From Posidonia oceanica (taxonomy: Eukaryota; Streptophyta; Magnoliopsida; Alismatales; Posidoniaceae), in the NCBI GenBank assembly GCA_037176725.1, contig JAZBRS010000050.1, forward strand, positions 12,914,001-12,978,000: a stretch of DNA of 64,000 nucleotides, written 5' to 3'. Shown piece by piece: positions 1-64,000 of the stretch (its first letter is position 1; each line of letters begins with the position of its first letter). A program made the position numbers and the translations under genes. The notes below the pieces were generated by a model, which saw nothing but the letters and a program-made list of their open reading frames with translations, was not told the origin of the DNA and did no database searches.

Positions 1-2
1 TT

Positions 3-3000
3 GCCCTAGGATTTCAGTCTCCCGGACAGTCCGGATCTCTTGGTTCTGGTTCCTCGCCGGCACTACAATTCAGTGTTCCCACTGACGGGACACCTGAAGA
101 GCAGTACCAGCAACTGATGGACACTATCCAGCGGCTGCAGGGTATAGCTCTATCAGTCCGCCCTCCTTCCCCTCCTGTTGTTCCTGAGGTTCCTGTGCGG
201 CCTACTCTCGCACATCTTGCACTGCACACTGCACTTCCGCCTAGACCATCGTCCCAACTGCTCACGGTTCCGACGATGGGGGCACGTATTCCGCCTCTTG
301 CATCAGCACCACACCTCACACAGCATGCACCTCCGCCACCTGGTGGCCAGTCGTTCGGACTAGTGGGAGCACAGTATCTCGCAGGCCCGTCCCCCGGCAC
401 CGCCCCGGTACGGCCGCTGATGCTCCATCATCCTGCACCCACCACACAGCATACCATCTATCCTCCCCCTTTGCATCAGGCTCAGACTTCCACATGCATC
501 CCTCCTTGCACTCCACCACAGCACGGGTATGCCGGCCATCACCTTGCGTCACCAGGCGACGTGATGGTGGATCCGGAGGAGCACCTCAGTGCGACCCAAT
601 CGGCATACGTGGTCCCTGCCCCCGCTGCCCCATCACCTGTAGCAGCTATCCCAGACCCCATCAACAACAGGATGGACGTTCTGGAGAAAGCACTGCGTCT
701 AGTGCAGGGCACGGACCACCAGACCTACCAGTTCCGAGACCTCTGCTGTTTCCCAGAGGCGGTACTCCCCCCGAAGTTCAAAATACCGGACTTCGAGAAG
801 TATGATGGTAGGGGCTGCCCCATAGCCCATCTGAAGGCGTACTGCGGTGATCTCGCCCAACTCCAGGCGGACGAGAGGTTGCTGATCTGCCTGTTCCAAA
901 AGAGTTTGTCTGGTCCGGCCCTCAAGTGGTTTACCTCGCTTGACATGGCTACGATCAAGACTTGGAACGACCTAAGCCAGGCGTTCTTGGAACAGTACTT
1001 TTTCAACCTCGATCTGGTCCCAAAGCGCGCGGACTTGATCGCAACCAAGCAGAATCCGGGCGAGCCGTTCGGGGAGTACGTCGGCCACTGGTGTGCCCTT
1101 GCCTTGCAAGTTCGAGATAAGCCCTCCGACGAGGAGTCTATCGAGATCATCATAAAAGGGGCACAGTCGTCCACCGGAGCTTTGCTTAGCATCCAACCCG
1201 TCACAACCTTCACTGCTTTGATCCGAGCTGGCACTCGCGTAGAGAGTTCGTTGCGGAGTGGCAACTTTCCCGCACTCTTTGTGCTTGCCAAGCAGGCCCC
1301 CGCCAGCAACGACGGTAGTAGCAGCAGCGCCATCAACAACAACAGCAGTCTCAACAACAATCGTCCCAAGAGGAAGGATCCGCCGAAGCCCGTTGTCGCA
1401 TACGTCGACTCCCCTGCTGCGCCCGTCCGTCTAGCATCCCGGCCTGCCCCTCCTCAGATCTATTACGCACCTGCACCTAGGGCACACCCTACACCACAAA
1501 TCACTACCACCGCTCAACCGGTCTATCCTGCCGCACCGGTTCAGCAAGGACAATTCCAGAGGCCGAGACGGCCACCCATGGAGAAGCGGAAGTTCGCCCC
1601 ACTAGTGGAACCGCTCACTGCCGTCCTCCCGAAGGTTGCGTCGCTCCTGAGATTTCCGGAGGTTCGCCCGCCACCGAGCCCACTACCGCATTGGTTTAAG
1701 GCGAACCTTTTCTGCGACTTTCATCGAAGCGTCGGGCATTCGACTAATAGTTGTTTCACTCTCCGGAATGCTATCCAGGACTTGATCGAATCGGGAACGA
1801 TTGTGATCGACACGCACGAGGCATCCACTTCTGCACCATCTCATGCACCTGCATCAGCATCTACCCCAGCTAATGTTGTCCGCCGACCCCTGCCGGAGCA
1901 CTCCTATTCAGGAGGCGCAGGGACCTCAGGAATTCACTCCTTGTTTCCTTCTGGGTCTCTTACATCCATGGTAGATCCTTCCGAGCTCATCCATGATGTT
2001 TCCACTCCCTTCCCAGTCTCTCTCTATCTTGCAGCTATCGCCGGTTCCGAGTCGGGCGTCCATATGATCCGACCGCGCCCCAGGCCGGAGCGTTCTCCCG
2101 CATCAGCCGCCATGCTTTCCCGGGCCCAAGCCCCAGTACCTCTCCTAGTTAGACCTCAGCCAGAGCTTCCCGTCCACCTACTAGCAAGACCTCAGTCCCC
2201 ACCTAGCTTGCCTTCCCAACTACCCTCCTACCCATGCCCTCCTCAGCCTGTAGCCCCTCTCGTGCTCGCCGCACGCGCTCCCGTGGTTATTAACCTAACC
2301 CGGGATACCCATCGCGTACCCTACAGCTACGCCACAGAAATGTGTGCGGAAGTGATGCGATCGGGGAGGGTCTACAGACCTCCGGCTCCAGTAGCCAGAC
2401 CTAGCCACCCACAACCTGCAATACCTTTGCCTTCAGTCCAGCCTACAGTCCCACTACCTTCGGGCCAGCCTCTTGAATCCACCACAGCTGAACCTGTCCC
2501 TACAACCGCACCGCCTGCTACCAAGAAATGCCAGCCTAAAGCCGATATCACTTCCCAGCTCAAAAAGGTTAAGGCCGACATATCCATCTGGGACCTGATA
2601 CACACTTCGGTCGAGCACCGCGAGACTTTCCTTCGCGTGTTCCAAGCCGCCCGTGTGTCCCAAGCCATAGAACCTGCTGCCTTGGAAAGCATGGTTGGAA
2701 TGATCACGGAGCCCCAGGTCATCACTTTCACGAGTGATGAGCTGCCTCCGGCGGGGATTAATCACAACCAACCCTTGTTCGTCACGGTACAATTCAAGAA
2801 CTTTCGCATTCCCCTTGCACTGGTCGATAATGGGTCAGGCCTTAACGTCTGTCCCTTGCGAACAGCAATCAAGCTCGGATTCAAGGCCGAGGACATTACT
2901 CCAGCTGTAAAGGTAATGTCGGCTTTTGATAACACTCACCATGACGCTCTAGGGATTCTGATTATTCCTCTTACCATTGGCCCGGTCACATTCGATGTGG

Positions 3001-4922
3001 AATTCTACGTCGTCGACTTGGAACCTAATTTCAACTTTCCGCTTGGGCGCCCTTGGCTCCACAAGCATCAGGTTATCCCCTCGACCCTCCATCGCATGAT
3101 CAAGTTCCGCCGAGGCGACGATGTTATCGTTGTCATGGCGGAGAATTTTGAGAAGGAGCGAATCGAGGCGATTTCCTCTATCTCTTCGCGGACTGTCCCC
3201 TTTGACCCTGAACTTTCGAACGCTTTGTATCGCGTTAATCGGTGCGAGCCGGTTAACTTTTTGCCAGATCTTGAACGTGTCAACTCCTTGGCCGTTCACA
3301 ACAACCCCTTTCGGATGGTCGAGAACGTTTGTCACAGATGGGGCTACGTCAAAGGGACACCGCTCGGGCGACATGGCCAAGGAATCGCTGAACCAATCAT
3401 GGCGGAAGAACGAAGAGACAACGAGGGTCTAGGTTACGACCCTCACACCGATAAAGGCAAGCGCCCGCAAGCAAAGAATCAGAGAATGGTCATACCTCGG
3501 AGCTTGGCTAACTTTACAAGCACAGGTATCCTGGACTCAAGCGCAGTTCAAGCCATAGTGCCGTCAGAGCCGTGTCAAAGTCCTCCGCCACCGGAGGAGG
3601 ACTGGGTCTGCGTTGAGGACTACTACTCGGACGAGGAACAGTCGGGCACGACGGGGGCAGTTCAGACTTGCAGCGAAAGCCAGCCCAATGCAACAACACA
3701 TCAGTCGGTTTATCTGGCCACTCCTTCCACAGATCATGAAGCAGCAGTCTTGACAGAACACTCGGCAGATTTGGCAGTCTTTGATTCTCCTGCAGCCATG
3801 TCAGCAATACCAGCACCAATTCAAGCACAGTCAGTCAGTTCGCAGGCAACCGTTGTCGCATCAATGCAACTACCACCTTCGCAGAAAGGTCAATCGCTGA
3901 GTTCAGTCAACAGCGCAGCTCAGCCCTTTTCAGAGGCCATACCACAGGCAATACAGCCAGTTCAGTCAGTCACACTTCCCCTTGCCGCAGACCGGCAACT
4001 TTCATGGCCAGATCCTATGGTATCGGAGGCCGAGCTCTCGTCGTCATCACCAGTCACGGAGAACCAGCTGAGCATCGCGGTCTCCCGGCCCTCGGGCCTT
4101 CAAGAGAGCACCTCCGCCCATCCTCTGACTGCAGCAGTCACTCTGGCAGCATATCCATCTGCAATCCCTCTGACTAGACCATCTGGGTCTCCCTTGCCGA
4201 GACAGTCGCAATCAGGCGCGCCCGTGAGTCAGAAGATACAAGTACCAGAGACAGTAATCCATCTCGCAGCCGAGCCCGTGCCTCAGGCCCTCGGCGCCTA
4301 CTATGTCGATTCACCTCCAGATGAGGAAGAAGAAGGGGCGGTAGAAGCCCAGGTCGACTCGTGGATGTCTGATTTGGAGCTACTTTACCAGGAACAGCTC
4401 GAATCCATAGTAGAAGACCTGGCACGACACCAAGCCGCAGAAAGGAAAGGAAAAGCCGTGATTACGGATCCTCCTCTGCGAGAGGACTCCACCTCCATCA
4501 TGGTCCTAGGAGAAAGCTCAATGGTGTCGGATTCTCTCAGACCCGACGAGCTCATTACCCTTCAAACCGAGGGTGGGTCCAGATGGCTTGTACAGCATAT
4601 GCCTTCCACTAGTACATTGGCAGATTCAGAAGAAGAGACACCAGCGGGTTGCACAGCAGCAGTAACAGAGCAAAGAGCAGAGTCAGTGACAGAGTTGTCA
4701 GAAGTTTCAGTGGCAAAGTCATCAGCAGTATCAGTCCCAGGGTCAGCAGGGCCTCCAGTAGTGTCAGCAGAACATACAGCAATGTCATCAGCAGCAGAGC
4801 AGACGGGAGAAGTTATCAGAACAGAGACCGCGCACCGCGGTGCAGTAACTCTTGAGGACATGGACCAGGTCGAGCAGTCTGAGCCGGTCAACATGTGCTA
4901 CCTCAAGAAGTACTATCAGTAG
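3..4922 (+). CDS. gag-pro: Gag-protease polyprotein of element C (5'-partial)
   Basis: The frame is open from base 3 to the TAG at 4922, about 1639 residues. The ATG at 117 is internal and has no claim to be the start. In order one sees a Pro-rich N-terminal region, a retrotransposon Gag core (about nt 770-1180), a zinc-knuckle-like C-x2-H-x4-H-x4-C (nt 1713-1754) followed by the IQDLIE stretch usual in this lineage, and an aspartic protease with DNGSG at nt 2826-2840 ending near GRPWLH. Next come a degenerate G-patch-like stretch (nt 3325-3390), then a long Ser/Gln/Pro-rich tail with acidic blocks. Gag would form the particle and the protease would process it. The last residues (CYLKKYYQ) match the end of pol in element A, so this ORF is gag-pro fused to the pol terminus with RT to integrase deleted. 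The lack of stops suggests a young copy or selection. Confidence 0.93.
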   Translation, partial: ALGFQSPGQSGSLGSGSSPALQFSVPTDGTPEEQYQQLMDTIQRLQGIALSVRPPSPPVVPEVPVRPTLAHLALHTALPPRPSSQLLTVPTMGARIPPLASAPHLTQHAPPPPGGQSFGLVGAQYLAGPSPGTAPVRPLMLHHPAPTTQHTIYPPPLHQAQTSTCIPPCTPPQHGYAGHHLASPGDVMVDPEEHLSATQSAYVVPAPAAPSPVAAIPDPINNRMDVLEKALRLVQGTDHQTYQFRDLCCFPEAVLPPKFKIPDFEKYDGRGCPIAHLKAYCGDLAQLQADERLLICLFQKSLSGPALKWFTSLDMATIKTWNDLSQAFLEQYFFNLDLVPKRADLIATKQNPGEPFGEYVGHWCALALQVRDKPSDEESIEIIIKGAQSSTGALLSIQPVTTFTALIRAGTRVESSLRSGNFPALFVLAKQAPASNDGSSSSAINNNSSLNNNRPKRKDPPKPVVAYVDSPAAPVRLASRPAPPQIYYAPAPRAHPTPQITTTAQPVYPAAPVQQGQFQRPRRPPMEKRKFAPLVEPLTAVLPKVASLLRFPEVRPPPSPLPHWFKANLFCDFHRSVGHSTNSCFTLRNAIQDLIESGTIVIDTHEASTSAPSHAPASASTPANVVRRPLPEHSYSGGAGTSGIHSLFPSGSLTSMVDPSELIHDVSTPFPVSLYLAAIAGSESGVHMIRPRPRPERSPASAAMLSRAQAPVPLLVRPQPELPVHLLARPQSPPSLPSQLPSYPCPPQPVAPLVLAARAPVVINLTRDTHRVPYSYATEMCAEVMRSGRVYRPPAPVARPSHPQPAIPLPSVQPTVPLPSGQPLESTTAEPVPTTAPPATKKCQPKADITSQLKKVKADISIWDLIHTSVEHRETFLRVFQAARVSQAIEPAALESMVGMITEPQVITFTSDELPPAGINHNQPLFVTVQFKNFRIPLALVDNGSGLNVCPLRTAIKLGFKAEDITPAVKVMSAFDNTHHDALGILIIPLTIGPVTFDVEFYVVDLEPNFNFPLGRPWLHKHQVIPSTLHRMIKFRRGDDVIVVMAENFEKERIEAISSISSRTVPFDPELSNALYRVNRCEPVNFLPDLERVNSLAVHNNPFRMVENVCHRWGYVKGTPLGRHGQGIAEPIMAEERRDNEGLGYDPHTDKGKRPQAKNQRMVIPRSLANFTSTGILDSSAVQAIVPSEPCQSPPPPEEDWVCVEDYYSDEEQSGTTGAVQTCSESQPNATTHQSVYLATPSTDHEAAVLTEHSADLAVFDSPAAMSAIPAPIQAQSVSSQATVVASMQLPPSQKGQSLSSVNSAAQPFSEAIPQAIQPVQSVTLPLAADRQLSWPDPMVSEAELSSSSPVTENQLSIAVSRPSGLQESTSAHPLTAAVTLAAYPSAIPLTRPSGSPLPRQSQSGAPVSQKIQVPETVIHLAAEPVPQALGAYYVDSPPDEEEEGAVEAQVDSWMSDLELLYQEQLESIVEDLARHQAAERKGKAVITDPPLREDSTSIMVLGESSMVSDSLRPDELITLQTEGGSRWLVQHMPSTSTLADSEEETPAGCTAAVTEQRAESVTELSEVSVAKSSAVSVPGSAGPPVVSAEHTAMSSAAEQTGEVIRTETAHRGAVTLEDMDQVEQSEPVNMCYLKKYYQ

Positions 4923-5321
4923 CTGAGAGTAGCCATTGCGGATCCTTCCCCCCACTTGTCATATCTTCACCACTTGCATATCTTTGTATCTCTTTTCGCC
5001 CTATCTCCTCCGTACTTCACTTCACCCACTCTCTTGCATTTCCCGACATCGCAACACTCCCATGCATCCCTCCGCTCATCCCATTCGCATCTCTTGTCAA
5101 ATCATACATTGCATAGTTGTCCGGTGATGAAAACCGGAGGTGCTTGCCTGCTGCGAAAGGAGTTTCCCGACCTCACCTGATACTACGTAGACGTCTTGAC
5201 TAGTGAGGGAGCCACCACTCAATGAGAGCGGGCGAAATGCCCCAAACCCCTAAGGACTTACACCCTTTAGAAGAGTGCTAGGTGTTAGTCGGAAAGCAGT
5301 ACATATCCCAGCCTAGAAGTG

Positions 5322-5595
5322 CAAAAAAAAAAAGAGAGAAAGAGAGAGCCGAAAGTCTGTACCCGAAAGACCCTAACGCCCATCTCCCCTGGGGGAGGGG
5401 ACAGCGGAAACCTGCAAGCCAAAAAAAAGAAGAGAAAAGAAAATGAAAAAGAAAAAAGGAACAAAAAAAAAAGGAAAAAAAAACAAAAGGAGAATGATAG
5501 AAAAGAAAAGGGAAAGGGGGACAAAGGCCCCATTCCCGCAAAAAAAAGAAAAAGAAGAAAAAAGAAGGAAAAAAGAAGAGAATAAAGGCAAGCAG
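5322..5595 (+). repeat. Purine-rich (A/G) tract
   Basis: Nearly uninterrupted A/G runs fill 5420-5520 and 5540-5590, with a shorter run at 5322-5350. Elements B (17682-17935) and A (35104-35192) have purine tracts at the same place between the pol/gag end and the extra ORF, although their exact sequences differ. Low-complexity expansion would explain one copy. Its presence in three copies at the same position hints at a role such as a central plus-strand primer, but nothing in the sequence proves that. Confidence 0.8.
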
Positions 5596-6199
5596 GGTAA
5601 CCCCGCACCTCTCACCTACCCCAGAAAAGAGGCAAAGCCCGGGTCGAGTCCTCCTTGCTTCCAAAATAGGAATGAGGAGAGCTCTGCACACCGACATTAA
5701 AAAAAAGAGGGAAGAAAGAGGTAGGAATGAGTGTAGGTCCTTGAGAGTTTGACATGGAGCCCGTCTTCTCCACACCACCACCAAACATCACCAACATCCT
5801 TTCCTCGAGTGCCACCAACAAGTTAGGAGTCTGAGTAGAGTCCGGTGAGTTAAGGACCGCTCCCTTTCCATACAGCAGGCACCAAAGCACCCCGATACTG
5901 AGGGCAAACTGCACCAAATCATGCATGCATCTGCATTTTCCAGTCATCTCCACCCTCTCTGATCATCCCACTCCGCAAAGGCTTACTCCAGCGCTGAGAC
6001 AGTACCTCTACTTAGCATGTGTTGGCACCGTCAGGCTGCGACAACCCAGGGTTCCCGACAGTCCCTGCCACATCAACGGAATGCCCTTATGCTTATACAT
6101 GTTCAATTGCCATAGTCTGAATGTTTACTGCTAAATGTGTTGCACCTATTTCTACCAGTTTCAGAATCTGCTTTCCTATGATGGTTTTGTGCCTATATG

Positions 6200-6231
6200 A
6201 GTTCTGATAATTCACAGTCTTGGCAACAGGT
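6200..6231 (+). promoter_or_regulatory. Candidate 3' splice site before the DUF7745-like ORF
   Basis: An ACAG followed by GTATCTGAAG ends at 6229, about 50 bases before the conserved ATG. Equivalent sites end at 18565 in B and 35984 in A. The A copy is preceded by TGCTAAC-like branch-site sequence near 35880. A spliced subgenomic mRNA would explain how an ORF downstream of pol is translated. I cannot identify a matching donor with confidence. Confidence 0.3.
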
Positions 6232-6281
6232 ATCTGAAGACTCTTGTGACAGCCGTCTGCCCACACCCTGCAATCTGTGCA

Positions 6282-7484
6282 ATGGGTTTCCCCACCTTGG
6301 TAACCCCCACACACTGCTCCGAGATCCTGCGAGAATGGATCGACAAGCTTACCAAAGATGACTGTGAGAAGCTGCGCCTGTGGGGCATTCCGACCAAGTT
6401 GCTAAAGGCTGCTGATGTAGAAGTAAGCCGCCATCTTCTGTGTGCTGCTGCACGATTCTGGAAACCAGCACACCATGTCTTCCGTTTCGGCAGAACTGAA
6501 CTGACACCCACATTGGAAGAAGTGCGCCGGATCTGCGGCTTTTCCAAAATCTTGGGGCCGCCCATCTTCATGAGGCGTGACGGATACATGGCAGTCCTGA
6601 AACAGCTGACCGGCCTCTCTACTCAAAGTTGCCAGCAGAAGCTGATTTGTACTAGCGGGCCTACGCCTCTGCTTCGCCTAGCGTACTTTGATGATATTGT
6701 GGAAAAGCGCACTGAACTCGGAGACGAGCTGTGGCTCCGAGGGTTTGTCACCCGTTTCCTAGGCGAGCTGGTCTTTACTCATGGCAAGGTAACAGTGGCC
6801 GTCGAGATCGCTGAAATAGCGCTCGCCGTGGTGACTAGCCAGATAGACCTAGCACCGGTTGTCTTGGCAGAAACCTACCGCGGTCTGGACCGCATCTCTC
6901 ATCGCTGCCGCCACTTTCATGGTTGCGGATCATTCATTCAGGTCTGGCTAGCGGCGCACACTGAGATAGACCTTCTGCGCCCCCAAGTGCACGCTTTCGA
7001 GGCCTACTGCAGCAGCGGCCATGCCAAGACAGTCAAGAGCGTCAAGGAAGAATACGAAAGGCTATCGGGACTGACAGACGACACAGTCACATGGCGCATC
7101 ATTCCTTCTCCAGCCGAAGCATTCACTGTCTTCTTCAATACACGCGACATGCGCTTGGTTGTGCTACCAGGATTTACTGCGGGTGTAGAATATCACCCTA
7201 TCAGGGTCATGCGCCAGTTCGGCTTCCAGTAGGGTGCCTTTGTCGACAGCACAGCGCCTAAGCTCCTTCAAGAATATCCCCTCAGTACAATTGCCCCCAC
7301 GAAGGAGCTGGCCAACCTGATGCAGCATGGGGTGCGATCAACAGACATCGCTGCAATAAGAGGTGTAGGGTGTACCCCTGAGTACATCACTGAGGTGCAG
7401 GACCTCTGGCCCATTGACGAAGTCCCGCCGAGCGGTCCCTTGTTCCCTGACTCTGGAAGATCAAAGAAGGCCCGAATCAGCTAG
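6282..7484 (+). pseudogene. DUF7745 / plant-mobile-domain-like extra ORF of element C, one nonsense codon
   Basis: About 400 codons from the ATG at 6282 to the TAG at 7482. This ATG begins MG(F/Y)PTLVTP and is the start shared by all three copies; an ATG 36 bases upstream is also in frame. The motifs FWKPAHHVFRFG, ELTPTLEEV and CRHFHGCG followed by a QVW stretch resemble the DUF7745 and plant-mobile-domain families. These families occur in plant nuclear proteins and inside transposons; their biochemical role is unknown to me. A TAG at 7230-7232 replaces CAG, which is kept in B and A, and the frame continues unchanged to the natural end. The ORF lies downstream of the pol position, whereas the classical Ogre ORF1 lies upstream of gag. 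DUF7745 and PMD are hard to separate by eye. Confidence 0.8.
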
Positions 7485-7865
7485 AGCCATCATGCAGCTG
7501 TCATTCTGTCTTCCTTTCAAGTTGTGCTGTGCTTTTTGGCCTGACACAGGCATGTAACCAACAATTCTATCAATGCAAAGCTGTTTTGCGCTGGCTGTTC
7601 ACATTTCAAGGCTGATCATGCATTCCATGCTCCTCGTCGCTCACGTCCGAAGGCCCCTTGGCCCAACTGATTGCTCGCATGACGCAGGAAAATCCTCAGC
7701 AAACGACCCAGGCTCCAGGACCTCTGCGAACCCGCGCCGTCCGACCTGCCACCGGACATCCCCAGCTGAGTCTCCCTTGGGCTGTTACCCCAAACTACTC
7801 GTCTGACAAACACGTCAGTTTTGCCCACCCTTCGCTTTTCTCGATACCAGGGACGTTCCGACCAA
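7485..7865 (+). other. Start of 3' UTR of element C
   Basis: I see no coding region. A small hairpin CTGAC/GTCAG lies at 7803-7818 and is kept in B (20137-20152) but decayed in A. The segment leads into the 12-bp hairpin at 7866. Confidence 0.55.
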
Positions 7866-7892
7866 CCCCTGGTATCATCCTGATACCAGGGG
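7866..7892 (+). other. Perfect 12-bp hairpin conserved in three elements
   Basis: The arm CCCCTGGTATCA (7866-7877) pairs perfectly with TGATACCAGGGG (7881-7892) across a 3-base loop. The identical hairpin is at 20201-20227 in B, and an 11-bp version with a 4-base loop is at 43698-43723 in A. The flanks contain further ATACCAGGG and CGGTATC pieces that could pair in alternative ways. Its function is unknown. Confidence 0.85.
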
Positions 7893-7945
7893 CATCTTTT
7901 CAGACGCCCCGCGGTATCTCACCCTTGTTCTCATCCCCTCTTTGC

Positions 7946-8525
7946 CGGCCGATAAGTCCGATATCTTATCACCTTTCCCAATCAATCAATCTCATCATTA
8001 TCTCACCTCCTCTTTGCCGGCCGATAAGTCCGATATCTTATCACCTTTTCCAATCAAGCTCTCATCATTATCTCGCCCCCTTCTTTAGCATTAGCTCTCA
8101 TCATTACCTCACCCCCCTTCTTTAGCAATAGTTCTCATCATTATCTCACCCCCCTTCTTTAGCAATAACTCTCATCATTACCTCATCCCCCTTCTTTAGC
8201 AATAACTCTCATCATTACCTCATCCCCCTTCTTTAGCATTAGCTCTCATCATTACCTCACCCCCCTTCTTTAGCATTAGTCCTCATCATTACCTCGTCCC
8301 CCTTCTTTAGCATTAGTTCTCATCATCACCTCATCCCCCTTCTTTAGCATTAGCTCTCATCATTACCTCACCCCCCTTCTTTAGCAATAACTCTCATCAT
8401 TACCTCACCCCCCTTCTTTAGCAATAACTCTCATCATTACCTCACCCCCTTCTTTAGCAATAACTCTCATCATTACCTCATCTCCCTCTTTAGAAGTAGC
8501 TTCTCATCATGATCTCATCCCCTCT
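7946..8525 (+). repeat. Minisatellite, about 35-bp unit
   Basis: About a dozen units of roughly 35 bp share CTCATCATTACCTC, a C-run and CTTCTTTAGCAATAA. They are framed at the left by two copies of a GATAAG...CTTATC unit (about 7946-7972 and 8017-8043) of the kind found in the next array. Element B lacks this block and passes directly into the next array, so the expansion is private to C or was lost in B. Confidence 0.85.
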
Positions 8526-8621
8526 TATCAAGCAATCAAGCACTCATCAATCAATCATTCGGCATTCAATCACTCATCAACCAATCACTCATCACTCGAT
8601 CATTCATCAATCAAGCACCCT

Positions 8622-9721
8622 TAGGCTGATATCCTAAACTATCAACAATCAAGCACTCCTAGGCTGATATCCTAAACTATCAACAATCAAGCACTCTCAG
8701 GCTGATATTCCTAAACTATCTATTCCCAGGCTGATATTCCTAAACTATCTATTCCCAGGCTGATATTCCTAAACTATCTATTCTCAGGCTGATATCCTAA
8801 ACTATCTATTCTCAGGCTGATATTCCTAAACTATCTATCTTCTGGCCGATCCATGGTTGGCCCGCAGTTGTGTTATACGGCTGACATCCAGTAACTGTCC
8901 CTCGCAATGCCGCCAGGCTGATAACCTAAACTATCGATCTAGGCTGATAACCTAAACTATCGCTAGGCTGATATCCTAAACTATCTATCTAGGCTGATAT
9001 CCTAAACTATCCGGCATCTGCGTTATACGGCTGACATCCAGTAACTATCCCTCGTAATTGCCCTTTCCAGTTGATAGGACTGTAAACTATCTATCTAGGC
9101 TGATAACCTAAACTATCGATCTAGGCTGATATCCTAAACTATCGATCTAGGCTGATAACCTAAACTATCGATCTAGGCTGATATCCTAAACTATCTATGG
9201 CAATTACGTTATACGGCTGATATCCAGTAACTATCCCTTGCAATTGCTCTTTCCAGTTGATAGGACTGTAAACTATCGCTAGGCTGATAACCTAAACTAT
9301 CGATCTAGGCTGATAACCTAAACTATCGATCTAGGCTGATAACCTAAACTATCTAGGCTGATATCCTAAACTATCTATCTAGGCTGATATCCTAAACTAT
9401 CCGGCACTTGCGTTATACGGCTGATATCCAGTAACTATCACTCATGGTTTGCCCTTTCCAGTTGATAGGACTGTAAACTATCTATCTAGGCTGATATCCT
9501 AAACTATCGCTAGGCTGATATCCTAAACTATCTATCTAGGCTGATATCCTAAACTATCTATGGCAACCATGTTATACGGCTGATATCCAGTAACTATCAC
9601 TCACAACTGCGCCTTCCGGTTGATAGGACCGTAAACTATCGCTCCGGTTGATAGGACCGTAAACTATCGCCCTCGGCTGATGATCCGAAACTCATCCGGT
9701 CGATAAGTCCGACAACTTATC
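8622..9721 (+). repeat. Tandem array of interleaved inverted-repeat (pseudoknot-like) units, element C
   Basis: About forty units of 22-25 nt fill the 3' UTR. Each has two inverted repeats in the order X-Y-X'-Y', the topology of an H-type pseudoknot. Examples: TAGG/CCTA with GATA/TATC (8622-8643); CAGT/ACTG with GATAG/CTATC (9068-9091); CGGT/ACCG with GATAG/CTATC (9617-9640); CGG/CCG with GATGA/TCATC (9674-9696); CGG/CCG with GATAAGT/ACTTATC (9697-9721). A GATA/TATC pair also appears as GACA/TGTC (8883-8899). Both arms change together between unit types. Tandem repeats in the 3' UTR of Ogre-type elements are a known phenomenon; the interleaved pairing is my observation. Confidence 0.85.
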
Positions 9722-10106
9722 ACCCCTCCCGCGCGACTTCGTCCCAAAAGACGGAGCCCCGCATCCTTCTGCGTCCGGGAAAAGGTCCACCTCTCCCGTC
9801 ACGCCTTTGTGGCTTTGGCTATCCTTCTTTTCGTGGCAGGTCTGGACCTCCCGTCAAGCTCCGCGGTGCACCGCAACGTCCCTCTTCAGCGTCGTCAGCA
9901 TCGCCAGCGTCACCCGCGTCGCTTCGGTCCCCCCATCGGTACTAACTCTAGCACTAACTTTTGCATTGCATCCGCATTAGCATACATCGCATACACTGCA
10001 TCTCATCCATTTGCACCTGCACATTGCGCTGCAGCAACGATCCACGATCTTCGGCGCATCCGCCGAATAAGTGGCTCACGCCGATAGCAACCCTCTGCTC
10101 TCGCCG
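9722..10106 (+). other. Distal 3' UTR of element C with a 7-bp hairpin
   Basis: No gene is supported. A perfect TTCGGCG/CGCCGAA hairpin with loop CATC lies at 10050-10067 and can be extended by CCAC/GTGG. B has the same hairpin with one G-T wobble (21893-21910). A has a different outer stem, GAGTCAT/ATGACTC (45930-45968), around a related core. Confidence 0.6.
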
Positions 10107-10197
10107 GTCAAATGGGGTGTCCCGTCAACCCAGAGCAGCGGCCTCGCTTCGCTCGGCCTCGCTCAGGGAGGGGCATCTGTTGACACCCCATTTTGAC
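10107..10197 (+). promoter_or_regulatory. Structured region around the polypurine tract and LTR start, element C
   Basis: Two nested pairings are possible. The inner arm CCCAGAGC (10129-10136) faces GCTCAGGG (10161-10168), whose AGGG is the start of the polypurine tract. The outer arm GTCAAATGGGGTGTC (10107-10121) faces GACACCCCATTTTGAC (10182-10197), which is the LTR start. B has CCCTGAGT/ACTCAGGG for the inner stem, so the end base pair changed from C-G to T-A on both arms. A keeps CCCTGAGC/GCTTAGGG and a shorter outer stem. Confidence 0.7.
10165..10173 (+). promoter_or_regulatory. Polypurine tract of element C
   Basis: AGGGAGGGG followed by CATC lies directly before the TG of the 3' LTR. 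This is the expected plus-strand primer position. The same purine run occurs at 22008-22016 (B) and 46057-46065 (A). Confidence 0.85.
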
Positions 10198-13100
10198 AGG
10201 CCGGATCGTTTGGAGCCTTCCGGTGGCTGCTGGACCCGAATCTAGACCCAAATCCACACCTTCCTCTCCTTCTTTCCCTTCAAAGCAAGCCCAAACTCAA
10301 CCTAGGATTACCCCCTTTCCCGAACCTGAAAACCCACCAAAATCCATAGGAAAACTCACCCCTGATGACTTAGCAAACCCACCAAAAAGCCTGCAAAATC
10401 TCAAACCAGACCCCTCCCAAAAACCCTAGGAAACTTAGGCAAAAATACTCTTTTTCTACACCTCAAAACCCCTGCAAAACTTCCTCAAAACCAAACCAAA
10501 ACTCTGGGACCAAAACTAGAAACCCTAGACCCCGCACCCGCCAAGTTTCACCCCCTTCCGAGACTCCTAAGACCCCCTTTTGGCCAAATTATCGTTTTCT
10601 CTCTTCGGGATTATCGTTTTCTCTCTCCTCTCTCTCTCCTGATTATTGTCTCTCTTTTCATCCTCTTCTTGCCCTTTTTCCGGCTTGGCTGTGGGCCCCC
10701 TTTGTACTCCTATCCCTTCTCTATCTTATTCCTATTTTTATTTTATTTTTAACATTTTCCCTGAATTTTAAAAATCTTTTCCCTCAAACCTATCTCTTTC
10801 CCCCTTTATTCTCCTTTTTCCCATTTTCTTCTTCTTTTCCTTTTCCTTCTTCTCTCTTTTGCAAAAAACCATAAAAATCCTTAAAAACCTGTAAAACCCC
10901 AAAACATAAAATAAACAAATCAGAATTCCAAGAAAAGCAACTAAAAAACATTAAATAAATGATTAAAAACTCAAACTTAACTAAATCAAGCTAAAAAGAA
11001 AATCAAGCATGCAAACTAAAAAATGCAAAACAAACTAAAAGAAAATACTGTAAAATCAAGTAAAAAACTGAAATAAAGTCAGAACCTACCCAAGATAAAA
11101 ACCCCACTAAAAGAATTAAAAAACAAACCCTAAAAAGAAGAATTAAAAACCAAACACCAAAACAAGTAATTAAAGGAGACAAAAGACTTAACCTAATAAA
11201 CACAAGAAAAAACAACATAAAACTTAATTAAAAAAGAAAAAGAAAATACAGTTGAAAGACTTAAGAACACTTAATCAAACCAGGAAAAAACCAACTAAAA
11301 AACATCAAGAAGAATTAACAAATAAAAATCAAAAAACATAGTTCAAAAGACTTAAGGAAGAAAAACATAAAAGACTAGAACTAAAAAGCCCAAAACCTTT
11401 TCTAATTAATATGAAAATAAATCCTAAAAATCCTAATTAACATCCTAAAATACTTAACAAGAAAACACAATTTTAAAAACAATTTAAAAAGACTTAACCA
11501 ACACTTAATCAAGTGGGAAATGAATTAAAAACAAAAGAAAGTCCTAAAACCCTAATCAAGCCTAAAACACACTAATTAACCTAAAAACAGTCATTAAAAA
11601 ATCCAATTAAACACCTAACCTACAACCCAATTCATCTAAGATTTTTGTTTATTTTTATCTTATTTTTTCTTATTTTATTTCCCTCCCTCTTTCCATCTTT
11701 CTTTCTTTCTTCCTTTTATCCTTTCTTTTCTTCCTTACTGGGCTCACCAGCCCGTTACCCTATTTTTTCTTTTTTTAAAACCGCAGCCCACAGCTACAGT
11801 CGACCTCCGTCTTCCTTCCTTCCTCTCCCGCATTGTAGAGCTACAGTGTCTCGCCGCCTGCAACTCTGCCCCGACCTGTCACCTCCTGCTCGAGCCGGAC
11901 TGGCGTGCGCCGGAGCGTCGTCCTTGCTCCTGCCATCGCCTCTCCGCAGCATTCATTGGTCGCAGACCTGCAAAGCTAAGTGAGGAGTGGTCAGGATTCA
12001 GAGGGCAGAAAGAGGAGAAATCAGAGTGCATTTCAGGAGAGGAAAGGAGAGGAGAAGAAGAGAGAATTCATCCCGAGGGAGGGAGGAGCATTCCGAAGCA
12101 ATCCCCAGCGAGAGAGAGAACCCTTCTTCCCCAGAAATCCACCAAAAAACACCCGAACTCCGCCTCTTGCTTCCGCACCGAACCAGAAGCTGAAACACCC
12201 CGAGAACCATTCAGAATTCGCCCCCCAATCTCGCTGAAGCCTCCTGCAACTCTTCCCCTCCTTTCTACATCGAAAACAGCCCACATTTCGCCGGAGTCCA
12301 CCTGAAATCCAACCGGAACCCAACTCCCTTCCCTTCTGAAATTCCCTCTGCCACAGTCCACCACATCCTCCCAAACTCCGCCCCAACATTCACCTGAACT
12401 CCACCTTCCTGAAACACCTAACCTCCAGCTCAGTAACCCACCACAGACCGAAAGCTTCACCACAAACACCTATCCTCCCCACTGACCCGAAATCCGACCA
12501 ACTGCCAAACTCTTCCCACAGCCTCCAGAAAATCAATTTGACCATCCAGAATCATCCACCGAACCTCCAGGAATCCTCCGGAAGGCCCCATCCAATCCAA
12601 AGAGCGACAGACGGCCCTCCCCACCTCAGGCGACGCCATCTGCACCCATTTCAGCCGCTTGCTCTTCCGATCGCCAAACCTCCGCTCCAGGCACTCAGAA
12701 AGCTCCGGAGGATCACGTGGAGCCGATCCCAACCCTCGCGAGCAGCCAGCGACGTCCGCAGCAACCGGACGACCACCTCCGGCAACTGCAGAATCCTCCT
12801 AGGTCGGGAGGACACCTCAGCCGCCCAAACAGGTAACCGCTAACCTCCTTGGCTCCCTCTCCCTCCTCTGATGCTTCTCCGCCGATCAGAGCCAGCTCTC
12901 CGGCCCTCCTGCTCCAACTGCGTCTCGCCGGTCCGATCTTCGTCTCCGGTGCCGGTCACCTGTCTCCCGGGCGCTCCAGCCACTGGAACGCTGCTCCGAC
13001 ACCCTCCAGGGCTCCGCACGGTCGCCGACAGTCCCCTCCGCCCTCCTGCGCGCCTGCGAGCGCCCTGGGCCGGCGGTGTTGAGCTCCGGCGGTCTCTGCT

Positions 13101-14188
13101 ACAGTACCCCCCCACCGTCGGCAAAGCACTGTTCATTTATTTCTCTGTTAATATAGTTTTAGGTGTGAATATTGCAGATCTGGTTTAAGTTATTTCATTT
13201 TTACGTTTTAGTCCTCTGTTCATTTAATGTGTTTAGTTTTTAATTAAAAACCATGCTAAATTGCAGCTGTTATTCATGCTTTTCTGTATTTGCAATCTAG
13301 TCCATTTACTGTGCTGCTTAGTTATAAAATTTTATGCTTTAGTCCCTCTGCTTTCCACTATTGCACTTAGGTCCTGTTTTAAATCAATCTATTTAATTGC
13401 ATGTATTTTACCATATCAAATTGCATTCTGGCCCCCTGCATGTTTCTGATTTTGCATGTAGGTCCATGCACTGTAGGAACTTAGCTTTTATTTTCTTATT
13501 CTGCATACTGCATTGCATTTTTTACCTTCTGCCTTTGCATATTTGCATTTAGGTCCATTTTAAATGGACAGTAACTCTTGCATGCATTTTTAGCTTATTG
13601 CATTGCATTTTTTGACCCTGTTCTTTTTAAAAATTGCACTGTAGTCCTGTCCCTTATTTTTCAGAGCATGTTTTCCATATAAAATTGCATTTTTGACCCT
13701 TGCATGATTTAAAAATCACACATAGAGCCTTGCATCTTTCAAAAACCATGTGAAAAGACTGTTTTGCCCCCAAGTTGCATTTTAACTCCTATGCTTGCAA
13801 AAATTGCATGTAGGCCCTCCACTTGCATTCCCAGACTCCCCAGAACCCCTGTTTTCTGGAAAATTTGCATTTTAGCCCCTTTCTTTCTTCAAAAATGCTT
13901 TTGAATCCCTGTTCTTTCCAAATTGTTTTTCTTTGTCTTTTCTTGCTTTGCATGCATTCTGCATCCATTTAATCTTGCATTTTAGCTCCCCTTTGCACAC
14001 ACTAAGCACTTTTAACTCCCCTTCACTTGGGAGGACCTTCAGCACACCCTTAGGACCTCCTGAACACTTAGATCTGTTCTTCTCTCCCGTTCTGGCCCTT
14101 CTGCTCCGAAGCTGCGATATCTTTCAATCCGACCGTTGGATCTCCTCAAGTAAGCTGCCCAGGCGACCGCAGCGAAGCGCTCTTCAGC

Positions 14189-14231
14189 ATGGACCAAGCA
14201 GATCTCCGATCAGACTCCCGGATTTCCAGGT
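14189..14231 (+). promoter_or_regulatory. Short ATG frame running into a donor-like site in the LTR
   Basis: An ATG at 14189 opens a 13-codon stretch that runs into CCAG followed by GTATGT at 14229/14230, a good plant 5' splice-site match. B (26234-26274) keeps the arrangement. D (40684-40724) keeps the donor but has a stop after two codons. It could be a leader exon end or chance. Confidence 0.25.
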
Positions 14232-14277
14232 ATGTCCTCCTGAACCCCTGCACTGCATTCATTTGCATACCATTTGC

Positions 14278-14880
14278 ATCGTTTTGCGTGCTTTCAAGTT
14301 TTCTTGCTCCGTTTTGCGTGCCGCTTCTTTGTCTTGCACCGTTTTGCGTGCAGTCTTGTTTTCTCGCACCGTTTTGCATGCCTTTTAGTTTTCTCGCCTC
14401 GTTTTGCGTGTAGTCTTGTTTTCTTGCTCCGTTTTGCGCGCCGCTTCTTTGTCTCGCACCGTTTTTGCGTGCCCTTTAGTTTTTTCACTCCGTTTTGCGT
14501 GCTTTCAAGTTTTCTCGCTCCGTTTTGCGTGCTGCTTCTTTGTCTTGCACCGTTTTGCATGTCCTTTAGTTTTCTCGCCTCGTTTTGCGTGTAGTCTTGT
14601 TTTCTTGCACCGTTTTGCGTGCCGCTTCTTTGTCTTGCACCGTTTTGCATGCCTTTTAGTTTTCTCGCCTCGTTTTGCGTGTAGTCTTGTTTTCTTGCAC
14701 CGTTTTGCGTGCTGCTTCTTTGTCTTGCACCGCTTTGTGTGCCCTTGAGTTTTCTCGCCTCGTTTTGCGCGCAGTCTTGTTTTCTTGCACCGTTTTGTGT
14801 GCCCTTTCGTTTTCTCGCCTCGTCTTGCATGCCCTTGGTTTTCTTGCCCGGTTTTGCGTCCTTCTTTCGTTTTCCTGCAC
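14278..14880 (+). repeat. 30-bp minisatellite in LTR C
   Basis: About twenty units of exactly 30 bp begin GTTTTGCGTGC and alternate between three spacer types, for example CGCTTCTTTGTC and AGTCTTGTTTTC. Because 30 is a multiple of three, all frames on both strands stay open, which creates long spurious reading frames. Related arrays lie in LTRs B, D and A. Confidence 0.9.
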
Positions 14881-15285
14881 CGCCTTGCGTTCTTGTTCCG
14901 TTCCTTGCATCATTTGCATGTCAACCTTGTTTTCGCATCTTTTTGCATCCTTGTTTCGTTCCTCGCACTGTTTTACGCTGTTTCCTCTTGCATGTCGATT
15001 GCATTGCATGGTTTTCTCGCCGTTTCGCTCTTTCGCCTGCATTTGCATATAGGGTGGTGATGCTTACTGTCCGGAGTTCTCACGAGCCAGGTTTCACCCG
15101 GTTCGGAACACAGACAGCGTTGCTGAGCGCTTAGATTGCACGTTTACTTCCTTGCATCGTCCTCCATCACTTCGAGCACACCTTTGAGCATTTAGATAGG
15201 CATTCATTGGCACTTAGGCATTCAAAGTCTGCATTTCCCTGCATATGCGAGCGTAAGCCTAGAAAGACCGATTCTCGGGCGTGTC

Positions 15286-15307
15286 GGGGGTGCCTAACAC
15301 CTTCCCC
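15286..15307 (+). other. Tat-type U5/R hairpin
   Basis: A G-run and GTG pair with CAC and a C-run around CCTAA. Sequence of this kind before the primer-binding site is familiar from Ogre/Tat LTRs. Copies lie at 27760-27781 (B), 41912-41932 (D) and 49270-49290 (A). It may mark the RNA 3' end or another R-region structure. Confidence 0.6.
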
Positions 15308-15503
15308 GCGCGTAACAGAAGTCCTTACCCTCTCTTGGCCCGTAATGACCATATTGCCCTTGTCCTAGGTACGAGTCACATCATTTGCATTCATTTGCAT
15401 CTCATTTCTTTTGCATTGCCTTGCATTGCGTCTTTTGCTTGGTTTTGCGTGATTATTCACGCATCTCCCCGGTTTTCCTCGTCTTCCGATTTAATAGACT
15501 TGG

Positions 15504-15516
15504 TGGCGACTCCGAT
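15504..15516 (+). other. Primer-binding-site-like motif inside the LTR
   Basis: TGGCGACTCCGAT matches the start of the tRNA-Arg type primer site of Tat/Ogre elements. It lies 174 bases before the LTR end, where a primer site should not be. The same holds in B (27980), D (42129) and A (49479). Confidence 0.55.
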
Positions 15517-15618
15517 TTTGTCTTATCTTCTTCTTTTCTTTCCCTTTTTCCCTCTCTTAAATGTTTTCGAGTTAGGTCTTCCTTCTCGGACATAGCCGCT
15601 AATAGTGAGCCTGATTCC

Positions 15619-15658
15619 GATCGGTGCACGCAAGCTTTAGCATCGTGCATGGACGATC
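15619..15658 (+). other. Nested hairpin 20 bases before the LTR end
   Basis: The outer arms GATCG/CGATC and inner arms TGCACG/CGTGCA enclose a 13-base loop. It is conserved in LTR B, and in LTR A with one wobble pair. LTR D lost most of it by a deletion of about 50 bases. Confidence 0.55.
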
Positions 15659-15678
15659 CGAACACTGGGATCACAACA

Positions 15679-15683
15679 CCAGG
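15679..15683 (+). repeat. Probable right target duplication of element C (CCAGG)
   Basis: These are the five bases directly after the LTR end. They are part of the gag-pro frame of B, where C has CCAAG. The left copy lies outside the window. Confidence 0.5.
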
Positions 15684-17285
15684 GAATCGCTGAACCCATC
15701 ACGGCGGAAGAACGAAGAGACAACGAGGGTCTAGGGTACGACCCTCACACCGATAAAGGCAAGCGCCCGCAAGCGAAGAATCAGAGAATGATCATACCTC
15801 GGAGTTTGGCTAACTTCATGAGTGTAGGTATCCTGGGTTCAAGCGCCGTTCAAGCCATAGTGCCGTCGGAGCCATGCCGAACCTCTCCATCCCCGGAGGA
15901 GGACTGGGTCTGCGTTGAGGACTACTACTCCGATGAGGAACAGTTTAGCACAGTAGGGGCAGTTCAGACTTGCAGCGAAAGCCAGCCCAATTCAACAGCA
16001 CATCAGTCGATTTATCTGGCCTTTCCTTCCACAGATCATGAAGCAGCAGATTTGGCAGAACACTTGGCAGATTTGACAGTCATTGATTCTCCTGCAGTCA
16101 TGTCAGCACCATCAGCACCAACTCAAGCACAGTCAGTCAGTCCGCATGCAACCGTTGTCACATCAGTGCAACTACCACCCTCTCAGGAGGGTCAATCGCT
16201 GAGTCCAGTCAGCAGCATAGCCCAGCCCTTTTCAGAAGCCGCATCTCAAGCAACGCAGCCAGCCCAATCAGTCACGCTTTCTCTTGCCGTAGACTGGCAA
16301 CTTTCATGGCAAGATCCTATGACATCAGAGGCCGCGCTCTTATCATCATCACCAGTCACGGAGAACCAACTGAGCATCACGGTCTCCCGGCCCTCGGACC
16401 TTCAAGAAAGCACCTCTGCCCATCCTCTGACAGCAGCAGTCACTCTGGCAGCGTATCCATCGGCACTTCCACTGACTAGACCATCTGGGTCCCCCTTGCC
16501 GAGGCTATCGCAATCGGGCGCGCCCGTGAGTCAGGCCATACAAGTACTAGGAACATCAATCCATCTTGCAGCCGAGCCAGCGCCATAGGCCCTCGGTGCC
16601 TACTATGTCGACTCACCCTCAGATGAGGAAGAAGGAAGCGCGATAGAAGCCCAGGTCGATTCATGGATGTCTGATCTGGAGCTGCTTTACCAGGAACAGC
16701 TCGAATCCATAGCAGAAGACTTGGCACAGCACCAAGCCGCAGAAAGGAAAGGAAAAGCCGTGGTTACGAATCATCCTCTGCGAGAGGGCTCCACCTCCAT
16801 CATGGCCCTGGAAGAAAACTCAAGAATGCCGGACTCCTCTAGACCCGATGAGCTCATCACCATTCAACCCGAAGGTGGGTCTAGTTGGCTCGTGCAGCAC
16901 ATGCCTCACTCGGGCAGGATAGTAAGGGGCGGCAGTATCCAGGTCAGCCGCCAGTCCGATACGCCCTCCACAAGCATGTTAGCAGATTCAGAAGAAGAGA
17001 CACCAGTAGATCACACAACAACGGCAACAGAACAGAAAGCAGAATCGATGACAGAGTTGTCGGAAGTTTCAGTGGCAAAGTCATCAGCAGTATCAGTTGC
17101 AGAGTCAGTAAGGCCTTCAGTAGTGTCGACAGAACATGCAGAAGTGTCATCAGCAGCAGAGCAGACGGGAGAAGTTATCAGAACAGAGGCCGTGCGCCGA
17201 GGATACAGAAACTCTTGAGGACATGGACCAGGTCGAGCAGTCCGAGCCGGTCAACATGTGCTACCTCAAGAAGTACTATCAGTAG
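15679..17285 (+). pseudogene. gag-pro: C-terminal part of gag-protease of element B
   Basis: The frame resumes at CAG-GGA-ATC (15680), equal to C at about 3376 in the G-patch-like stretch. The capsid and protease parts are beyond the C insertion. It keeps the conserved tail blocks: an acidic WVCVEDYYSDEE block near 15905, AYYVDSP near 16598 and LELLYQEQLESI near 16680. A TAG at 16586 replaces CAG. Close to the end the frame runs into a TGA at 17216, while the terminal CYLKKYYQ codons ending at 17285 are in another frame. The point where gag-pro meets the pol terminus differs from that in C: here GATACAGAAAC is retained before CTCTTGAGGAC. Confidence 0.88.
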
Positions 17286-18616
17286 CTGGGAGTAGCCCTT
17301 GCGGATCCTTCCTCCCACTTCTCATATTTTCACCACTCGCATGTCTTTGCATCTCTATTCGCTCTATCTCCTCCATACTTTACTTCATCCCATTTCCTAC
17401 ATTCCCTGACATTGCAGCACTCCTGTGCATCCCTGCTCATCCCGTTCACATTCCTCATCAAATCATGCATTGCATAGTTGCCTGGTGATGAAAACCGGAG
17501 GTGCTTGCCTGCTGCAAAAGGAGTCTCCCGACTTCACCTGATACTACTTAGACGTCTTGACTAGTAAGGGAGCCACCACTCAATGAGAGCGGGCGAAGTG
17601 TCCAAACTCCTAAAGACTTACACTCCTAGAAGAGTGCTAGGCATTAGCTAGAAGGCAATACATATCTCAGCCTAGATGCGCAAGAAAAGAGAGAAAGAGA
17701 GAGCCAAAAGTCGGTACCTAAAGGACCCTAACACCCATTTCCCCTAGGGAAGGGACAGCGGAGACCTGCAAGCCAAAAAGAAAGAAAAATGAAAAAAGAA
17801 TGAAAAAAAAAAAGAAAAAAAAAGAAAAAAAAAACCGAAGGAAAAGGAGAATGATGGAAAAGGAAAGGGAGGGGGACAAAGGCCCTATTCCCGCAAAAAA
17901 AAAAAGAAGAAAAAAAGAAGAAGAGAATAAAGGCAGGCAGGGTAACCCCGCACCTCTCACCTACCCTAGAAAAGAGTCAAAGCCCGGATCAGGTCCTCCT
18001 CGCTTCCAAAATGGGAATGAGGAGAGCCCTGCACACCGACATAAAAAGAGAAGGAAGAGGTAGGAGCGAGTGTAAGTCCTTGAGAGTTTGGCATGGAGCC
18101 CGTCCACTCTACACCACCACCAAACATCACCAACACCCTTTCCTAGAGTGCCACCAACAAATCAGGAGTCCGAGTAGAGTCCGGTGAGTTAGGGACCGCT
18201 CATTTCTTATGCAGCAGACACCAAAGCACCCTGATACTGAGGGCAAACTACACCAATCACGCATGCATCCGCATTTTCCAGTCATCTCCACTCCTTCTGA
18301 TCATTCTACTCCGCAAAAGCTTACTCCAGCGCTGAGACAGTACTTCTACTCAGCACACGTTGGCACCGTCAGGCTGCGACAACCCAGGACTCCCGCCAAT
18401 CCCCGCTGCATCAACAGAATCTCTTTGCTTACGTATGTTCAATTGCCATAGTCTGAATTTTTACTGTTTAAATGTGTTGGACTGTCTCTACCAGTTTCAG
18501 AATCTGCTTTCCGATAATAGTCTTGTGCCTACATGAGATCCGATAATCCACAGTCTTGGCGACAGGTATCTGAAGATTTTGTGACAGCCGTCCGCCTACA
18601 TTCTGCAATCTGCGCA
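17286..18616 (+). other. Non-coding spacer of element B, with purine tract 17682-17935
   Basis: It is homologous to 4923-6281. It contains the shared GAGGGAGCCACC block (about 17568), the A/G tract and, at 18565, the candidate splice acceptor. No gene is supported. Confidence 0.7.
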
Positions 18617-19818
18617 ATGGGTTTCCCCACTCTGGTGACCCCGACATACTGTTCCGAGATCCTGCGAGAATGGATCGGCAAACTTACCAAAGATGACTGT
18701 GAGAAGCTGCGCTTGTGGGGCATTCCGACCAAGTTGCTAAAGGCGGCTGATGTAGAAGTAAGCCGCCATCTTCTGTGTGCTGCTGCGCGGTTCTGGAAAC
18801 CGGCACACCACGTCTTCCGTTTCGGTAAAACTGAACTGACACCTACACTGGAAGAAGTGCGCCGGATCTGTGGCTTTTCCAAGATCCTGGGGCCACCCAT
18901 CTTCATGAGGCGTGACGGATACATCGCAGTCCTGAAACAGCTGACCGGTCTCTCTACCCGAAGCTGCCAGCAGAGACTAATTTGCACTAGCGGGCCCATG
19001 CCTCTGCTTCGCCTAGCGTATTTTGATGATATTGTGGAAAAGCGCGCTGAACTCGGAGACGAGCTGTGGCTCCGAGGGTTTGTTACCCATTTCCTAGGCG
19101 AGCTGGTCTTTACTCATGGCAAGACCACGGTGGCTGTCGAGATCGCTGAAATAGCACTCGCTGTGGTGACTCGCCAGATAGATCTGGCACCAGTTGTTCT
19201 GGCAGAGACGTACCGCAGACTGGACCGCATCTCGCATCGCTGCCGCCACTTCCATGGTTGCGGAGCACTCATTCAGGTCTGGCTAGTCGCACACACTGAG
19301 ATAGACCTTCTGCACCCCAAGTACATGCTTTCGAGGCCTACTGCAACAGCGGCCATGCCAAGACAGTCAAGAGCGTCAAGGAAGAACACGAAAGGCTATC
19401 AGGACTGACAGATGACACAGTAACCTGGCGCATCATTCCTTCTGCGGCCGAACCATTTACTGTCTTCTTCAATGCGCGTGACATGCGGTTGGTTGTGCTA
19501 CCAGGATTCACCGCGGGTGTGGAATACCACCCTATCAGAGTCATGCGCCAGTTCGGTTTCCAACAGGACGCCTTTGTCGACAGCACAGCACCTAGGCTCC
19601 TTCAAGAATATCCCCTCAATACAATTGCCCCGACGAAGGAGCTGGCCAATCTGATGCAGTATGGCGTGCGGTCAACAGACATCGCAGCTACGAGAGGCAT
19701 AGGATGTACCCTTGAGTACGTCACCCAGGTGCAGGACCTCTGGCCCATCGACGAAATCCCGCCAAGCGGTCCCTTATTCCCTGACTCTGGAAAATCAAAG
19801 AAGGCCCGAATCAGTTAA
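18617..19818 (+). pseudogene. DUF7745 / plant-mobile-domain-like ORF of element B, frameshifted
   Basis: It starts at the conserved ATG (MGFPTLVTP) and follows the C copy closely, with mostly synonymous differences over the first 230 codons. At about 19318 a run of five C in element C is four C here. This one-base deletion moves the rest of the ORF to another frame, where it continues open to the TAA at 19816. The position of the nonsense codon of C (7230) is intact CAG here. So the two copies were broken independently, which implies that the parental ORF was intact when each inserted. The molecular function is unknown; see the C copy for motifs. Confidence 0.82.
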
Positions 19819-20280
19819 AGCCGTCATGCAACTGTCACTCTGTTTTCCTTTCAAGTTGTGTTGTATTTTCTGGCCTGCTACAGGCATGTAACCGACAGTT
19901 CTATCAATACAAAAGGGTTTTGTGCTGGCTGCTCGCATTTCAAAGCTGCTTAATGCATCCCATGCTCCTTACCACCCATATCCGGAGGCCCCTGGCCAGA
20001 CTTGTTGCCCACATGACGCAGGAAAGTCCTCGGCAAACGACCCAGACTCCAGGATCTCTGCGGACCCGCGCCGTCCGACCTGCTACCGGACATCCCCAAC
20101 TAAGTCTCCTTCGGGCTGGTATCCCAAACTACTCGTCTGACAAACACGTCAGTTCTTTTGTCCATCCTTCGCCTTTCGATGCCAGGGACGTTTCGACCAA
20201 CCCCTGGTATCATCCTGATACCAGGGGCATCTTTTCAGATGCCCCGCGGTATCTCATCCATGTCACCACCTTCCTCTTTG
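19819..20280 (+). other. Proximal 3' UTR of element B with the conserved hairpin
   Basis: It holds the CTGAC/GTCAG hairpin (20137-20152) and the perfect 12-bp hairpin at 20201-20227, identical to that of C. No gene is supported. The 35-bp minisatellite found in C is absent. Confidence 0.65.
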
Positions 20281-21565
20281 CCGACCGATAAGTCCGATAT
20301 CTTATCAATCAACCAATCAATCAACAATCAAGCACTCTTAGGCTGAAATCCTAAACTATCAACAATCAAGCACTCTCAGGCTGATATCCTAAACTATCAA
20401 CAATCAAGCACTCTCAGGCTGATATCCTAAACTATCAGCAATCAAGCACTCTCAGGCTGATATCCTAAACTATCAACAATCAAGCACTCTCAGGCTGATA
20501 TCCTAAACTATCAGCAATCAAGCACTCTCAGGCTGATATCCTAAACTATCAAACAATCAAGCACTCTTAGGCTGATAACCTAAACTATCACGCAGTTGTG
20601 TTATACGGCTGACACCCAGTAACTGTCACTCGTAATTGCCCTTTCCAGTTGATAGGACTGTAAACTATCGCTCCAGTTGATAGGACTGTAAACTATCGTT
20701 CCAGTTGATAGGACTGTAAACTATCATTCTCTGGCTGATGATCCAAAACTCATCCTAGGCTGATAACCTAAACTATCACTGGCAATTACGTTATACGGCT
20801 GATATCCAGTAACTATCCCTTGCAATTGCTCTTTCCGGTTGATAGGACCGTAAACTATCATTCTCTGGTTGATGATCCAAAACTCATCCTAGGCTGATAA
20901 CCTAAACTATCACTCGCAATTGCATTATACGGCTGATATCCAGTAACTATCACTCGCAAACACCCTTTTCCAGTTGATAGGACTGTAAACTATTGTTCCA
21001 GTTGATAGGACTGTAAACTATCATTCTCTGGCTGATGATCCAAAACTCATCCTGGGCTGATATCCAAAACTATCACGGGTTTGCGTTATACGGCTGATAT
21101 CCAGTAACTATCCCTCATAATTGCTCTTTCCGGTTGATAGGACCGTAAACTATCATTCTCTGGCTGATGATCCAAAACTCATCCTAGGCTGATAACCTAA
21201 ACTATCACTCGCAATTATGTTATACGGCTGATATCCAGTAACTATCACTCATGGTTTGCCCTTTCCAGTTGATAAGACTGTAAACTATCGTTCCAGTTGA
21301 TAGGACTGTAAACTATCATTCTCTGGCTGATGATCCAAAACTCATCCTAGGCTGATAACCTAAACTATCACTTGCAACCATGTTATACGGCTGATATCCA
21401 GTAACTATCACTCACAACTGCACCTTCCGTTTGATAGGACCGTAAACTATAGCTCCAGTTGATAGGACTGTAAACTATCGCTCCGGTTGATAGGACCGTA
21501 AACTATCGCCCTCGGCTGATGATCCGAAACTCATACCCCTGGCCGATAAGTCCGATAACTTATCA
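20281..21565 (+). repeat. Tandem array of interleaved inverted-repeat (pseudoknot-like) units, element B
   Basis: The unit types match those of C but their order and number differ. Examples: CAGT/ACTG with GATAG/CTATC (20646-20669); CGGT/ACCG with GATAG/CTATC (20836-20859); TGG/CCA with GATGA/TCATC (20732-20754); a GACA/TGTC pair at 20611-20627. The first third is a regular 36-bp repeat of TAGG/CCTA or CAGG/CCTA units joined by CAATCAAGCACTC. Later, a longer higher-order block recurs: CAGT or CGGT units, a GATGA unit, a TAGG unit, then a GTTATACGGC unit. Confidence 0.85.
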
Positions 21566-21949
21566 CCTCCTCCGCGCGACTTCGTCCCAAAGGATGGAGC
21601 CCCGCGTTCCTCCGCGTCAGGGAAAGGGTCCACCTCTCCCGTCGCACCTTTGTAGCATTGGCTATCCGTCTTTCTGTAGCAGGTCCGGACTTCCCACCAA
21701 GCTCCGCGGCGCACTGCAACGCCCCTCTTCAACGTCATCGGCATCACCAGCATCATCCGCGTCGTCTCGACTTCCCCATCGGTACTAACTTCAGCACTAA
21801 CTTTTGCATTGCATCCGCATTAGCATGCATCGCATACATTGCATTTCATCCATCTGCACCTGCACATTGCACTGCGGCAACGATCAACGACGTTCGGTGC
21901 ATCCGCCGAATAAGTGGCTCACGCCGATAGCAACCCTCTGCTCACGCCA
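21566..21949 (+). other. Distal 3' UTR of element B
   Basis: Homologous to 9722-10106. The hairpin at 21893-21910 has the arms TTCGGTG/CGCCGAA with one G-T wobble. No gene is supported. Confidence 0.6.
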
Positions 21950-22040
21950 GTCAAATGGGGTGTCCCGTCAACCCTGAGTAGCGGCCTCGCTTCGCTTGAC
22001 CTCACTCAGGGAGGGGCATCTGTTGACACCCCATTTTGAC
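21950..22040 (+). promoter_or_regulatory. Structured polypurine-tract region of element B
   Basis: The inner stem CCCTGAGT (21972-21979) with ACTCAGGG (22004-22011) is a perfect 8-bp pairing. The outer stem GTCAAATGGGGTGTC (21950-21964) pairs with GACACCCCATTTTGAC (22025-22040). The polypurine tract AGGGAGGGG is at 22008-22016, so its 5' half lies in the stem. Confidence 0.72.
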
Positions 22041-25000
22041 AGGCTGGATTGATTGGAACCTTCTGGTGGCTGCTGAACCCGAATCTAGACCCAAACCTAC
22101 ACCTTTCTCTTCCTCTTTTCCCTCAAAACAAGCCCAAACTCAACCTAGGATTACCCCCTTTCCCGAACCTGAAACCTGACCAAAATCCACAGGAAAACTC
22201 ACCCTTGGTGACTTAGCAAACCCATCAAAAAGCCCGTAAAATCTCAAACCAGAACGCCCCCAAAAACCCTAGGAAACTTAGGCAAAACTACCCTTTTTCT
22301 ACACCTTAAAACCCCTCTGGAACCTCCTTGGAACTAAACCAAAACCTCAGAACTAGCTCTAGAAACCCTAGACTACCCACTCGCCAAGTTTCACCCCTTT
22401 CCAAGACCCCTAAGCCCCCCTTTTGGCCAAATTATCGTTTTCTCTCTCCGAGATTATCGTTTTCTCTCTCCTCTCTCTCTCCTAATTATCATCTCTCTTT
22501 CCCCCCTTCTTCCCCTTTTCCTGGCTTGGCTGTGGGCCCCCTTTGTACTTCTATCCCTTCTCTATCTTATTCCTATTTTTATCTTATTTTTAGCATTTTC
22601 CCTGAATTTTAAAAATCATTTCCCTCAAACCCATCTCTTTTCCTTTTACTTCCCTCTTTTTTCCATTCCTTTCTTCCTTCTCTTTCCCTTTTCTCTCTTT
22701 TGCAAAAACCCATAAAAATCCCTAAAAATCTGTAAAACCCCAAAACATAAAAGAAACAAATCAGAGTTCTAAGAAAAACAACTAAAAAACATTAAACAAG
22801 CGATTAAAAACTTAAACTTAACTAAATCAAGCTAAAAAGAAAATCAAGCATGCAAACTAAAAAATGCAAATCAAACCAAAAGAAAACACTGAAAAATCGA
22901 GAAAAAACTAAAATAAAATCAAAACCCACCAAAAGTGAAAACCCTATCAAAAGAATTAAAAAACAAACCCTAAAAAGAAGTAAGATAATTAAAAACACTA
23001 GATAAACAATTAATGAAGGAAAAAAGGCTTAACTTAACAAACATAAGAAAAAAAATTTAAGAACTTAATTAAAAAGAAAATGAGAAACACATTAAAAAGG
23101 ACCTAAAAAACACTTAATCCATCAAGAGAAACCTAACTAAAAAACATCAAGAAAAATTAACAAATAAAAATCAAAAACCTAATCCCAAAAGACTTAAGAA
23201 AGAAAATCCTAAAAGACTAAAACTAAAAAAACCTAAACCCATGCTAATTAATATAAAAATAAATTTTAAAAATCCTAATTAACATCCTAAAATACTTAAC
23301 AAGAAAACACAATTTAAAAAAAACAATTTAAAAGATTTAACAAACATTTAATCAAGTGGAAAACAAATTAAAAACAAAAGAAAGCCCTAAAACCCTAATC
23401 AAGCCCAAAACACATTAATTAACCCCAAAACAGTCATTAAAAAATCTAATTAAAACCCTAACTCACAACACAACCTTTCTAGTATGTTTATTTATTTTTA
23501 ATTTATTTTTTCTAATTTTTATTCCCTTTCTTTTCCCTCTCTTTCTTTCTCTCTTCCTTCTCATTTTCCTTTTCTCCCTTACTGGGCCCATCAGCCCGTT
23601 CCCTTTTTTTTCCTTCTTTTTTTTCAAAATCCCAGGTCCGGCCCACGATCCACAGTCTTCTTCCTCCTTCCCTCCCTCCGCACAGTGCCCGCCTACAGTG
23701 TCTGCGATCTCTACTGCGAGCCGCCTGCCATTTTCAGCCCCTGCCACTGCCAGGCCTGCGCTCGCACGCCTTCTGCCCGGACCGGACCGGCGTGCGCCGC
23801 TTCGTGTCCGTGCTCCTGCCACCGCTTCCTCGGCAATTAATTGCCGCAGTCCCGCAGACCTGCAAGAAAAGAAAGGAGAGATCAGTAGAGCCATAACGGG
23901 AGGAGGAGGAGAAGAGAAGAAAAAACAACCCAGAAGCATCTCGGAGAGAGCCCCCACTCCTATGCGATCCCCAGCAAGAGAGAACCCACATTTCCCCCTG
24001 AAAACTCACCCAAAAAACCAGAACCTTAGCCTCATCACTCCACTGCGAATCAGAGACCGAAACCGCTCCAGAATCCTTCAGAATTCCCCCCCAACCTCGC
24101 CGAAACCTCCTGCAACCTAACCCTCCTTTCCACGCACGAAACAACCCAGAATTCCCCCCAAACCTTCTGAAACCCGGACAGAACCCAAACTCCGACCGAC
24201 TTCAAAAATTCTCCGCACTACAGGCCGCCTCTCCTCCCCAAGCCCTGCCCCGTTACTCGCCGAGAAACCACCTCCCTAAGCCACCCGACCTCCAGCCCTA
24301 TCCCTCACCACAGGCCGAGAACCTCACTACAAACACCTGTCCCGAGAACTGACCAGAAATCAGGCCGTCTCCCAAACTCACTCCACGCCCTCCAGAACTG
24401 CAACCCGGCCATCCAGATCCACTCCTCGAACCTCCAGCTACCTCCCGGAGCCACCCATCCGGTCCGAGGAGCAGCGGACAGGCCTCCCCACCTCCGGCTG
24501 CTCACAGTCGACCCACAAACCTCATTTATTCGTTCGAGCCGCAGAAGCGTCGTCCGACCATCTGGGGAGCTCCAGGAGACCACCCCGAGGAGATCCGAAC
24601 TGTCGCGAGCCGCTGGAAGCCACCTCTGCAACCGGACGACGACCGCCGGCCATCTCCGATCCTGTTGAGATCGGGGGCACGCTCCGGACACAACCACAGG
24701 TATCTCCTGGCCTCCCCCGCTCTCTCTCCTCCTCCTGCTGCTTTTCCGCCGACTAGAACCAGTTCTCCGGCCCTCCTGCTCCAACTGCAACACGCCAGTC
24801 AGTTCTTCTTCTCCGGCGCCGGCCTCCTGTCTCCCGGACGTTCCAGTCAGTGGAACGGTCCCCCGACGATCTCTAGAGCTCCGTGCAGTCGCCGGTGGTG
24901 GCCTCCGCCCTTTCGCACCCCCGCAGCCCTCCTGTGCCGGTGGTGGTGAGCGCCGGTGACTCACTGCTATAGTGCCAGCCACCGCCGGCCAAGCACTGTG

Positions 25001-26422
25001 CTTTTATTTTTCTGTTTATATAGTTTCTGTGCTAATATTGCATTTATGCCTTAAGTTTTTCCATTTTTGCGTTCTGGTCCTCAGTTTATTTAATCTGCTT
25101 AGTTTTTAATTTAATATCATGCTAAATTGCTGCTTTTATTCATGCTTTTCAGTATTTTCCTTTTAGTCCTTTTACTGTGCTGTGTAGTGGTAATCTTTTG
25201 CATTTTAGTCCTCCTGTTTTCAATTTTTGCATATAGGTCCTGCTTTAAATCAGTCCATTTATTTGCATGCATTTTACCATATGAAATTGCATTCTGCATC
25301 CCTTTATTTTACTGATTTTGCACTTAGGTCCATGCACTGTAGAAACTTAGGTTCTGATTTTTATTTTTGGTTGATGCATTGCATATTTGCCCCTCTGTTT
25401 TTGCATTTTTGCATTTAGGTCCATTTTAAGTGGACAGTAGCCTTTTGCATGCATTTTTGCTTATTACATTGCATTTTGAACCCTGTTTTTCACAAAAATT
25501 GCACATCAGTCCTGTCTTTCTGTTTTCAGAGCATGTTTTGCATATAAAATTGCATGTTTGGCCCTTGCATGTTTTAAAAATGACACATAGGTCCTTGCAT
25601 CCTTTTAAAAGCATGTAAAAAGACTGTTTTGCCCCTAAAGTTGCATCTTAGCTCCTATTCTTACAAAATTGCATGTAGACCCTCCACTTGCATTCCCAGA
25701 CTCCTCGGAACCTCATTTTCTGGAAAATTTACACTTTAGACCCTAGTTTTTCCAAAATTGCATTCTGGCCTCCTTTTGTTTTCAAAACTTCTTCCAATGC
25801 ATACCCTCTTTTCAAAATGGCTTTCTGAACCCAGTCTTTTGCAGAATAACCCTCTGTCCTCTCCTGTTTTCAAAACTCTCCCTTGTGGGCCCCATCCTTT
25901 TTGAAAATTTGCTTTTAGCCTCCTTTTCTTTTTCAAAAATGCTTTTGAACTCCTGTTTTTTCCAAATTTCTGTTCCTTGTCTTTTCTTGCTTTTGCATGC
26001 ATCCTGCATTCATTTAGCTTTGCATTTTAGCATCCCTTTGCACACACTAAGCACTTCTTGCTCCCCTTCACTTGGGAGGACCTTTCGCACACTCCTAGGA
26101 CCTCCCGAACACCTAGATCTGTTCTTCTCCCCTATTCTGGCCCTTCTGCTCTGAAGCTGCGATATCTTCCAATCCGGCCGTTGGATCTTCTCAAGTAAGC
26201 TGCCCAGGCGACCGCAGCGAAGCACTCTTCAGCATGGACCAGACAGATCTCAGGTCAGACTCTCGGATTTCCAGGTATCTCCTCCTGAACCCCTGCATTG
26301 CATTCATCTGCATGCCATTTGCATCGATTGCTTTGTTTTCGCCCTCTGTCTCCTTGAGCATATAGAATAGGACCTCCCCTTCCTGTCTATCAACTCAGAT
26401 CCCCGTTTCGCGTACTCTTGGG

Positions 26423-26593
26423 TGTTTTGTGTTGTGTTTTCCCTGGATTTGCCGCTTAATGTGACTTTCTTCCCCCTTTTCCACGATCCGATCGCATCGC
26501 GAGCTTTGGGCAGCGTGCGAGACAGATCGTGGAGCGGTTTAGTGGGAAACGGTCGCAAAGAGGTGGTAATCCCTCCGTTTGCTCACTCTCCCC
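26423..26593 (+). promoter_or_regulatory. Highly conserved ~170-bp block in LTR B
   Basis: It differs from the matching block in D (40873-41043) at only about 8 positions by eye, while the sequence on its left differs far more. It contains palindromic pieces such as CGATCCGATCGCATCG. C lacks the entire surrounding 421 bp. The conservation suggests a functional LTR element such as an enhancer or leader motif, but its role is unknown. Confidence 0.45.
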
Positions 26594-26747
26594 TTTGTAG
26601 GTCTTCACGCCTACTCTATGTGGTCCTAAACAGCGTCTGCTCCCACACACGCGCTGTTTTGCTTCTCTTTGGTTTCTTCCGATCTCTTCCTTGCATTTAG
26701 CATCCGCATAGCTTTCCCGGGGTTTTGCTTCGTTGTTTTTGGCACCG

Positions 26748-27440
26748 TTTTGCGTGCCCTTTGGTTTTCTTTCTTCGTTTTGCGTGCAGTCTTGTTTTCT
26801 CGCACCGTTTTGCGTGCCGCCTCTTTGTCTTGCACCGTTTTGCATGCCCTTTGGTTTTCTTGCTCCGTTTTGCACATAGTTCTGTTTTCTCGCACCGTTT
26901 TGTGCCCTTTGGTTTTCTTGCTTCGTTTTGCGTGCAGTCTTGCTTTCTCGCACCATTTTGTGTGCTGCCTCTTTGTCTTGCACCGTTTTGCATGCCCTTT
27001 GGTTTTGTTGCTTCGTTTCGCGCGCAGTTCTGTTTTCTCGCACCGTTTTGCGTGCCGCTTCTTTGTCTCGTGCCGTTTTGCGTGTCCTTTGGTTTTCTTG
27101 CTCCGTTTTGCGTGCCTGTTGGTTTTCTCGCTCCGTTTTGCGTGCCGCTTCTTTGTCTTGCACCGTTTTGCGTGCCCTTTGGTTTTCTCGCTCCGTTTTG
27201 CGTGCCGCTTCTTTGTCTTGCACCGTTTTGCGTGCCCTTTGGTTTTCTTGCTCCGTTTTGCATGCAGTTCTGTTTTCTCGCACCGTTTTGCATGCCGCTT
27301 CTTCGTCTTGCACTGCTTTGCGTGCCCTTTGGTTTTCTTGCCCCGTTTCGCGTTCTTGTTCTGTTTCTTGCATCGTTTTGCATGTCAACCTCATTTCTTG
27401 CACCGTTTTGCGTTCTTGCTTCGTGTCTCGCACCGTTTCG
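26748..27440 (+). repeat. 30-bp minisatellite in LTR B
   Basis: GTTTTGCGTGCC units of 30 bp, about 23 copies with a few shorter ones. Several long overlapping frames on both strands result from the period and are not genes. Confidence 0.9.
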
Positions 27441-27979
27441 CGTGTTTTACGTTGTTTCCCTCTGCATGTCGCTTGCATTGCCTGTTTTCCCCGCTGTTTT
27501 GTTCTATCGCCCGCATTTGCATATAGGGCAGTGATGCTTACTGCCTGGAGTTCTCACGAGCCAGGTTTCGCCCGGTTCGGAACACAGACAGCGTTGCTGA
27601 GCGCTTAGATTGCACGTTTACTTTCCTGCACTGCATTCCCTCACTTAGAGCACACCTTTGAGCATCTAGATAGGCATTCATTGGCACTTAGGCATTCAAA
27701 GTCTGTATTTCCCTGCGTATGCGAGCGTAAGCCTAGAAAGACCGATTCTCGGGCGTGTCGGGGGTGCCTAACACCTTCCCCGCGCGTAACAGGAGTCCTT
27801 ACCCTCTCTTGGCCCGCAATGACCATATCTGCCCTTATCCTAGGCACGAGTCACATCATTTGCATTCATTTGCATCTTTTTTTCTTCTGCATTGCCTTGC
27901 ATTGCATCTTTTGCTTGGTTTTGCGTGATTATTTACGCATTTCCCTGGTTTTCCTTGTCTCCCAATTTAATAGACTTGG

Positions 27980-27989
27980 TGGCGACTCC
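27980..27989 (+). other. Primer-site-like motif inside LTR B
   Basis: TGGCGACTCC, 175 bases before the LTR end, in the same context (GACT-TGG before it, TTTTGTCTTATC after it) as in C. Confidence 0.5.
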
Positions 27990-28155
27990 AATTTTGTCTT
28001 ATCTTCTTCTTTTCTTTCCCCTTTTTCTCTCTTTTAAATGTTTTCGACTTAGGTCTTCCTTCTCGGACATAGCTGCTAATAGTGAGCCTGATTCCGATCG
28101 GTGCACGTGAGCTTTGGCAATGTGCATGGACGATCCGAACACTGGGATTACTACA

Positions 28156-31019
28156 GCCTCCAATTTAGGGAGGCCCCTAGTCAGCCTATTAGCCAGGTCT
28201 CAGCTAGGGCCCCCAGCAACCTACCAGCATCGGCACCCTTCCCCCTATCGCCCAGCCAACCCTCCTGTAGCCCATCTTGTGCTTGCAGCACAGGCCCCTG
28301 CGGTTATTGACTTAATCTGGGAACTCCATCGCGTGCCCTACGACTACGCCACGGAAACGTGCACAAAAGTCACACGATCGGGGAGGGTATACTAGCCCGC
28401 AGCACTGGTGGTAAGGCCCAGCCGTCCAGCACCCGCTACACCCCCACCAGCAAGCCAACCAGCAGCACCCCTACCAGTTAGCCAACCTGCAACACCCCCA
28501 GCATCAAGCCAACCCCCTGCACCTAGCTCGATAGAGCCAACCCCCAAAGCATCCCCTTCTACCACCAGAAAGCCGCACCACAAAACCGACATTACCTCCC
28601 AGCTTAGGAGGGCTAAAGCCGACATTTCGATTTGGGACCTTATACATTCCTCTTCTGAACACCGTGAGGCTTTTCTCCGAGTGTTCCAAGTAGCCCGTGT
28701 GTCCCAAGCTATAGAATCCGCGGCCTTGGAAAGCATGGTTGGCGTCATCGTGGAGCCTCAGATCATCTCTTTGACCAGCGATGAGCTACCTCTGACGGGG
28801 ATTAATCATAACCAACCCTTGTTTGTCACGGTGCAATACAAAAGCTTTCGCATTCCCCTATCGCTGGTTGATAATGGGTTAGGCCTTAATGTCTGTCCAT
28901 TGCGCACTGCAACCAGGCTTGGATTCAAAGCCGAGGATATCACCCCGGCGATAAAGGGAATGACAGCTTTTGACAATACTCACCATGACGCTCTAAGATT
29001 TTGATTATTCCTCTTATCATTGGCCCGATCACATTCAATGTGGAATTCTACATTGTTGACTTGAAGCCTAACTTTAATTTCCTGCTTAGGCACCCTTGGC
29101 TGCACAAGCATCAGGTCATCCCCTCGACCCTCCACCGCATAATCAAGTTTTGCCACGGTGACGATGTTATCGTTGTAATGGTGGAAAACTTTGAGAAAAA
29201 GCGGTTCGAGGCAGTTGCACCCACCTCTTCGCAGACTATCCCTTTTGACCCTGAGCTTTCAGATGCCTTGTATCGAGTTAATCGATGCGAGCCGGTTAGC
29301 TTTATACCTAATCTTGAACGTGTCAACTCCTTGGTCGTTCATAATAACCCCTTCCGGATGGTCGAAAACGTCTGTCATAGGTGGGGCTATGTCAAGGGAA
29401 CGCCGCTCGGACGATACGGCTAGGAAATCGCTGAGTCGATCAGAGCAGTAAAGCAAAGAGATTCCGAAGGTCTCAGATATGACCTACAGTCCAGCGAAGA
29501 CAGATGCATGCAGCTTAAGGATCAAAGGATGGCTATCCCGCAGGACCTCACTAACTTCACCAGTGCAGGTATCCTGGATTCAAACAGCAGTAAGGCCCTA
29601 GCACAGCAGGTGTCATGCCCAAGCTCTCCATTGCCGACGGAGGAATGGGTCTGCATTGAGGACTACTACTCAGATGAGGAGGAGTCTGGCATAGTTGAAG
29701 CAGCCCCAACCAGCAGTAAGGATCAGCTCAGCGTGGCAACGTCTCGGTCAGTTTGCTCGGCACTCACTAATGCAGCAGCAGAATTGGTAGGCCCTGCGGT
29801 GAGGTTAACAGTTTCTCCTCTTCCTGTAGCTTCACTAAAGTCACCAACAGCCGCAGCTGCAGCGCCAGAGTCAGAAGCATGCCCTCCGGCATCATCCAGC
29901 AGTCAGCTTGTGGCCGCAGCCGCACTAGCATGGAAATCACCTTCTACGACGGTGCAGTCAGTCGGATCACACAGCAGCGTGACTCGGCCTGCATTATCAA
30001 CAATGCCACAAGCAAGCTAGGCAGCTCTGTCCAACACACCGCTGTCAGCTTCAGCAGATCTTGCTTTGTGGAAGATTCTCGCCGCTGCTACCAGGAGACA
30101 ACCACTGTCACCCATGGCCACCGGTTCTTCGTCCCCAAGCACGGTGGCCCAGCCATTGATCCCCCAGAGGAGCAGTTGTGCCTCCCCTCCAATAGCAGCA
30201 GTGACCTTGGCAGCCTACCCAGTAGTAGCGAAACAAGTACCCCAAGCAGTAGAAAGCTCAGCAGTCGAGCCAGGACTGGCCGCAAACCCAGCCATCGCCT
30301 ACTACGTCGACTCGCCCTCGGATGAGGAGGGAGGAGCGGCTGCAAACACTCAGATTGACTTTTCAATGGGAGATTTGGAGTAGCTGTTCCAAGAGCAGCT
30401 CGCGTCGCTAGCACAGGACGTCGCAGAGCATGAGACCGCATAGAAGAAGGGGAAGGCCATGGCCGCAGATCCCTCTGTCATGGTCCTAGAGGAAGATCTA
30501 GCGATCGAGGCACCCTCTAGACCAAATGAGCTGATTACCCTGCATCCAGGGGGTGGGTCTCGATGGTTTGTGCAACACATGCCCCACTTAGGCAATGCAG
30601 CAGGCGGTAGTGCACTGATCAGCCGCCAGCCTGATATGTCCTTGGCAAGCACACCGGAACATGCAGAGGAAGTGATAGCGTAGCAGATACCCGCGGCATC
30701 AGCACCACAAGCAGCACCAGTAGCACCGCAAGCATCAGCGCTAGCACAGCAAGCACAAGCACAGAACCGCAAGTAGTAGCATTAGCACAACATGCACCAG
30801 AAGCAGCACAACATGCACAAGTAGTAACACAGCAGGCACCAACAGCACAGCAGCAAGCAGTAGCACATGCAACCCCCGCACAGTAAGCAGCAGCACGGTC
30901 AGCTTCAGCACAGGCAGTAGCACAGATAGCAGAGTCAGCAGAGTCAGAGCAGGCAGAGCCATCCAAGGAGTTTGCCAGGACAGAGGTCGTGCACTGAGGA
31001 TACAGAAACACTTGGGTAA
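28156..31019 (+). pseudogene. gag-pro: Gag (C-terminal) and protease of element A, decayed
   Basis: The sequence enters in the Pro-rich linker after the zinc knuckle (C at about 2190). Stops and shifts: TAG at 28393; one-base deletion at about 28994 inside the protease; TAG at 29421; TAG at 30381 and 30441; TAG at 30681; then several more stops in a CAG-rich stretch. The protease site reads DNGL (28870-28881), where C has DNGS, through TCA to TTA; loss of that Ser should inactivate it. The acidic YYSDEE block (about 29665) and the AYYVDSP block (about 30298) are still recognisable. Comparison with B suggests that the TGA at 30995 was CGA, and that gag-pro originally ran on in frame into pol through GYRNTWVSM. 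Confidence 0.85.
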
Positions 31020-31021
31020 GC

Positions 31022-32345
31022 ATGACCATCCTGAAGCGTCACCAGGGCCAAGCAGCGAAACACTTGCACTCCTTCGATATCTCAGACCCCACCTTTGAGA
31101 AGGAGATCCCCTCGGAGCTTATTGCATACGGAGAGGAGGATGATGCAAGCGAAGATGAGAATGATGAACCGTCGCCTGAGTTCCGACCCCACGACGACGA
31201 TCCAGAAGGCCCCAACCTCCATGTCGAAGAGGAGACAGAGGTTGTCAGCATCGACAAAGCAGAAGAAGTCAGAGAGGTCCGCATTAGCGCCCATCTGTCG
31301 CCCCAGGCTAGAGCAGAATTCATCACATTCTTGAAGGAGTATGCAGATGTCTTCGCCTGGAGCTATGAAGATATGGTCGGCCTCGACATTGAGATAGTTG
31401 TGCACAACCTGCCTTTGGACCCACGCGAGGCCAGTAAAGCAGAAGCTAAGGCGATGGCAATCCCAATGGCTACTCATGTTCAAAAAGGAGATCATGAAGC
31501 AGCATAATGTTAACTTCCTCAAGGTCATCCTATACCCTAAGTAGCTTGCAAACGTTGTGCCAGTACCCAAGAAGGATGGACAAGTCTGCATGTGCATCGA
31601 CTACTGGGACCTGAACAAGGCAAGTCCCAAGGATGATTTCCCACTGCCGCACATTGACATCCTAGTCGACAACACTGCAGGGCATAAAATGCTTTCTTTC
31701 ATGGATGGCTTCTCTGGCTATAACCAGATCAGAATGGCAGAAGAGGTCATGGAGAAAACATCCTTCATCACCCCTTGGGGTGTCTTCTGCTACCAAATTA
31801 TGCCATTTGGGCTGAAAAATGCTGGTGCAACCTATCAGAGGGCCATGACTGTACTCTTCCACGACCTCATGCATCAAGAAGTGGAGGTCTACGTGGATGA
31901 TATGATTGCCAAGACCAAAGAGCCTGAGGATCACCTTGCCTGTTTAAGGAAGCTCTTTGACCACTTTAGAAAGTACAAGCTGCGCCTTAGCCCCAGCAAA
32001 TGCGTATTCGGGGTATCTTCTGGCAAGCTCCTGGGCTACATTGTTAGCCAGAGGGGGATTGAAGTGGACCCGATGAAGGCAAAAGCCATCATGGACATGT
32101 CACCCCCTAGGACAGAGAAAGAAGTCCGAGGCTTGCTCGAACGCCTGCAGTATATCAGTCGGTTCATTGCACAGCTCATGCCTATCTGTGAACCGATCTT
32201 CAAGCTCCTGAAGAAGAATGCACAGATTAACTGGAGCGAGGAGTGCCAAGCTACCTTTGACAAGATCAAACAGCTCCTGACCAAGCCTCTTGTTTTGGTC
32301 CCACCCACGCTAGAGAGACCTCTGCTTCTCTACCTCTCTACCACG
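31022..32345 (+). pseudogene. pol: Pol N-terminal region and reverse transcriptase of element A
   Basis: An acidic linker is followed by the FAWSYEDMVGLD block that precedes RT in this clade. A one-base deletion near 31423 then moves the frame. RT follows: VPVPKKDG, a finger/palm block with SPKDDFPLPHID, SFMDGFSGYNQI, MPFGLKNAGATYQ, and the catalytic YVDD at 31890-31901. Thumb and connection follow, to about 32300. A TAG at 31542 interrupts the frame before the palm. All catalytic motifs are present, so inactivity comes from frame breaks and not from active-site loss. This domain copies element RNA into cDNA. It is the only RT in the window. Confidence 0.93.
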
Positions 32346-33176
32346 TAGCATTCCATGGGCGCCGTCTTGGGCCAACATGACGAAACAAGTAGAAAGGAGC
32401 ATGCAATTTATTACTTGAGCAAGAAATTCAATGATTGCGAAGCCAGGTATAGCACAATGGAGAAGACCTGCTTATCCCTCTTCTAGGCTACACAGAAGCT
32501 GAGGCACTACATGATGGCATATCCAGTCTGGCTTCTATGCCGACATGACCCCATCAAGTTCCTCTTCCAGAAGCCAGCAATGTTAGGCAGATGCGTCAAG
32601 TGGCAGATACTATTGTCTCAATACGACATCACCTTTGTCATGCAGCGAGCCATGAAAGGCCAAGCCATGGCGGATCACCTTGCAGACTTTCCCTTGCCTG
32701 AATACCAGCCTCTCCAGACACAGTTCCTGGATGAGGACATCCTCTTTGCAATGGAAGCCTCTGGCGAGGAGGACCCTGAAGACTTAGAGCAGTGGCAGCT
32801 GTACTTTGATGGTGCTGTCAACAAGAAGGGTCGAGGCATAGGCGTAGTGCTGACCACGCCGTAGGGGCAGATGATCCCATTTGCAAGGAAGCTGACCTTC
32901 AAATGCACTAATAATGAAGCAGAGTATGAAGCATGCATTCTGGGACTGAAGGTCGCGCTCGAGCATGAGGCGCAGAAGCTACATGTGCACGGCGATGCCA
33001 TACTGGTGATTTCCCAAGTGAATGGCGATTGGAGAACAAAGGATTCAAAGCTTGTGCCATATCACGAATAGCTGTTGAAGCTGATAGAAGAATTTACAAG
33101 CATCCGTTTCTCGTACATGAACAGGGCAAGGAATGCATATGCAAATGCGCTAGCAACCTTGGCTCAATATACCTGA
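32346..33176 (+). pseudogene. pol: Tandem RNase H domains of element A
   Basis: After RT comes the ordinary Ty3-type RNase H (SMGAVLGQHDE, EARYSTMEK, LRHYMMAYPV, FVMQRAMKGQAMADHLADFP), with TAGs at 32346 and 32484. A second RNase H starts at about 32790 (WQLYFDGAVNKKGRGIGVVL, NNEAEYEACILGL, HVHGDAILVISQV). Such an additional RNase H is a hallmark of the Tat clade. TAGs at 32862 and 33069 and a TGA at 33174, with a local indel near 33165, break it. The acidic residues of the second domain (FDG, EAE, GDA) are kept. Confidence 0.9.
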
Positions 33177-33186
33177 AGACCGAGCA

Positions 33187-34509
33187 GTGGATGTGTCAGT
33201 TACCTGCATGGAGCAGCCTGCGCACTGCATGAGCATAGAGGAGGCAGATTCGGTGGATGAGCAGCCTTGGTATTGCGACATCAAAGCCTTCCTAGAGTCT
33301 AGCAGCCACCCGCCTGGCACCTCAGCAGCAGATAGAAGAACTTTGGCGCGTTTGGCATCGAAGTATGTGTTAGGGACAGGACAGCTATGCAGAAGGTCAT
33401 ACAGTCAGATGCTCCTGCGCTGCTTGAGCAAGCAAGAGGCCGACACGCTTTTGCTCCAAGTTCATGCAGGGACTTGTGGTCCGCATATGAATGGTGTGCT
33501 GCTGGCCAAGAAGATCATGTTGCAAGGCTACTTCTGGTCAACCATGGAAGCAGACTACTGCGAGTTCATGCGTAGATGCCACAACTGCCAGATCCATGGT
33601 AACCTTATCCACGCTCCCCTGCAGGAACTACATAGCATGTCCTCGCCATGGCCCTTCTCCACTTGGGGGATTGATGTCATCGGCGCTATACACTCTACTG
33701 CATCGAATGGTCATCGCTTCATTCTGGTAGCGATAGACTACTTCACTAAGTGGGTGGAAGTAACCTCCTACAAGGCGGTCACAGCCGCGGTGACAGAGAA
33801 GTTTATCAGAAATAACATTGTCACATGGTATGGGGTCCTGCATGCAATCATCTGTGACAACGGCTCGAACTTCATTGCAAAGAGGATCAAGGAGTACCTG
33901 CAGAAGCACCAGATCAAGCATCATAGATCCTCACCTTATTGGCCACAGATGAATGGAGCAGTGGAGTCTGCCAACAAAAACATTGTGAAAATAATGAAGA
34001 AGATGGCAGAAACCCACAAAGACTGGCATGACAAGCTCCCGTACGCACTCTGGGCGTACATGACATCAGTGTGGACCTCGACAGGAGCCATCCCGTACTC
34101 GCTGGCGTACAGCACGGAGGCAGTGCTACCTGTTGAAGTGGAGATCCCTTTGCTGCGAATCCTGCGAGAAGTAGAGCTGGAAGAAGCAAAGTGGGTCGAG
34201 GACCGCTGCGCCCAGCTCAACCTGATTGATGAACGCAGATTGCAAGCAATGCACAACGCTCGCTGCTACTAGAAGCGGATGGCAAGAGCGTACCTAAAGA
34301 CGGTGCGGTGCAGGAGCTTCCAGCCAGGAGACCTCGTCTTGCGAGCCATCCACTTGCCAGACGGTCGAGGCAAATTCCGACCCAATTAGTGCAGCCCCTT
34401 TGTGGTCAAGTAGGCATTCTTAGGCGGCGCAGCAATTCTTGAGGACATGGACCAGACTGGGTAGTCAGAGCCGGTCAATGCATGCTACCTCAAGAAGTAC
34501 TATCAGTAA
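33187..34509 (+). pseudogene. pol: Integrase and pol C-terminus of element A
   Basis: Open from about 33187 to the TAG at 34270. It contains an HHCC zinc finger (His residues near HAGTCGPH, Cys pair in CHNC) and the catalytic D, D, E seen in WGIDVIG, ICDNGSNF and MNGAVESANK. The C-terminal part continues over the TAG at 34270 and further stops at 34387 and 34411 to a FRPN...SPFVVK stretch like the GPF/Y module of this clade. It ends in CYLKKYYQ and TAA at 34507. Several stops fit TGG to TAG changes. The last 22 codons are the piece that is fused to gag-pro in B and C. Confidence 0.9.
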
Positions 34510-36031
34510 ACCGGCCCTTGCCTTGCAGAGCGTTCTTTCCCGTCCCATCCTTTGCATTCTCATTACTCTTGTACATCCTTTTGCACTCCAATCCTGTCCC
34601 TCTGCATTCTCGAACTCTCTACACATATCCCTGCATTTCCACCTCTTTCAGCATATCTTAAGCAAAAACCTACAAATTCTCAGCAAAAATCATGCATTGC
34701 ATTTGGCCTGATGATGAAATCAAATGTGCTTGCCTGCTCTGGAAGGAGTCTACCCTGCCTCACCCGACACTACTTAGGTGTTTTAGCTAGTGAGGGAGCC
34801 ACCTTTCAAAAGAGAACAGGCGAAATAACCAAACCCCCTAGGACTTGCCCTCCTAAGGGAGATAAAATGCTAGGGTGTGAGCAAGAGTGTGAGCCATAAA
34901 AGAATATGTCTGAGCATGGGCATAAATGACAAGGCAAATAGAAGGCAAAGACAGAAGCAGGCCCTAGAGATAGAGGCTTGCAGCATAACCCTGTCCCTCC
35001 GAACTGCTTCGGAGACGGTCCACCATTTCGCACCTGGGAGCCTCAAACCCATCTCAAACCCAGGCGCCCATTACCTCTAAGCTAGGGACAGCGGAAGCAT
35101 GCTCAAAAAGAAAAAAAAAAGGAAGAAAAAAAAGAAAAGAAAAAGAAAAAAAGAAAAGAAAAGAGAAGCAAGAAAAAAGGAGGAAAGACGAAAGTCAACT
35201 CTAGAAAGAAAAAAAGCAAGTAGCGCGATCCCGCCCCCTTTACCTATCTTAGAGAGAGACTAAAGTTTGTGCCTAGGGAATACACAAGTCTCACAGAGCC
35301 TATAAACCCAGCAAGGCCTAGCAAGCAACTCCCCAGCTTCAACCAGGTGCCCATTACCTCCAAGTTAGGGATAGAGGAAACATACATGCCTATGAGGGAG
35401 CAAAAAGAAGCAAAAAGAGTAGGTGTAGGTCCTTAGGAGTTTGGCCTGGAGCCTGTCCTCACTACCCAACACCCACTTACTGCAAATAACCCTTTCCTGA
35501 GCGCCACCAGCAAGTTAAGAGTTTGGGTAGAGTCCAATGAGCCAGGGACCGCTCTCTTCCTCTGCAGCAAGCGCTAAGCACTCCATATGTTGAGGGCTAC
35601 AGCATACAAGCAAAAATCATGCACACATCTACAACATCTATTGTAAACCATGCACATATCTACGCATATCAATCATAAACCATGCATGCATGCATAGCAT
35701 CAGTCATTTCCCTCCTTCTATCTTCCCACTCTGCAAAACTTGGCTCGGCACTGAGACAGTACTTCTGTTAGGCACGCATCGGCCTTCTTCAAGCTGCACT
35801 GGTCTAGAGCTCCAACCAACCACTTTCCTGCAAGCAGAACTGCCTTTGTCTGAATATGCTTAATATCTGCACTCTGAATGCTAACTGTTGAACATGCTAA
35901 ATTGCTAGCTTTGAAATCTACATCTTTATCAGCCAATGGTTACATGCTTATATCTGATCTGTTGAACTGCAACTTTGGTTACAGGTACCTGAGATTTCTG
36001 CACCAGCAGCCTGCATTCTCCCTCCTGCACA
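34510..36031 (+). other. Non-coding spacer between integrase and the DUF7745-like ORF of element A
   Basis: It is homologous in blocks to the spacers of C and B, with an A/G tract at 35104-35192 and the candidate acceptor ending at 35984. Repeats of CATGCA/ACATATC type occur at 35610-35700. No gene is supported. Confidence 0.65.
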
Positions 36032-36262
36032 ATGGGTTATCCTACTCTGGTCACCCCCATGCACTGCTCGGATGCCCTACGAGAATGGATTGGCAAACTC
36101 ACTGAAGCCGACTGCGAGAAGCTGCGCACATGGGGTATTCCATCCAAGCTTCTGAAGGCAGCTGACGTCGAAGTAAGCCGGCATCTCCTATGCATTGCTG
36201 CAAGGTTCTGGAAACCAGCGCATCATGTCTTTCGCTTTGGCAAGACAGAGCTGACTCCCAGG
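36032..36262 (+). pseudogene. DUF7745-like ORF of element A, 5' fragment before solo LTR D
   Basis: 77 codons from the conserved ATG (MGYPTLVTP) to the LTR D insertion in the TPRLEEV stretch. The frame is open up to the break and differs from B and C at many third codon positions. The remainder of the ORF resumes at 42255 after the solo LTR. The last five bases, CCAGG, are the left target duplication. Confidence 0.85.
36258..36262 (+). repeat. Left target duplication of solo LTR D (CCAGG)
   Basis: It matches 42255-42259. Removing the LTR and one copy restores the reading frame of the interrupted ORF. Confidence 0.92.
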
Positions 36263-39200
36263 TGTTGACACCCCATCTTGGCAGGCCCGGACCCTTGGAG
36301 CCCTCTTGGTGATTGCTGGATCAAACCCCAACCAAACCCTAACCATAATCCTCCTCTCTACCCTCCAAAATCAGCCCATTTTGACCTAAACCTTTACCCA
36401 CTTTCCCGACCTCAAAACCTAACCAAAATCCATAGGAAAACCTACCACTATCCACTCAACAAATCTACCCAAAAACCTAGGAATTTCCAAACCCAACCCA
36501 TCCTTGAAAACCCTAGAAAACTTAAGAGAAACTACCCTTCTTCTACACCTTGAAACCCCTCCAAAACCTCAGAATCAAACCAAAACTTCAGACCGAAGAC
36601 TTCAAACCCTAGACTACCCACTCACCAATTTTCAGGCCATTTCAAGACCATTAAGACCCTCTTTCACCCAAATTATCCTTTTCTCTCTCCGGGATTATCA
36701 TTTTCTCTCTCCTCTCTCTCTCTCCTGATTATCCTCTCTCTTTTCATCCCCTTCTCATCCTTTTTCTGGTCTGGCTGTGGGCCCCCTCTGTGCTTCTATC
36801 CTTCCTCTATCTTATCCCTATTTTTACTTTATTTTTAACACTTTCTCTGAATTTTTAAAAAATCGTTTTCCTCCAACCTATCCTTTTTCCTTTTATCTCC
36901 CTCTTTTTTCCATTTCTTTCCTCCTTCTCTTTTCCTTTTCTCCCTTTTGCAAAAATCCACAAAAACCCATAAAAATCTGCAAAACCTCAAAACATAAAAC
37001 AAACAAATCAGTACCCTAAGAAAAACAATTAAAAAATATTAAACAAGCAATTAACAACTTAAACTTAACTTAAGCAAGCTAAAAAGAAAACCAAGCATGC
37101 AAACTAAAAAATGCAAAACAAATCAAAAGAAAACACTGAAAAATCAAGGAAAAAGCTAAAATAAAATCAAAACCCACCAAAGGTAAAAACCCATCAGAAG
37201 AATTAAAAAACAAACCCAAAAAGAAGAATTAAAAAATCAAATACTAAAGCAAGTAATTAAGGAAGGCAAAAGACTTAACCTAGTAAACATAAGAAAAACA
37301 AGTTAAAAACTTAATTAAAAAAGAAAAGAAAAACACATCTGAAAGACCTAAAAAACACCCTATCAAACCAGAAAAATCCAACTAAAAACTTCAAGAAAAA
37401 TCAACAAAATAAAAATCAAAACATAACTTAAAAGACTTAAGAAAGAAAAACCCTAAGAAGACTACAACTTAAAAACCTAAAACCAACCCTGATTAATAGG
37501 AAAATAAATCCTAAAAAATCCTAATTAATATCCTAAGTGTCCAACAAGGGAAATACAATTTTTAAAACAATTTAAAAAAAGGTTTAACAAACATTTAATC
37601 AAGTGAAAACCAATTAAAAGCAAAACCAAAACCCTAAAACCCTAATCAAGCCCAAAACACATTAATCAACTCAAAATGACCATTAAAAATCTTAATTAAA
37701 ATCCTAATCTACAGCAAAACTCTTTTAATATTTTTATTTATTTTTAGTCTATTTTTACGTAACTTTATTTCCCCATTCTACCCTCTCTTTCTTTCTTACT
37801 CTTCTTTTCCATTCTTTCTTTTTCCTTATTGGGCTCAAACTGGCCCGTTTCTCTTTTTCTTTTATTTCTTTTTCTTTCTTCAGCCCCCCGCACGGTCCGG
37901 CCCACGCTCCTTCTCCCTCCTTCTTCTTCCTCGCGCGTCAGCTGGTTTCCTCCTGCGAGCTCGAGCTGCTGCAGTACTCCCTCCCTCATTTGAATTTCGA
38001 AGCTCCATCTTATCGTCTACAGCAGCTCGCCGCTTCACCTCCATCTCAGCGGCTTTTCCGGAGTCGGTCGCCTCTCCGTCTTCTCTGCTGCAGTGACCGC
38101 CGCTGATTTTGAAATCAGTAAGCGCGCCAGTAGCCTCCCCTCTACCAGTTATAAGCCTCCTCCGTCTTTCCTTCATCAGACCAGAGAGGGAGAAAGAGGA
38201 GAGACCGAGCGAGCAACCTTCACCTTCAGAGCGAATTCAGAGCGACCCCAGAATCAAACCCAATTTAGAGCCATTTCCACTCCTTCTCTTCCACCTGAAA
38301 CAACTCCTTCCTCTTCTTCTCTGTCTCCTCCACTTTCAGAAGAGAGAGTGACCAGAGAGAGCGGTTTGGGAGTCACCTTTGCATCCCGGAGAGGGACTTC
38401 AACCCCCCAGCCTCCTCCACCCAATTCCCTTCCCTTCTTCTGCCAAAATCTTCTGCAGAATCTCTTCTCTCTTTTCCAGTAATCCGACACCTTTCCCAGC
38501 CTCCATTCTTCTCCCCCTTGCTTCCCCAATCTCACCCAACACCAGACCTTCATCCTCCACCGTCCCATTGCCTTTCCACTGCCCGGAACCACTCCAAATC
38601 ACCTGAAGACCACCTGAAGTTCCAACTGTAAACCCAATCTGATCCCCTCACAATTCCCTCTACTCCAGCTCACCGCCTTCTCCCAAACTTCTTCCAGAGA
38701 CTCACAGGACCTCCACCTTCTCAAAACACCAACCATCAAACCCAGCCACCCACCACAGACCGAGAACTCCACTTCAAACACCTGCATCAACCACAGACCA
38801 AAATTTGACCCAACTCCCAAACCTCTTCCACACCCTCCAAAAGCCTAAGCCAGTCATCCAAATCTACTCCCCGCACCTCCAGCAACCTCCCGGAGGGCTT
38901 CGCTCTACCAGGCGAGCAGCAACAACTCCCCCCGGCCTCCGGCTGCCACCCTGAACCCACAACCTACTGGATTTCCCTCCAGTCTTCGCAGCTCACGTCT
39001 GACCACCTGGGAAGCACCGGAGGGACGTTCTGAAGCGGTTCCAATCTTCGCGAGCAGCTGGCGACGCCCGCAGCAACCGGACGGCCTCCACCGGCGACTG
39101 CTGAAGCCACTGACGTCGGGAGGACATCTCAGGCACGGAAAAAGGTAACCATTGCTTCCCTTAGCTTCCTCTTCTTCTTCTCTTGCTTCCCCAGCCTTTA

Positions 39201-40872
39201 GAATAGATTTTCCGGTCCTCCTGCTTCGTCCTCGACTCGCCGGACAGCGTCTCTTCTCCGGCGCCGGTCGTCTGTTCTCTGGATGCTTCGGCCAGCGGAG
39301 CGAGCTCCGGACCGTTCCCAGAGCTCCGGGCGGTCGCCGGCTACGCCCTCCACCAACCTACGCCTCCTCAGCCTCCCCTGTCGGCGGCCACGAGCTCTGG
39401 AAGCTTTGTGCTACAGTGCTCGTCGCCGTCGACGATCAGCACTGTTCATTTATTTTTCTTCAGTATAGTTTTAGATGTAAATATTGCATGTTTAGCTTAA
39501 GTTTTTCAATTTTTGCACTTTAGTCCTCCTGCCATTTATTCTGCTTAGTTTTTAATTAAATACTATGCTAAATTGCTGTTTTTGTTTATGTTTTTCAGTA
39601 TTTGCCTTTCAGTCCTTCTACTGTGCTGTGCTGTTATAATATTTTGCATTTTAGCCCCTCTGTTTTCGTTTTTTGCATATAAGTCCTGCACTAAATCAGT
39701 TAATTTAATTGCATTCATTTTACCATACTGCATTGCATTCTAGGTCCCTGCATATTTCTGTTTTTGCATGTAGGTCCATGCACTGTAGGAACTTAGCTTT
39801 TATTTTTAATTTTTGCATACTGCATTGCATATTTTACCTTCTAGTTTTGCATTTTTGCAGTTGGGTCCATTTTAAATGGACAGTAACTGTGCTGCATGAA
39901 TTTTAGCTTATTATATTGCATTTTCAACCCTGTTCTTTCTAAAAATTACACTGCAGTCCTATTATCTATTTTCCAGAGCATGTTTTCCATATCAAATTGC
40001 ATTTCTGACCCCTGCATGATTTAAAAATCACATATAGGTCCTTGCATCTTTTAAAAAATCATGTGAAAAGACCATTTTGCCCCTAGGTTGAATCCTAGCT
40101 CCTATATTTACCAAATTGCATGCAGACCCTCCACTAGTATTCCCAGACTCCCCAGAACCTTGTTTTCTGGAAAATTTGCATTTTAGACCCCAGTTTTTCC
40201 AAAATTGCACTCTGACCTCTTTCTGCTTTCAAAACCTCTTTTAAAGTATACCCTCTTTTCAAAACAACTTTCTGAGCCTAGTTTTTTGCCAAATAGACCT
40301 CTATCTTCCCCTGTTTTCAAAATCCTTTCCCATGGAACCCTGTTTTCTGGGAAATTTGCATTTTTAGCCCCTTTTCTTTTTCAAAATGCTTTCTGAACTC
40401 CAGGTTTTTTCCCAGTTTCTTCTCTTTGCTTTTTCTTGCTTTTGCATGCATTCCGCATCCATTTAGTCTTGCATTTTAGCATCTTCTTGCACACACCAAG
40501 CACTTTTAGCTCCCCTTCACCTGGGAGGACCTTTTTGCACACCCCTAGGACCTCCTGAACACCTAGATCTGTTCTTCTCCCCTGTTCTGGCCCTTCTGCC
40601 TTGGAGCTGCGATATCTTCCGATCCGGCCGTTGGATCTTCTCAAGTAAGCTGCCCAGGCGACCGCGGCGAAGCGCTCTTCAGCATGAACTAGACAGATTT
40701 CAGATCAGGCTCCCGGATTTCCAGGTATGTCCTCTTGAACCCCTGCATTGCATTCATTTACATGCCATTTGCATAGTTTTCCTTGTTTTTGCTTTCCGTC
40801 TCTTTGAGCATGTAGAATAGGGCCTCCCCTTTCTGCTTCTATCCTCAAATCCTCGCTTCGCGTTTCTCCGTG

Positions 40873-41043
40873 TGTTTTGTGTTGTGTTTTCCCTGGATTT
40901 GCCACTTAATGTGACTTTCTTCCCCCTTTTCCACGATCCGATCGCATCGCGAGCTTTGGGCAGCGTGCGAGACACACCGTGGAACGGTTTAGTGGGAAAC
41001 AGTCGCAAAGAGGTGGTAATCCCTCCGTTTGCACACTCTCCCC
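40873..41043 (+). promoter_or_regulatory. Highly conserved block in LTR D (partner of 26423-26593)
   Basis: About 95 percent identical by eye to LTR B over 170 bp, well above its left flank. See the B entry. Confidence 0.45.
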
Positions 41044-41192
41044 TCTGTAGGTCTTCACACCTACCCTGAGTGGTCCTAAACGACGTCTGTTTTTACACAC
41101 ACGTTGTCTTGCCTCCCCTTTGGCCCCTTCTAATCTTTTTCTGCATTCTTGCTTTTGCATGGCTTTTCCGAAGTTTTTTGCTTCACTGTTTT

Positions 41193-41612
41193 GGCACCGT
41201 TCCGCGTGCCCGCCCTTGTTTTGGCACTGTTTTGCGTGCCCATCTGTTTTCTTGCCTTATTTTGTGCACTGCCTCGCTTTCTCGCTCGTTTTGCGTGCCG
41301 GTTTTATTCTTTCGCTTCGTTTTGCGTGCCATTCTGTTTTCTCGTCTCGTTTTGCATGCCTTCCTGCTCTCTTGTCTCGTTTTGCGTGCTGTCTTGCTTT
41401 CTCGCTTGTTTTGCATGCCGGTTTTATTCTTTCGCTCCGTTTTGCGTGCCATTCTGTTTTCTCGTCCCGTTTTGCGTGCCCCTTTGCTCCCTTGTCTTGT
41501 TTTGCGTGTTGTCTTGCTTTCTCGCTTGTTTTGCCTGCCGTTTTCGCTCTTTTGCATCGTTTTGCGTGCGTTGCTCATTTCTCGCCTCGTTTTGCGTGTT
41601 TTGCGCCGTTTT
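41193..41612 (+). repeat. TTTTGCGTGCC minisatellite in LTR D
   Basis: The units are less regular than in B and C, with shorter spacers such as GGTTTTATTCTTTCGC. Long open frames in it are artefacts. Confidence 0.85.
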
Positions 41613-42128
41613 CCCTTGCATGCCGACTGCATTGCATGGTTTCCTCGTTGTTTTGCTTTCTCGCCTGCATTTGCATATAGGGCTGTGATGCTTACTGTTT
41701 GGAGTTCTCACGAGCTAGGTTTCGCCTAATTCGGAACACAGACAGCGTGGCTGAGCACTTAGAGAGCACGTTTACTTCCTTGCTTTGTTTCTTCCCACTT
41801 AGAGCACACCTTGAGCATTCATTCAGGCATTTATAGGCACATAGGCATTCAATCCTGCATTTCCCTGCGTATGCGAGCGTAAGCCTAGAAAGACCGATTC
41901 TCGGGCGTGTCGGGGTGCCTAACACCTTCCCCGCGCGTAACAGGAGTCCTTACCCTGTCTTTTGGCCCGCAATGACCGTACTGCCCTTATCCTAGGCTAG
42001 AGTCATCTCATTTGCATTTGTTTGCATTTGTTTTCCTTTGCATCGCTTTGCTTTGCATTTCTTGCTCGGTTTTGCGCGTTAATTCACGCATTACCCCGGT
42101 TTTCCTCGTCTTCCGTTAATAGACGTGG

Positions 42129-42137
42129 TGGCGACTC
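42129..42137 (+). other. Primer-site-like motif inside LTR D
   Basis: TGGCGACTC, 125 bases before the LTR end. Because D is flanked by a target duplication, the motif is certainly inside the LTR. Confidence 0.55.
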
Positions 42138-42254
42138 TGATTTGTCTTATCTTTCCTTTTTCTCCTCGATTTCAAGTGTTTTCGAGTTGAGCCTCTTCCT
42201 CGGATCCAATCGCCGCTATATATAGCGAGCCTGATCCCGATCGGGATCGCTACA

Positions 42255-43231
42255 CCAGGCTGGAGGAAGTGCGCTGGATCTATGGCTTCATTAAGATCAT
42301 GGGACCTATGGTCTTCATGAGGCGCGACGGGTACACTGCAGTCCTGAGCCAGCTGTCTGGGCTCTCTACGAAAAGCTGCCAGCAAAGACTAATCTGCACC
42401 AGTGGGCCCACGCCCCTGCTTCGCCTAGCATACTTTGATGTAATTATGGAAAAGCATGCTGAACTCGGAGACGAGCTGTGGCTCCAGGGATTCATCACCC
42501 GCTTTCTAAGCGAGCTGATCTTCACGCATGGTCAGATGATAGTTGTAATCGAAATTGCTGAAATTGCACTCGCAGTAGTGACCCGACAGATTGACCTGGC
42601 ACTAGTCGTCCTTGCAGAGACTTACCGCGGGCTGGACCGCGTCGGACACCGCTGCCGCCATTTCCATGGCTGTGGAGCACTTGTGCAGATCTGGCTAGCT
42701 GCACACCTGGAGATGGATCGTCTGCGCCCTCAAAGGCATGCCATTGAAACATATTGCAGTAGCGGCCATGCAAGGACCATCAAGAGCGTACCAGAAGAGT
42801 ACCAGAAGTTGTCTGAGCTGACGAATGATGCAGTGACTTGGCGTATCATCCCATCCGCAGTTGAACCCTTTACCGTCTTCTTCGATGGTCCCGACACGTG
42901 ACTCGTGGTGCTGCCAGGGTTCACCGGGGGTGTGGAATACCATCCTATCCGGGTCATGCGGCAGTTTGGTTTTCGGCAGGGCACCTTTATTGATAGCACC
43001 ACACCAAGGCTCATGCAGACTTACCCTCTTAGCACAACAGCAGCCACAGCAGAACTAGCAGACCTAATGCGGCATGGAGTGAAGTCTACGGACATCGCAG
43101 CTATGAAGGGCTCAGGATGTACTTCTGAGTATGTCGCTGAGGTGCAGGGACTCTGGCCCCTCAACGAAACTCCTCCTAGCGCCCCCCAGTTCCCTGACTC
43201 CTGGAAAGCAAAGAAGGCTCGACTCAACTAG
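42255..43231 (+). pseudogene. DUF7745-like ORF of element A, 3' fragment after solo LTR D
   Basis: It resumes in frame at AGG-CTG-GAG (42257) and runs to the TAG at 43229. It matches the B and C copies through the CRHFHGCG stretch to VEYHPIRVMRQFGF and a Lys/Arg-rich end. A TGA at 42899 stands where B and C have CGG or CGC (Arg), so it fits C-to-T change of an Arg codon. Apart from this and the LTR insertion the frame is undamaged, in contrast to the many breaks in gag-pro-pol of the same element. Divergence from B and C is largely at third codon positions by eye. The first five bases, CCAGG, are the right target duplication. Confidence 0.87.
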
Positions 43232-43783
43232 GCATCTGTGCAGTTGCTTGTTTGTTTAGCTTTTTTTGAATCATGTTGTATCTTTTTGGCCTACCAGAGG
43301 CGTGTAACCAGCGATTCACTCATTACAAAGACGTTTCTCGCCATTTGTTTGTGTTGCATGCCCTGCCTATTGCATACTTGTTCCTGCCAGGATGTTCCAG
43401 GACCCGCATCAAGCACTTTAGAGCGTTAGCCCATGCAAGCAGCCTAGAACAACCCCACAAGAGATCTAGAGCAGTTCCCCCGCAAGCACCATGCGACCCG
43501 CAGCCTTGGCAAGAGAGTTGCAGCAAAGCTTCCCCCACGATCAACATGCACACAAGAACCTCTACAGACCCATGCATCGCCGCAACTGCCTTTGCTCGGA
43601 TCGCTTCGGGCTGGTATCCCTAACTGCTCGTTTGGCAAATACGTCAGTTTTGTCTGCATTTCCTTGCTTTCTCAATACTAGGGGCACTTCGACTGTTCCC
43701 TGGTATCATCCCTGATACCAGGGGCATCTTTTTAGCTGCTCTCTGGTATCACTCCCTCTCCCCTTTTCCTTCTTCTTGCGTGA
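43232..43783 (+). other. Proximal 3' UTR of element A with the conserved hairpin
   Basis: The arm CCCTGGTATCA (43698-43708) pairs with TGATACCAGGG (43713-43723), the counterpart of the 12-bp hairpin in B and C. No gene is supported. Confidence 0.65.
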
Positions 43784-45626
43784 ATTCACTCCGTGCGGAC
43801 GAAGTCCTTCGCCTATTTCCTTGTGCGATGTCAGGCCCACTTGCTTCCTCGTGCGAGGACAAGCCCTACTTGGCTCTATGCGGATAGAGCCTCTGTCTGT
43901 TTCCTCAGGTGAGGATCAGACCCGCTTGTTTCCTCGTGCGAGCACAAGCCCTGCGCAGCTCTGTACGGATGGAGTTCATTGTTCCCTTAGGCGAGGATCA
44001 GGCCTGCTTATTTCTCGACCGAGGATAAGCGTATGCACGCCCTGCTTGCTTCCTCGGGCAAGGACAAGCCTTTTTTCCTTTCTTGCTTGCTTCCTCGGGC
44101 GAGGACAAGCCTTTTTTCTTTTCGCATGACTTCGCTCTGTGCGGACGGGGTCCTGCCTACTTGCTTCCTCGGGCAAGGACAAGCTTCTTTCTTCTTGCCT
44201 TCTGCGCGACTCTGCTCCGTGCGGGTGGAGTCCCGCCTGCTTGCTTCCTCGGGCGAGGACAAGCCTTTTTCTTTTCGCGTGACTTCGCTCCGTGCAAATG
44301 AAGTCCTGCCTGCTTGCTTCCTTGGGCGAGGACAAGCTTCTTTCTCCTTGCCTTCTGTGCAACTCCACTCCATGCAGACGAGGTCCCGCCTGCTTGCTTC
44401 CTCGGGCGAGGACAAGCCTGCTTGCTTCCTTGTGCGAGGACAACCCCCCTGCGACTTCGCTCTGTGTGGACTAAGTCCTTCCTGTTTCCTTGGGTGAGGA
44501 TCAGGCCCGCTAGTTTCCTCGACCGGGGACAAGCCCTCGAGTGACTTCGCTCCGTGCGGATGAAGTACCCTGTCTATTTCCTTGGGCGAGGATCAGACTG
44601 CTGCTTGCTTCCTCGAGCGAGGACAAGCCCCATTTGGATTCCGTCCGCGTGGAATCCCCTGCTTGCTTCCTCGGGCGAGGACAAGCCTTTTCCGTCTCCG
44701 TTCGCACGAAGGCCGCACTTACTTCCTCAGGCGAGGACAAGCTCTTCTCGGACCCCGTATGCTCGGAGTCCTTCCCTGTATCCTCGTGCGAGGATCAGCC
44801 CTTGCATGGCTTCGCTCCGGGCGAACGATGCCCACGCTTGCCTGCCCGCTTTCTTTCTTTCTTGTTTGCTTCCTTAGGTGAGGACATGCTCTTCTCGGAC
44901 CCCATATGCTCGGAGTCCTTCCCTGTATCCTCGTGCGAGGATCTGCCCTTGCGTGGCTTCGCTCCGGGCAGACGATGCCCACGCTTTCCTGCCCCCTTTC
45001 TTTCTTTTCTTGCTTGCTTCCTTAGGTGAGGACAAGCTCTTCTCGGACCCCGTATGCTCGGAGTCCTTCCCTGTATCCTCGTGCGAGGATCTGCCCTTGC
45101 GTAGCTTCGCTCCAGGCAGACGATGCCCACGCTTGCCTGCCCCCTTTCTTTCTTTTCTTACTTGCTTCCTTGGGCGAGGACAAGCTCTTCTCGAACCCCA
45201 TATGCTCGGAGTCCTTCCCCGTATCCTCGTGCGAGGATCAGCCCTTGCGTGGCTTCGCTCTGGGCGGACGATGCCCACGCTTGCCTGCCCTCTTTCTCTT
45301 TTCTTGCTTACTTCCTTAGGCAAGGACAAGCTCTTCTCAGACCCCGTATGCTCAGAGTCCTTCCCTGTATCCTCGTGCGAGGATCAGCCCTTGCGTGGCT
45401 TCGCTCCGGGCAGACGATGCCCACGCTTGCCTGCCTCCTTTCTTTCTTTTCTTACTTGCTTCCTCGGGCGAGGACAAGCTCTTCTCGAACCCCGTATGCT
45501 CAGAGTCCTTCCCTGTATCATCGTGCGAGGATTAGCCCTTGCATGGCTTCACTCTGGGCAGACGATGCCCACGCTTGCCTGCCCTCTTTCTCTTTTCTTG
45601 CTTGCTTCCTTAGGCGAGGACAAGTT
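43784..45626 (+). repeat. Array of short hairpin repeats in the 3' UTR of element A
   Basis: Two kinds of 20-30-nt hairpins alternate. Type 1 has outer and inner arms around two bases: GCTTG/CAAGC with CCTCG/CGAGG (44085-44110), GTCTG/CAGAC with CCTCA/TGAGG (43895-43921), GCTTA/TAAGC with CTCG/CGAG (44006-44030). Type 2 includes GGCTCTAT/ATAGAGCC (43872-43891) and ACTTCG/CGAAGT forms. Arms change together between copies. From about 44730 a larger unit of about 140 bp repeats six to seven times. The sequence is unrelated to the arrays of B and C, but the position before the polypurine tract is the same. Long frames over 44878-45870 follow the repeats and are not credible genes. Confidence 0.85.
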
Positions 45627-46002
45627 GCTTCTGTTCCCCTGTGAGCTGGTAGCCCTAACTACTCGGTCGACAACCATCAAATTGTCTAAACCCTTTTCCC
45701 ATTGGGCTAGCAGCTCTAACTGCTCGGATGCCAAGCCCGTCAGTCTTGTCAGGCATCCCTTTTGTGAGCTTGGACTAATCACCGAACTCATGTATTACAC
45801 TGCAGCTTTCTTTGCATCCCTTCCGCATCAGCACCGCATTCTTTTACTAACAGCATTGCATGATAAATAACTACATCGACATGCATTGCATCTACACTAC
45901 GTTCGCATCTGCATCTGCATTATGGCTCTGAGTCATGATTTCCGACGCATCTGCCGGGTAAATGACTCACGCCTATAGCAATTTGCGCTTCTATCGGCGT
46001 CA
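45627..46002 (+). other. Distal 3' UTR of element A
   Basis: A GAGTCAT/ATGACTC stem (45930-45968) encloses a CCGACGCATCTGCCGG-like core, the counterpart of the 10050 hairpin of C. CTAACTACTCGG and CTAACTGCTCGG pieces recur at 45655 and 45715. No gene is supported. Confidence 0.55.
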
Positions 46003-46080
46003 GGTAGGGTGTCTTATCTACCCTGAGCAGCGGTCTCGCTACGCTTGACCTCGCTTAGGGAGGGGCATCTGTAGACACCC
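46003..46080 (+). promoter_or_regulatory. Structured polypurine-tract region of element A
   Basis: The inner stem CCCTGAGC (46021-46028) pairs with GCTTAGGG (46053-46060) with one wobble. GGGTGTCT (46007-46014) pairs with AGACACCC (46073-46080) in the LTR. This LTR starts TGTAGACACC where B and C start TGTTGACACC, and the upstream arm contains TCTACC where B and C have GTCAAC, a matching change. The polypurine tract is 46057-46065. Confidence 0.65.
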
Positions 46081-46309
46081 CATTCTAACAGCCTGGAAGT
46101 TGGTGATTTCTCCTGCAGGCTTGTTTGGACTCTAGGATGACTTTCTTTTTCAAACAAACCCATTTCTACCCAAAACCAAACCTAAAACCTTACCTAAATC
46201 CCAAAACCTCAACCCAAGCCTTTTATATTTTTTTAAACCCTTTTTAAGCCCAAGCCCAAGCCCATTTTAGTCTTTTGCCTCCTGGGCATGTTGAACGCTG
46301 GCACGGGCA

Positions 46310-48575
46310 GCATCCAACGTTGGACGCGCCCTGTGCTAGTGTCCAACGTTGGACACGTTCTGCTCTAGCGTCCAACGGCCCGAGAGCTGCAGCGGCTGCT
46401 CCGCCACCTTCGGCTCACCTCTCGTCCTCTCCACTGCCCGTATGCACTTACTACCCAACCCCTCATGCACTCCAAGCCATCCACTACCTTCCAAGCCGAA
46501 GTTACTCCATTTACTAGCCATCTACTCCACCCCAGCCCCTTTCCCACTCACTCCACCCTCACTGACTTCGGTCGCTTCTCTTGCCACCGCCGTGACTTTC
46601 CCCGGCCCTGTAACAAGTCCCATGCCTCCACCTGACAACCCTCGTGGCCTCCATACACCCAGCCTCGCCTGCCATGGCCTGCAAACGCCTCTACCATCGC
46701 CTGCAACCTCTGCCACCGGTGGAGGAACCCATGCAGCAACCCAACAAAACAACGACCTTCACCTCATTCCACCACTCACCACACTTGCCCGAGAGAAAAT
46801 TCACCACTACTAGAGCGAAGAGCAATCTCCCACCTTCACTCCCGTACCTTCGGTGCCCTCTTCCGTGCCCCCAGCAAGCCAAGCGACCTCGCCGGATTCC
46901 GCCTGCCGCAAGCTTCCACAGCACCGACGAAGACTGCGAACAGCCACCTCAAGCCGCAGCGAGGTTGGTTTTCGATCCCTGTAGCTCATGCATGAGTGTT
47001 TGAACGTTGCTAGATGATTTCCATGCATTATTGCACAGCACACACCCCTCCTCACCTTGCTTTTCCAGCCGTAAGGAGGAGGAGGTGGGTGGAGCAATCC
47101 ACCCGCCTAATTCTGGCACCAAGCATACCACCATGCTTGTTATCAGTCACACTTGCTTACTAGCAAGTTTGTTTGAAGTTTCGGATCGATTTGGCCGCTA
47201 TTCTTGGCCAGGAGGTTCGTCGCTTTGTTGGACGCCCAGGTTGGTGCGTCCAACGTTGGACGTGGCAGTAGCCAGCGTCCAACACCCAGCTATGCCTTAT
47301 CTGCCTTTGCTTTTGCTTTGAAGCTTGCCATGCCTTGCTGTTGCTTGCCTTTTATGAGTCTATGCTGCATGCTTTTCTTACATGTTTGCAGATGCTATGC
47401 CATGTTTGCCTTTTGTTTTGATTGTTGCTTGAATCATTTTTGCATGCCTTAAGTCATTCTACTGTCTGCTTGCGTTGGACGCTGGTTTATCTAGCGTCCT
47501 ACATGTCTGCTAGCTCATATCTGCTGCCATGCTTGTATCTTGCTTCTTTTTGAAATCTATACATGATCCATGCATGTTTAGTGATGCCTGGCCCCTATGG
47601 CAACCATGCTTAGACTTGTTAATCTCCTCTCAAGTTGCATGCTAATTTTTTATAGGTTTTTTACCCTTTACTCCTATGCATGCTCTTTCTCTCTTGCTTC
47701 TCATGGGTTATATGCTTGGTGTGAATGTCTTTTCTTGATCTGGCATGTCATCAGTAGCTTGCATACATGTTAAGTGGGGTTTAGAGCTGAGCTCCCCCTT
47801 TGCAGGTGGGTTTGCATTCTGCAGGTGTTGGACATTGGGGGCTTCAACGTCCTACGTTGGACGCTGCTGTCACCAGCGTCTAACGCCGCTGCTCATCTAC
47901 TTTAGTTTTAACTATTTGCATGATGCTTTGATCCTTGTGTTTGCATGATTCCTACGTTGATATGCCTGCTTTGCCTTCATAGCAATTGCTCCTCAGCTTT
48001 TATAAATCATGTGCTAGTTTTGTGCAGAGTTTTTGCTTGTTTGTGCCTCCCAGTGCGTTGTATGCTGCTGTTCCTCGCATCCAACGTTGGACGTTGGTTC
48101 AGCTCGCGTCCAACGCTTTGGTTGAGCTTTATGCCTGGCACGCATTGCAGATGTTGTTTCTTCTTGGTTTTTTCATATCCTCCGCTTGCATGTTTAGTCT
48201 ATGCCCGCTTACAGTAGCCTGAATGTTTGCTTACATATTTTATTTATCATCTGTATGCTGAATTGCTTTGCTGTCTTTTGGCCTGTGTTGGACGCCAGTC
48301 CCTCTAGCGTCTAACGTTGGACGCCATGCCCTCGGGCGTCCAACGCCCTGCTTGCTTAAAATGCTGATCTTTGTTTGCATATCTGCTTCTGATTGATTGT
48401 CCTGTTTGCCCTGCATGTCATGCACCTATTCTACTGTATTTCTGCATCTGCATCGCATTCATATAACTAGAATGCATCCGTTTTGAAAATTACATGCTGT
48501 CTACCTCCAGCAGGTGTTGGATGCCAGCAATGCCAGCGTCCAACGTTGGACGTAGGTATTGCAGCGTCCAACGCT
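46310..48575 (+). repeat. Dispersed palindromes around GTCCAACGTTGGAC in LTR A
   Basis: Clusters occur at about 46311-46376, 47245-47285, 47826-47887, 48078-48116, 48288-48345 and 48513-48577, with a half cluster at 47472-47501. Typical form: a palindrome GCGTCCAACGTTGGACGC or part of it, 12-20 bases, then another GCGTCCAACG. One copy reads GTGTCCAACGTTGGACAC (46339-46356), altered on both arms. Confidence 0.8.
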
Positions 48576-48770
48576 TGCAGTTGCTGAATCTAATTTCAAA
48601 ACGCCGATTTGGTTTCATTCGCCGTTTTCCATGTTTTATCGCTTCTTGTACATACTGCAACCCCCATGCATGCTACCTGACCCTTGTTTTGGTTTTGTGC
48701 CTCACCTTGCATGCTTTTTCGTGGTTTTCGCCCCAGTTTCGCCTTCACTTTCTCTTTTGCATATTGCTCG

Positions 48771-48990
48771 TTTGCATCGTTTTCCTGGCTTTCGCATCAT
48801 TTCCCGTGCTCTCGCATCATTTTCCGCACCATTGCATTGTTTCTTGTGCTTGCATCGTTTTTCGTGCCTTAGCATCATTTTCCGCACTCTTGCATCATTT
48901 TCCGTACTCTTACATCGTTTTCTGCGCCTTTGCATCGTTTTCCGCGCTTTCGCATCGTTTTCCACACTCGCACCGTTTTCTGTGCCTACT
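48771..48990 (+). repeat. Minisatellite of about 20-bp units in LTR A
   Basis: GCATCGTTTTCCGCGC-type units, in the same place within the LTR as the 30-bp arrays of B, C and D. Confidence 0.8.
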
Positions 48991-49478
48991 TTGGTTTATC
49001 CCTTGCATGTTGCTTGCATTGCCTAGCTTTCCCCGTAGTTTTGTTTTATCGCCTGCATTTGCATTAGACCAATGATGCTTACTGCCTAGGAGTTTTCACG
49101 AACCAGGGTTCGCCCAAGTCAGAACACTAGCAGTGCTGCTGAGCACGTAGATAGAATGTTTATTTCCCATGCATAGCAATCAGACATTCATTGCATTTAG
49201 GCATTAGGCAAGCATCTTCCTGCATTAGTGAGCGAGATTGCCTAAGAAAGACTAACTCTCGGACGTATCGGGGGTGCCTAACACCTTCCTCGTGCGTAAC
49301 AGGAGTCCTTGCCCTTTCTCTTGGCCTACAATGACCTTTCCTTCATCCTAGGCACAAGTCATAGCATAGCATAGCATAGCATCACATTGTGTTGCATCTC
49401 ATCTCTTTGCATCAGGTTTTGCATGTCTTTTCATGCATTACCCTCGGTTTTCCCTGTCTCCCTACCTAACAGACCTGG

Positions 49479-49490
49479 TGGCGACTCCGA
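49479..49490 (+). other. Primer-site-like motif inside LTR A
   Basis: TGGCGACTCCGA, 162 bases before the LTR end, as in the other three LTRs. Confidence 0.5.
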
Positions 49491-49641
49491 TTTGTCTTAT
49501 CATTTCTTTTTCTTCTTTTTGCCAGCATTTCCGAGTCAAGTTTCTTCCCTCAGATCCTACCGCATATAGTGAGTCTATTTTGATCGGTGCACGCGAGCTT
49601 TGGCATCGTGCATGGATGATCAGAATTTCAGGATTACTACA

Positions 49642-49646
49642 ACGGG
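49642..49646 (+). repeat. Probable right target duplication of element A (ACGGG)
   Basis: Uninterrupted monomers read GTCG-ACGGG-GATC-like sequence (53241-53248, 56862-56869). Element A therefore inserted at this site and ACGGG is the expected duplicated end; the other copy lies outside the window. Confidence 0.6.
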
Positions 49647-49655
49647 ATCAGGGGA

Positions 49656-50937
49656 TGTGACGACATTCCTGTTTGGCCAGGCGCGTTGCCAAGGTTGAGG
49701 TCCTGAGACCAAGTGGCTGAGGTAAGTGTTCGTCGGATCTTGGAGGTATGATACTCCTTGATTGTCGTTCATGAGGCCGAGGCTGAGGTCCGTGGGTTGG
49801 GGGTACCGACTGGACTTTGAGGTATGACACTCCGCTTGTTCTAGGTGCCGAGGACCTAGGGTACTGACTGTACATAGTGTATCGTGGCAGCGGACACAGG
49901 GGGTATGAGACCTCTGAGTAACTGGACGTGATACCCTAGTTAGTACAGGTACCGAGACTGCATGGTGTGGACTGAGCCTAGGGGTGAGGAGCCCCAGGGG
50001 TCTGGAGCACTGAGTTTGGGCGCTTAGAGGACGTACCCTGTGGTGTCCTACTGAGAGACAAGACCTGTTGAGGCTTGTTGGCCGGGATGGTTCACTCCCC
50101 CACAGGGTGGTCGACCGAAGTAGTGTAGAGACACCGTGGTAGCACCTTGGTGGATTGCTTGTGGCTAGGTGTCTCGCTTGGGCCCGAGTGACGACACTTT
50201 GTTTGCCTGTGTGTGGTTAGCTGTACTTGTGGCCGCACCTATGGGGCATAGGTCTTGCGCTAGTGAGGCGCATTGGTTTGGCTGAGCGGTGTCTTAGCGC
50301 TGGCTTTATGTTTTGGTGTTTGTTGTGTTGTGTGTGTGTGTTGAATGCTATTTAGGGTATTCAGACACGGTTGGTTGTCTAGTCCCCACTAAGAATGTGA
50401 TTGACCAGACCGGGTGTTTTGAGGTTTGATTTGGCTAGTGTGGTCATTTCAAGTAGGCATAAAGATTTTGAAAGGAACATGCATATGATTTTGAAATGAA
50501 AAGAGAAAAGATGATTTCAAATGCATGTTTTTAGTGGTTTGCTTTGTGGGCAATGAGGTACGCCCTGTTGTGGCATCCTGAAGTGATGCCTGTGTTTGTT
50601 GCTTGTGGCGTAGTTACGCCTGTTTCCTTGATGTTGTTTGTCGAGCTGTTTGTGGGCATAGGTGGGGTGTGTGTTTGGTGACCTACTGAGTGGTCACTCA
50701 CATGTGTTTTCTTTTTGTTTTTGGCAGGTGCAGGATAGAAACTAGTGTTGCTAGTGCATAAAGGATAGGAGTCACACTACCACACATCAAGGTTTCTGGG
50801 TAAGTGAGTTGTTTAAGTTTATTTTATATCTGCTTTAAAGTATTGTGAGAATTTAGTTTTGTAGTTCATGAATGCTAATAGGATTTTTAAAAAAAATGTT
50901 AGCTAGGTTGGGAGGTAACGTCAATGGGATCGTTTCA
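49656..50937 (+). repeat. LTR-like segment of monomer 1
   Basis: It starts TGTGACGACATT. The end, CGTTTCA, is mutated from GTCGTTACA of the other copies. TG...CA ends with short inverted repeats (TGTGACGAC and GTCGTTACA) look like a Ty3-type LTR. It contains a GT-rich run near 50330 and a TTTTGGCAGGTGCAGG stretch near 50725. No target duplication flanks it. Confidence 0.6.
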
Positions 50938-53257
50938 TAAACGGTTTTCGATTTGAAAAAAAAGTTTAACTTTTTTTTAAGATAGTGTTATATTAAACAT
51001 TTACGTGTCATTTATAATAGATGAATTTTTTCATAGGTGTATCATATTTTCCACCTCTATATTATTATTATCGATATTTCCTTGAATTCGATACAATTTT
51101 GTCAGCTTATACTCAATTTGTAAAGGCTTACTGGTTTTCAAACTTTAAAAAGTTTGACTTTTTTATTTTTGAATTTTCCAATTATTTTTTTGACATTAAC
51201 AAACAATGATTTATCTATTTTGCAATGTTATGTACCAACAACACTTCTCTACTTCATTTTTACACAATTTTGAAGATTCCTACGAAAATTACAAAAGTTT
51301 TCGAAATTTCTCCCATTTTATCGATTAACAATAAGTGTTAGTATATGATTTTTTGTAATATTTTAAAATATCATTGGTTTCCTTAATTGATTGTTATTTT
51401 TGTATGTTTTGACCTACAATCTCAATGTATGTTTTGGTAACTTTTATTGTCATTCTATTAAAATTCGAGAGGATAAACGGGTTTAGATGGAAGAGATAGT
51501 TTGACTTTCTGTTAAGTTAGAGTTTTATTAAATATTTTATTATAATTTCTAGTATATGTATTCTTTTGATAGTGCATCGTAATTTCCACCTATAAATATC
51601 AATCATCGGTATTTCCCTGAATTTGATACACTTCTAACAAATTATACTCAATTTTTAAAGGCACAATGCTTTAGAAGATTTAAAAAAGTTTGACTTTTTT
51701 TATTTTTGAGTTCTCTTACTTGTTTTTTGACAATTACATACAATGATTTATCTATTTTGCGTTATTTTATACCAACTACACATCTCTACATGAGTTTTCC
51801 GCAATTTATAAGATTTCTACAAAAATTACAAAATCTTTTGAAATTTCGTCCATTCTATCGAAAAAGAGTAGGTATTAGTTAACAGTTTTTTGTTACATTT
51901 CAAAAAATATATTGTTTTCATATTTGATTGTTGTTTTTGATACATCACGACCTATATTATCTGTGAATCAAGTTTTGGTGACATTCGATGTCATTCAAAT
52001 AAAATAATAGATGATAGACGGTTTTCGATTTGACAAAAAAGTTTGACTTTTTATTAAGATAGAGTTTTATTAAACATTTACATGTCATTTATATTAGATG
52101 AATTTTTTCATAGGTGTATCATATCTTCCACCTCTATTTTTCTATTATCGATATTTCCTTGAATTCGATACACTTTTGTCAGCTCATACACAATTTCTAA
52201 AGGCTTACTCATTTTCGAACTTTAAAAAAGTTTGACTTTTTTATTTTTGAATTCTCCATTTACTTTTTCAACATTAACAATCTACATTTTTTCTATTTTG
52301 CATTATTATATACCAACAACACTTCTCCACTTCATTTTTACAAATATTTGAAGATTTCTATGAAAATTACAAAACTTTTCGAGATTTCTTCCATTTTATC
52401 GATTAACAATAAGATTCTGGCGACACTAGGAGGTAGGATTCGCCGATGCGCTTCACTGGCGAACTTTCCAGGCATTTCTGGCCCCCATGGGACGCAGGGA
52501 CGCCCAAGAGGCACCCATTATGTTTGGGTTGGGCCTGATTTTGGTAATAACCGATCTATTAGAGGTTGCTCTGTTGTTGCTGAAGCTTAGAATCTGATTT
52601 TTTGTTTTATGGTCAGTTTTGTAGAATTAAAATGAATCCTTGTCCTTTAAGAGATTAGAATTTTATAAACACATTAGGGCAAGATGAGAATCAAGCCAAT
52701 CATTAGGGATGAGTTTGGGATTGTATACAATGGAATAGCAAGACCCCACTTGAGCTATGGTTGGAAATGAAATGACTAAATAACCTAGAAATTCTAAGGT
52801 TTTCCTTAATTAGTCTAGATGGACATTAGGGAACATAATAATTTAGGATTGGATCTTGGCACTAGAACTTAGTGTTCTAGATGCCGTTGGTGTGGGTGTG
52901 TCGTCTCGTAAGTACGTTGGGACTTCAGGACCAGTGCTTTACTTCTGTGTGGTGCCTAATGGGTAAATGATATACCAGAAGGTGCTTTTGTTCCCTGTTG
53001 TGTGGGTTTTGTAATGTGGTTCTGAGCTCGATAGTGGAGCTGTCGAGGCTGTGTTTTGAGCTACGATTTCAGTTCGTGGTTTTGTGCTATGCTTGGCACT
53101 GTGTTTTGAGATATTTTGAGTTGTTATTTAAGGATTTCGAAAAGAGTTTTGTAAAGAAAATGCAGAGGTTTGGTAATGGTTTTTGAAAGAGTTTTCCGGT
53201 GTTTTCTGTGTGTGGCAGACCAAGATACTGGAGGGGCGTGTCGACGGGATCAGGGGA
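50938..53257 (+). repeat. AT-rich subrepeats, GC island and spacer of monomer 1
   Basis: Three subrepeats of ~535 bp start near 50938, 51472 and 52012, each opening near an AGTTTGACTTTTT motif. The first and third are more alike than the second. A GC-rich island (about 52420-52545) with CTGGCGACACTAGG follows, then a spacer to the next LTR-like unit. No gene. Confidence 0.8.
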
Positions 53258-54544
53258 TGTAATGACATTCCTGGTTGGCCAGGCGCATTGCATAGGTAGA
53301 GGTCCTGAGACCAAGAGGCTGAGGTAAGTGTTCGTCGGATCTTGGAGGTAAGATACTCCTTCATTGTCGTTCACGAGGCCGAGGCTGAGGTCCACGGGTT
53401 GGGGGTACCGACTGGACTTTGAGGTATGACACTCCGCTTGTTACGGGTGTCGAGGACCGAGGGTACTGACTGTACATAGTGTATCGTGGCAACGAACATA
53501 GGGGGTGTGAGACCTTTGAGTAACTGGACGTGATACCCTAGTTAGTACAGGTACCGAAACTGCTTGCTGTGGTCTAAGCCTGGGGGTGAGGAGCCCCAAG
53601 GGTTTGGAGTACTGAGTTTGGGCGCTTAGAGGGTGTAACCTGTGGTGTCCTACTGAGAGACATGACCTGTTGAGGCTTGTTGGTCGGGACGGCTCACTGC
53701 CCTACATGGTGGTCGACCGTAGCAGTGTGGGGACACCATAGTTGCACCTCGGTGGACTGCTTGTGGCTAGGTGTCTCGGTAGGGCCCAAGTGACGACACT
53801 TTGTTTGCTTGTGTGTGGTTAGCTGTGCTCGTGGCTGCATCAGTGGGGCGTAGGTCTTACGCTAATGAGATGCAATGGTTTGGTAGAGCAGTGTCTCAGC
53901 GTTGGCTTTGTGTTTTGGTACTTTTTGTGTTGTGTGTGTGTGTGTTAAATGCAATTGAGGGTATTCAGACACGGTTGGTTGTCTACTCCGCAGCAGGAGT
54001 GTGATGAACCAGACTGTGTGTTTTGAGGCTTGATTTGACTAGTGTGGTCATTTCAAGTGTGCATAAAGATTTCGAAAAGAACATGCATATGGTTTTGAAA
54101 TGAAAAGAGAAAATATGATTTCAAATGCATGTTTTTAGTGGTTTGCTTTGTGGGCAATGAGGTATGCCCTGTTGTGGCATCCCAAAGTGAAGTTTGTGTT
54201 TGTTGCTTGTAGCGTTGTTACGCCTGTTTCCTCGACGTTGTTTATCGAGCTGTTTGTGTACATAGGTGGGGTGTGTGCTGGGTGACCTATTTAGTGGTCA
54301 CTCACGTGTGTTTTGTTTTGGTTTTTGGCAGGTGCAGGCTTGGAGCTAGGGTTGCTAGTGCATATAGGAGAGAAGTCACACTGCCACACATTAAGGGTTC
54401 TGGGTAAGTGAGTTGTTTAAGTTTATTTTATTTCTGCTTTATAGTATTTGTAAGAATTTAGTTCTGTAGTTCATGAATGCTAATAAGATTTAAAAAAGAA
54501 AAATGTTAGCTAGGTTGAGAGGTAACGACATTGGGGTCGTTACA
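53258..54544 (+). repeat. LTR-like segment of monomer 2
   Basis: 1287 bp, from TGTAATGACATT to GGGTCGTTACA. It is complete and collinear with monomer 1. Confidence 0.62.
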
Positions 54545-56878
54545 TAGATGGTTTTCGATTTAACAAAAAAGTTTGACTTTTTTTTAAGTTAGAGTTTTAT
54601 TAAACATTTACGTGTCATTTGTAATAGATGAATTTTTTCATAGGTGTATCATATTTTCGACATCTATATTGCTATTATCGATATTTCCTTGAATTCAATA
54701 CACTTTTGTCAGCTTATACTCAATTTGTAAAGGCTTACAGGTTTTCGACCTTTAAAAAAGTTTGACTTTTTTATTTTTGTATTGTCCAATTACTTTTTTG
54801 ACATTTACAAACAACGATTTATCTATTTTGCATTGTTATGTACCAACAACACTTCTCTACTTCATCTTTTCACAATTTTGATGATTTCTACGAAAATTAT
54901 AGAAGTTTTCGAGATTTCTCCCATTTTATCGATTAACAATAAGTGTTTGAATACAATTTTTTGTAATATTTTAAAATATCATTGTTTTCCTTAATTGATT
55001 GTTATTTTTGTACGTTTTGACCTACAATCTCAATGGATTATATTTTGGTAACTTTTATTGTCATTCTAATAAAATTCGAGAGGATAAACAGGTTTAGATG
55101 AAAGAGATAGTTTGACTTTTTGTTAAGTTAGAGTTTTATTAAATATTTTATTATAATTTCTAGTATATGTATTTTTTTGATAGTGCATCGTATTTTCCAT
55201 CTATAATTATCAATCATCGGTATTTCCTCGAATTCAATACACTTCTGACAAATTATACTCAATTTTTAATAGCACATTGCTTTAGAAGATTTGAAAAAGT
55301 TTAACTTTTTTTATTTCTGAGTTCCCTTACTCGTTTTTTGACAATTACATACAACGATTTATTTATTTTGCATTATTATATACCTACTACACATCTCCAC
55401 ATGAGTTTTATGCAATTTATAAGATTTCTACGAAAATTACAAAATCTTTTGAATTTCTTCCATTTTATCGAAAAACAGTAAGTGTTAGTTAGCAGTTTAT
55501 TATTACTTTTCAAAAAATATATTGTTTTCATATTTGATTGTTGTTTTTGATACATTACGACCTATATTATCTGTGAATCATGTTTTGGTGATATTCGATG
55601 TCATTCAAATAAAATACTAGATTATAGACGATTTTCGATTTGAAAAAAAAGTTTGACTTCTAATTAATATAGAGTTTTATTAAACATTTACATGTCTTTT
55701 ATATTAGATGAATTTTTTCATAGATGTATTATATTTTCCACATCTATATTTCTATTATCGATATTTCCTTGGATTTGATACACTTTTGTCAGCTAATACT
55801 CATTTTCTAAAGGCTTACTGGTTTTCGAACTATAAAAAAGTTTGACTTTTTTATTTTTGAATTCTCCAATTACTTTTTTGACATTAACAAACAACGATTT
55901 TTCAATTTTGCATTGTTATATACCAACAACACTTCTCTACTTCATTTTTATACAATTATGAAGATTTCTACGAAAATTACAAAAGTTTACGAGATTTCAT
56001 CCATTTTATCGATTAACCCTAAGATTCTGGCGACACTAGGAGGCAGGATTCGCCAGTGCGCTTCACTGGCAAACTTTCCAGGTGTTTCTGGCACCCATGG
56101 GAACCAGGGGCCCTCAGTAGGTGACCATTTTGATTGGGTTGGACCTGATTTTGGTGATTACCGATCTATTAGAGGTTGCTCTTTTGTTGCTGAAGTTTAG
56201 ATTCTGATTTTTGGTTTTATGGTGAGTTTTGTAGAATTAAAATGAATCCTTTTCCTTTAAGAGATTAGAATTTTATAAATACATTAGGGCAAGATGAGAA
56301 TTAAGCCAATCATTAGGGATGAGTTAGGGATTGCATAAAATGGAATAGCAAGACCCCACTCGAGCTAGGATTGGAAACAGAAAGACTAAATAACCTAGAA
56401 ATTCTAAGGTTTTCCCTAATTGGTCTAAATGTACATTAGGGAACATAATAATTTTGGATTGGATCTTGGCACCAGAACTAAGTGTTCTGGGTGCCGTTAA
56501 TGTGAGTGTGTGGTCTCGTATACGTTGAAACTTCAGGACCAATGCTTTGCATCTGTGTGGTGCCTAATGAGTAAATGATATACCCAAAAGGTGCTTTTGA
56601 CCCTGTTGTGTGGTGTTTTGTAATGTGGTTCTGGACTCGACAGTGGAACTGTTGAAGCTGTGTTTTGAGCTGCGATTTCAGTTCGTGGTTTTGTGCTATG
56701 CTTGGTACTGTGTTTTGAGGTATTTTGAGTTGTCATTTAAGGATTTCGAAATGGTTTTCGAAAAGAGTTTTGAAAAGAAAATGCAGGGATTTGGCTAAGG
56801 TTTTTGAAAGAGTTTTCCAGTGTTTTTTGTGTGTGGCAGACCAAGGTACTAGAGGGATGTGTCGACGGGATCTGGGGA
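54545..56878 (+). repeat. AT-rich subrepeats, GC island and spacer of monomer 2
   Basis: Subrepeats start near 54545, 55080 and 55620. The island is about 56030-56150; its TTCGCCAGTG...CACTGGC arms form a near-perfect hairpin. Confidence 0.8.
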
Positions 56879-58092
56879 TGTGACATCATTCCTGGTGGCC
56901 GGGCGTGTTGCCTAGGTTGAGGTCCTGAGACCAAGAGGCTGAGGTAAGTTTTCGTCGGATCTTGGAGGTATGATACTCCTTGATTGTCGTTCACGAGGCC
57001 TAGGACCGAGGGTACTGACTGTACAAAGTGTATCGTGGCAGCGGACACTGGGGGTATGAGACCTTTGAGTAGCTGGATGTGATACCCTAGTTAGTACGGG
57101 TACCGTGACTACTTGGTGTGGACTGAGTCTGGGGGTGTGGAGCCCTAGGGGTTTGGAATACTTAGTTAAGGCGTTTAGAGGGCATACCCTGTGGTGTCCT
57201 GCTGAGAGACAGGACCTGTTGAGGCTTGTTTGTCAGGACAGTTCACTCCCCCACAGGGTGGTCGATCGTAGTAGTGCAGGGACAGGGTGGCAGCGCCTCG
57301 GAGGACTGCTTGTGGCTAGGTGTCTCGCTTGGGCTCGAGTGACGACACTTTGTTTGCTTGTGTGTAGTTAGCTATGCTTGTGGCCACGCCTGTGGGGCGT
57401 AGGTCTTGCACTAGTGTGGCGCATTGGTTTGGCTGAGCAATGTCTCAACGCTGGCTTTGTGTTTTGGTGTTTGTTGTGTTGTGTGTGTGTGTTGAAAGTT
57501 ATTGAGGGTATTCAGACACAGTTGGTTGTCTAGTCCGCAGTAGGAGTGTGATAAACCAGACCGTGTGTTTTGAGGCTTGATTTGGCAAGTGTGGTCATTT
57601 CAAGTGTGCATAAAGTTTTTGGAAAGAGCATGCATATGGTTTTGAAATGAAAAGAGAAATGATGATTTCAAATGCATGTTTTTAGTGGTTTGCTTTGTGG
57701 GCAATGCGGTATGCCCTATTGTGGCATACAGAAGTGATGCCAGTGTTTGTTGCTTGTGGCATAGTTACGCCTGTTTCCTCGACGTTGTTTGTCGAACTGT
57801 TTGTGTGCGTAGGTGGGGTGTGTGCTGGGTGACCTATTGAGTGGTCACTCACGTGTGTTTTGTTTTGGTTTTTGGCAAGTGCAGGATAAGAGCTAGAGTT
57901 GCTAGTGCATATAGGAGAGGAGTCACACTGCCACACTTCAAGGATTCTCGGTAAGTGAGTTGTTAAAGTTAATTTTATTTCTACTTTATAGTATTTGTGA
58001 GAATTTAGTTCTGTAGTTCATGAATGCAAATAAGATTTAAAAAAAAGAAATTGTTAGCTAGGTTGAGAGGGAACGACATTGGGGTCGTTACA
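56879..58092 (+). repeat. LTR-like segment of monomer 3
   Basis: 1214 bp. A deletion of roughly 70 bp near 57000 removes the GGTTGGGGGTACCGACTGG block found in the other copies. The end, GTCGTTACA, is intact. Confidence 0.62.
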
Positions 58093-60321
58093 TAGACGGT
58101 TTTCGATTTGACAAAAAAGTTTGACTTTTTTTTAATATAGAGTCTAATTAAACATTTACGTGTCATTTATAATAGTTGAATTTTTTCATAGGTGTATTAT
58201 ATTTTCCACCTCTAAATTGCTATTATCGATATTTCCTTAAATTCGATACACTTTTGTCAGCTTATATTCAAGTTGTAAAGTCTTATTGGTTTTCAAACTT
58301 TAAAAAATTTTGACTTTTTTATTTTTGAATTCTCCAATTACTTTTTTCACATTAACTAACATTGATTTATCTATTTTATAATGTTATGTACCAACAACAC
58401 TTCTCTACTTCTTTTTTACACAATTTTGAAGATTTCTACGAAAATTACAAATGATTTCGAGATTTCTCCCATTTTATCGATTAACGATAAGTGTTTGTAT
58501 ACGATTTTTTGTAATACTTTAAAATATCATTGGTTTCCTTAATTGATTGTTATTTTTGTACGTTTCGACCAACAATCTCAATGGATCACATTTTGGTAAC
58601 TTTTATTGTTATTCTAATAAAATTCGAGAGGATAAACGGGTTTAGATGGAAGAGATAATTTGACTTTTTGATAAGTTAGAGTTTTATTAAATATTTTTTT
58701 TATAATTTCTAGTATATGTATTTTTTTGATAGTGCATCGTAATTTCCACCTAAAATTATCAATCATCGGTATTTCATCGAATTCGATACACTTCTGACAT
58801 ATTATACTCAATTTTTAAAGGTACATTGCTTAAGAAGATTTAAAAAAGTTTGACTATTTTTATTGACAATTACATACAACGATTTATTTATTTTGCATTG
58901 TTATATACCAACTATACATCTCTACATGAGTTTTACGTAATTTATAAGATTTCTACGAAAATTAGATAAACTTTTATGATTTCTTCCATTTTATTGAAAA
59001 ACCGTAGGTGTTAGTTAACAGTTTTTTGTTACTTTTCTAAAAATATATTGTTTTCATATTTGATTGTTGTTTTTGATACATTACGTCCTATATTATCTGT
59101 GAATCATATTTTGGTGACATTCGATGTCATTCAAATAAAATACTAGATGATAGACGGTTTTCGATTTGATAAAAAAGTTTGACTTTCTATTAAGATAGTT
59201 TTTTATTAAATATTTACGTGTCATTTATATTAGATGTATTTTTCATAGGTGTATCATATTTTCCACCTCTATATTTCAATTATCGATATTTCCTTGAATT
59301 CGATACACTTTTGTCAGCTCATACTCAATTTCTAAAGGCTTACTGGTTTTCAGACTTTAAAAAAGTTTGACTTTTTTATTTTTGAATTCTCCAATTACTT
59401 TTTTGACAATAACAAACAATTACTTTTCTATTTTGCATTGTTATATACCGACAACACTTCTCTACTTCTTTTTTACACAATTTTGATAATTTCTATGAAA
59501 ATTACAAAAGTTTTCGACATTTCTTCCATTTTATTGATTAACAATAAGATATTGGCGACACTAGTAGGCAGGATTCGCTGGCGTGCTTCACTAGTGAACA
59601 TTCCAGGAATTTCTGGCGCCCATGGGACCCAAGGGCGCCGAGAAGGCACCCATTATGTTTGCGTTGGGCCTGATTTTGGTGATAACCAATCTATTAGAGG
59701 TTGCTCTTTTGTTGCAAAAGTTTAAAATCTGATTTTTGGTTTTATAGTGAGTTTTGTAGAATTAAAATGAATCCTTGTCCTTTAAGAGAATAGAATTTTA
59801 TAAACACATTAGTACAAGATGAGAATCAAGCTAATCAATAGGGATGAGTTAGGTATTGCAAAAAATGGAATAGCAATACCCCACTTGGGCTAGGGTTGGA
59901 AACTAAAAGACTAAATAACCTAGAAATTCTAAGGTTTTCCCTAATTGGTCTAGATAGACATTAGGGAACATAATAATTTAGAATTGGATCTTGGCACCAG
60001 AACTTAGTCTTCTGGGTACCATTGGTATGGGTGTATGGTCTCGTAAGTACGTTGTGACTTCGAGACCAGTGCTTTACTTCTGTGTGGTGCTTGATGGGTA
60101 AATGATATACACAGGAGGTGCTTTTGTTCCCTGTTGTGTGGTGTTTTGTAATGTAGTTTTGGGCTCGACAGTGGTGCTGTCAAGGCTGTGTTTTGAGCTA
60201 TGCTTTCAGCTCGTGGTTTTGTGCTATTCTTGGTACTGTGTTTTGAGGTCTTTTGAGTTGTCATTTAAGGATTTTGAAATGGTTTTCGAAAAGAGTTTCG
60301 AAAAGAAAATGCTGGGGTTTG
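58093..60321 (+). repeat. AT-rich subrepeats, GC island and spacer of monomer 3, right end deleted
   Basis: Subrepeats start near 58093, 58625 and 59150. The island is about 59553-59665 and contains a TTCACTAGTGAA palindrome. The last ~100 bp of spacer, including GTCGACGGG, is missing at 60321. Confidence 0.8.
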
Positions 60322-61610
60322 GCGACATTCCTGGTTGGCCAGGCGCGTTGCCTAGGTTGAGGTCTAGTGACCAAGAGGCTAAGGTATGTGTTCGTCGGAT
60401 CTTAGAGGTTTGATACTCCTTGATTGTCGTTCACGAGGGCGTGGCTGAGGTCCACGGGTTGGGGGTACCGACGGGACTTGGGGGTATGACACTCCGCATG
60501 TTCCATGTGCCGAAAATCGAGGGTACTAACTGTACATAGCTTATCGTGGCAACGGACATAGGGGGTATGAGACCTCTGGGTAGCTAGACATGATACCCTA
60601 TTTAATACGGGTACCGAGACTGCTTGGTGTGGACTGAGTCAGGGGGTGAAGTGCCCTACGGGTTTGGAGTACTGAGTTAGGACGCTTAGAGGGTGTACCC
60701 TATGGTGTCCTGTTGAGAGACAGGACCTTTCGAGGGTTGTTGGTCGGGACGGTTGACTCCCCCACACGGTGATCGACCGTAGCAGTGCAGGGACACCGTG
60801 GTAGCGTCTCGGTGGACAGCTTGTGGCTAGGTGTCTCGCTTGGGCCCAAGTGACAACACTTTGTTTGCTTGTGTGTGGTTAGCTATGCTTGTGGCCGCGC
60901 CAGTGGGGCGTAGGTCTTGCGCTAGTGAGGCGCATTAGTTTGATTGAGTAGTGTCTCAGCGCTGGCTTTGAGTTTTGGTGTTTGTTGTGTTGTGTGTGTG
61001 TGTGTTGAATGCTATTGAGGGTATTCTGACATGGTTGGTTGTCTAGTCCGCATTAGGAGTGTGATGGACTAGACTGTGTGTTCTAAGGCTTGATTTGGCT
61101 AGTGTGGTCATTTCAATAGTGCATAAAGATTTTGAAAAGAGCATGCATATGGTTTTGAAATAAAAAGAGAAAAGATGATTTCAAATGCATGTTTTTAATG
61201 GTTTGCTTTTTAGGCAATGAGGTATGTCCTGTTATGGCATCTAGAAGAGATGCCTGTGTTTGTTGCTTGTGGCGTAGTTATGCCTGTTTTCTCGACGTTG
61301 TTTGTCAAGTTGTTTGTGTGCGTAGGTGGGGTGTGTACTGGGTGACCTATTGAGTGGTTACTCACGTGTGTTTTGTTTTTGTTTTTGGTAGATGCAGGAT
61401 TGGAGCTAAAGTTGCTAACGCATATAGGAGAGGAGTCACACTGCCACACATCAAGGGTTTAGGGAAAGTAAGTTGTTTAAGTTTATTTTATTTCTGTTTT
61501 ATAATATTCTTGAGAATTTAGTTCTGTAGTTCATGAATGCTAATAAGATTTAAAACATAAAAAATAAAATGTAGGCTAGATTGAGAGGAAACAGCATTGC
61601 GGTCGTTACA
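60322..61610 (+). repeat. LTR-like segment of monomer 4, 5' end lost
   Basis: It begins at GCGACATTCC because the first bases went with the boundary deletion, and ends GGTCGTTACA at 61610. Confidence 0.6.
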
Positions 61611-64000
61611 TAGATGATTTTCGATTTGAAAAAAAAGTTTGACTTTTTTTGAAGATAGAGTTTTATTAAACATTTACGTGTTATTTATAATAGATGAATA
61701 TTTTTGTAGGTGTATCATATTTTCCACCTCTATATTGCTATTATCGATATTTCCTTGAATTCGATACACTTTTGTCTGCTTATACTCAATTTGTAAAGGT
61801 TTACACGTTTTCGAACTTTAAAAAAGTTTGACTTTTTTATTTTTGAATTTTCCAATTACTTTTTTGACATTAACAAACACCAATTTATCTATTTTGCAAT
61901 GTTATGTACCAACAACACTTCTCTACTTCATTTTTACACAATTTTGAAGATTTCTACGAAAATTACAAAAGTTTTCGAGATTTCTCCCATTTTATCGATT
62001 AATAATAAGTGTTTGTATACGATTTTTTGTAATAATTTAAAATATCATTGGTTTCCTTAATTGATTGTTATTTTTGTACGTTTTGACCTACAATCTCGTT
62101 GGATCATATTTTGGTAACTTTTATTGTCATTCTAATAAAATTCGAAAGGATAAACGAGTTTAGATGGAAGAGATAGTTTGACTTTTTGTTAAGTTAGAGT
62201 CTTATTAAATATTTTATTGTAATTTCTAGTATATGTACTTTTTTGATAGTGCATCGTAATTTTCACCTTTAAATATCAATCATCGGTATTTCCTCGAATT
62301 CGATACACTTCTGACAAATTATATTCAATTTTTAATGACACGTTGCTTGAGAAGATTTAAAAAAGTATGACTTTTTTTATTTTTGAGTTCTCTTACTTGT
62401 TTTTTGACAATTACATACAACGATTTATCTATTTTGCGTTATTATATACCAACTACACATCTCTACATGTGTTTTACGTAATTTATAAGATTTCTACGAA
62501 AATTACTAAATCTTTTGAGATTTCTTCCAATTTATCGAAAATAGTAGATGTTAGTTAATAGTTTTTTGTTACATTTCGAAAAATATATTGTTTTCATATT
62601 TGATTGTTGTTTTTGATACCTTACAACCTATATTATCTGTGAATCATGTTTTGGTGACATTCGATGTCATTCAAATAAAATACTAGATGATAGACGGTTT
62701 TCGATTTGACAAAAGAGTTTGACTTTTTATTAAGATAGAGTTTTATTAAACATTTACGTGTCATTAATAAGAGATGAATTTTTTCAATGGTGTATCATAT
62801 TTTCCACCTCAACATTTCTATTTTCGATATACGTTGAATTCGATACACTTTTGTTAGCTCATACTCAATTTCTAAAGACTTACTGGTTTTCAAACTTTAA
62901 AAAAGTTTGACATTTTTATTTTTGAATTCTCCAATTACTTTTTTGACATTAACAAATAACGATTTTTCTATTTTACATTGTTATATACCAACAATACTTC
63001 TGAACACCATTTTTACACAATTTTGAAGATTTCTACGAATGTTACAAAAGTTTTTAAGATTTCTTCCATTTTATCGAAAATAGTAGATGTTAGTTAATAA
63101 TTTTTTGTTACATTTCGAAAAATATATTGTTTTCATATTTGATTGTTGTTTTTGATACATTACGACCTATATTATCTGTGAATCATGTTTTGGTGACATT
63201 CGATGTCATTCAAATAAAATACTAGATGATAGACGGTTTTCGATTTTACATAAAAGTTTGACTTTTTATTAAGATTGAGTTTTATTAAACATTTACGTGT
63301 CATTTATAAGAGATAAATTTTTTCAACAGTGTATCATATTTTTCACATCTATATTTCTATTTTCGATATTTCGTTGAATTCAATACACTTTTGTTAGCTC
63401 ATACTAAATTTCTAAAGACTTACTGGTTTTCGAACTTTATAAAAGTTTGACATTTATATTTTTAAATTCTCCAATTACTTTTTTGACATTAACAAATAAC
63501 GATTTTTCTATTTTGTATTGTTATATACCGACAACACTTCTGAACATCATTTTTACATAATTTTGAAGATTTCTACGAAAATTACAAAAGTTTTTGAGAT
63601 TTCTTCCATTTTATCAATTAACAATAAGATTCTGGCGTCACTAGCAGGCGGGATTCGCCGGCGCGCTTCACGGGCAAACTTTCTAGGCGTTTGTAGCACC
63701 CATTGGAGGGCAAGGGCGCCTAGGGGACGCCCATTATGTTTGGTTTGGGCCTAGTTTTGGTGATAACCGATCTATTAGAAGTTCCTCTTTTGTTGCTAAA
63801 GTTTAGAATCTGATTTTTGGTTTTATAGTGAGTTTTGTAGAATTAAAATAAATCCTTGTCCTTTAAGAGATTAGAATTTTATAAACATATTAGGGCAAGA
63901 TGAGAATCAAGCCAATCGTTAGGGATGAGTTAGGGATTGCATAAAATGGAATAACAAGACTCCACTTGAGCTAGGGTTGGAAACTAAATAACTAAATAAC
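61611..64000 (+). repeat. AT-rich subrepeats of monomer 4, with one extra subrepeat
   Basis: Four subrepeats start near 61611, 62150, 62690 and 63230, against three in the other monomers. The third and fourth are close copies, including shared CATTTTTATTTTT-type variants and GTTAGCTCATACT. The island is about 63632-63745. The spacer is cut by the window end. Confidence 0.8.

Follow-up and report, generated by a model that had tools for sequence, protein, structure and literature searches.

The 3' untranslated regions (3' UTRs) of Ogre-like retrotransposons nested in a stretch of Posidonia oceanica DNA probably carry a selected RNA structure, composed of units with interleaved helices and of a closed ring, which may act as a platform in the sense RNA. 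The stretch analysed (the window) comprises 64,000 nt of contig JAZBRS010000050.1 (positions 12,914,001 to 12,978,000, assembly GCA_037176725.1). Selection on RNA structure is the best reading of the sequence patterns described here, and selection for pairing is well supported. The interleaved helices are predicted to fold as H-type pseudoknots, while ring units would link several arms into a closed multibranch ring. We infer that it is the sense genomic RNA that adopts this structure.

Nested retroelements in the window

Plant LTR retroelements lie nested within one another in the window. The coordinates of the main features are listed in Table 1. Element 1 has a 3' UTR at about 7500-10177. 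Element 2 comprises 15679-22020 plus an LTR. Element 3 covers about 28264-36262 and 42260-49641 and is split by a solo LTR (36263-42254, ~6.0 kb, with the target duplication CCAGG), which lies within the mobile-domain ORF of element 3. Element 1 appears to have inserted within the gag region of element 2, and element 2 within the gag region of element 3. Breaks between blocks of similarity, together with the CCAGG duplication that flanks the solo LTR, point to this order.

The pol region of element 3 codes for a reverse transcriptase (RT, in 31545-32345), an RNase H (RT_RNaseH, in 32487-32861), an additional RNase H (RVT_3, PF13456, in 32865-33071) and an integrase (in 33154-34269). A tblastn search (E up to 0.01) with these four gave no relatives in either element 1 or element 2, so that both elements look non-autonomous; a portion of element 1 and the left side of element 2 fall outside the window. 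Passages of PMC6317226 name an additional RNase H between RT-RNase H and integrase, together with non-coding tandem repeats, as features of Tat/Ogre elements. For Ogre, they report an extra ORF with a plant mobile domain in 57% of the elements and LTRs of up to ~5 kb. The additional RNase H has this position in element 3, a relative of elements 1 and 2, and the plant mobile domain ORF (PF10536) is found in elements 1 and 2. Long LTRs and repeats are also present, with the solo LTR being somewhat above the reported length range.

The protein encoded by the mobile-domain ORF has 28 relatives, 26 of which come from short contigs (58-96% identity). The integrase has 1328 relatives. Among the 120 matches listed, those from flowering plants have ~46-56% identity, and those from short contigs reach up to 83% identity over part of the length.

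Two long open frames run antisense inside an LTR. One (24308-25003, minus strand) has no Pfam match, and the other (26459-27553, minus strand) overlaps a tandem array. The nested elements are flanked by a further tandem array with a period of ~3.6 kb (49642-64000).

Table 1. Features of elements 1 and 2, with positions in the window
Feature	Element	Position	Strand	Remarks
Gag and G-patch open frame	1	3..4919	+	runs off the left end of the window
Plant mobile domain ORF (PF10536)	1	6201..7229	+	5' of the 3' UTR
Outlying unit CGG-cc-GATAAG-t-CCG-atat-CTTATC	1	7946..7970	+	second copy at 8018-8042
Array of 35 units	1	8621..9721	+	7 in the 5' tract, 24 in the ring domain, 4 in the 3' tract
P0, 5' strand, CGCAGTTGTG	1	8863..8872	+	9/10 pairs in the minimum-energy fold
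Ring pseudoknot A, S2 = GACA/TGTC	1	8876..8899	+	S1 bulged; S2 covaries
Arm 1	1	8903..9022	+	8903-8911 with 9013-9022, 9 bp, one bulge; 4 pseudoknots
Arm 2	1	9053..9208	+	9053-9062 with 9199-9208, 10 bp; 5 pseudoknots
Arm 3	1	9239..9412	+	9239-9247 with 9404-9412, 8/9 pairs, weakest; 6 pseudoknots
Arm 4	1	9443..9571	+	9443-9453 with 9562-9571, 10 bp, one bulge; 4 pseudoknots
Other ring pseudoknots	1	9026-9049, 9212-9235, 9416-9439, 9575-9598
P0, 3' strand, CACAACTGCG	1	9602..9611	+
3' tract, 4 pseudoknots	1	9617..9721	+	longest S2, up to 7 bp
3' LTR	1	10178..15678	+	right edge inferred from homology breaks
Homologue of the mobile domain ORF (PF10536)	2	18521-19405
Array of 38 units	2	20281..21564	+	3' UTR
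Six-helix ring domain	2	20592..21421	+	P0 20592-20600/21413-21421
Arms, first three	2	20631-20640/20781-20790, 20821-20829/20916-20924, 20955-20965/21077-21085
Arms, last two	2	21116-21124/21211-21219, 21250-21259/21374-21382

Units with interleaved helices

A preliminary description of the element 1 array had proposed that it is built from units with two short inverted repeats in the order X-Y-X'-Y'. With the layout parsed as S1-L1-S2-L2-S1'-L3-S2', 35 units of that order were obtained in the array and two more upstream (7946 and 8018). Together with 38 units from the 3' UTR of element 2, 75 units were parsed. The second array and the long-range helices (see next section) were absent from the preliminary description; the helices carry the stronger covariation.

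The units are 21-26 nt long and nearly every one of them keeps the two interleaved helices. S1 occurs in the classes TAGG, AGG, CAGT, CGGT, TGG, TCGG and CGG and in a ring class, TACGG. S2 occurs as GATA, GACA, GATAG, GATGA, GATAAG and GATAAGT, with 3' strands that match as a rule. All five Y/Y' types proposed earlier were found in element 1, as were four of the five X/X' types, whereas TGG/CCA was parsed only in element 2 (5 units). Also, X/X' is imperfect in the ring units (five in element 1), where one base is bulged or mismatched. This imperfect S1 is invariant among the ring units. Outside the ring-class S1, a mismatch is present in 1 of the 37 units from element 1 and in 4 of the 38 from element 2. 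Element 2 would be expected to be the older of the two, provided that element 1 sits inside it, but the difference in mismatches is small.

In 73 of the 75 units, L1 has 1-2 nt, L2 0-2 nt and L3 2-4 nt, ranges that are partly imposed by the search, as the parser permitted only 1-2, 0-2 and 1-5 nt, respectively. The loops are alike across units (L1 is mostly CU or U, and L3 is A-rich) while the helices vary. L1 lies beside an S2 of 4-7 bp, and L3 beside an S1 of 3-5 bp. Within the limits set by the parser, these lengths favour an H-type pseudoknot in the sense strand, as had been proposed. By sequence and loop lengths, the interleaved helices can be spanned in this way; the ring class fails a strict test of S1. 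In the antisense order, 2 nt would have to cross a stem that can reach 7 bp. Many S2 stems consist of four A-T-rich pairs, and so a lone pseudoknot is probably only marginally stable.

Pairing is nearly complete. S1 cores have 188 Watson-Crick and 2 G-U pairs among 192 (the 11 ring units of the two elements excluded), and S2 has 329 and 1, respectively, among 334 (all 75 units). Parses maximise pairing, so that the fair control consists of shuffles that are given the same search freedom. Under this control, a perfect H-type pseudoknot of at least 7 bp was found in 14 of the 24 distinct unit cores (which fall into about eight classes), against 0.21 expected. Four of the ten cores that fail this strict test are of the ring class (bulged S1) and six contain a mismatched, wobble or shifted pair. 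At the level of the arrays, there are 30 such pseudoknots in 8604-9721 and 26 in 20320-21565, against a shuffle mean of 1.1 each and a maximum of 4 (40 shuffles each). Background tiles of 1.2 kb (49 tiles) have a mean of 1.3 and a maximum of 5.

When arms were shuffled among the 24 cores, using a hand-coded core layout that leans towards pairing, the 169 of 192 cells that are paired (mean 148.5) were reached by none of 2000 shuffles. Leaving out the ring class does not alter this (146 of 160 cells, mean 127.4, 0/2000). Five columns have two-sided changes, a number reached by 84 of 2000 shuffles (without the ring class: four columns, 472 shuffles). The number of pair types was reached by 1940 of 2000 shuffles (1956 without the ring class). 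As neither two-sided columns nor pair types are exceptional among shuffles, the evidence at the unit level is mainly that pairing is retained. Among the 40320 permutations of the eight distinct S1 core types, only 8 reach the pairing of the real match. Counts were not taken from a MAFFT alignment of the unit cores, in which the classes were misaligned.

Both arms had been reported to change together. Pairing is indeed kept with joint change at several positions, the two-sided variants being AGG/CCT, CAG/CTG, CGG/CCG and TGG/CCA for S1 and GATA/TATC, GACA/TGTC, GATGA/TCATC and GATAAGT/ACTTATC for S2, but the column count alone is not rare. The preliminary description had also named two outcomes that would speak against it: no excess over shuffled controls and variation confined to a few founder units. 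Unit pairing exceeds the shuffles in both the arm-shuffle and the array controls. The variation is not limited to a few broken founder units, and this objection fails because element 2 keeps the pattern with other mixtures of classes.

Single pseudoknot-like units were seen by eye in all three elements (~7777-7800, 20113-20134, 43608-43629, 45641-45664 and 45702-45726). They are of the type GGG-ct-GGTA-t-CCC-aaac-TACT and variants thereof; one pair of variants is GGTAG/CTACT versus AGCAG/CTGCT, and some units are mismatched. Perhaps such units are the ancestor of the arrays. Directly 5' of the arrays, each of the three elements has words of the type GATACCAG (7843 and 7882; 20217; 43714) within inverted repeats, the inverted repeat having been computed for element 3 only.

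Cyclic pairing of the ring-unit flanks

Eleven units (5 in element 1 and 6 in element 2) begin with the shared sequence TTATACGG. Their flanks differ, and the flank after each of these units complements the flank before the next one, while the last flank complements the first. Pairing of these flanks would close a multibranch ring, with five helices in element 1 (8863-9611) and six in element 2 (20592-21421), each of 8-10 bp. The junction of element 1 consists of P0 and four arms (Table 1), with five ring pseudoknots between the helices. That of element 2 consists of P0 and five arms, which contain 5, 3, 4, 3 and 4 pseudoknots, and has six ring pseudoknots. Outside the rings, there is a tract of 7 units before and of 4-5 units after.

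The cyclic pairing ranks first among all 120 permutations in element 1 (-68.5 versus a mean of -42.7, sd 8.2) and first among all 720 in element 2 (-74.3 versus a mean of -40.8, sd 8.0). In element 1, the runner-up has -68.0, so that swapping two partners costs only 0.5 kcal/mol. The two ranks are not independent because elements 1 and 2 share ancestry, being two related copies in one window. Hairpins formed by the 5' and 3' flanks of one and the same ring unit were considered and rejected, as they reach only -37.4 and -30.8 in the two elements. When each flank was compared to all windows of the 3' UTR (2267 or 1617 windows per flank), the cognate flank was unbeaten for 8 of the 11. For the other three, 7, 2 and 4 windows pair slightly better than the cognate.

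A gap-free alignment of the 11 arms has 89.9% of its 99 cells paired, against 76.5 +- 2.0 in shuffles (0/500), and this value falls to 28.6-39.4% once one strand is slid. Two-sided changes are found in 7 of the 9 helix columns, against 3.5 in shuffles (3/500). The covariation score is 0.554, against 0.279 in shuffles (0/500). Further pair types are below the shuffled level (488 of 500 shuffles reach the count). Columns 5/28 are G-C six times and A-U five times, and columns 6/27 are C-G six times and U-A five times.

Unconstrained minimum-energy folds of the sense strand, which cannot represent pseudoknots, hold 8 of the 11 ring helices; arm 3 of element 1 and arms 3 and 5 of element 2 are missing from them. 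Their energies are below those of all shuffles in both elements (z -3.2 in element 1 and -3.1 in element 2, 60 shuffles each). The first ring unit has GACA/TGTC as S2 in both elements, a pair that is absent from all other ring units (in the second ring unit of element 1, GACA faces TATC). This shared first unit indicates that the ring positions are partly orthologous.

Possible function and related structures

The arrays resemble the 3' UTR repeats of Tat/Ogre elements in having tandem short units between the last ORF and the 3' LTR, several interleaved unit families and variation in copy number. Hypervariable 3' UTRs are reportedly the subject of a paper by Macas et al. (2009). Soybean Gmr9/GmOgre has five interleaved minisatellites according to excerpts of PMC3305785, which describe no RNA structure. 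Tandem repeats in Tat-clade 3' UTRs are common and are given as a source of satellite DNA in passages of PMC7004042, while the origin and function of the tandem repeats in the Retand 3' UTR are stated as unknown in a part of PMC11963269. In contrast to the reading proposed here, these published accounts treat the repeats, in the portions cited, as DNA repeats. Neither "secondary structure" nor "pseudoknot" appears in the main text of PMC11963269 or PMC7004042.

We tentatively suggest that the array is a multivalent platform on which one RNA-binding protein, most plausibly Gag, might bind many near-identical pseudoknots. In an element that bears gag and has no detected pol, binding of Gag would render the RNA compact and label it, and the labelled RNA could then be packaged using the enzymes of a helper. 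With equal caution, we propose that the fold as a whole may be a domain that binds protein multivalently and compacts the genomic RNA, with packaging as the most likely purpose. The Rev response element is a retroviral multi-stem cis element, and it is similar in being a large multibranch retroelement RNA that could bind protein cooperatively. It is not known to have a pseudoknot array or repeated modules that vary in number. In yeast Ty3, RNA localisation and packaging require both UTRs and POL, as stated in passages of PMC11381356.

A translation or stability domain, formed by the same fold and binding host factors such as eEF1A, is nearly as likely as the packaging role and ranks close behind it, although it too is doubtful when taken by itself. 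It is suggested by analogy to the upstream pseudoknot domain (UPD) of tobamoviruses, where short H-type pseudoknots likewise follow one another in the 3' UTR of a plant RNA (in our case at the sequence level). In TMV, three consecutive pseudoknots that adjoin a terminal tRNA-like structure are reported to be important in replication and translation and to interact with eEF1A, and it is reportedly pseudoknot structure, rather than sequence, on which replication depends (passages of PMC4683447). Elements 1 and 2, however, have 37-38 units, which are mostly in or beside a closed ring and far from the RNA end: the array of element 1 ends 457 nt before the start of a long 3' LTR. A polyadenylated retrotransposon RNA would presumably also be less in need of a poly(A) substitute. 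Rfam includes UPD families, and neither these nor a tRNA-like family, as would be expected for a tRNA-like 3' end directly downstream, turned up in the Rfam scans. The whole window has no match at the gathering level. When matches of E up to 5 were admitted, 7 sub-threshold snoRNA-type matches appeared on the minus strand of the element 1 3' UTR (7906-8583), one of which overlies the outlying unit at 7946, and none appeared in that of element 2. Some units contain the words CTGATGA and CGAAAC, which we take to resemble a hammerhead core. A hammerhead ribozyme, as in plant retrozymes, was rejected: the words lie too close together to accommodate stem II, and Rfam gives no match in the two 3' UTRs with E up to 5.

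The remaining alternatives are less probable. The ring helices may be real while the interleaved helices of the units are mutually exclusive hairpins, acting as a switch or as alternative folds. Each helix alone would give a hairpin with a loop of ~7-9 nt, the stems are short, and identical units can pair across units, as they do in minimum-energy folds. We nevertheless consider this unlikely: hairpins tolerate any spacing, yet the connecting loops are short in all classes (parser limits contribute to this), and in element 2 neighbours of different class complement within the unit (by inspection). Still less likely is a compact RNA selected for escape from silencing. Helices of 3-10 bp would make a poor small-RNA target and Dicer substrate, and their sequence changes while the fold is kept, but this leaves the similar loops and the ring closure unexplained. 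It seems very unlikely that the structure functions in an antisense RNA, or in the single-stranded DNA of reverse transcription. Antisense folding of element 1 is even further from shuffles (z -4.6) than sense folding, but antisense folding of element 2 resembles shuffles (z -0.2 with 60 shuffles, z -0.6 with 20 shuffles). Also, the loop lengths are wrong for an antisense pseudoknot, and the arrays sit in the sense 3' UTR, 3' of the last ORF found. Folding energy was dropped as a means of choosing the strand: z with 20 shuffles had suggested sense for element 2, and the antisense z of element 1 did not fit. Counts of G-U versus A-C mismatches were too few for this purpose (2 and 0 in S1; 1 and 1 in S2). 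Least credible of all, to the point of being close to negligible, is ordinary satellite drift, with slippage or strand transfer in reverse transcription and complementarity by chance. Arrays in 3' UTRs are known from Tat, Ogre and Retand and are hypervariable or family-specific (passages of PMC7004042 and PMC11963269). The pairing is, however, far above shuffles at two levels, changes are two-sided and the cyclic matching is top-ranked. Drift after duplication would leave arms alike or broken, rather than each with its own complementary pair. As a full explanation, drift was rejected on the basis of the cyclic ranks, the arm covariation, the arm-shuffle and the array shuffles.

Returning to a selected fold that binds protein, we speculate that it might be a new RNA architecture, a rosette with a variable number of modules (each a ring pseudoknot plus an arm) that serves as a multivalent assembly scaffold for the retroelement particle, although we would not call this probable. 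The rosette would grow through module duplication, and compensatory drift would then give each arm a private helix code, which would keep the arms distinct and free of mispairing. If so, the hypervariable 3' UTRs of Tat elements would be folded RNA machines in which the fold is inherited, not the sequence, and the hairpin array of element 3 (see below) would realise this principle in a different form. With 37-38 pseudoknot units around a closed ring core, this would be an extreme case of a natural RNA. If the repeats encode a selected fold, the question of why these 3' UTRs are repetitive and hypervariable becomes directly testable. The ring architecture has a real chance of being new in its own right; searches of the open-licence literature in PubMed Central found no report of such a fold.

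Exact unit patterns gave 0 and 3 matches in viral contigs (two of them in one sequence) and 1 match in genome contigs. None of these four has a second family-like word within 1 kb, while unrelated pseudoknot-like matches lie near three of them. All four are taken as chance matches. Among 13 pattern matches in viral contigs (one scan), no relative of the mobile-domain ORF was confirmed.

The 3' UTR of element 3 (43838-45632) contains a nested-hairpin array with units of the types CTTG-ct-TCCTC-nnnn-GAGGA-CAAG and GACTTCG...CGAAGTC. The outer stem of the first type has 42 of 50 pairs (10 distinct of 20 units), which is mildly above shuffles (matched by 111 of 5000). The region 44718-45632 folds below shuffles (z -4.1, 20 shuffles). 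Arrays of the GCACCGTTTTGCGTGC type, with partly hairpin-like units of ~20-30 bp, are found at 14274-14894, 26735-27413, 41228-41598 and 48771-48969 and appear to lie near the 3' ends of LTRs.
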